Origin: Marinilabilia salmonicolor JCM 21150
GTDB lineage: Bacteria > Bacteroidota > Bacteroidia > Bacteroidales > Marinilabiliaceae
Reading direction: 5' to 3'
Length of the DNA stretch: 38,999 bases
Assembly (NCBI RefSeq): GCF_000259075.1
Contig: NZ_AJKI01000016.1
Coordinates: 1 to 38,999, forward strand
Shown here: positions 1 through 38,999 of the stretch, piece after piece
Position numbering within the stretch: the stretch's first letter is position 1
Layout of the letters: each line of letters starts with the position of its first letter
The notes under the pieces: generated by a model
Databases searched by the model: none
Seen by the model: only the letters and a program-made list of their open reading frames with translations
Told to the model about the DNA's origin: nothing
Made by a program: the position numbers and the translations under genes

Positions 1-180
1 CTCTGATGCAATCTACCTCAATGAATGCTTACACCCGCCATGAAACGAGCATCGAACTTTGATTCTTCCCTCGGCTCTGCCGCTTTGTTTACAAAGAAAC
101 TTGCCACAAAAGTGCATGTTTAAAAGGATGGCGAGCCCCATCCGACCTTAAGAAGTAAATTTTAAACGAATGAAAAGCCA

Positions 181-225
181 AAAAAAGGGTGTTGATTTTC
201 AAAAATAATGAAAACCAACACCCTT
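181..225 (-). terminator. Intrinsic terminator of the coiled-coil protein gene
   Basis: Arms 185-201 and 209-225 pair over 17 positions with one mismatch around a 7-nt loop. On the minus strand the hairpin is followed by seven T residues (186-180). It lies directly downstream of the minus-strand gene ending at 243. Positions 1-180 show no convincing gene. Confidence 0.8.
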
Positions 226-242
226 TAATAAGTTGGATACTC

Positions 243-974
243 TTAATCCTCCTCTGCTTCAAGAGCTGCCTCCTCTGCATCTTGAGCAGCTTCGCGAGCC
301 GCCTCTTCAGCGTCACTGGCTGTTTCTTTCGCCTCTTGAGCAGCCTCACGAGCTTTCTCTTCTGCTTCGCGGGCTGCTTCCTCTGCTTCCCTCATCTTTT
401 CCTCTTTGGCCTCCTCTACTTTCTGCTCCAGTTCATCCACTTTTACATGCGCCTCCTCAATCTTCTCTTTTCTCTCCTCATACTCTCCTTCAGAGATCTC
501 ACCCGCTTCAAAAGCCTCTTCAGTTCTCTTTTCGGCATCACGGATTCTTTCTCTTGCCTCCTCAGATTTGTCCTTTCCTTTTTTTATGGATTCATCCAGC
601 ATTTTACGATTTTGCTCCCTGGCTTCGTGGGCACGCTGCTGTCCGAATTCACGACCTGACATTCCCTGCTTGTCTTTACCGAACCCATTACCCTTTGCTT
701 TATCAGATGCCTCTCTGCCTGCATCCATCCCTTTGTCCATTTCTTTTCGTCCCTTATCCTTCCTATTTCCTTCATTACGATTACGTTCAAAATCCTTTTC
801 CGCCTCCTCTTGATTATTACGAAGAGAATCAACGGTTTGCTCAACATTCTCTTTGGCTTCTTTGGCTTTTTGTCTGCCCTTGTTGCGCGCATTCTGACTG
901 TTTCCCTGACCATAAGCCAATGAACCAGAAAAAGCCAGCATTACCAAAATCAATAAATAATAAAATCTTTTCAT
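243..974 (-). CDS. Exported Ala/Glu-rich coiled-coil protein, function unknown
   Basis: The 243-residue product begins with a signal peptide (about 1-22, ending A-Y-G-Q), so it is exported; there is no lipobox. The rest is extremely polar. Residues 25-130 are rich in K, R, E, G and N, and residues 130-243 form a predicted long Ala/Glu helix. From about 197 to 240 the pattern repeats every 11 residues (A-E-E-A-A-R-E-A-E-E-K and variants). Hendecad helices occur in LEA-type desiccation proteins and in right-handed coiled coils, so an envelope structural or stress role is possible but not shown. The gene stands alone with its own terminator. I do not recognise a named family. Confidence 0.75.
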   Translation of the reverse strand: MKRFYYLLILVMLAFSGSLAYGQGNSQNARNKGRQKAKEAKENVEQTVDSLRNNQEEAEKDFERNRNEGNRKDKGRKEMDKGMDAGREASDKAKGNGFGKDKQGMSGREFGQQRAHEAREQNRKMLDESIKKGKDKSEEARERIRDAEKRTEEAFEAGEISEGEYEERKEKIEEAHVKVDELEQKVEEAKEEKMREAEEAAREAEEKAREAAQEAKETASDAEEAAREAAQDAEEAALEAEED

Positions 975-1430
975 AATTATAGTTTTAAAAGTTAATCTGA
1001 TTTATTCACAAATAATAGATTCCGATGTCCAACTAACTGCGAATTACAAGAAACCGCGGGCAAATTTGAAGAAGGAAACAGCGAACTACATTTAAATCAC
1101 TATTGTCCGGAAATAACTATTATTAAAAAAGAAGATTGCTTCCAGCTTGGCTCCTCGCGGTCGCAATAACATTGTCTTAAAGATTCTTAGGAGGGTTGGC
1201 AGGGGGTGATTTTTGGCTTTGCGGAAAATCACCCCCTACCAACCCTCAATATATTGCAAATGTCCGTCATTGCAAACGTAGTGAAGCAATCTCATTTTTT
1301 TAACAGGACAACAAGACTTTCAAATCAAGTTTGTCGAGGACGCTTGTATTTTACCGGTAGTTGAGCATCGTAATAGATCGTTTATGAATTAACCAGGCCA
1401 AAAAGTCGCTTCAACAAAAAATATCACAAA
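975..1430. other. 455-bp intergenic region holding one repeat element
   Basis: I see no coding sequence on either strand. The middle (1134-1291) is a composite inverted-repeat element described separately. Positions 975-1130 should contain the promoter of the minus-strand gene starting at 974, but I found no exact TAnnTTTG Bacteroidota -7 box there. Positions 1292-1430 show nothing recognisable. Confidence 0.6.
1134..1291. repeat. Composite inverted-repeat element, copy 1
   Basis: The outer arms are GATTGCTTC (1134-1142) and GAAGCAATC (1283-1291). Inside them sit GCAATAAC (about 1163-1170) and GTCATTGC (1266-1273). The core is a 23-bp stem, 1191-1213 against 1225-1247, with one mismatch and an 11-nt loop. 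A second element with the same outer and middle arms but a different core lies at 33649-33794. This resembles non-autonomous palindromic (REP/MITE-like) intergenic elements; mobility is inferred, not seen. Confidence 0.75.
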
Positions 1431-1652
1431 CTACTCAAGTTCATTGAGTGCGGCATCAACCTCCTCCATTTTTTGTTCCAACTCTGTGCGGGCTTTTTCA
1501 ATTTCCACAGAAACGGAATCTGCTACCTCTTCACCGATTGCCTCCACATCAGAGGTTCCCTGTGTTGAGTCGGACTTATCTCCTCCCTGAGTTCCACAGG
1601 AGGCAAAAAACAATGAGACAATGATTCCCAAAAGGAATAAAGCTTTCTTCAT
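1431..1652 (-). CDS. Small lipoprotein, function unknown
   Basis: This is a 73-residue protein with a clear lipoprotein signal (hydrophobic 4-17, F-A-S-C at 16-19), so it is predicted to be lipidated in the envelope. The mature part is acidic and ends in a short amphipathic helix (about 50-73) with coiled-coil character. It shares the general style, exported and Glu-rich, with the larger protein at 243-974, but no clear sequence identity. There are many such short lipoproteins in Bacteroidota and I cannot assign a function. Confidence 0.65.
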   Translation of the reverse strand: MKKALFLLGIIVSLFFASCGTQGGDKSDSTQGTSDVEAIGEEVADSVSVEIEKARTELEQKMEEVDAALNELE

Positions 1653-1892
1653 AATTTTAATTTTTAAAGGTTAGACAACATAAAATATATATCTAAATTA
1701 ATAAAACCCCAGCAAAGACAAATAACCTGAACAAATAATTTGTTATATTCGGGTTTTCCAAGATCCGGATAATTGAAGAGCCATTAAAAAAGGATACCAT
1801 TAGGAATTCTTTATCCGGCAAACCATCAAAACCTAAGCCTTCAAAATAGAAGACGAACAACAAATCAAAAGGTTGAAAAAACTGAAGATTTA

Positions 1893-2687
1893 ATGGAGAA
1901 AAATAAGAAATATGCCCTGATAACAGGAGGAAGTCAGGGATTTGGAAAGCTATTGGCACTCGAATTAAGCAGATATGGTTATAACGTCATACTGGTGGCG
2001 TTGCCGGGCGAAAACATCGAAGAAACAGCCACTGAGTGCCGACAACTGGGCATAAAGGCCGAAACATGGGAAGCCGACCTGACGAACCGTGACGAACTGC
2101 TGAAAATGACCGAGTGGGCCAACAATAACTTCAACATCAACATACTGATTAACAACGCAGGAGCCGGTGGAACCCAAACTTTTCATAAAAGTGATTTGAC
2201 CTACATTGAGAATTTAATTCAAATTAATGTAACGGCCACTTCCATCATTACCCACCAGTTACTTCCCAACCTGCTCCGGCAGGATGAATCCTACATCCTG
2301 AATGTATCCAGCATGGCGTCCTTCAGCCCCATCGGATTTAAGACTGTTTACTCCGCCACCAAACGATACATTCAACATTTTTCCAGAGCTTTATGTCATG
2401 AATTAAAGGGAACCTCTGTTTTTGTGAGTGTGGTGCTTCCGGGGCCCATGAAAACCAATGCCGAAATAACCGGCCGCATTGAAAAGCAAGGTTTTCTAGG
2501 CAAAATAGGACTCGTAACCCCCGAAAAAGCTGCCAGGGTAAGTATTCGGAAAATGCTGAAAAAAAAGCCCTACATTATTACCGGCAAACGCAATTACATT
2601 AATAAATTCCTGCTTTCTCTGCTACCTCCTAAAATAAAAATGAATTTAATGACCAGAGCGGCCAGAAGGGAGATTGAGGAGGTTTAG
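1893..2687 (+). CDS. Classical short-chain dehydrogenase/reductase
   Basis: The 264-residue product has the hallmarks of a classical SDR: the Rossmann nucleotide motif T-G-G-S-Q-G-F-G near residues 11-18, N-N-A-G near 87, a catalytic Ser in the S-S-M-A-S segment, and the active-site Y-S-A-T-K. It should catalyse an NAD(P)-dependent oxidation or reduction in the cytoplasm. The substrate cannot be read from sequence; relatives act on acyl, steroid and sugar carbonyls. It is followed after a 67-bp gap by an extended SDR, so the two may act on related substrates. A short heptamer array begins just after its stop. Confidence 0.85.
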   Translation: MEKNKKYALITGGSQGFGKLLALELSRYGYNVILVALPGENIEETATECRQLGIKAETWEADLTNRDELLKMTEWANNNFNINILINNAGAGGTQTFHKSDLTYIENLIQINVTATSIITHQLLPNLLRQDESYILNVSSMASFSPIGFKTVYSATKRYIQHFSRALCHELKGTSVFVSVVLPGPMKTNAEITGRIEKQGFLGKIGLVTPEKAARVSIRKMLKKKPYIITGKRNYINKFLLSLLPPKIKMNLMTRAARREIEEV

Positions 2688-2715
2688 GGATAAAGCGTTG
2701 AGCGTTGAGGAATGA
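2688..2715 (+). repeat. Short heptamer array after the SDR stop codon
   Basis: Three consecutive 7-mers, GCGTTGA, GCGTTGA and GGAATGA (2695-2715), follow the imperfect unit GGATAAA (2688-2694). The phase starts directly after the stop codon at 2685-2687. The units belong to the same loose family as the longer arrays at 7071, 34789 and 36235. Confidence 0.55.
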
Positions 2716-2754
2716 GAAAACATCTAATTCCGGAAAGCAGAACAAAACAGAATT

Positions 2755-5824
<3,070 letters not shown>

Positions 5825-5862
5825 ATTTTCGACCCTGCTCCGTCACTGAAAACAAAAAACGC

Positions 5863-6387
5863 GTGATACTTCTAAAAAAACAACGAGAAAATTTCGGCAG
5901 ATGGATGCTGCGCAACACGCTTAAAAAGAGTTCGCGCAGCGTTGAGATGAAAAAACTAACCGATTTGAAAAATGTCGGCATATTTTTTGATTCCTCATCA
6001 GAAAAGTGCCGAAAGGAAGTTAAAGCATTCATAAAAGATCTGAATAGCCAAAATATAAATTCCAGGGCAATTGGATTTTTTAATGCGCAAGAGGCCGAGG
6101 ATAATCTCATTAGTGACCAAAAACTATATTATGCCACTTTGAGAGATTTTTCTTTCTTCTTTCTTCCGAAAAGTGAAGAGCTGAAAGAGTTTATCCAGAA
6201 CGAGATGGATGCCTTATTTGTTTATTCGGCCAATGATGTTTTTCCTGCCACAGCCACGATAAAACTGTCGAAAGCCAAGTTGAAAATCGGTTTGTCAGGA
6301 AAATTTGAAGATGCACTTGACCTGACTTTTGAGCTTTCGGACAATGCACCTGAGCATCTGACAGAACAAATCAAAAGATATCTGTAA
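5863..6387 (+). CDS. DUF6913-like conserved Bacteroidota protein
   Basis: This 174-residue protein has a basic N-terminus, then V-G-I-F-F-D and a compact alpha/beta body that includes F-F-F-L-P-K. This matches the pattern I remember for the DUF6913 family, which in Bacteroidota is often found next to ligA. The start used is a GTG at 5863; an ATG at 5947 (M-K-K-L-T-D) would remove the basic N-terminus that family members normally have. There is no signal peptide, so it should be cytoplasmic. Its function is unknown. It lies 38 bp after ligA and is probably co-transcribed with it. Confidence 0.7.
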   Translation: MILLKKQRENFGRWMLRNTLKKSSRSVEMKKLTDLKNVGIFFDSSSEKCRKEVKAFIKDLNSQNINSRAIGFFNAQEAEDNLISDQKLYYATLRDFSFFFLPKSEELKEFIQNEMDALFVYSANDVFPATATIKLSKAKLKIGLSGKFEDALDLTFELSDNAPEHLTEQIKRYL

Positions 6388-6442
6388 CACACCATTGATT
6401 TAAAATTTGCTTAAAACATTTCACCCTCTAATACAATTACTT

Positions 6443-7033
6443 ATGAAAACTACAGCTTATATTCTTGTTCTCTTCACATTCGTAGCTTTCCTTCAAAGTT
6501 GCGGTACCCGTAAAGTTGAGCGCATAGATACCGAAGAGATTATCGACCTAAGTGGTCGTTGGAACGACACCGACTCCCGCATAGTGGCAGAGGCCATGGT
6601 AGAGCAGGTGCTGGAAGCCCATTGGTTAAAAAACTTCCAGGAGAAACACAACGGACAAAAACCTGTGGTAATTGTTGGGCTGGTTTACAACAAATCGCAT
6701 GAGCACATTGAAGCCGAAACCTTTATCAAAGACGTTGAAAGAGCATTTATTAACAGTGGCAAAGTAAGACTCGTTCAGGCAGGCGATAAGCGGGAAGAAC
6801 TGCGCCGGGAACGTGCCGCACAGCAGGAGTTTGCTTCGCCGGAAACTGTAAAAGCCTGGGGACGTGAACTTGGCGCCGATTTTATGATGAATGGTGACAT
6901 CAATTCCACCGTTGATACCTATAAAAAAGAACGTGTCAATTATTATCAGGTGAATCTGGAACTCACAGATATTGAAACCAGTGAAATTGTCTGGATTGGT
7001 GATAAGAAAATCAGGAAATACATAAAAAATTAA
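6443..7033 (+). CDS. LpoB-like penicillin-binding-protein activator lipoprotein
   Basis: The 196-residue product starts with a lipoprotein signal (hydrophobic 5-17, L-Q-S-C with Cys near 20). The body resembles the LpoB family: the stretch around R-W-N-D-T-D-S, then V-V-I-V-G-L-V, then G-A-D-F-M-M-N-G-D-I and a closing I-V-W-I-G-D-K-K. In E. coli LpoB is an outer-membrane lipoprotein that activates a peptidoglycan synthase; a similar role here is inference. I chose the ATG at 6443 over an upstream in-frame start at 6407 because it places the signal peptide at the N-terminus. The next gene is a COG3014-like lipoprotein, a pairing that suggests joint envelope work. Confidence 0.8.
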   Translation: MKTTAYILVLFTFVAFLQSCGTRKVERIDTEEIIDLSGRWNDTDSRIVAEAMVEQVLEAHWLKNFQEKHNGQKPVVIVGLVYNKSHEHIEAETFIKDVERAFINSGKVRLVQAGDKREELRRERAAQQEFASPETVKAWGRELGADFMMNGDINSTVDTYKKERVNYYQVNLELTDIETSEIVWIGDKKIRKYIKN

Positions 7034-7168
7034 TCTTCAATTTTCAATAAACAATTACCAATGACCTAATTAATTGATAATTGATAACTGGTAATTGGTA
7101 ACTGATAATTGGTAATTGGTAATTGGTAATTGGTAACTGATAATTGATAACTGATAACTGATAATTGA
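7034..7168 (+). repeat. Heptamer array of 14 exact units before a lipoprotein gene
   Basis: From 7071 to 7168 there are 14 contiguous 7-bp units, all TAAYTGR, with no insertion or deletion. Before them, 7034-7068 is divisible into 7-mers ending mainly in CAA (TCTTCAA, TTTTCAA, TAAACAA, TTACCAA), which look like degenerate units in the opposite orientation. The array starts right after the LpoB-like stop codon and ends 3 nt before the ATG of the next gene, so it occupies that gene's translation start region. Confidence 0.9.
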
Positions 7169-7171
7169 TTT

Positions 7172-8566
7172 ATGGCCCGGATTCCCAAGGCAATAGTAGT
7201 TTGTTTGTTGGCGATACTGATCGCTGCCTGTGCAACTTTTTATCAAAAGACCTATCAGGTACAATCCAATATTGCATCAGGAAATTTTGAAAAAGCAGAA
7301 AAGCTTCTTGCCAATGATACCAAATGGGCAGAAAACAATCACCGGGTTCTGTACTACATGAATCGGGGTGTGGTATCATTTATGATGAATGATTACCGCG
7401 AAAGTATCAATTTCCTTAATCAGGCGGACTATTACATTGAAGATTACTCCAAAAACTATGGTTGGGAAGCCCTTGCGATGATCTCCAATCCGATGGTAAA
7501 ACCCTACCGACCGGAAGATTTTGAATCTGTAATGCTTCATTTTTACAAATCGCTTGCATTTTTGGCACTCAACGATTACGAAGGTGCTTTGGTTGAAGCC
7601 AGACGGGTAAACATAAGGCTTCAACAACTCAACGACAAATACAAAGACCACAAAAACAAGTATCAACGCGATGCATTTGCCCACAACCTGATGGGATTGA
7701 TCTATGAGGCTGCAGGCGACTATAACGATGCTTTTATTGCCTACCGAAATGCATTGGAAATTTACGAAACGGATTACAAGGAATTATTTGACCTGGAACC
7801 TCCACAACAACTGAAGCAGGACTTGCTAAGAGCGGCAAAAAAGACAGGCTTTGAAGATAAGGTCAGTTTTTATGAAAACAAATTCAATGTTCAGTCTCCC
7901 CCAACGCTGAAGAGTAATCAGGGGGAATTGGTTGTTTTCTGGCTTAATGGCATGGGGCCCGTCAAGGAGGAATGGCAAATTACCATATCTAATTATGGAA
8001 TGTCCAACGGCGTTGTTGCTCTGGGCAACCAGGAGATGGGATTGCACTACACCTATTCGGCCAACAGCCTGTCGTCACGCGAAAAAGCTGCCTTTAAGGA
8101 TCTTTCCTTTTTACGTGTAACCTTTCCACGATACCGGGAACGCTTTCCGGTTTTTTCCAACGGACGCATTACCGCCAACGGGGAAACCATTTCTTTTGAA
8201 CAGGCACAAGACATCAATAAAATAGCTTTTCAAAGTCTGAAAGACAGAATAGTACGAGAGTTAGGCAACACTCTTTTGCGACTGGCTACTAAAAGAGCTA
8301 TGGAAGAACTGGCTGCCAACGAAAACGAAAATCTGGGCACCATTGTAAGTATTGTTAATGCAATGACCGAAAAGGCGGATACCCGCAACTGGCAGTCGCT
8401 TCCCTATTCTGTTTCATACGCCAGAATTCCATTGCCGGCAGGACAGCAAACCATCGATTTGAGTTTTTCAGGTCGTAATTCGGTAAATGATCAGATCACG
8501 GTTGATATCCAACCCGGGAAAACCTCTTTCTTCACCTATCACACAATGACCAGCACCGCTTTTTAA
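7172..8566 (+). CDS. COG3014-like lipoprotein with TPR-type repeats
   Basis: The 464-residue product has a lipoprotein signal (A-A-C-A with Cys at about 20). Residues 30-230 form TPR-like helical hairpins, for example F-E-K-A-E-K-L-L, Y-R-E-S-I-N-F-L and Y-N-D-A-F-I-A-Y-R-N-A-L. The C-terminal half is a mostly beta region of unknown fold. This matches COG3014-type proteins, which in my recollection often sit beside LpoB-like genes, as here. It is predicted to be an envelope lipoprotein acting as a scaffold, possibly in peptidoglycan synthase regulation; this is inference. The start codon lies immediately downstream of the 14-unit heptamer array, and transcription ends at the terminator at 8577-8617. 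Confidence 0.75.
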   Translation: MARIPKAIVVCLLAILIAACATFYQKTYQVQSNIASGNFEKAEKLLANDTKWAENNHRVLYYMNRGVVSFMMNDYRESINFLNQADYYIEDYSKNYGWEALAMISNPMVKPYRPEDFESVMLHFYKSLAFLALNDYEGALVEARRVNIRLQQLNDKYKDHKNKYQRDAFAHNLMGLIYEAAGDYNDAFIAYRNALEIYETDYKELFDLEPPQQLKQDLLRAAKKTGFEDKVSFYENKFNVQSPPTLKSNQGELVVFWLNGMGPVKEEWQITISNYGMSNGVVALGNQEMGLHYTYSANSLSSREKAAFKDLSFLRVTFPRYRERFPVFSNGRITANGETISFEQAQDINKIAFQSLKDRIVRELGNTLLRLATKRAMEELAANENENLGTIVSIVNAMTEKADTRNWQSLPYSVSYARIPLPAGQQTIDLSFSGRNSVNDQITVDIQPGKTSFFTYHTMTSTAF

Positions 8567-8576
8567 TTCCCTGATT

Positions 8577-8617
8577 AAAAAACAAAACCCCGGCATGTGA
8601 CACTACCGGGGCTTTTT
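8577..8617. terminator. Bidirectional intrinsic terminator
   Basis: A CCCCGG/CCGGGG stem (8588-8593 and 8606-8611) with a 12-nt loop carries a T tract on the plus strand (8613-8617) and a longer T-rich tract on the minus strand (8587-8577). It separates the convergent plus-strand lipoprotein gene and the minus-strand glucan locus and can serve both. Confidence 0.85.
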
Positions 8618-8679
8618 GTCCTGCGATTTTATCTCTATGGCTATGAAAAAAAAAGAGGACCATTTTGTATAGAAATCAG

Positions 8680-11403
8680 CTATTTCTGTCCCAAAGCTGA
8701 CACATAAAATTTTCCGTTGATAACACCATCTTTATGATTAACCTGCAAGAAATAGAGTCCCTCGGAGAAATCTCTCACATCAAGCTCAATTTTCTGAATT
8801 CCCTTTCTTGTCCAGGTCTTAATTAAATTACCCGATACATTGTAGGCAGACAACCGGCATGATCCGTCTGGATTGAACGGTAAATTAACAATCAACAAAG
8901 AATCGACTGGATTGGGATACAAAACCAATCTGTTCAAATATACATTTTCTTGAGCAGAAGCCCCAACAGAAAGGTTAATTCTGTTCAAATTATATTCAGA
9001 ATAAAGAGTCATCAGGCGGATTTTACTTCTCCCCTGCTTTAGAGAAACTTTCCCTGTCTGAGTCTGCCATTTTTGCCATCCGCCGGTTGATTGAAAAGTC
9101 ATGGTATCCAATGGCACCCATTCATGGTTTTGTTCCTGTAAAAAGACAAGTTGCGGAGCAGTTCGTTCGGTGGCAACGCGGTATTCGACCTGAAAAGTCT
9201 CATCCTGCTTTACCTCCACATAATATTCCACATAATCCCCGGGATTGGCATAAGCGGTATTCATTCCTCCCCCTGTATCCTGACAACCTTCCAGTTCAAA
9301 ACCATTATTCACCACAAAATCTTCGGCTTCGATGCTTCCCGGAATTTCAAATACTTCGGGGATAAGATTTTGAACTTCTAACTCAAAGGAAGAAAGTTCC
9401 TGACCATTGCTAACAACGGAATTTCCGATATAAGACACTACGATATTGTCACTGATCCTGAAATACTCCGGCAATAAAAGCATTAGTTTCCGTGGAGTCC
9501 CTTCATTCCATAGTATCTCAGAAACTTCCACTTCGTTACCGGCCACCTCAATATTAAAATCATTGACTAAAATGGAGTTGGTCTCTCCCGAGAAAGGCTT
9601 ATTCAAAAAAAGCTGAACCACATCACCGGGGTATTCGGTTTTTGCAAGTATTGCCGAAAAATCGACAGATGAAACCGGAGAGGGAGCATCAAAAGAAAAA
9701 TAATTCAGATTGACTCCCCCCTGTTCAATGATGCATTTGATCTGAACTGTTCCAGCCGGTAAAACAATGTCTTCAACAACCAGGGTTGCCCAGGTTTGAT
9801 ACCCTCCTGTAGCAGGAAGCGAAATGACCGGTGTCAAAGGCATACCGTCTGCCTCGAAACGAATTCGGCTACCGGAAGCGGCAGCATACCGGATGGCTAA
9901 CTTCCAGGCAGCATCTTCTTCAACTTCAATGGTGTATTGCATCCACTCTCCATCTTCCGTCCACCCTACATTGTAACCGTTGGACTCATCAGCAGCATCG
10001 GAACAAGCTTCAATATCCACCCCATCATTGCGGTAAGCCCATCCCTGATTCCAATTGGTATATTCCCCATTCTGATCCAGGTGATAATTGGCAGTATCAT
10101 TATCAAAATAAGCGTAATGCACGCGTCCCAAATCATAATCGGTGAAGAAAACAGGATTGTCGGTTGTGTGTTTTGTAAACGGCTTCGTCTTGATGGTATG
10201 AGGTTGTCTGATTTTGGCATCGATCACATCATTTTGAACGATACAGTTTTCTATCTTATGATTTTCGGCAAACTGTAAGACTGCCTGAAAGGCTTCCTCC
10301 TCTGTCATCTCTGTCCCTTCTCCCTTCCAATATTCCAGCAACCGCTCGTACTCCTTATTTACTTCTACTCTAAGTGGATTGTTTATTCCGGCCTTTTTTA
10401 CCGGCCACCACGACCAACCAATCTGATTCGACTCGCACAAATGCACCAGATTGGTGAACCAGGTATTGGAATTCTCGCCGGTTTCGCCCAGCCAGATAGG
10501 GATATCATAAGTATCTCGCAAATCCAGTACCCAACCAATGGATGCCCGGGTATTGTAGTTCCAATATTTGTGAAAACTATACACCATATTATCGTCCCAA
10601 GGTGGCGTGAGATCAGAAAAATCGTTGGCAAAACCATTTCCTTCAATAAATATGATATGATTTTGATCCGTAGATCTGATGGCCTCAGTGATACGACCAT
10701 ATAAATCACGCATTTGGGAATTGTTCCCTTCCGGAAATGTCCAGTTAGTCTCATTAATAAGATCATAACCCCCAATCCACGGTTCATTGGCATAACGCTC
10801 TGCAAGTTTTCCCCAAAGTGCTACCGTCTTGTCTTTATTTAAATCACTCTCCCACAACGACGGTTTATTCGGATCGTAATCCGAAATGTTGGCATCTTTG
10901 CCTTGTCCCCCGGGTGCTCCATGCAAGTCTAGAATAAGATACATCTGATTACCACCACACCAGTCCAACAGAGAATCAAGCATCTCAAATCCTTTATTTC
11001 GCCACGTAATTTCTCCCTCCACAGGTTCTTCCTCAACAGGGGGGGTAAACCACTTGTAATGCATAGCTACCCGAACGGTGTTGTATCCCCACGATTTCAT
11101 AGAATCCACATCAGCACGCGTAAAATGATACTGCAACCAGGCATTGTAAAAGCTGTCTGTTTTTGCTGCCCCGATGGTCTCTTCCAGACGGGCTCTGAAT
11201 TCATGTTGTGTACCTCCCAGGCCGGCAGTTTTCATCATATACCCTTCCTGCAACATCCAATTTCCGGTTCCCAAACCGCGGATTATATATTCCTCTCCAT
11301 TGCCGTCATAAATATATTTACCATTGGTATGCAAAAATCCCTGACCTGAAGCAGATATAAGTGCTAAAAGAAAAAATAAAAAAAGTAGTAGATTGGTTTT
11401 CAT
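8680..11403 (-). CDS. GH5 glycosidase with two CBM6-like domains and a T9SS sorting domain
   Basis: From the ATG at 11403 the protein has 907 residues and a signal peptide (1-20); an upstream in-frame ATG at 11445 would bury it. The GH5 catalytic domain (about 25-385) shows D-L-H-G-A-P-G-G near 159, the acid/base E218 in I-N-E-T-N and the nucleophile E307 in W-L-G-E-T-G. Two CBM6-like domains follow (about 440-600 and 715-835), each ending in an N-L-N-type motif. A C-terminal T9SS type A domain (about 840-907) begins L-Y-P-N-P. It is therefore predicted to be secreted through the type IX system. Family kinship with exo-beta-1,3-glucanases and the locus context suggest beta-glucan as substrate; the subfamily is not settled. 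It is the last gene of the operon. Confidence 0.88.
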   Translation of the reverse strand: MKTNLLLFLFFLLALISASGQGFLHTNGKYIYDGNGEEYIIRGLGTGNWMLQEGYMMKTAGLGGTQHEFRARLEETIGAAKTDSFYNAWLQYHFTRADVDSMKSWGYNTVRVAMHYKWFTPPVEEEPVEGEITWRNKGFEMLDSLLDWCGGNQMYLILDLHGAPGGQGKDANISDYDPNKPSLWESDLNKDKTVALWGKLAERYANEPWIGGYDLINETNWTFPEGNNSQMRDLYGRITEAIRSTDQNHIIFIEGNGFANDFSDLTPPWDDNMVYSFHKYWNYNTRASIGWVLDLRDTYDIPIWLGETGENSNTWFTNLVHLCESNQIGWSWWPVKKAGINNPLRVEVNKEYERLLEYWKGEGTEMTEEEAFQAVLQFAENHKIENCIVQNDVIDAKIRQPHTIKTKPFTKHTTDNPVFFTDYDLGRVHYAYFDNDTANYHLDQNGEYTNWNQGWAYRNDGVDIEACSDAADESNGYNVGWTEDGEWMQYTIEVEEDAAWKLAIRYAAASGSRIRFEADGMPLTPVISLPATGGYQTWATLVVEDIVLPAGTVQIKCIIEQGGVNLNYFSFDAPSPVSSVDFSAILAKTEYPGDVVQLFLNKPFSGETNSILVNDFNIEVAGNEVEVSEILWNEGTPRKLMLLLPEYFRISDNIVVSYIGNSVVSNGQELSSFELEVQNLIPEVFEIPGSIEAEDFVVNNGFELEGCQDTGGGMNTAYANPGDYVEYYVEVKQDETFQVEYRVATERTAPQLVFLQEQNHEWVPLDTMTFQSTGGWQKWQTQTGKVSLKQGRSKIRLMTLYSEYNLNRINLSVGASAQENVYLNRLVLYPNPVDSLLIVNLPFNPDGSCRLSAYNVSGNLIKTWTRKGIQKIELDVRDFSEGLYFLQVNHKDGVINGKFYVSALGQK

Positions 11404-11479
11404 AAGAGACAGATAAAAAGGGTATTTCATGCATATATAACACACGAAACACCCCGGATTAATGAAAAAGCAAAGACCA

Positions 11480-12286
11480 TTATTGATAGATTCTTACATA
11501 ATCGACTCTCATAGTTGCCGGAAAGATTGAATCATCAACACCGTGAAGTCCACCCCAATTTCCGCCAACAGCAACATTCAATATCAGATAAAAGCGCTTG
11601 TCAAAAGGCCACTCAGGCGCCCCTCCTTTGGTATTATTGAAAGTAAAGACCAATTTATCATCGATAAAAAAGTCAATTTTTTCTTCATTCCACTCAATGG
11701 CATACACATAAAAAGCCTCTTCACAGTCAGGGACATAAGTGGCTTTTCCTTTCTGGGTCCCTATACCATGGTTAAAAGCTCCTGTATGCACGGTTGTATG
11801 AATAGAATCGGGGTCATACCCTACATGCTCCATAATATCAATCTCTCCACTTTCGGGCCACCCTCCATACTCCCAATCTGTAGGAAGCATCCAGATAGCA
11901 GGCCAGATTCCGCGGCCACCAGGCACTTGTGCCCTGATTTCCATCCTACCGTAGAGCCAGTCACCCTTTTCCTTAGTTGTGAGACGTGCCGAGGTATAGT
12001 TAAAGTCATCCAGTTTCTCACGAACGGCAGAAATATGTAAATATTCGCCATCTACCCAGGCATTTTTTTTATCCCGTACAGTATAATACTGCAATTCATT
12101 ATTTCCCCATCCATAAGAATTACCAACGGTATCATAATTCCATTTGGTCTCATCAGGAAGGCCTTCATAATCAAACTCATCACTCCAAACCAAATCAAAA
12201 TTGCCCTTATCTCTTGCAGAACACCCCCAATTAAAAAAGGAGGCGCCAAACAAAGCAAGGAGAAGAATAAATTTCCAGGAACTCAT
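11480..12286 (-). CDS. GH16 endo-beta-1,3-glucanase (laminarinase) lipoprotein
   Basis: The 268-residue protein starts at the ATG at 12286, giving a lipoprotein signal with Cys22 (N-W-G-C). It is essentially a single GH16 domain. The catalytic motif E-I-D-I-M-E places the nucleophile at E148, the assisting Asp at D150 and the acid/base at E153, with the extra Met typical of the laminarinase branch. W-P-A-I-W-M-L at about 128-134 and a closing M-R-V-D-Y-V-R-I-Y also fit. It should cleave internal beta-1,3 linkages of laminarin-like glucans. Residues after the Cys (S-A-R-D-K) are not strongly acidic, so periplasmic or surface exposure is open. It lies between a symporter gene and the GH5 gene. 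Confidence 0.93.
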   Translation of the reverse strand: MSSWKFILLLALFGASFFNWGCSARDKGNFDLVWSDEFDYEGLPDETKWNYDTVGNSYGWGNNELQYYTVRDKKNAWVDGEYLHISAVREKLDDFNYTSARLTTKEKGDWLYGRMEIRAQVPGGRGIWPAIWMLPTDWEYGGWPESGEIDIMEHVGYDPDSIHTTVHTGAFNHGIGTQKGKATYVPDCEEAFYVYAIEWNEEKIDFFIDDKLVFTFNNTKGGAPEWPFDKRFYLILNVAVGGNWGGLHGVDDSIFPATMRVDYVRIYQ

Positions 12287-12437
12287 AAAATTCGAATTTA
12301 AAAGATTAAATGAAGCGTGACAAAGAAAATATCCCAATCACCGCCTGTAACATATTAGTTTATTAGTACATTAAATAAGTGACCCGTTTACTGTTAAAGC
12401 AAGTCCTTCAAATCGGCAAACATTGGTCACCAGTCCC

Positions 12438-14159
12438 TTATTCACCATTATCCGGCGCCCGTCTTTTCTCCAGGTCAGCCTGCATTTGAAGACTTGTTTT
12501 CTTATCAATGGTATAGAAGTACAACAATGCAGCACACGACATATATAAAATACCGGGAATCACGGAAACCATGAGTTTTATGCCATTTATGGCAGTTTCG
12601 GTTTGAACGGCGTTGGCTTCAAAATTAAACAATACCAGAAGCCACCCTGCCAAAGCTCCACCTATTCCCCATCCTGCCTTTTGACCAAAGGTTGCAGCTG
12701 AAAACACAAGCCCGGTGGCTCGTTGACCGGTTTTCCACTCTGAGTAATCAGCGGTATCGGCCAACATCGTCCATAACAACACCACCGCCGGAGCATAAGT
12801 AAACTTGGCCAAAATATTGAAGATATAGATTAAGGTATAATCACCCGGCCCTGGAATATATAGCAGTCCAAAGAAAATACCCGATAAAATTGTACTTCCC
12901 ATAAACACATTGCGGTTTCCAAAGCGTTTTGCCAAAGGTTTGGCAATCGGCAATCCAACGATCAGGGCGATACTGCTCACTACATTAAACAACTGTACAT
13001 TTTCCTCAGTTCCTATATAGTACTTAAAGTAATAAGCGATGGAAAGATTCTGCAGGGCAAACATGATAAATGACACAATCCCCACAAGAGCCAAAATAAC
13101 CCAGGGCCTGTTTTTTACCAGGTCTTTAAAGTCAGACTTTATGGATTGCTGAGCAGAAACTTGTGGCAATACGCGCTCTTTGGTTGAGAAAAAAGTTATC
13201 AGGAAAAATACAACACTTAAAAAGCCTAGTATCATAAGTGTATATTGATAACCTTTTGCCTTATCCACAATATTGTCATTGGCACGCACGTCAATAATCG
13301 ATTCAAGCACAGAGGTGTCAATGTAATGAACATCTTCACGGGCCAGAGGATAAGGGATAACACCTGCGACGTTCATTTTCGCCTTGATAGCTGTTGAGTC
13401 AAAGGCCATAACACTGCCCCCATAATCCAACGTATCATTCCCGGATGGTGTTACCACAATATAAGCCACACCATCAGCCACCTTTTCGTCTTCATCTTCT
13501 ATAGAATAACGCAAAGTATCAATTCCTGCAAAACCGGGATTCAATTTATACAAAATACTATCAGCATTAATTACCTCTGCCACACCACCTTTTGATTGAT
13601 GCTCAACAATTTGCGTTTTAAAATCGCCTTTTCCGAAATAGATGGCCATCGACAAAGCCAAACCGGTTACAATCAACTGTCCCGAAAAGGCACTGACAAA
13701 ACGAAAGGTATTAATGCCGGCTCTTTCGGTTGAATCCGAAGTCATTACGGCCATCAGCGATGAATACGGTAAATTAATAGCCGTATAAGCCGTCATCAGG
13801 AGAAAGTATGTGACAGCTGCCCAAATGACCTTTCCGGTCTGATCTAAATCAGGCGTGGTAAATGTCAACACTGCCAATATAGCATAGGGAACAGCAGTAA
13901 ATAAGATATATGGACGGAACTTCCCCCATCTTGAGGTGGTTCTGTCCGAAATGACGCCCATCAGCGGGTCATTAACCATATCCCAAACACGGGCAATCAG
14001 CATAATCGTTCCAGCGGCAGCTGCCGAAATACCAAAAGTATCTGTATAAAAAATAAGGATCCAAAAGCCCACCATATCCCATACAAAATGGGACGCGGTA
14101 TCGCCCAGGCCATAGCCCAGTTTCTCTTTGAAAGACAATTTTGTTACTGTTTTTGACAT
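12438..14159 (-). CDS. GPH-family sugar:cation symporter with a large predicted periplasmic insertion
   Basis: The 573-residue membrane protein has the GPH (MelB-like) MFS signatures: D-P-L-M-G-V-I-S-D-R near 64, R-W-G-K-F-R-P-Y near 77, and a later A-D-T-A-D-Y-S-E-W segment. It should import mono- or oligosaccharides across the inner membrane with a cation. Residues about 177-302, between the predicted fifth and sixth membrane segments, form a polar insertion that ordinary GPH proteins (about 450-500 residues) lack. By MelB topology this loop is periplasmic. Part of it (207-238) resembles the end of a cadherin-like domain (G-F-A-G-I-D-T-L-R-Y-S-I). It sits in the glucan locus next to a second, insertion-free GPH symporter. 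Confidence 0.9.
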   Translation of the reverse strand: MSKTVTKLSFKEKLGYGLGDTASHFVWDMVGFWILIFYTDTFGISAAAAGTIMLIARVWDMVNDPLMGVISDRTTSRWGKFRPYILFTAVPYAILAVLTFTTPDLDQTGKVIWAAVTYFLLMTAYTAINLPYSSLMAVMTSDSTERAGINTFRFVSAFSGQLIVTGLALSMAIYFGKGDFKTQIVEHQSKGGVAEVINADSILYKLNPGFAGIDTLRYSIEDEDEKVADGVAYIVVTPSGNDTLDYGGSVMAFDSTAIKAKMNVAGVIPYPLAREDVHYIDTSVLESIIDVRANDNIVDKAKGYQYTLMILGFLSVVFFLITFFSTKERVLPQVSAQQSIKSDFKDLVKNRPWVILALVGIVSFIMFALQNLSIAYYFKYYIGTEENVQLFNVVSSIALIVGLPIAKPLAKRFGNRNVFMGSTILSGIFFGLLYIPGPGDYTLIYIFNILAKFTYAPAVVLLWTMLADTADYSEWKTGQRATGLVFSAATFGQKAGWGIGGALAGWLLVLFNFEANAVQTETAINGIKLMVSVIPGILYMSCAALLYFYTIDKKTSLQMQADLEKRRAPDNGE

Positions 14160-14186
14160 TTTGTATAAATTAAGATGGTCTTACTA

Positions 14187-15635
14187 CTAATTTTCTTCAT
14201 CCTGATGATGCACTTTACCACGCCGTGCAATTAGTGCTTCACGTATCTCATTGGCCTTTTTCTCAGTAATGTCGTAAGGGAAAATTACCAGAATCGCCAT
14301 TAAGGCAGTAAAAATTGGAATTGCGATATCCGCTATCCGAAGATTGACGATGGTGTCGGCTGTTTGGACATCCACATTTTCATTGAAACCCACATAATGC
14401 AATACAATCCCACTCAATAAAATGGCCAATGCATTTCCAAGTTTAACCATCCACCAATACACTGCACCAAACATAGCTTCCCGGCGCTCACCATTTTTCA
14501 ATTCATCCAGATCGCAGACATCCGCTGTCATTGACATCATCAGAGTAAACAGACCTCCAATACCGAATGACAAAAAAGGAATGGGCATAAACATAAGCCA
14601 CGGATTTTCCGGGTTGAAGCCCCACCATTTGAGTGAATATCCGATAACAGAAATTAGAGTAGCTATGATAAAGGCATTTTTCTTTCCTACCTTTTCTGAA
14701 ATTTTGGTGACAACAGGAATCACTAAAAAGGCCGTGGCAAGAGCGCTAATAGTTCCAAACCATGCAGGCCAGTTACCGGCTGCCGCTTTATCACCACTGA
14801 ACAGGTAGTAAACAATGATAAAAAACGCAAATTGGGCAATGGTCTGAAAACCATTAAAGATCAAAAAGGTGGCCCCACACAGGCGAATAAACGGTTTGTT
14901 TTTTAAGGTTTTCTTTATACCGGACAGAAAGTGCTTAAAGTTAGCGGCCATCTCACTCATGGATAACCTTTTCATCTTGTCCTTTTCGGGGACAATCATC
15001 TCCTTATTGAACAAAGCCGGCATGATGCCCAGAATCATACATAGACCACCAACCCATATCGCAAGAATACGGGCACCTTCAGGTGCCGAATCGAACAATG
15101 ACTGGTTGTAAATAATAACCCAAAACCAGGGGGCAATCATCCATGCAATTTGTCCCATAAACTGAGATACCGCCATCAAGCGTGTACGCTCATTATAGTC
15201 GGGGGTCATCTCATAGCCCAGACCAATAAGCGGGGTAGCAAAAATGGTGTAGCCAATGTAGAAGAACAGAGACACAATCAGGAAGTAAAAGAAATTATAC
15301 AGCTCCGAATTTTCCGGATTCAACTGCCACATAATCATAAATGCAACACCGGCAATGACACTTCCCAGCAAAATATAAGGTTTCCGCCGTCCCCATCTGG
15401 ATTTGGTGTTATCCGATATAAATCCCATAACAGGGTCTGTAAGGGCATCAATCAGCCGGGGTAAGGCGCCTAATAAACCGGCTAATATCGGATTCATGCC
15501 CAAAGACATGACCAAAACAACCATGAATACGCCCAATGCTGCTGGGAATAACTGATTGGCCAAATGGCCTGAACCAAAAGCTATTTTCTGAAAAAAAGGT
15601 ACCTTATCTTCTTTGGCGATCCTAATAGCATTCAT
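14187..15635 (-). CDS. GPH-family sugar:cation symporter (MFS)
   Basis: This 482-residue protein has about 12 predicted membrane segments and the GPH signature D-P-V-M-G-F-I-S-D-N with R-W-G-R-R-K-P-Y near residues 68-88. A matching C-terminal-half motif, A-D-V-C-D-L-D-E-L, is also present. It is predicted to move sugars or short beta-glucan oligosaccharides from periplasm to cytoplasm, supplying the cytoplasmic phosphorylase encoded upstream. It is only distantly related to the neighbouring symporter and lacks its insertion, so the two probably differ in substrate. The gap to the next gene is 27 bp, suggesting one transcript. Confidence 0.92.
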   Translation of the reverse strand: MNAIRIAKEDKVPFFQKIAFGSGHLANQLFPAALGVFMVVLVMSLGMNPILAGLLGALPRLIDALTDPVMGFISDNTKSRWGRRKPYILLGSVIAGVAFMIMWQLNPENSELYNFFYFLIVSLFFYIGYTIFATPLIGLGYEMTPDYNERTRLMAVSQFMGQIAWMIAPWFWVIIYNQSLFDSAPEGARILAIWVGGLCMILGIMPALFNKEMIVPEKDKMKRLSMSEMAANFKHFLSGIKKTLKNKPFIRLCGATFLIFNGFQTIAQFAFFIIVYYLFSGDKAAAGNWPAWFGTISALATAFLVIPVVTKISEKVGKKNAFIIATLISVIGYSLKWWGFNPENPWLMFMPIPFLSFGIGGLFTLMMSMTADVCDLDELKNGERREAMFGAVYWWMVKLGNALAILLSGIVLHYVGFNENVDVQTADTIVNLRIADIAIPIFTALMAILVIFPYDITEKKANEIREALIARRGKVHHQDEEN

Positions 15636-15885
15636 AATGCGGTGCTTTAAAAAATGGATTAATTGAAAAGAGATCAGAGCATTGTTTCCAGCCGGGATTA
15701 TTCATAAATTATCTATTACGATGTTCAACTACCTGCTAAATTCAGGCGTCCTCAATAAAATTGACTTGAAAATAGTTCACTATTTTCTTCATCAATTTTC
15801 TCTGCGGTTGCCTGGATTCATTGGTATTTAAGCATCTCATAACCAAGACTCATGAAACGAAGTTCGACGAAGTCAATAAACCAGG

Positions 15886-16959
15886 CTAATGGTTCTGTAT
15901 CAAAACCTTTTTGGGACTCCGGTCTATATTATACAAGCCCCAGTGTTTCTCGGCCCCTAAAGGGTTATTCGGATCTCCTTTCCAATCCTCGTCAAAGGCT
16001 TCAAAAAAGAAGGTAGTGATATTCATTTTTTTGGCCCATGTCATCAGCTCATTGTAGTACCTCAACTGCTTTTCCTCGCTGGCACGTTCTCCAAATTCAG
16101 ATCCTTCACTGGCCTAACCGGCTTCACTAATAACTATGGTGCTGTTGGGCAATGCGTCCCGTACTTTTTGAACATTTTCTATGGAGTAACTTAAGCCTTC
16201 ATCAATGTCTTTTCCTTCCCACACCGGATAGATGTGAATGGCAATAAAATCCAGTTCCCCAGCCAGCTTCTCTCCATGAGCAGCCCACCATTCATAATTC
16301 TCGGCAACAGTAACAGGTTGGTCAATAGCCATTTTCACCTTTCTGCAGTAGGCAATTACCGAATCAGTTTCCACCAAATGGTCATTCCAATCCACCAGGG
16401 CTTCATTCCCCACATTTACAGCGGCAACAATATCAGCATACTGATTCGCCAGATTGATTCCACGCTGAATTTCTGCCTGATTGTCAACATTATTCTGATC
16501 AAGCACCTCCTGAGGAATCGGGTCATTGAGCCAGGCACAGCCTTCATGGTTACTTAATTCTGCTTTGAGCCAGATGCCGAGCATCACCTTAATTGGAAGA
16601 TCATGTTCATCAATAATTCGCAATACGGAAGCCGAATTATGCTGAGAATCATACAACCTGATCAGATTAAAAAGGGAGTCCTGACTGATAATCTGCAAGT
16701 CCTCAAGTATCTCTTCATCGCTGGGCAATACCGCACCATCACCCCTGTCGGGATGCTGTCCGCTGCGGAAACCAGAATAACAAACGGCACGGTGCGTACC
16801 GGCCAGCAAATCCTCCTCATTTTGTTGAATAGATGCTGATTTTTTTTCGTTATCAGCAGACTTATTTTGCTGCTTTTTGCCTGACTGACAGCCGGAAACG
16901 CCGGCGACAAGGGTCAGAGCTATTATTGTTGACAAGATTATGGACCTGGACATACTCAT
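15886..16959 (-). pseudogene. GH17-like beta-1,3-glucanase lipoprotein interrupted by an amber codon
   Basis: The reading frame encodes a lipoprotein (V-S-G-C, Cys24) with a GH17-type catalytic domain. The putative acid/base is E186 in N-V-G-N-E and the nucleophile E279 in I-S-E-A-G. Translation stops at a TAG (16116-16114), codon 282. The same frame continues for 75 further conserved-looking residues (including A-S-E-E-K-Q, F-F-F-E-A-F-D-E-D-W and W-G-L-Y) to a TAG at 15888-15886, for 357 codons. GH17 enzymes have Trp right after E-x-G, so TAG most simply derives from TGG by one base. The short form of 281 residues would lose the last barrel strand and helix. It could be a young pseudogene, a readthrough site or a sequencing error. 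The basic residues after Cys24 suggest periplasmic placement. Confidence 0.85.
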
Positions 16960-16965
16960 TTCATT

Positions 16966-19900
16966 TTATTTTGTTTTTAACTCAATGGATTTAACCACTC
17001 CAATGCGCTTAAATATTTTACCTGAAGTATCAGCATCAATAACATTGTCAGAGAAGGTTATCTTTTCACCATCAGACATTGTCACAACTACCTCACTTTT
17101 ATCAGATTTAGAATAAACCACCGGTACCTTACAAATAGTATATGCCAGTTGTCCGGGTTTGAGATTCAACACCTGTTTGTTATCCTCAACATCATAATAG
17201 GTAAACGCTGCCTCCTGCCTGAGTAATTCTTCAGGATTCATTAACGAAGTATTCAACACAATCTCCCCATTATTAACCTCTACACCAAGTTCTCCCATAC
17301 GTGTGATAACATCTTCCTTTACCTGACCGGTCATTCCCGGTTGCTTCACCCCGGCACCACCCGGAGTATGGGAATATGCATCCGTGGGAAAAGCCCCATA
17401 TAAATCGGGTGATTTATACAATCCGATACCAGCCTTAACTTCGTAATAATGATCTTTTAAACGTCCGATAACTGTCGGATCAACATTGTTTTTCTCTGCC
17501 ACAAAATAGTTCTCCTGAACAGCAAGCAAAAGCTTGGACACCATGTGCCAGTATATGCTTCCGAGTCCCTCATAACCATAGAAAGTACCTGACCGACCGG
17601 TAAATGACTGATGATCAAACATTGATTCGTAAATGGCCAATATCCTTTCTTTGTCTTCATCAACCAGTTTACCATATTTCTCATCCGGTAATGCATCCAG
17701 TGCTTTAACCAATTCATCAGCATTGCGCATAACCCCGTTGAAATGATAGTTGCCAAGATTGTCACGTGATAGAATTGTGGTGTTGTTATCTGCCACCAAT
17801 TTTGCAAGCAAGGCTGAATCTTCCACTTTCTCTGCAGGTATATTGTTCTTCTCTGCAAACAGCGGCAATTGACGATCAGGATATAAAATGTAACTGTACT
17901 GATCTTCACGGAACAAGGCACTGTCTTTTAAAGCATCCATTACGCTGAGGCTCTCATTGGCATCCAGATACCCGGAACTCAATACAGCCACCTGACCTTC
18001 AAGCATTTCATAAAGATATCGAATGGATATTCCCTCAGAATCAAAAGCAATAAGGTTATAGGCATGATACAAGCCATCTTCGCGCTTGTTGGCACGGATG
18101 GATTGATCCATATATTCCAATGCCACATCCAGAAACTGCTTCAGTTCATCCGTTTCAATACGAACACGTTCTCCTTTAAAAGATTCCTGATAAATAGTGT
18201 TACGATATGCTTCTCCGGCTTTACCCAATGTATCGGCAAAGCGTTTTCTATCAGCTTTACTGAATCCCTTTTCAAGCAGTCCGGTATTGTTGGCAAATAA
18301 GTTATGAACCACATCCAGCAACTGCTTCACCTCAATTGAAAGGGTTATTTCATGGCCTGACAAGTTTTCCAGATGATCGGCCCAGAACTTGATGAAGCGA
18401 CGCATGTAATACAGTGTAACCATGGAGACACCGTTGCCCACCAATGCATTATTAGCATCGTTCCACTCCGGGCGTTGTGTATTGAGCCAGATTCCTGCCT
18501 CGGGAATGAAGTTGCTTAACTTGGCCAGTAGCGTCACCAAAATCTTTTCAGTAAGATTAACCCTGTAAAGCTCTCCGTTGGAGTCGGCCAACATCCGGGC
18601 ATCAGCACCTGATTCAGCAACTTTTTCGTTAATGCAGGCATTTAATGCAGCATCAAATTCAATGGTATCCTGGGGATTGGAAACAATATCCTTGTAAGAC
18701 TTGATACGGTACGGCACATTGGCATAAACAAAAATATCTTTCGAAAGAAGTGTTTCCAACTGTCCGGGATGGTATTTGTCTGATAACTCAAGTAGTTTCT
18801 GCAGGTAAATAATCTGATGGTCACCCCAATAACCAATATACGCCCATGGATCATTAGGATCGGGACACTCCCAGTCTATCCCTTCACGGGTAATTCGGTA
18901 GGGATTATAGCCGTCAGGTGTTGAAGCATTCAGGAATTTTGCCATCATGCCTTCCACAAATTCAGGAAATGAAAGTCCCAGCGCTTCCCAATTTTGGAAA
19001 ATATCACGCCAGTTACCCTCGTAACTCAACTTGGGACTGCCGTCTTCATTTTTCGTTTCAATGGAGAATTTATTCCAGGGACGACTTGGATCACCATGAC
19101 GACGGCTAAATGTTAATGGCAAATACTCATAGCAGATGCGAATTAAATCGGCATTCCCTTCTGCTTCAGCTTTATCAATCAGTTCTTTATTTGACAGTTG
19201 GGCGGGCAGTTCAGCCAACCAGGTTGAAAAGGCAGCTTCAACCTTTTTATTAACCTTATTAACAAACAATTTGAAATCAGCAGCATCAATCTGGTAGCCA
19301 TCATTAAAAATACCTCCCCGCATGACATTAAACAGGGTATTAGAGAAATGACGCGCGCAACTTAAATCGTCACTGCCAAGCTGTAAACCATCAGCATCTG
19401 CTACTATTTCAATCAAGTTTCTGGTGCCATTTTCTATATCAGCGGAAATAACACCCTCAATATCCATTTCAGTTTGAATAAAATGGTTAAGTTCAGCTAC
19501 GGCACCACCATCCTGGTTAATTTCAGCAACAAGACCCCAGTATTTCGATTCATTGGCTTTTAACTCAAAAGCATTGTTAATAAGATAGGCACCGCGAGCA
19601 GCTCTTACATCTTCTTCGGTAACTAAACTTTGTCCCGACTTGAAACTGTTAATCTGATTGTCAGACAAAAGAATGATGTTGTTATCAAGGCCCCACGACC
19701 ATACAGTAGTAGCTTTGAGCGATTCACTGGGCTCGGCACGGTCAACCGGGATAGAGCTTAACGAAAAAACAGCCAATCCACTTTTTGCCAAAAGTTCGTT
19801 TTTCTTGTAGGCATTAAGCAAATTGCTGAATTCATTTTGAAAAGCATAATCTACACCATACGGCAAAATATTGCGGATACCATCTAAAACCTCTACCTTG

Positions 19901-20421
19901 ATATTATCATCTCCATTATTCTTTATCGAGGATTTTCTAATGAAACCAAACTTTTCGCTGTTGGCCCATGAATATTGAAAACTTACTCCAAGATCCGGAT
20001 TCTCTTCCTCAAAAATGATTTTATTACCGTAAATACTTTTATATACGTTACGTGCGATTTTGTAAACCTGAGAAGTCTCCTTTGCAAAAGGCTCCCATAA
20101 CCAGGTTTTATTATCTTTTTCAACCAATAAACTGGTAAAACTTCCTGTCATTCGCTGATAATCGTGGATCTTATCATCGGTATAATATGGAAAGAGAGCA
20201 TTATCACGATCTTTTCTTCCTGCAGATAATGAGCCATTACTGGACAAAAACATCCAATGATCAGAGTCACTAACGATGCTCATAAAAAAGTCATCCATCA
20301 CATCGTAATGACTTATTTTGTAATATTTCTCATTGTCAAAAACGACAAATTCGCCATCCACACGATTCATGTTGTCGTTCAAATTCGTATCTCCTAAATA
20401 GATCTCTCTTCTTGTCATCAT
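16966..20421 (-). CDS. GH149-like beta-1,3-oligoglucan phosphorylase
   Basis: The 1151-residue product has no signal peptide, so it is cytoplasmic. Its size and motifs fit the GH149 family better than GH94 (about 800 residues) or GH161. Conserved-looking blocks are R-R-H-G-D-P-S-R-P-W-N (440-450), Y-E-G-N-W-R-D-I (467-474), D-G-Y-N-P-Y-R-I (503-510) and W-A-Y-I-G-Y-W-G-D-H-Q (526-536). D534 is the likely general acid by analogy with GH94. GH149 enzymes reversibly phosphorolyse beta-1,3-oligoglucans to glucose 1-phosphate. Placement among GH16, GH17 and GH3 genes and two symporters supports that role. The start is 7 bp after the mutarotase-like gene and the stop 6 bp before the GH17 start, so these genes are tightly coupled. 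Confidence 0.8.
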   Translation of the reverse strand: MMTRREIYLGDTNLNDNMNRVDGEFVVFDNEKYYKISHYDVMDDFFMSIVSDSDHWMFLSSNGSLSAGRKDRDNALFPYYTDDKIHDYQRMTGSFTSLLVEKDNKTWLWEPFAKETSQVYKIARNVYKSIYGNKIIFEEENPDLGVSFQYSWANSEKFGFIRKSSIKNNGDDNIKVEVLDGIRNILPYGVDYAFQNEFSNLLNAYKKNELLAKSGLAVFSLSSIPVDRAEPSESLKATTVWSWGLDNNIILLSDNQINSFKSGQSLVTEEDVRAARGAYLINNAFELKANESKYWGLVAEINQDGGAVAELNHFIQTEMDIEGVISADIENGTRNLIEIVADADGLQLGSDDLSCARHFSNTLFNVMRGGIFNDGYQIDAADFKLFVNKVNKKVEAAFSTWLAELPAQLSNKELIDKAEAEGNADLIRICYEYLPLTFSRRHGDPSRPWNKFSIETKNEDGSPKLSYEGNWRDIFQNWEALGLSFPEFVEGMMAKFLNASTPDGYNPYRITREGIDWECPDPNDPWAYIGYWGDHQIIYLQKLLELSDKYHPGQLETLLSKDIFVYANVPYRIKSYKDIVSNPQDTIEFDAALNACINEKVAESGADARMLADSNGELYRVNLTEKILVTLLAKLSNFIPEAGIWLNTQRPEWNDANNALVGNGVSMVTLYYMRRFIKFWADHLENLSGHEITLSIEVKQLLDVVHNLFANNTGLLEKGFSKADRKRFADTLGKAGEAYRNTIYQESFKGERVRIETDELKQFLDVALEYMDQSIRANKREDGLYHAYNLIAFDSEGISIRYLYEMLEGQVAVLSSGYLDANESLSVMDALKDSALFREDQYSYILYPDRQLPLFAEKNNIPAEKVEDSALLAKLVADNNTTILSRDNLGNYHFNGVMRNADELVKALDALPDEKYGKLVDEDKERILAIYESMFDHQSFTGRSGTFYGYEGLGSIYWHMVSKLLLAVQENYFVAEKNNVDPTVIGRLKDHYYEVKAGIGLYKSPDLYGAFPTDAYSHTPGGAGVKQPGMTGQVKEDVITRMGELGVEVNNGEIVLNTSLMNPEELLRQEAAFTYYDVEDNKQVLNLKPGQLAYTICKVPVVYSKSDKSEVVVTMSDGEKITFSDNVIDADTSGKIFKRIGVVKSIELKTK

Positions 20422-20428
20422 GTAATAT

Positions 20429-21319
20429 TTAGTTTGTTTCGCTTTCTACCTGGTTAATTTCGAAGACCCTTTGCCAACGGTCGGTTTCACCCGGTTGCAG
20501 TGAAATGCTCTTAAACAGTTCGGGACTTACTACATGAGCTCGCCCCCAGAGGTTTATCTTTGCCGGCATAAAATCCACTGTTTCGGAAATGGACACATTC
20601 AGATGCCTGTCTATCAGTTTCCAATTGAAGCCTTCTTCCTTTGGTTCTGATATTTTCTCAAAGAAAAAGTCAGAATCCGGGGTATTTTTCCAGGATATTT
20701 TGTTTCCTGAATATGACAGACAGTTATTGGGGTTTAAGCCTTGGGAAAATTCCTTCTCATCAATTTCCTCTCCAACAACAAGTTGATGTTCAGTTGATAG
20801 CACTCGCTTACCAGGTGAAAGGAAATTGTGAACGTACTCCGAAGTATTGAATGTTTCTTTCCCCCGGTTCTCAAGCTGGTATTCAATAACAAACCCTTTA
20901 TCGGTAAGCTTTATCGTTTTTTCAAGAACAAAGGCAAATTGATCAAAACTGTTGGTACATTTAAATTTCACATTAACATCATCATCTTCAGCGGCAAATT
21001 CAAAAGGAAGACACTCATAGTTATTAAAAAAGTCATATTCCTTGTTGTCTTCTTTCCGAAGCATTCCGACGCCAACTTTAGGAAAGAATTTCCCTGGTTT
21101 CATTTCATCGTACCCATTGGGTTGATCAATGCCAAATTCATTAAAAAACCCCTTACCCTGCTGGTCTGAATGACTGTCAAACAGCTCAGAAGTACAAAAT
21201 GGAATACCTTTCCACCAAAGCTGAATTACTTTCCCAGTCCAGTCGAAACGTGAACCGATGTAACCTTGCTGTGGTTTCTCTATATTCAATTTTATGTGAC
21301 CTCTGGTTAATCCAATCAT
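20429..21319 (-). CDS. Galactose-mutarotase-fold protein (aldose 1-epimerase-like)
   Basis: The 296-residue protein has no signal peptide and is predicted cytoplasmic. Its pattern of beta strands and segments such as the N-terminal G-S-R-F-D-W-T-G, F-N-E-F-G-I, V-G-V-G-M-L and the late I-N-L-W-G is typical of the galactose mutarotase-like fold. I assign the fold only; the catalytic His/Glu pair of aldose 1-epimerases is not obvious to me. It lies 7 bp upstream of the phosphorylase gene, which suggests it equilibrates anomers of glucose or short beta-1,3-glucans before phosphorolysis. A binding role is an alternative. Confidence 0.65.
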   Translation of the reverse strand: MIGLTRGHIKLNIEKPQQGYIGSRFDWTGKVIQLWWKGIPFCTSELFDSHSDQQGKGFFNEFGIDQPNGYDEMKPGKFFPKVGVGMLRKEDNKEYDFFNNYECLPFEFAAEDDDVNVKFKCTNSFDQFAFVLEKTIKLTDKGFVIEYQLENRGKETFNTSEYVHNFLSPGKRVLSTEHQLVVGEEIDEKEFSQGLNPNNCLSYSGNKISWKNTPDSDFFFEKISEPKEEGFNWKLIDRHLNVSISETVDFMPAKINLWGRAHVVSPELFKSISLQPGETDRWQRVFEINQVESETN

Positions 21320-21334
21320 TGCAATATTTTTGAA

Positions 21335-21359
21335 CTGGTGGCCGGTAATCAGCCACCAG
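21335..21359 (-). promoter_or_regulatory. Hairpin in the leader of the mutarotase-like gene
   Basis: CTGGTGGC (21335-21342) pairs perfectly with GCCACCAG (21352-21359) around a 9-nt loop, ending 15 nt upstream of the start at 21319. A second hairpin, TTGTGACAG/CTGTCACAA at 21423-21431 and 21452-21460, directly follows the GH3 stop. Neither has a T tract. They may protect or process the mRNA between GH3 and the downstream genes; function is inference. Confidence 0.4.
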
Positions 21360-21463
21360 CTTATTATATTTTAGTATACATTGATATATAATTAGATTAC
21401 TCTAATTCACAGTACTCCGGATTTGTGACAGTAGGACAACCCTTCAGATGCCTGTCACAATCA

Positions 21464-23704
21464 TTACCGGACTACAAAACCGGTTGTGAGATGGGCATTA
21501 GAATCGCCTCCCACCCAAAGTTGGAATTCGCCCGGCTCAACCACCTGCTTCATATCAATATTCGTAAATGCCAGCTCTTGAACGGGAATAGTTAATGTTA
21601 CTGTTTTCGATTCGCCTTTTTGAAGATCAATTCTTTCAAATGCTTTTAGCTCCTTCACAGGCCGGGTAACGTTACCAACGAGATCGCGTACATAAACCTG
21701 TGCTACTTCCTCTCCTGCGAATTCTCCGGTATTACTCAGGGTAAAACGAACTTCAATGGTTTCATCGCGGGCATAAACCTCCTTATCCAAACTCAAATCA
21801 CTGTATTCGAAGGATGTATAAGACAATCCGTAACCAAAAGGATACAAGGGTATGAAGCCCGCATCAATGTAATGCGACTCATTGCCCAATGACGTCTGAG
21901 GAGCTTTTACAGGAATATCATACATCTGAGTCCAGGAATCGGGATTAGCCGGGCGTCCTGTATTTTTGTGATTGTAATAGATGGGGATCTGACCTACAAC
22001 TTTTGGAAAGGTAACAGGCAATTTACCGGAAGGATTTGCCTTTCCTGAGACGATATCAGCCAGGGCGGCTCCTCCCATAGTTCCCGGATGCCAGGCATAA
22101 ACAACCGCATCGGCATGTTCACTGATTTCACCAATGGTCAACGGACGTCCGGCCATAACCACCAAAACAAGAGGTTTGCCGGTTTTCTTCAATTCTTTAA
22201 TCAGTTCATTTTGTACACCAGGCAAATCAATATTCGCACGTGAGTGTGCCTCACCTGATAAAATGGATTCCTCACCTCCGCAAAAAACGATCACATCTGA
22301 ATTTTTGGCCTGCTCAATCGCTTTTCTAAAGCCTTTTTGGTGACGTGTCCGGCTAATGGGCATTCCTTCGGCAAATAAAACATTCTCCTGACCAAAAGTC
22401 TTATTAAAAGCCTGAAGTGGTGTTACTGTTAAAGTAGTATCCCCGTCAAAAATCCAGGTACCTAATTGTTCATAGGGCTGATCGGCCATCGGTCCGATAA
22501 GAGCAATTTTTGAAGAAGAATTGATTGGTAATGTTTTCTGTTCATTTTTAAGCAATACCATACTCTGTGTGGCAGCTAAGTTTGCAGCTTCAAGATATTC
22601 GGGCCTGGCAAACTGGTTTTGTTTTTCTTCAGCGATATAGGGGTTATCGAATAAACCAAGTTCAAATTTCACACGCAGTATATTGCGAACAGCCTGATTA
22701 ATATCTTCAATATTTAAAGCTCCTTCTTTCAGCAACGCAGCTATATTATCTCTATAGGTGGTGGTGGCCATTTCCATATCGACACCGACCTTAATGGCAC
22801 GGTGGGCAGCTTCTTTCTCATCAGCTGCAAAACCATGATTGATCATTTCCCAGGTGGATGCCCAGTCACTCACCACGAAACCATCGAATTGCCACTCGTT
22901 GCGCAATACATCTGTAAGAAGATATTTATTGGCTGTTGCCGGCACACCGTCAACTTCATTAAAACCGGACATAAAAGTACGAACACCGGCATCAACTGCA
23001 GCTTTGAAAGGAGGTAGATAAATATCGCGCAGTTCACGGGGAGGAATAGAAGTAGTATTGTAATCACGCCCACCTTCGGCGGCACCATAACCCGCAAAAT
23101 GCTTTGCGCAGGCCGCTATGCTTGTTTCACCGTTAAGACTGTCACCCTGAAAACCCGTGACCATGGCAGCACCTAAAACGGAAGTCAGGTAAGGATCTTC
23201 ACCAAGACTTTCAGCAATACGGCCCCAGCGGGCATCTCTGCTGATGTCAATCATTGGAGCAAAAGTCCATCTTACACCTGTGGAAGCAGCCTCCGATGCA
23301 GCAATACGTGAGCCTTTCTGAACCAACTCCGGGTTCCAGGTTGCTGCTTGTCCCAATGGAATAGGAAAAACTGTTTTAAAGCCATGAATAACATCACGGG
23401 CAACAATAATCGGAATACCTAAACGACTTTCTTCAACTGCAATTTTCTGCAGTCGGTTAATATTTTCCGGATCCACCTCATTCAGGATTGATCCAATCAT
23501 GCCCTGTCGAATGCTCTCTTCGTTACCCTGACCACCACTCACCTGGCACATCTGTCCGATTTTTTCATCAAGAGTCATTTCTCCCAACAGCTGTTCAACC
23601 CTCTCTTCAACACCTGAAATCTTATCACTGCTATCACTCATCTGGCATGCCAGGCTGACAAGCATCATGATGATTATTACTGGTAAATGTTTTAAGCTTT
23701 TCAT
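21464..23704 (-). CDS. GH3 beta-glucosidase lipoprotein
   Basis: The 746-residue protein has a lipoprotein signal (L-A-C, Cys20). GH3 motifs are clear: K-H-F at 201-203 in the N-terminal barrel and the nucleophile D280 in V-V-S-D-W-A. An alpha/beta sandwich domain (about 390-600) and a C-terminal fibronectin III-like domain (about 655-746) complete the usual beta-glucosidase architecture and length. It should release glucose from the non-reducing end of beta-linked oligosaccharides, most likely laminari-oligosaccharides here, in the periplasm or at the surface. It stands fifth in the operon after the PKD-GH16 gene. All key residues seem intact. Confidence 0.95.
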   Translation of the reverse strand: MKSLKHLPVIIIMMLVSLACQMSDSSDKISGVEERVEQLLGEMTLDEKIGQMCQVSGGQGNEESIRQGMIGSILNEVDPENINRLQKIAVEESRLGIPIIVARDVIHGFKTVFPIPLGQAATWNPELVQKGSRIAASEAASTGVRWTFAPMIDISRDARWGRIAESLGEDPYLTSVLGAAMVTGFQGDSLNGETSIAACAKHFAGYGAAEGGRDYNTTSIPPRELRDIYLPPFKAAVDAGVRTFMSGFNEVDGVPATANKYLLTDVLRNEWQFDGFVVSDWASTWEMINHGFAADEKEAAHRAIKVGVDMEMATTTYRDNIAALLKEGALNIEDINQAVRNILRVKFELGLFDNPYIAEEKQNQFARPEYLEAANLAATQSMVLLKNEQKTLPINSSSKIALIGPMADQPYEQLGTWIFDGDTTLTVTPLQAFNKTFGQENVLFAEGMPISRTRHQKGFRKAIEQAKNSDVIVFCGGEESILSGEAHSRANIDLPGVQNELIKELKKTGKPLVLVVMAGRPLTIGEISEHADAVVYAWHPGTMGGAALADIVSGKANPSGKLPVTFPKVVGQIPIYYNHKNTGRPANPDSWTQMYDIPVKAPQTSLGNESHYIDAGFIPLYPFGYGLSYTSFEYSDLSLDKEVYARDETIEVRFTLSNTGEFAGEEVAQVYVRDLVGNVTRPVKELKAFERIDLQKGESKTVTLTIPVQELAFTNIDMKQVVEPGEFQLWVGGDSNAHLTTGFVVR

Positions 23705-23825
23705 TTTATATCTTCATTTATTTTTTCCGATAACCCTATCAGCAGGCATCATTCCATTCACTAAATCTCCTACATACAGGTATTCACATTTTTCTGATTC
23801 AACAATCCCTGCGTACCTACCTGTT

Positions 23826-24926
23826 TTAATCCAATTCATAAACCCTTACGTAATCAACTTCCATCGATTGCGGGAAAATGCTGTTATCAATACCTTGTGC
23901 CCCTCCCCAGGTTCCACCTACTGCAAGATTCAGAATAAAAAAGTGAGGTTTATTAAATGGCCAGTTAGCATCATTCTTAGAAGCAGGAGCATAGACATGC
24001 ACGATATTATCAGGTGAGTCAACATAGAAAGTAAGAGATTCTTCAGTCCATAATACCCCATAAATATGGAAATCCTCTTCTGCAGTAGGTAAAGACATGC
24101 TACTACCACTGCCATTGCCACCTGACCCTGCTGTTGTGTGCACTGTAGAATGAACAATATCAGGCTGATACCCCACATATTCCATGATATCGATTTCGCC
24201 ACATGCCGGCCATCCAACTTGTCCTAAATTGCTGCCAAGCATCCAAATTGCCGGCCAGACACCGGTTCCGGAAGGCAGTTTTGCACGAATTTCAATCCGT
24301 CCGTAAGTAAGTTCCTGCTTGTTCATTGTGACCATACGGGTTGAGGTATAAGAGCCTCGTTCTTTATTGTCATTCTCTTTTCTGGCTGTGATGACCAACT
24401 TACCATCAGTAATTTCAACATTATCACCATCGGTGTAGTACTGCAGTTCATCATTACCCCATCCCCAGTCACCGGTTCCGATCTCAAAAGTCCAATTTGA
24501 CTTGTTCACAGATGAACTGTTAAATTCATCGGACCAGATTAATCCTCCGGGAACAGTATAATCAGGGTCATCAGCGTCAATAATGACGGTTTTTGTCATC
24601 GTTTTTGTATCGGCGATACTATTTAGGGAGCCCCAAATAGTTAAAGTGACTTCATATTCACCTTTCAAAGGATAATAGACCGTTTGTTTCTGATCCTTGT
24701 CTGCATTTTTACCGGTGGACTGGCCATTACCGAAGTCCCATTCCACATATAAATAATCGCCGGATGACAAATTGGTAAGAATAATATTATTCGGATTTTG
24801 TGAATCAACTTCAATGGAGAAATCAGCAGTATAACCTTCCTGATTGTCTTCTTTACTGCACGATAAACATGCAGGGATAATAATTGCAATAATTAATAAT
24901 TTAACACCTAACAGTAACCTATCCAT
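23826..24926 (-). CDS. PKD-GH16 endo-beta-1,3-glucanase lipoprotein
   Basis: The 366-residue product has a lipoprotein signal with Cys20 or Cys23. The residues after Cys23 (S-K-E-D-N) resemble the acidic surface-export signal described in Bacteroidota, so surface display is likely. A PKD domain (about 33-118, with V-E-W-D-F-G-N-G) precedes the GH16 domain (about 125-366). The catalytic motif E-I-D-I-M-E gives E244, D246 and E249, the laminarinase form. It should make the first endo cuts in beta-1,3-glucan before import by SusCD. It differs from the second GH16 gene at 11480-12286 by the added PKD domain and likely location, so the two are probably not redundant. Confidence 0.94.
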   Translation of the reverse strand: MDRLLLGVKLLIIAIIIPACLSCSKEDNQEGYTADFSIEVDSQNPNNIILTNLSSGDYLYVEWDFGNGQSTGKNADKDQKQTVYYPLKGEYEVTLTIWGSLNSIADTKTMTKTVIIDADDPDYTVPGGLIWSDEFNSSSVNKSNWTFEIGTGDWGWGNDELQYYTDGDNVEITDGKLVITARKENDNKERGSYTSTRMVTMNKQELTYGRIEIRAKLPSGTGVWPAIWMLGSNLGQVGWPACGEIDIMEYVGYQPDIVHSTVHTTAGSGGNGSGSSMSLPTAEEDFHIYGVLWTEESLTFYVDSPDNIVHVYAPASKNDANWPFNKPHFFILNLAVGGTWGGAQGIDNSIFPQSMEVDYVRVYELD

Positions 24927-24970
24927 CTCAAAGAAATTAGTTGCGTATGAAAGAAAAAGCAGGGAAAAAT

Positions 24971-24998
24971 GGAAAGTGGAGAATAAACTCCACTTTCC
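24971..24998 (-). terminator. Perfect hairpin between the glycan-binding protein and GH16 genes
   Basis: GGAAAGTGGAG (24971-24981) and CTCCACTTTCC (24988-24998) form a perfect 11-bp stem with a 6-nt loop. On the minus strand it is followed by ATTTTT. It lies 41 bp downstream of the binding-protein stop, in the middle of the operon. It may act as a partial terminator or mRNA-stabilising end that keeps the susC-susD-binding protein part more abundant than the enzyme part. Confidence 0.6.
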
Positions 24999-25038
24999 AA
25001 AAAATATTAGTTCTGATTTGTATGTGATAATTATCTAC

Positions 25039-26517
25039 TTATTCATGAAATTCGAAATCATCAAAGAAGAAAATACCTCCTCCATCATGACCTTCGGTAC
25101 CGAATTGGATCACGATCTTGTTGTAATCCTCGCGGTCGGCAACATGACTAAAGTCAAAGGTCAATTCGATCCATTTTCCTGTTTCCAGACCTGTTTCCAA
25201 AATTTCTGTCTGAGTCTCCCAGGCACTTCCTCCCAAATCATTGTTTTGGAGCTTCACAGCAATGGAAGCTTGAAGTTGGTTGTTGGCAATCCATTCGCCT
25301 GCAACATTATTCTCAGTAGTATAATCGTTATAGGACGGAATGAATACCTGCAATGAAATCTTATTCTGAGTAGTAAGATCAAATTTGTAATCCTGGGCTA
25401 CATACGAAATATTAGAATAAAACTCACCGGCTTTCTTCTCATAAAGATATACATAGTCAGACTGATTGCCATTGAAAGGAGCAGGATTCTGATAGTGTGC
25501 ATTGGTGCGATCGCCCATGGCTTCAGTAGCAAATACTACAGATGGGGTTTCACTTTCAAAATCTTCGCTCAACGGATTGGCTTCCAGAGGCAATTCCGGT
25601 TCCTCGGGCTCCACATTCAACTCTTCAGGAATCAAGCGGTAATACCACGCATTGACAGGCTCTACAGTACTTTGAGCACGCAAATACATCTCATTCTCTG
25701 AAATCGAAAGAATCTTGTAGGTAGAAGTACCTGCATAATGTCCAAAAAATGCTCCGTCACTCAAAATCAAAGTAGAGTCAGAAGTAACCAGACTAAAATT
25801 ATAGCTTGCATTGGGAGAATATTCAACATCCAGGTCTCCTGCAGGTGGCACAACAGCATTGGTATATCCCATATCGGCAAGAGCAGCAGCACCAGCACCA
25901 TTGGTATAAACAAAACCATTGTTTTCCCAGATCATTTCCACACCAACCTGCTTAAAGGTAAACTTATTGGTATAAAGTGAACACTCCAGTTTGTCATTCG
26001 CACCTGCATTCCACCAATCAGCAGTCATAGTCGGTCCATCAGCAAAAGCTTCACCAGGTCCAACACCAAAGTGGCCACCATTATACTGGTCAAACACCCA
26101 TGTTTTACCTTCAGCATTGTCGGCACCACCGGTCAATGCAGTATAAAGGGGATTCTGTAACAATGAAAGGTCGTCTTCTGCTACTTCAATGGTTTTGGTA
26201 AAAGTAGCAGCACCACCATCAGTAACCAAAGTCATGGTCACATCATACGATCCTGCGAAGGGATACTCACTGGTGGCCGACTGGCCTTTTCCACTGGCAC
26301 CATTGCCAAATGTCCAGGTTGCAATACCGGGACGATCAGTAGTATTACTAAATGCAATAACATTAGGTTGATCGGCCTTTGGATTAACTGAGAAACTCAA
26401 TTGCTCTGACTGAGGTGCAGACCCCAGATCATAGTCATCAAATTCCTGAGGTTCACAGGCCACAAACAGCAACGAAGCCATTGCCATCATGATTCCTGTT
26501 TTCAATATATTTTTCAT
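25039..26517 (-). CDS. PKD-containing surface glycan-binding lipoprotein of the glucan locus
   Basis: From the ATG at 26517 the product has 492 residues (an ATG at 26541 adds eight). A lipoprotein signal ends at Cys21, and the following E-P-Q-E-F-D-D-Y-D is strongly acidic, as expected for surface display. A PKD domain spans about 45-115 (A-T-W-T-F-G-N-G). A middle region (about 120-300) is Trp/Tyr-rich, and a C-terminal beta-sandwich of carbohydrate-binding-module type runs from about 330 to 492. There is no catalytic motif. Position directly after susD and the domain make-up match SusE/SGBP-type proteins of beta-1,3-glucan loci, so it should bind laminarin at the surface and feed SusCD. Ligand specificity is inferred from context. 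Confidence 0.82.
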   Translation of the reverse strand: MKNILKTGIMMAMASLLFVACEPQEFDDYDLGSAPQSEQLSFSVNPKADQPNVIAFSNTTDRPGIATWTFGNGASGKGQSATSEYPFAGSYDVTMTLVTDGGAATFTKTIEVAEDDLSLLQNPLYTALTGGADNAEGKTWVFDQYNGGHFGVGPGEAFADGPTMTADWWNAGANDKLECSLYTNKFTFKQVGVEMIWENNGFVYTNGAGAAALADMGYTNAVVPPAGDLDVEYSPNASYNFSLVTSDSTLILSDGAFFGHYAGTSTYKILSISENEMYLRAQSTVEPVNAWYYRLIPEELNVEPEEPELPLEANPLSEDFESETPSVVFATEAMGDRTNAHYQNPAPFNGNQSDYVYLYEKKAGEFYSNISYVAQDYKFDLTTQNKISLQVFIPSYNDYTTENNVAGEWIANNQLQASIAVKLQNNDLGGSAWETQTEILETGLETGKWIELTFDFSHVADREDYNKIVIQFGTEGHDGGGIFFFDDFEFHE

Positions 26518-26564
26518 ATCTGTTTTTCTTTTATGATCCATAAATTAGATACAATAATCAGGGA

Positions 26565-28097
26565 TTAATAACCTGCATTTTGCTCCAGTTTAAACTCACC
26601 TGAAGTACGATCGATTTCTGACTGAGGAATAGGCAGATATTTCTTATAATCTTCCCATGTTCTGACAGAAGAGTACTCGTCGATATTTTCAGTCAGCTGA
26701 TTGGCATCTCCCCAGCGTACCAGATCCCAGAAGCGCATTCCTTCACCGATAAATTCACGGCGACGTTCCAGTTTGATATTTTCTTCGTTAGCAGGAACAG
26801 ATACAAAATTGTCATTCATGGCACGCTTGCGCACTTCGTCCAGGCACCACTGAGCAGTAAGCCCTTCAACAGGGGCCACACCATGCATACCCATCAATTC
26901 GGCAGCATTCAGCAGCGTTTCGGCATAACGGAAAATCCGGAGGTTATTCTCATAGTTCAAATCCACGGTGTAAGGGGCATCGTTATACTCTTCACGAGCT
27001 GCATACTTTGCCATAAACAAACCGGTATTCTGAAAACGAGCGGTATAAGTACCATCCTCGAATTGATTTACAGATGCAGCAAGACGCTCATCTCCCTCTT
27101 CAAAAATGGAAGGTATTTCCGGACGAATCGGTCCAAATCCCCAGCCACCAACAAAGGTAGTATCGCCACTCAATAAGTCATCCCCTTTCAACTCGTTAGG
27201 AGCGATAAAAGCAGGAAGGTTGGTCCCGTAGCCCTGCCATGCAGCACCCCAGTCTTTTCCTTCGGGAAGGTGATTTACTTCAAAGATTGACTCACCACAG
27301 AATTCTCCGTCACGAGGCCAGATAGAAGCGTAATCGGGCATCAGCTCATAAGCACCACTGTTAATAATTTCTGCCATATCGGCCAAAACCTCAGGGTAAC
27401 GAGTTTCATCCTGCTGATACATTACCACACGTGCTTTGAGCATCATTACTGCAGCCCGTGTTGCTCTACCATCCTCAGAAGCGCTTACACTCATTGGCAA
27501 CTTGTTCCCCTCAATGGCATAATCAAGATCTTCAATTAATTCGTTGTAAATCTGATCAGCAGTATATTGCGGAGCCATATAAGGTTCTGCGAGGTCTTCC
27601 TCAAAGTAAGGAATGTTACCCCAGAATTTCCAAAGCCAATGAACAAAATAAGCTCTCAGGTAACGTCCCTCGGCACTCAAACGAGCTACATCAGCTTCGC
27701 TCACGTCAACAGCATTCTCAGCAGCAATAATGGCATTATTGGCACGGCTGAGGCCACTGTAATATATATTCCAAAGTCCACCTGGAAGTTCACGAGGTGA
27801 AGGATCCAATTGGGAAAGTCGATAAAGTTGTGCCTGGTCACCGGCATCACCTCCACCTTTAAAAATATCATCAGAACGTAAATCTGACATCAGCACAATG
27901 CTATTGTAATTATAATCTGCATAGCTGTCAAAAAGAAGAATCTGATAAGCCGAAGCAAGGTTTGCTTCAATGGCTCCTTTTGTTGCCTCTCCCCCGGCTT
28001 CTTGAGAAGCAGTAGGATAAGCAGTCAAAAAGTCTTCACCGCAGGAAGATAAACCCACTAATGCGGCAAGAGCAACTGTTTTAATATATTTTATCAT
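26565..28097 (-). CDS. susD: SusD-family nutrient-binding lipoprotein
   Basis: The 510-residue protein starts at the ATG at 28097, giving a lipoprotein signal (G-L-S-S-C, Cys19); the frame remains open upstream but there it overlaps the end of susC. The helical TPR-like body, the R-A-N-N-A-I-I-A-A-E segment, the Y-L-R-A-Y-F-V-H-W-L helix and the C-terminal E-R-R-R-E-F-I-G-E-G-M-R-F-W-D-L-V-R-W motif are diagnostic of SusD. It acts as the lid of the outer-membrane SusC channel, binding glycan at the surface. It lies 19 bp after susC and is surely co-transcribed. The symbol is given as a homologue name. Confidence 0.95.
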   Translation of the reverse strand: MIKYIKTVALAALVGLSSCGEDFLTAYPTASQEAGGEATKGAIEANLASAYQILLFDSYADYNYNSIVLMSDLRSDDIFKGGGDAGDQAQLYRLSQLDPSPRELPGGLWNIYYSGLSRANNAIIAAENAVDVSEADVARLSAEGRYLRAYFVHWLWKFWGNIPYFEEDLAEPYMAPQYTADQIYNELIEDLDYAIEGNKLPMSVSASEDGRATRAAVMMLKARVVMYQQDETRYPEVLADMAEIINSGAYELMPDYASIWPRDGEFCGESIFEVNHLPEGKDWGAAWQGYGTNLPAFIAPNELKGDDLLSGDTTFVGGWGFGPIRPEIPSIFEEGDERLAASVNQFEDGTYTARFQNTGLFMAKYAAREEYNDAPYTVDLNYENNLRIFRYAETLLNAAELMGMHGVAPVEGLTAQWCLDEVRKRAMNDNFVSVPANEENIKLERRREFIGEGMRFWDLVRWGDANQLTENIDEYSSVRTWEDYKKYLPIPQSEIDRTSGEFKLEQNAGY

Positions 28098-28116
28098 AAC
28101 TGATTCAATTTTTATG

Positions 28117-31100
28117 TTAGAAAGTAATGTTCGCTCCAACTGAAATAGTACGGGCCTGAGGATAGATACCCCGGTCAACACCAATAGTGGTATAACCTCC
28201 GGAAGCAATCTCGGGATCAAATCCATCATACTCGGTCAGAGTTAACAGGTTCTCGGCAGAGACAAAAAATCTCAAACGTTCGATGGCTAAAGATTGAAGA
28301 AGCTGACTGGGCAGAGAATATCCTAATTGAATGTTCTTCAGGCGCACATAAGAACCATCTTTAATATAAAGTTCAGAAGAACGCCAGTTCCCATTTGCAT
28401 TTTCGCGGGTCATTCGGGGAAGCCAGTTGGAAGTTCCTTCACCTGTCCAACGATCCAAAATCCATGAGGGACGGTTCATTGCCGGGACATCACCACGTAC
28501 AGAATAATCAAAAATATCGTTTCCGTAAGCTCCCTGGAAGAACATACTGAGGTCAAAGTTTTTCCAGTCAGCATTAATGTTCAGACCGAAAGTCCAATCA
28601 GGCATTCCTTTACCAATTTTGGTCCGGTCGGCATCATTAATTTTACCATCGGGGCCACCATCTTCTGCACCGGCAATATCCATAAAGCGAACATCACCCG
28701 GAAGGGCATTTTGTCCATAAGTTGAATTGTAGGCAGCAGCTTCTTCTGCATTTTGAATAATACCATCAACTCTATATCCATAGAAATAAGGGAATACCTC
28801 TCCGTTTTCACCTTTCACATAAGCTCCGACACCGGTTGCTCCTGCATCCTCATAAATCTGCTCACCAGACTCATTACCCATATCGATGAGTTTATTCTGT
28901 AGATAGGAAGCATTCAGCCCTACATTGTAATTCAATTCGCCAAAATTACCTTTGTGATTCAATTCGAATTCGAGACCACTATTTTCCATATCACCAGCGT
29001 TAGCCAATGGTGCACCTTTTCCAACATAAGCAGGGATAGGTTGTTCCATCAACATACCGTTGGTAGTTTTCTTAAAGTAATCGAATCCAAATACGATGGC
29101 GCTATTGAAAAAACGAGCATCGAAACCAATGTCAATTTGCTCAGACTCTTCCCAAATCAAATCGGGATTAGCGATACGAGCAGGACTGGCACCATACTGC
29201 ATAGTAGAGTAGTCACCGGAACCAAAATAATAGTTCTGATTACCATCCATCAAGGAGGTGTAAGCAAAGTTACCAATGCTCTGGTTACCATTTTGTCCCC
29301 AGCTGGCACGAATTTTCAGATAATCAAACCAATCGGGACGTCCATCAAGAAAACCTTCATTGGTAACGTTCCATCCAAGAGAAACAGACGGGAAAATAGC
29401 CCATTTGTTTTCGGATCCGAAGCGGGAAGAACCATCACGACGAACGGTAGCCTGAATCATATACTTCTCATCAAAGTTGTAGTCTATTCGACCGAAGTAG
29501 GAAGCCAATGACTCCACAGAAAATCCACCGGTTCCACCTGCAACTCGCTCATCATCGCGATCAGCAATGGCATAATCAATAACCGCTTTATCAGGATTAT
29601 TTTCCAACAAATCGTAATCATCTCCATACAAATTACGATAAGTATATTCCTGAGCAGATTGTCCTAACAGCAAAGTAAAGTTATGCCGATCATTAATAGA
29701 CTTATTGTAAGTCAATGTATTTTCAACCTGCCAGGTAAAACCTCTGTGCATATTAGAATATACATGACTACGAGTCAACTCTTTCCCCTGAGTAGCCAGA
29801 AAATGCTCAAATTCATATCCGTCACCTCCCCAGAAAGCGAGATCAACACCATAGCTGGACTTAAATTTTAAACCTTCAACCACATCCAGTTCGGCCCAGA
29901 ATGAAGAAACAATCTTGTCTGAATTGTCCTCACTTCCTGTAGGTGCATCCAACATGGCAACAGGGTTGGCAATTTCCTGGAATCCTGAAGGAGGAACAGA
30001 ATATACACGTCCTTCGGAATCAGTCACTGCTGTGGGATGATCTGCAAGTACCTGATCCGGATCTGTTGCATAAACAGGAACTAACGGATTAAAAGTAATA
30101 GCACTTCCCAAAACTGAGCCATACTCTGAGTTGGTTTCAATGCCGGAAGAAACAATACGTGAATAACCAGCATTCACCCCAACCTTCAGGTTGTTCAGGA
30201 ATAAACGATCTGCACTAAAAACGTCATAAGTATTATTGGCACGTACACTGTAACGATCATAATTGGAACGACCATAGTTGCCTCCAACAATACCATCCTG
30301 GCTGAAATATCCGAAAGAAACAAAATAAGTACTCTTGTCATTTCCACCACTAATACTCACCTGATGGTTTTGTACTGGTGCATCATAATAGAAAGTCTCA
30401 TCCTGCCAGTCGGTACCTTCACCGGCATTGGCAATCTCATCCTGACTATAACGAGGAGCGTTTCCATCATTCAGCAACGATTCATTCATAATAACCATGT
30501 ACTCTTTGGCATTCAGGACAGATTTCTTTTTCCATGGATTTTGCCATCCGTAAGAGAAATCATAATTGATTTTAGCATCTCCGGCTTTTCCCGACTTGGT
30601 AGTAACAAGGATAACTCCGTTGGCAGCACGTGCTCCATATACAGCAGCTGAGGCAGCATCCTTCAAAACCTCCACTGATTCAATATCAGTAGGGTTCAGA
30701 TAGTTAATTCCACCACCAACAGCCATTCCGTCAACAATATAAAGTGGATCACTATTGTTAATGGTACCTACACCACGGATACGCACTTTAGAGTCAGAAC
30801 CAGGCTGACCAGAGCTTTGCGTAATCTGAACACCCGAAACTTTTCCCTTCAAAACATCCTCGATTCGTGAGGGTTTCGAAGATTCCAGGTCCTCCGAGGA
30901 CACACTACTAATCGCAGCGGTCACAACACTTTTTTTCTGCACACCGTATCCCACAACCACAACTTCATCAAGGTCAGTAAAGGCCTCTTTTAAAGCAATA
31001 TTAATAGTGGTTTGGTCGGCAATCACTTCAACAGTCTCCATACCTATAAATGAAAAAGCTATTGTTTCTCCTTCCGGAAGGGTCAACGAATAGTTTCCAT

Positions 31101-31266
31101 CCACATCGGTAATGGTACCATTGGTGGTTCCTTTTTGTACGACGCTTACACCCGGTATCGGGTCGCCGTCTGATTGGGAAGTTACCTTACCTGTAACGGT
31201 AACCTCCTGAGCAAACAACAATGTTGTCCACATCATTAAAAACAAAATTCCTAATGTTTTTCTCAT
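28117..31266 (-). CDS. susC: SusC-family TonB-dependent outer-membrane glycan importer
   Basis: The 1049-residue protein has a signal peptide (1-19), a carboxypeptidase regulatory-like beta-sandwich (about 21-95), a TonB-box-like E-V-V-V-V-G-Y-G at 101-108, a plug domain with R-I-R-G-V-G near 162-167, and a long beta barrel ending in an aromatic residue (N-I-T-F). This is the standard SusC architecture and length. It imports oligosaccharides into the periplasm using TonB energy, with SusD as lid. It is the first gene of the locus. The phased heptamers and a TACGTTTG -7 box lie upstream. The downstream gene set indicates beta-1,3-glucan oligosaccharides as cargo. Confidence 0.96.
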   Translation of the reverse strand: MRKTLGILFLMMWTTLLFAQEVTVTGKVTSQSDGDPIPGVSVVQKGTTNGTITDVDGNYSLTLPEGETIAFSFIGMETVEVIADQTTINIALKEAFTDLDEVVVVGYGVQKKSVVTAAISSVSSEDLESSKPSRIEDVLKGKVSGVQITQSSGQPGSDSKVRIRGVGTINNSDPLYIVDGMAVGGGINYLNPTDIESVEVLKDAASAAVYGARAANGVILVTTKSGKAGDAKINYDFSYGWQNPWKKKSVLNAKEYMVIMNESLLNDGNAPRYSQDEIANAGEGTDWQDETFYYDAPVQNHQVSISGGNDKSTYFVSFGYFSQDGIVGGNYGRSNYDRYSVRANNTYDVFSADRLFLNNLKVGVNAGYSRIVSSGIETNSEYGSVLGSAITFNPLVPVYATDPDQVLADHPTAVTDSEGRVYSVPPSGFQEIANPVAMLDAPTGSEDNSDKIVSSFWAELDVVEGLKFKSSYGVDLAFWGGDGYEFEHFLATQGKELTRSHVYSNMHRGFTWQVENTLTYNKSINDRHNFTLLLGQSAQEYTYRNLYGDDYDLLENNPDKAVIDYAIADRDDERVAGGTGGFSVESLASYFGRIDYNFDEKYMIQATVRRDGSSRFGSENKWAIFPSVSLGWNVTNEGFLDGRPDWFDYLKIRASWGQNGNQSIGNFAYTSLMDGNQNYYFGSGDYSTMQYGASPARIANPDLIWEESEQIDIGFDARFFNSAIVFGFDYFKKTTNGMLMEQPIPAYVGKGAPLANAGDMENSGLEFELNHKGNFGELNYNVGLNASYLQNKLIDMGNESGEQIYEDAGATGVGAYVKGENGEVFPYFYGYRVDGIIQNAEEAAAYNSTYGQNALPGDVRFMDIAGAEDGGPDGKINDADRTKIGKGMPDWTFGLNINADWKNFDLSMFFQGAYGNDIFDYSVRGDVPAMNRPSWILDRWTGEGTSNWLPRMTRENANGNWRSSELYIKDGSYVRLKNIQLGYSLPSQLLQSLAIERLRFFVSAENLLTLTEYDGFDPEIASGGYTTIGVDRGIYPQARTISVGANITF

Positions 31267-31303
31267 AACAAAACTGATTTGTGAATTTTAGTAAAACATG
31301 ATG

Positions 31304-31311
31304 CAAACGTA
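31304..31311 (-). promoter_or_regulatory. Candidate -7 box of the susC promoter
   Basis: The minus strand reads TACGTTTG at 31311-31304, an exact match to the Bacteroidota -7 consensus TAnnTTTG. It would put the transcript start near 31297, about 30 nt before the susC ATG. No TTG -33 box lies at the expected 19-21 bp distance, which would suit an activator-dependent promoter. Confidence 0.5.
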
Positions 31312-31341
31312 ACCCCAAGTGTTAATCATTCCTAATTTTCC

Positions 31342-31392
31342 AACTCACAAAAAACTCACTCTTATACATTTTTTAACTCATCAAAAACTCAC
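31342..31392. promoter_or_regulatory. Phased AACTCA(C/T) repeats, candidate activator site
   Basis: AACTCAC occurs at 31342-31348, 31353-31359 and 31386-31392, and AACTCAT at 31375-31381. The starts are separated by 11, 22 and 11 bp, so all four fall on the same face of the helix. A further exact copy is at 31465-31471. The proximal unit is about 30 bp upstream of the candidate -7 box, where an activator contacting RNA polymerase would bind. Two pairs at 33-bp distance are also a valid reading. Confidence 0.65.
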
Positions 31393-31642
31393 CCCGTTAT
31401 TTTTAAAACCCTATTTTTTAAGTTTTTATATATTACACTAATTATTCACTTACAATAAAGATACAACTCACTTTTATCAATTTACTATTTTTTCTTAATG
31501 TGATTTTTTGTTAAAATAAAGATTCTAAAATCTACTCCACACATTATTATTTTTACACATCCCCCCTATTATAGAAATCACATGATTTGCTTTACATATT
31601 GAAAAGTCAAACTAAAATTCTTAAAATTGAATAAAAAACATC

Positions 31643-32668
31643 ATGGCACTAAGATTAATGCAGGTGGTGGTACCCGCAGATCAAAAGGAAGATCTCCACA
31701 GTCTTATCCGGGGGGAGTCGCGCATAGAAAGCTGGGATCAGACCATTGATGAAAAACGCTACAAACTATCCATTCTTTTACCGGTAGATGACAGTGAACA
31801 CCTGATTACCAAACTAGAACATCATTTTTCAAACACAGGCACCTTCCGGATTATACTTTATCCGGTGGAAGCTACCATTCCGCGTCCCGACGACCCTGAT
31901 CTGGAAAGAGAACGGGGTACGGCAAAGGAAAATGCAGCGAAGCAAGGTAAAGGCAGGATCAGTCGTGAAGAACTGTATCACGATCTGGTAGATTCCACCC
32001 GCTTATCGTGGGTATTTATTATACTGATGCTTGCTTCAACAGTTGTAGCAGCCACAGGACTTTTGCGTAACAGCGAAGCCATCATCATAGGCTCCATGGT
32101 CATAGCGCCATTATTGGGCCCCAACGTAGCACTGTCACTGGCAACGACCCTGGCTGATTTTCATCTGGCAAAAAATGCACTAAAAGTAACGTTTGCCGGC
32201 ATAGCCATTTCTCTTGTATTTGCCATAGCGCTGGGCTTAATACTCGAAATAGATCCCACAGCTCACCAAATATCCACCCGGACAAAGCCAAATCTGGGTG
32301 ATATTGGTCTTTCACTTGCCTCAGGTATTGCCGGAGCTCTTGCATTTACTACGGGAGTGGCATCCGCTTTGGTTGGGGTAATGGTAGCAGTCGCATTATT
32401 ACCCCCATTGGTCGTATTAGGAATGCTTCTGGGAGCAGGTCATTGGGAAGCAGCCACAGGAGCGCTTCTTCTGTTGTTCATAAATATTATATGTATAAAT
32501 CTGTCTGGAGTTCTTACTTTTGTGATACAAGGCATTAAACCTGCAAATTGGGATCAGGAAGGAACTGCCAGGAACACCTCCAGAGTAGCCATCTCCGTAT
32601 GGATTTTTTTATTACTAATCTTAATTTTCATTTTGTATTATAGTCACTTAAATTTTGATTTTCTGTAA
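31643..32668 (+). CDS. DUF389 / TIGR00341-type integral membrane protein
   Basis: The 341-residue product has a soluble N-terminal domain (about 1-115), then a linker, then about six membrane segments from 128 to 335. These include the hallmark I-I-I-G-S-M-V-I-A-P-L-L-G-P and a second G-V-A-S-A-L-V-G-V-M-V-A-V-A-L-L-P-P repeat. Both are characteristic of the DUF389 family. Function is unknown; a transport role is often guessed. It is transcribed divergently from the glucan locus and lies before a mechanosensitive channel gene, but no functional link is evident. Confidence 0.9.
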   Translation: MALRLMQVVVPADQKEDLHSLIRGESRIESWDQTIDEKRYKLSILLPVDDSEHLITKLEHHFSNTGTFRIILYPVEATIPRPDDPDLERERGTAKENAAKQGKGRISREELYHDLVDSTRLSWVFIILMLASTVVAATGLLRNSEAIIIGSMVIAPLLGPNVALSLATTLADFHLAKNALKVTFAGIAISLVFAIALGLILEIDPTAHQISTRTKPNLGDIGLSLASGIAGALAFTTGVASALVGVMVAVALLPPLVVLGMLLGAGHWEAATGALLLLFINIICINLSGVLTFVIQGIKPANWDQEGTARNTSRVAISVWIFLLLILIFILYYSHLNFDFL

Positions 32669-32783
32669 AATAAAGGGTAATTTGAACATAATCTTGTCCA
32701 TATCCCTTAAAACATTGAAATTGGAAAACAAATGGACTAATTTTACAAAAATTTAATTGCATTTATTACTAAACTCAAAAAAC

Positions 32784-33611
32784 ATGGAACAATTTAAAGA
32801 ATGGTTCAGCAATCCTGAACAAATCCTTGACATTGCCCTCAAGTATGGCGGACAACTATTACTGGCCATACTTACCCTTGTTATTGGGCTTTGGGTAATT
32901 AGTAAGATTGTAAAAGGCATGAAAAAGATGTTTGAAGCCAAAGGCTTCGATGCCAGCTTACAATCCTTTCTTATAAGTCTGACCGGCATCGTACTAAAAA
33001 TCATGCTGGTAATCAGTGTAGTTACCATGCTTGGAGTGGAGATGACCTCTTTTGTGGCAATTCTGGCTGCTGCCGGTCTGGCCATTGGCATGGCATTGAG
33101 CGGCACCCTGCAAAACTTCGCCGGAGGGGTAATGATTCTGATTTTCAGACCATTCAAAGTAGGAGACTACATTACTTCTGAAGGACATTCCGGTACGGTA
33201 AAGGAGATTCAGATTTTTCATACCATCCTCAATACCCCCGACAAAAAAACGATCATTTTACCCAACGGCCCGGTTTCTAATGGCAGCACCGTCAATTATT
33301 CCACAGAGCCTGTTCGCCGGGTTGACTTCACCTTTGGCATCGGTTACAACGATGATATAGACAAAGCAAAAGAAGTAATAATGAGTGTCATCGAAAAGGA
33401 TGAACGCATCTTAAAAGATCCGGAACCCTTTATCGGAGTCATCAATCTTGGCGAAAGTTCTGTGGATCTGGTCACCAGAGTTTGGGCCAATGCAGCAGAT
33501 TACTGGGGCATTTTCTTCGATATGCAGGAAACCGTCAAAAAGGAGTTCGACCGTCAGGGAGTTTCTATTCCTTTCCCGCAAAGAGATGTACACTTATTTC
33601 AGGCAAAATAA
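32784..33611 (+). CDS. MscS-family mechanosensitive channel
   Basis: From the ATG at 32784 the protein has 275 residues, close to E. coli MscS (286); an in-frame TTG at 32757 would add nine unlikely residues. Three N-terminal membrane segments are followed by the pore helix rich in Gly and Ala (A-A-A-G-L-A-I-G-M-A-L-S-G), then Q-N-F-A-G-G and the beta domain with F-K-V-G-D-Y-I. A C-terminal mixed alpha/beta domain completes the fold. It should open under membrane tension during hypo-osmotic shock and release solutes from the cytoplasm. It has its own 115-bp upstream gap. Confidence 0.95.
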   Translation: MEQFKEWFSNPEQILDIALKYGGQLLLAILTLVIGLWVISKIVKGMKKMFEAKGFDASLQSFLISLTGIVLKIMLVISVVTMLGVEMTSFVAILAAAGLAIGMALSGTLQNFAGGVMILIFRPFKVGDYITSEGHSGTVKEIQIFHTILNTPDKKTIILPNGPVSNGSTVNYSTEPVRRVDFTFGIGYNDDIDKAKEVIMSVIEKDERILKDPEPFIGVINLGESSVDLVTRVWANAADYWGIFFDMQETVKKEFDRQGVSIPFPQRDVHLFQAK

Positions 33612-33648
33612 TGCATTGTAATTCACTGGTGTCCGGTTAAAAATTTTT

Positions 33649-33794
33649 GATTGCTTCACTCCCTTTGCAATGACAGGCACTGAAAGGAGGTTTGGCGGAG
33701 GATGGAGTTGGTTTCAGGCTAAGCCGAAAACCAACTCCATCCTCCTTACATAAATCCATTAAAGACAAATCATTGCAAGGAAACCGAAGCAATC
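33649..33794. repeat. Composite inverted-repeat element, copy 2
   Basis: The outer arms GATTGCTTC (33649-33657) and GAAGCAATC (33786-33794) and the middle arms TTGCAATGA (33665-33673) and TCATTGCAA (33770-33778) are shared with the element at 1134-1291. The core is a perfect 18-bp stem, 33697-33714 with 33728-33745, around a 13-nt loop containing the small palindrome GGCTAAGCC. The core sequence differs from copy 1. It lies between the MscS and DUF3078-like genes. Confidence 0.8.
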
Positions 33795-33903
33795 TAAACA
33801 GGTAAAACAAAATTTCTCCGGACAATAGAGATTGTAATTAACAAAATATTTATCTGTAGAGGCCCATAATATTGTGCCTCTACTATCCAAAAACAATATA
33901 TCA

Positions 33904-34788
33904 ATGACAACAAAAACCAAAATTCTAATCTTATTACTATGGTATCCTGTGTTGGCTTTTGGGCAGCAAGAACCAGACACCGTTAAACACTGGAAAGCAG
34001 GAGGAAACGGTGCTTTTAATTTCTCTCAGGTATCGCTGAGCAACTGGTCGGGAGGAGGTAAAAACTCTGTTTCCGGGACATTTCTGTTCAATGCTTTTTT
34101 AAATTACAAAAAAGCCAAAAGTGCCTGGGAAAACACACTGGATATAGGGTATGGACTGACTCAGCAGGGCGATGAAAACCTGGTAAAAACAGAAGACCGC
34201 ATTCAGGTTGTTTCCAAATACGGACTACAGGCTTCGGAGCATTGGTTTTATACCGTTTTAGCTGATTTTAAAACACAAATGGATCTGGGATATAAAGATC
34301 CGCCGGAGAACACAATCATGACCTCAAAATTCATGTCACCGGCCTATTTGCTATTATCGCTCGGTATGGATTACAAACCCAATGATAATTTTTCTTTGTA
34401 CCTCTCTCCCCTGACCAGCAAGATGACCATTGTTCATGACGAACAACTTTCTTCACAGGGTGCATACGGTGTAGATCCGGGCGAAAACCTCAGATCAGAG
34501 TTTGGTGCATCAATCAAAAGTATTTACAAAAAAGAGAACCTGATTGAAAATGTGGACTTTAAGACCCGACTGGATTTGTTTTCCAACTTAGCAGATAACC
34601 CCGAAAGAATTGATGTGGAATGGGAAACCAAATTTGATTTTAAAGTCAATAGTTTTCTTTCTGCAAGTCTGGGAACAACCCTGCTGTACGATCACGACAT
34701 CAAGTATGTGGATGCCGACGGAGTGGAACATGGCCCACGAATCCAGTTTAAGCAGTTGTTTGGATTTGGCGTTAATTACAAGTTCTAG
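33904..34788 (+). CDS. DUF3078-like outer-membrane beta-barrel protein
   Basis: The 294-residue product begins at the ATG at 33904, giving a signal peptide (about 1-20, ending A-F-G-Q). The mature part opens with W-K-A-G-G-N-G-A-F-N-F-S-Q-V-S-L-S-N-W, which I associate with the DUF3078 family of Bacteroidota. Alternating beta strands follow, ending in a C-terminal aromatic (Y-K-F) as in outer-membrane barrels. Function is unknown. The gene stands alone: repeat element copy 2 is upstream and a heptamer array begins directly after its stop codon. Confidence 0.8.
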   Translation: MTTKTKILILLLWYPVLAFGQQEPDTVKHWKAGGNGAFNFSQVSLSNWSGGGKNSVSGTFLFNAFLNYKKAKSAWENTLDIGYGLTQQGDENLVKTEDRIQVVSKYGLQASEHWFYTVLADFKTQMDLGYKDPPENTIMTSKFMSPAYLLLSLGMDYKPNDNFSLYLSPLTSKMTIVHDEQLSSQGAYGVDPGENLRSEFGASIKSIYKKENLIENVDFKTRLDLFSNLADNPERIDVEWETKFDFKVNSFLSASLGTTLLYDHDIKYVDADGVEHGPRIQFKQLFGFGVNYKF

Positions 34789-34880
34789 GAATGAGGAATG
34801 AGGAATGAAGGTTGAGGATTGAGCGCTGAGGGTTGAAAGTTGAGAGTTGAGGGTTGAGGAATGAGCGATGAGGGGTTGAG
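34789..34880 (+). repeat. Heptamer array after the DUF3078-like stop codon
   Basis: Twelve consecutive 7-bp units (34789-34872) of consensus NNNTGAG, with two ending TGAA, follow the TAG at 34786-34788 without a gap. A thirteenth unit (34873-34880) carries one extra base. The units are less uniform than those at 7071-7168 but the 7-bp phase is kept throughout. Confidence 0.85.
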
Positions 34881-35159
34881 GGAATGGCAAAATTCAAAAT
34901 GGACAAATATTCCTCTTATCATCAGTAAAATCCCCCACATAAACAGAGTATTTAGTCTGCCCCAAAAATAAGCAAAATTTGTTTCTGGTCATGTGTTTGT
35001 CAAGAAAGTGCCAGTTACAAGGCTTGCGAAGCCCGAAAATACGCAGTTTACTTGAGTAAATGAGTAATTTTCGGGCAAGCGTAACGCAGTAAATGGTACT
35101 TTATGGACAAACACTATTTAGTCAATAGTAAAAATATTTGATATTTTTCCCAAATTTGG
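34881..35159. other. Rest of the 415-bp intergenic region before agmatine deiminase
   Basis: After the heptamer array there is no coding sequence up to the agmatine deiminase start at 35204. The region holds the 122-bp palindromic element (34993-35114) and then a terminator-like hairpin (35160-35193), each listed separately. Positions 34881-34992 show nothing I recognise. Confidence 0.6.
34993..35114. repeat. 122-bp imperfect palindromic element
   Basis: The ends GTGTTTGTC (34993-35001) and GACAAACAC (35106-35114) are perfect 9-bp inverted repeats. Inside, AAAGTGCCA pairs with TGGTACTTT (one mismatch), GTTAC with GTAAC, and GCCCGAAAAT (35031-35040) perfectly with ATTTTCGGGC (35067-35076). 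The structure is a long stem with interior loops, as in short palindromic intergenic elements. It is different in sequence from the two composite elements. Confidence 0.75.
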
Positions 35160-35193
35160 AGTCCGGTAAATCCTGCTTTTACCGGACTTTTTT
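35160..35193 (+). terminator. Terminator-like hairpin just before agmatine deiminase
   Basis: AGTCCGGTAAA (35160-35170) pairs with TTTACCGGACT (35178-35188) in a perfect 11-bp stem with a 7-nt loop, followed by six T residues (35188-35193). It ends 10 nt before the likely ATG at 35204. It is either the end of an upstream transcript or an attenuator in the leader of the deiminase gene. Confidence 0.8.
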
Positions 35194-35203
35194 GGCAAAA
35201 CCT

Positions 35204-36241
35204 ATGATGCAAACAAAACGAATATTGCCGGGAGAATGGGCACCACAGGATGCGGTGTTGTTGGCCTGGCCACACTTCGGCACCGACTGGGCAGAAATGC
35301 TTGATGAAGTCAGAGAGTGCTTTGTCAACATTATCGAAGCTGTGACCACCTTCGAGAAAGTAATGGTGCTGGTAAGCGATGAAAACAACTTCCCCATACA
35401 CCAATTCAGCTATCCGGAAAAGATTAAAACCGTTAGTTGTCCTACCAATGACACGTGGGCCAGAGATTTTGGGCCAATATTCGTCAAAGAAGGAAACAAA
35501 ATGGTCGGTCTTGATTACAAATTCGACGGATGGGGTTTAAAGTTTGCTGCAAACGAAGACAACCTGATTACCTCAAGACTTTTTGAGAAGAAGGTTTTTT
35601 CACCCGTTGTAAAGCGGGAGAACCATCTCAACTTTGTTTTGGAAGGTGGAAGCATCGAATCTGACGGACAGGGAACCATTCTCACCACCACCGAATGTTT
35701 GATGTCGGCAAACCGCAACGGAGCCTTATCCCAAAATCGTATTGAAGAGGAATTTAAAGCCTCATTGGGGGCAGAAAGAATACTTTGGATAGATCATGGT
35801 TTCCTTACCGGAGACGATACCGACAGCCATGTGGACACCCTGGCGCGTTTTTGCAATTCTAAAACAATTGCCTATGTTAAATGCGAGGACTCGGAAGACG
35901 AGCATTTCTCTGCACTAAAAAAAATGGAACAACAGTTGCAGGAATTCAGAACCAGGGAAGATAAAACATATGACCTTGTCCCCCTTCCCATGGCAGATCC
36001 AGTATTTGAAGAAGGACATAGATTGCCGGCCACCTATGCCAACTTTCTAATCATTAATGAGGCTGTATTGTTACCCTTTTACAACAGTCCCAAAGACCAG
36101 GAAGCAAAAGCAATTCTGGCAGGTGTTTTCCCGGACAGAGAGATTATTGGTATCAATTGCCTTCCCCTGATTAAACAGCATGGCTCATTACATTGCGTTA
36201 CCATGCAATTGCCGGAAGGGACGGTGGGGGAAAAGGATTGA
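35204..36241 (+). CDS. aguA: Agmatine deiminase (peptidyl-arginine deiminase family)
   Basis: From the ATG at 35204 the protein has 345 residues; reading from further upstream would translate through the terminator-like hairpin. Family motifs are W-A-R-D-F-G-P at 85-91, L-E-G-G-S-I near 147, the catalytic His209 in T-D-S-H-V-D, and the nucleophile Cys331 in G-S-L-H-C-V-T. It converts agmatine to N-carbamoylputrescine and ammonia in the cytoplasm. The next enzyme of the route, the amidase, lies 385 bp downstream, supporting this over a general arginine deiminase role. Its stop codon is inside the first unit of a heptamer array. Confidence 0.92.
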   Translation: MMQTKRILPGEWAPQDAVLLAWPHFGTDWAEMLDEVRECFVNIIEAVTTFEKVMVLVSDENNFPIHQFSYPEKIKTVSCPTNDTWARDFGPIFVKEGNKMVGLDYKFDGWGLKFAANEDNLITSRLFEKKVFSPVVKRENHLNFVLEGGSIESDGQGTILTTTECLMSANRNGALSQNRIEEEFKASLGAERILWIDHGFLTGDDTDSHVDTLARFCNSKTIAYVKCEDSEDEHFSALKKMEQQLQEFRTREDKTYDLVPLPMADPVFEEGHRLPATYANFLIINEAVLLPFYNSPKDQEAKAILAGVFPDREIIGINCLPLIKQHGSLHCVTMQLPEGTVGEKD

Positions 36242-36283
36242 GAGATAAGGGTTGAGAGATGAGAGAGGGGAATTAAGAGTTGA
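36235..36283 (+). repeat. Degenerate heptamer array at the agmatine deiminase stop codon
   Basis: Seven 7-bp units run from 36235 to 36283: GGATTGA, GAGATAA, GGGTTGA, GAGATGA, GAGAGGG, GAATTAA and GAGTTGA. The gene's TGA stop (36239-36241) is the end of the first unit. This is the weakest of the four arrays but it keeps phase and family resemblance. Confidence 0.55.
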
Positions 36284-36306
36284 ATGCTAAATAAAAGATA
36301 CATCAA

Positions 36307-36612
36307 ATGGATACAGATGACATATCAAGAGAGGCCTACGATGGTATCATATTAGAAGCCGAAAGATTAACCCATGATCTGACGTTGCATTATGGTGTTT
36401 TATCCGGTGATTGTAAAAATGAGGCTGAATACCTCAAAAGAGCCGAAAAAATGACCAGAGAGATAATGAAAGCAGATGATTGGGAAATAGATGATTTGTT
36501 TTGGGGCAATCCGCCGGAAAGGGAAAAACTGGAATCTGACTGCAAGAGAATATTAGAAAATATTGAGCAAGTCAGATCCATACCCTTTGAGCAACGCCAT
36601 TTTGATTTTTGA
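36307..36612 (+). CDS. Small acidic protein of unknown function in the putrescine gene pair
   Basis: This is a 101-residue, mostly helical, acidic protein without a signal peptide, so predicted cytoplasmic. Notable segments are D-D-L-F-W-G-N-P-P-E-R near 72-82 and a Cys near 37. It sits between the agmatine deiminase and N-carbamoylputrescine amidase genes, with only 14 bp before the likely amidase start, so it is probably co-transcribed. I do not recognise a family. The coding character is supported by codon-like composition and tight spacing. A role connected with polyamine synthesis is suggested only by position. Confidence 0.65.
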   Translation: MDTDDISREAYDGIILEAERLTHDLTLHYGVLSGDCKNEAEYLKRAEKMTREIMKADDWEIDDLFWGNPPEREKLESDCKRILENIEQVRSIPFEQRHFDF

Positions 36613-36626
36613 AAATATTAGAAGAT

Positions 36627-37514
36627 ATGCTTACCACAGGACTCATACAACAAAGCAACAGCGGAAACAATGCTGGAAATGTGCAGCGACTGGAAAAAAA
36701 CATTCGGAATGTTGCGGCTAAGGGAGCCCAACTAATTGTTTTGCAAGAGCTCCATAACAGTCTCTATTTTTGCCAAACCGAAGAAACTGATATTTTCGAC
36801 CTGGCAGAAACAATTCCGGGACCATCCACAGAACGATTTGGACAGCTGGCCAAAGAGCTTGGTGTTGTAATAGTAACCTCTTTGTTTGAGAAACGCGCCC
36901 CCGGACTTTATCACAATACTGCAGTAGTGTTGGAAAAAGACGGAACCATTGCCGGAAAATATCGCAAAATGCATATCCCGGATGATCCCGCCTATTACGA
37001 AAAGTTTTATTTCACCCCCGGAGATATGGGATTTGAACCCATCGATACCAGTGTAGGACGGTTAGGCGTTTTGGTCTGCTGGGATCAATGGTACCCCGAA
37101 GCTGCCCGCCTGATGGCCATGCGGGGAGCTGATCTGCTCATTTACCCCACTGCCATAGGCTGGGAATCCACAGATACGCCTGAGGAACAAAAGCGACAAA
37201 AAGATGCCTGGACAATTTCACAAAGAGGCCATGCCGTGGCCAACGGACTGCCCGTTGTATCTGTCAACAGGGTGGGTTATGAACCGGATCCCTCAAAAGT
37301 AACAGGAGGCATACAATTCTGGGGAAACAGTTTTGCCGCAGGTCCACAGGGAGAAATTCTGATCGAAGCCCCCACCGATATGGAGAGCAATATGATTGTG
37401 GAAATAGACTTGCAGCGCTCGGAAAGCGTTCGCCGGATATGGCCATTTTTCCGGGATCGCCGAATTGAAGCTTATGGCGGGCTCACAAAGCGCTTTTTGG
37501 ACGATAAATATTAA
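36627..37514 (+). CDS. aguB: N-carbamoylputrescine amidase (nitrilase superfamily)
   Basis: The product from the ATG at 36627 has 295 residues; a TTG at 36609 would overlap the upstream gene and add six residues. The nitrilase triad is clear: E41 in L-Q-E-L-H, K114 in Y-R-K-M-H-I-P-D and C151 in V-C-W-D-Q-W-Y-P-E-A. The sequence around Y-F-C-Q-T-E-E and the closing W-P-F-F-R-D-R-R-I-E-A-Y match the N-carbamoylputrescine amidase branch. It hydrolyses N-carbamoylputrescine to putrescine, CO2 and ammonia. With the deiminase it completes the agmatine route to putrescine. Confidence 0.94.
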   Translation: MLTTGLIQQSNSGNNAGNVQRLEKNIRNVAAKGAQLIVLQELHNSLYFCQTEETDIFDLAETIPGPSTERFGQLAKELGVVIVTSLFEKRAPGLYHNTAVVLEKDGTIAGKYRKMHIPDDPAYYEKFYFTPGDMGFEPIDTSVGRLGVLVCWDQWYPEAARLMAMRGADLLIYPTAIGWESTDTPEEQKRQKDAWTISQRGHAVANGLPVVSVNRVGYEPDPSKVTGGIQFWGNSFAAGPQGEILIEAPTDMESNMIVEIDLQRSESVRRIWPFFRDRRIEAYGGLTKRFLDDKY

Positions 37515-37519
37515 AATTT

Positions 37520-37545
37520 CCACCATTTTCCACAAAATGAAGTGG
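37520..37545 (+). terminator. Hairpin after the amidase gene
   Basis: CCAC (37520-37523) and CATTTT (37524-37529) pair with AAAATG (37534-37539) and GTGG (37542-37545), with a two-base bulge and a 4-nt loop. It lies 5 bp after the stop at 37514. The T-rich stretch is some distance away (37556-37562), so termination is only moderately likely. Confidence 0.35.
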
Positions 37546-37665
37546 TAAGATCTTGATTTTTTCTCCAATTTTATGCTGAAAAATAAAACATCAATCCACT
37601 TTAACATGAAAAAAAGAAAAAATAGAAATGTCCATGAAACAATTATCCGGAATAGCTACAGGGTA

Positions 37666-38874
37666 ATGTCTAATTTTTTATTTATCGCAGGCATTGTTAC
37701 CACCTTATTTGTCTTTTCGGGATGCCACCAGGCAGAAACCAACCAACATTGGGTTGGCACCTGGACCACAGCTCCCCAATTGGTTGAGCCACACAATATG
37801 CCCCCAGAGCCGGGACTCAGCGAAAACACGCTCCGCCAAAAAATCAGAGTTTCCATTGGCGGAGAAAAACTCAGAATGAGATTCTCCAATGAATTCAGCA
37901 CAAGCCCGGTAACCATGAAATCGGTAACAATTGCTGTTTCTGACGGCGAAAGTACCATTGATCCGTCAACACTTAAAACGCTAACTTTCAACAATCAGGA
38001 AGAAGTAACCATGCCCGCCGGTGAAGGGGTCATCTCCGACGAGGTAAAATTTAACCTTCAGCCCCGGATGGATCTGGCCATCACCATTCATTACGGAGAA
38101 ACCTCCCCCGACGTAACGGGTCATCCCGGCTCCCGGACTACCTCCTACATTTTAACCGGAGATCACACTAATGATCAGGAGTTTGAGGGGGCTGTTAAAA
38201 CTGATCATTGGTACACCATCAACAACATTGAGGTTAAAGCCCCTAAAGAAGCTGCCTCCATTGCCATTTTAGGAAATTCAATTACCGATGGCCGAGGATC
38301 GGGAACCAATAAGCAAAATCGCTGGCCGGATATTCTTTCAGAGAGATTGGTGCAAAACCCGCAAACAGAAGATGTAGCAGTACTCAACCAGGGTATTGGC
38401 GGAAATTGCGTTCTGAAGCAGTGTCTGGGGCCCTCTGCCATCGACCGGTTTGAAAGGGATGTTCTTAATCAGAGCGGTGTGAAATGGTTAATCATTCTGG
38501 AAGGAATCAATGACATCGGACAAACACCCGATAGTGCTGCTGCAGCCAAAGTCGCAGAAAATCTAATCAATGCTTATGACCAAATGATTGAAAAGGCCCA
38601 TGAACACGGAATTTTGGTCTATGGTGCCACCATCCTCCCATTTGATAAGTCATTTTATCACAAAGATTACCGTCAGTCAGCCAGAACAACTGTAAATGAC
38701 TGGATTCGCAAAAGTGGCCGCTTCGATGCGGTAATTGACTTCGACAAAACCATGCGTAACCCTGAAGATCCCCTCACCATTAAATCTGATTTGCATGATG
38801 GTGACTTCCTGCACCCTAATGAAAAAGGTTATGTTACAATGGGAGAATCTATTGACTTGAAGCTGTTTCAGTAG
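37666..38874 (+). CDS. SGNH/GDSL-family hydrolase lipoprotein
   Basis: From the ATG at 37666 the protein has 402 residues and a lipoprotein signal (F-S-G-C, Cys20); in-frame starts at 37573 and 37606 would place a long polar stretch before it. An N-terminal beta domain (about 25-190) precedes the SGNH domain. The catalytic blocks are Ser205 in G-N-S-I-T-D-G, Gly and Asn247 in G-I-G-G-N, Asn282 in G-I-N-D, and Asp380/His383 in D-G-D-F-L-H-P-N. It should be an esterase or acetyl-esterase acting in the envelope, perhaps on acylated sugars. The substrate is not evident, and it is not part of the glucan locus. Confidence 0.9.
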   Translation: MSNFLFIAGIVTTLFVFSGCHQAETNQHWVGTWTTAPQLVEPHNMPPEPGLSENTLRQKIRVSIGGEKLRMRFSNEFSTSPVTMKSVTIAVSDGESTIDPSTLKTLTFNNQEEVTMPAGEGVISDEVKFNLQPRMDLAITIHYGETSPDVTGHPGSRTTSYILTGDHTNDQEFEGAVKTDHWYTINNIEVKAPKEAASIAILGNSITDGRGSGTNKQNRWPDILSERLVQNPQTEDVAVLNQGIGGNCVLKQCLGPSAIDRFERDVLNQSGVKWLIILEGINDIGQTPDSAAAAKVAENLINAYDQMIEKAHEHGILVYGATILPFDKSFYHKDYRQSARTTVNDWIRKSGRFDAVIDFDKTMRNPEDPLTIKSDLHDGDFLHPNEKGYVTMGESIDLKLFQ

Positions 38875-38999
38875 ATTTTAAACATATTAAAAGGATGAAG
38901 AGAAAGTGTCGCATCGCCGGTGCTTTCTAATTTAATTTTCTAAGTACATGACAAAATATTTATACAATCATTAAACTCCTTGATATTTAAGGCATTCAT
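38875..38999. other. Window end, no gene seen
   Basis: The last 125 bases hold only AT-rich intergenic sequence and no supported feature. Confidence 0.5.

What the first reader, a model, noticed from the sequence alone, without database searches (positions are those of the whole stretch)
15886..16959. Amber codon exactly at the conserved Trp of a GH17 glucanase
The frame stops at TAG (16116-16114) right after I-S-E-A-G, where GH17 enzymes have Trp (E-x-G-W). The same frame then runs 75 more well-conserved codons to a second TAG at 15886-15888. A single TGG to TAG change explains it, and the downstream part shows no further decay, so the event is very recent, is suppressed, or is an assembly error. 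The truncated protein would keep E186 and E279 but lose the final barrel elements.
Basis: partly seen in the sequence, partly recalled or inferred. Interest (0 to 1): 0.75.

Follow-up and report, generated by a model that had tools for sequence, protein, structure and literature searches.

The report
Recently broken seaweed-sugar enzyme gene
One enzyme gene in a marine bacterium's laminarin-digesting gene cluster carries a single stop codon that cuts off the last fifth of the protein; it looks like an ordinary, very recent gene-breaking mutation (or, less likely, a sequencing error), and nothing found suggests that the cell reads through it.

Summary
The GH17 ORF (16959 to 16114, minus strand) ends in TAG at codon 282; the same frame runs 75 conserved codons further to a second TAG. 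Of 44 related loci found, 42 cover the site and all 42 have Trp. In a family search 11 of 71 genomes match, and only this one has a stop inside the match. The searches found one GH17 in this genome, in a laminarin-type PUL; 10 of 11 compared neighbours are uninterrupted, the eleventh is too diverged to judge. The tail is nearly as constrained as the head (dN/dS 0.097 against 0.085 versus UBA5340), so the change is young. It removes the last helix and strand of the barrel, so the product is almost surely inactive (inferred). Suppression is not supported: RF1 is present, none of 48 typed tRNAs has CUA, PylS was not found, 59 of 296 sampled ORFs end in TAG, and no second amber-split gene appeared in 439 kb. 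The one tRNA-like sequence with CTA in its loop lacks an acceptor stem. Best reading: recent nonsense mutation. Main rival: base-call error, which only reads can exclude.

The parts
16114..16959 (-). Truncated GH17 beta-1,3-glucanase ORF (281 codons plus TAG); lipoprotein-type N-terminus (LVAGVSGC, motif recalled); carries E186 and E279
   Evidence: 92% and 89% identity to intact genes of two genomes of the same genus
16114..16116 (-). In-frame TAG at codon 282, where all 42 covering homologues have Trp
15889..16113 (-). Conserved downstream 75 codons (last helix, last strand and C-terminus of the barrel), lost from the product
   Evidence: PF00332 match; dN/dS 0.097; secondary structure of the relative's model
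15886..15888 (-). Terminal TAG of the frame; both close relatives also end in TAG
16966..20421 (-). GH149 beta-1,3-glucan phosphorylase, uninterrupted, directly upstream
   Evidence: NF058639 1750 bits; near-equal length in both relatives
21464..23704 (-). GH3 beta-glucosidase, uninterrupted
23826..24926 (-). PKD-GH16 beta-glucanase, uninterrupted
11480..12337 (-). Second GH16 beta-glucanase, uninterrupted
12438..15635 (-). Two GPH/MFS-type sugar symporters (12438-14159, over the TIGR00792 cut-off; 14187-15635, below it but a Pfam MFS_2 match), uninterrupted
26565..31266 (-). SusD-like and SusC-like pair of the PUL (named by eye from the ORF sequences, no family search run; both matched to M. 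rubra ORFs)

Best explanation
A single nonsense substitution at codon 282 has very recently broken the only GH17 gene found in a Marinilabilia-type bacterium, inside an otherwise nearly intact laminarin PUL. RF1 should terminate at this TAG (inferred). The product lacks the Trp after the nucleophile, the last helix (alpha7), the last strand (beta8) and the C-terminus, so it should not fold into a closed barrel or hydrolyse glucan (inferred). The GH16, GH3 and GH149 enzymes probably keep part of the pathway running (inferred).
For: Trp at this codon in 42 of 42 covering loci, and in the 9 other family genomes whose match reaches the site (they overlap with the set). Only the own genome, of 11 with a match among 71, has a stop inside it. 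Tail dN/dS against UBA5340 is 0.097, head 0.085; against M. rubra 0.052 and 0.058. Only 5 window-specific amino-acid changes in the tail, where 35-51 are expected had the whole branch been neutral; neutral for at most 0.23-0.33 of it. In the relative's AlphaFold model (mean pLDDT 88.6) strand 276-281 carries the nucleophile, and helix 296-313 and strand 317-319 lie beyond the stop. The model's top matches are GH17 structures 6fcg, 4wtr and 4wtp. RF1 is present, none of 48 typed tRNAs is CUA, and 59 of 296 sampled ORFs end in TAG.
Against: There is no decay downstream, so an intact gene with a base-call error looks the same. GH17 and GH149 occur together or not at all in the 5 genomes of the genus (3 with both, 2 with neither), so loss of GH17 alone is unusual there. 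No second strain of the species was available.
Confidence: 0.77

Rival explanations
1. Base-call or assembly error: the cell has an intact GH17 gene and the consensus is wrong at one base.
For: The tail shows no decay; draft assembly of 72 contigs; 10 of 11 compared PUL neighbours are uninterrupted.
Against: Among 4 candidates in a 439-kb sample, the other 3 were judged not to be split genes, so the assembly is not riddled with nonsense errors. Consensus substitution errors are rare in drafts of good depth (recalled).
Confidence: 0.17
2. The amber is read through or suppressed, giving some full-length GH17, perhaps at a low level.
For: The tail is still under purifying selection. A tRNA-Met-derived tRNA-like sequence at G000:C4:251-314 shows CTA in its anticodon-like loop. 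Misreading of UAG by near-cognate tRNAs is on record (PMC5289835, passages).
Against: None of the 48 typed tRNA matches has CUA. The tRNA-like sequence has no pairing 5' acceptor strand, is not called by ARAGORN, and its loop reads differently in two other genomes of the genus. Both tRNA-Trp genes have CCA with a 5-bp anticodon stem. RF1 is present, PylS was not found, TAG ends 59 of 296 sampled ORFs, and no other amber-split gene appears in the sample. Caveats: 150 of 258 first-look tRNA candidates were scored, and the draft has gaps.
Confidence: 0.05
3. The shortened protein is functional, for example as a glucan-binding protein that no longer cuts.
For: It keeps the first seven strands and both glutamates.
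Against: 17 of the 43 invariant columns lie at or beyond the stop. None of the 42 covering homologues ends here.
Confidence: 0.01

Closest known systems
GH17 endo-laminarinase FbGH17A (PDB 6fcg, Formosa Hel1_33_131; PMC6246565, passages read)
   Same: Same family and barrel fold (Foldseek rank 1, TM 0.74/0.67); Formosa laminarin PULs also hold GH16, GH3 and GH149; E-x-G-W at the nucleophile
   Different: FbGH17A has its Trp and C-terminal part; the window's copy stops at that Trp. Identity in the structural match is only 25%
MlGH17A of Muricauda lutaonensis (PMC13188888, passages read)
   Same: GH17 laminarinase in a laminarin PUL; nucleophile at the end of beta7, proton donor at the end of beta4
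   Different: Intact, and accompanied by a second GH17 (MlGH17B); only one GH17 was found in the window's genome
Ordinary nonsense pseudogenes of bacteria (recalled)
   Same: One substitution makes a stop; close relatives are intact; no recoding machinery found
   Different: Nothing beyond being so recent that no second lesion has accumulated

Membership tests
GH17 (Pfam PF00332) | Match to the family profile over its cut-off | tested here: met
   34.1 bits read with X at the stop, cut-off 28.2; the tail alone 29.5 bits; the 281-residue ORF alone gives no match at E 0.001
GH17 (Pfam PF00332) | Two catalytic glutamates at the ends of beta4 and beta7 | tested here: met
   E187 and E280 invariant in 41 of 41 aligned homologues, at the ends of strands 179-186 and 276-281; present as E186 and E279 in the window
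GH17 (Pfam PF00332) | Complete (beta/alpha)8 barrel in the product | tested here: not met
   The ORF's product ends before the last helix and strand of the relative's model
Amber suppression or recoding | A tRNA with anticodon CUA | tested here: not met
   48 of 49 tRNA matches typed, none CUA; the 49th is a remnant. Caveats: 150 of 258 first-look candidates scored; the draft has gaps and no Ala(TGC) tRNA turned up either
Amber suppression or recoding | Loss or rarity of UAG as terminator, or loss of RF1 | tested here: not met
   59 of 296 sampled ORFs of at least 120 aa end in TAG, this one included; RF1 present
Amber suppression or recoding | Several genes with conserved in-frame TAG | tested here: not met
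   1 of 345 sampled TAGs, this one; the only other TAG-ended ORF with 75 or more open codons after it runs into the next gene
Pyrrolysine coding | PylS | tested here: not met
   0 of 1 genomes, 10 candidates scored
Nonsense pseudogene | Stop inside a frame that is open in close relatives | tested here: met
Nonsense pseudogene | Stop confirmed in reads or in a second isolate | not testable with these tools
   No reads and no conspecific genome held

The most novel reading that the evidence does not exclude
The TAG is tolerated because the cell makes some full-length GH17 through context-dependent read-through without a cognate suppressor tRNA, which would make it a leaky switch on laminarin endo-cleavage.
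Probability: 0.03. Interest if true: 0.6.

Novelty: new member of a known kind. Interest (0 to 1): 0.13.

Why it matters
It matters mainly for annotation: this strain should not be credited with an active GH17 laminarinase on the strength of its PUL, and the GH17 fragment should not be taken for a short enzyme. If the stop is real, the strain is a natural single-gene loss in a laminarin PUL and could show how far GH16, GH3 and GH149 can do without GH17.

Tried and rejected
Suppressor tRNA: an Rfam tRNA search of the genome gave 49 matches (150 of 258 first-look candidates scored); ARAGORN typed 48, none CUA. A pattern scan for a CUA loop plus T-loop gave 5 matches against 9 for the reversed control pattern. 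One lies in tRNA-Arg(TCT), read out of register; the other four were not examined and are taken as chance.

The tRNA-like sequence at G000:C4:251-314 was followed because its loop contains CTA. It resembles the tRNA-Met(CAT) gene of contig C56 most, lies at the 3' end of a GIY-YIG ORF, lacks a pairing 5' acceptor strand, and its loop reads ATCTAAAT here, ATCTTTAT in G038 and ATCAAAAT in G037. Rejected as a suppressor.

Other split genes: of 4 candidates in 439 kb, two are starts of the next gene (L147, L151) and one looks like an antisense shadow (L154:4650), all three judged by eye; the fourth is this gene. A TAG-ended ORF with a 214-codon open extension (L154:12297-13415) runs into the next gene, with no coding signal in its first 20 codons.

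Locus L020 looked broken at first, but its match had been joined with another GH17 fragment upstream; its own GH17 is intact with Trp. Of the 44 loci, 41 were aligned and L020 was checked apart; L049 and L052 end before the site.

Relaxed selection on the tail is not shown. 5 tail and 4 head changes are specific to the window, 3 and 7 to UBA5340 (Fisher p 0.37). Two results lean towards some relaxation: the window's own changes are denser in the tail (5 of 75 codons against 4 of 281), and tail dN/dS against M. rubra is 0.052 for the window but 0.028 for UBA5340. Neither was tested alone.

Literature (judged from titles and starts of abstracts, except where passages are named): 'GH17 + laminarin + premature stop codon', 1 paper, soybean; 'Marinilabilia + laminarin', 7; GIY-YIG/tRNA-like, 9; PUL/laminarin/GH17/GH149, 35 papers, 12 listed, passages read of two; suppression, 108 papers, 10 listed, passages read of two; PUL + premature stop codon + glycoside hydrolase, 2. 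None listed appears to report this case.

Full report
What is there. On the minus strand an ORF starts at 16959 and stops at TAG 16116-16114 after 281 codons; the same frame stays open for 75 more codons to TAG 15888-15886. The tail alone hits Pfam GH17 over its cut-off. The window is contig C16 of a 4.98-Mb, 72-contig genome. The closest GH17 relatives are from Marinilabilia: UBA5340 (92%) and M. rubra (89%). I did not identify the window's species.

Surroundings. The gene lies in a laminarin-type PUL: SusC/SusD-like pair (named by eye), PKD protein, PKD-GH16, GH3, a 296-aa protein without a Pfam or NCBIfam match, GH149, GH17, two GPH/MFS symporters, GH16 and a GH5-CBM protein with a T9SS tail. 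Eleven neighbouring ORFs were compared with ORFs of the fetched M. rubra (40 kb) and UBA5340 (15 kb) stretches. Nine align over nearly their whole length with an ORF of near-equal length in at least one of them. SusD aligns at 23-554 of 554 with a 565-aa ORF. The PKD protein has diverged (37% over residues 9-304 of 500) and cannot be judged. The two searches made found no other GH17 in the genome.

Is the stop in relatives? Of 44 loci, 42 cover the site and all 42 have Trp (41, L020). In the family search 11 of 71 genomes have a match at E 1e-20, and only the own genome has a stop inside it. One match, in G017, is a 60-residue fragment beyond the site; the 9 other genomes have Trp there, as do the second, more distant GH17 copies of 7 of them. 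In M. rubra and UBA5340 the codon is a Trp codon and the frame ends at a terminal TAG.

How old is it? With UBA5340, dN/dS is 0.085 for codons 1-281 (0.073 for 56-281) and 0.097 for 283-357; with M. rubra it is 0.058 (0.035) and 0.052; UBA5340 with M. rubra gives 0.051 (0.028) and 0.028. Polarised with M. rubra, the tail has 5 amino-acid changes specific to the window and 3 specific to UBA5340. 35-51 would be expected had the tail been neutral on the whole branch, so it was neutral for at most 0.23-0.33 of it. This fits a young mutation, an error, or continued use of the tail; slight recent relaxation is possible but not shown.

Consequence. The AlphaFold model of the intact UBA5340 protein (41-sequence alignment, mean pLDDT 88.6) matches GH17 structures 6fcg, 4wtr and 4wtp best. 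By my count of its eight strands the nucleophile ends beta7 (276-281); the last helix (296-313) and beta8 (317-319) come after the stop. Of 43 invariant columns, 17 lie at or beyond the stop codon. That the product is inactive is inference from this.

Can the cell read it? RF1 is present. Of 49 tRNA matches 48 were typed, none CUA; 150 of 258 first-look candidates were scored. The two tRNA-Trp genes carry CCA and differ at one base. PylS was not found. TAG ends 59 of 296 ORFs of at least 120 aa in a 439-kb sample, and no other gene split by TAG was found there. The only CTA-bearing tRNA-like sequence met is a tRNA-Met-like remnant with no acceptor stem, and its loop is not conserved. Misreading of UAG by near-cognate tRNAs such as tRNA-Gln in E. 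coli is on record (PMC5289835, passages), and suppressor tRNAs occur in 0.3% of the genomes analysed in PMC13092985 (passage), so weak leakage cannot be excluded.

Why at the Trp? In the intact UBA5340 gene 39 single transitions give a stop, 20 of them at Trp codons; 22 give TAG, 10 of them at Trp codons, 7 of which are invariant. A nonsense transition at an invariant Trp is therefore an expected outcome.

Verdict. A recent nonsense mutation in a laminarin PUL is the best reading; a consensus error is the main rival; suppression is unlikely.

Noticed in passing
window 15685-15889 (minus strand): A short, strongly folding repeat (about 190-205 bp, z -5.0) with similar inverted ends (AGCCTGGTTTATT / AGCCGGGATTATT, by eye) begins flush at the terminal TAG of the GH17 gene. 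It is absent at this place in M. rubra and UBA5340; its first 90 bases match 41 further places in the own genome. MITE-like; no transposase was sought.
   Followed up: partly
window 1318-1398 and 1002-1043: Pieces of the same repeat elsewhere in the window.
   Followed up: no
L114 and L125 (G000:C4:239-349); L156 (G038), L157 (G037): The 3' end of a small GIY-YIG ORF overlaps a tRNA-Met-like sequence that lacks a pairing 5' acceptor strand, has a palindromic anticodon arm, and keeps the T-arm and a downstream terminator-like hairpin; the DNA of this stretch is conserved in two other genomes of the genus.
   Followed up: partly
L126 (G000:C56:1-184), L158 and L161 (G039), L160 and L163 (G037): Partial copies (about 40-46 bases) of the same tRNA-Met stand beside the intact gene in three genomes of the genus.
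   Followed up: no
L086-L092 and L094-L100 (family genomes): Seven genomes of the family carry a second GH17 (46-49%) within about 0.5 kb of the first, and several a third, weaker one (25-32%) further on; the own genome has neither.
   Followed up: partly
window 25039-26541: The PKD protein beside SusD is far more diverged from M. rubra (37% over part) than the enzymes around it.
   Followed up: no
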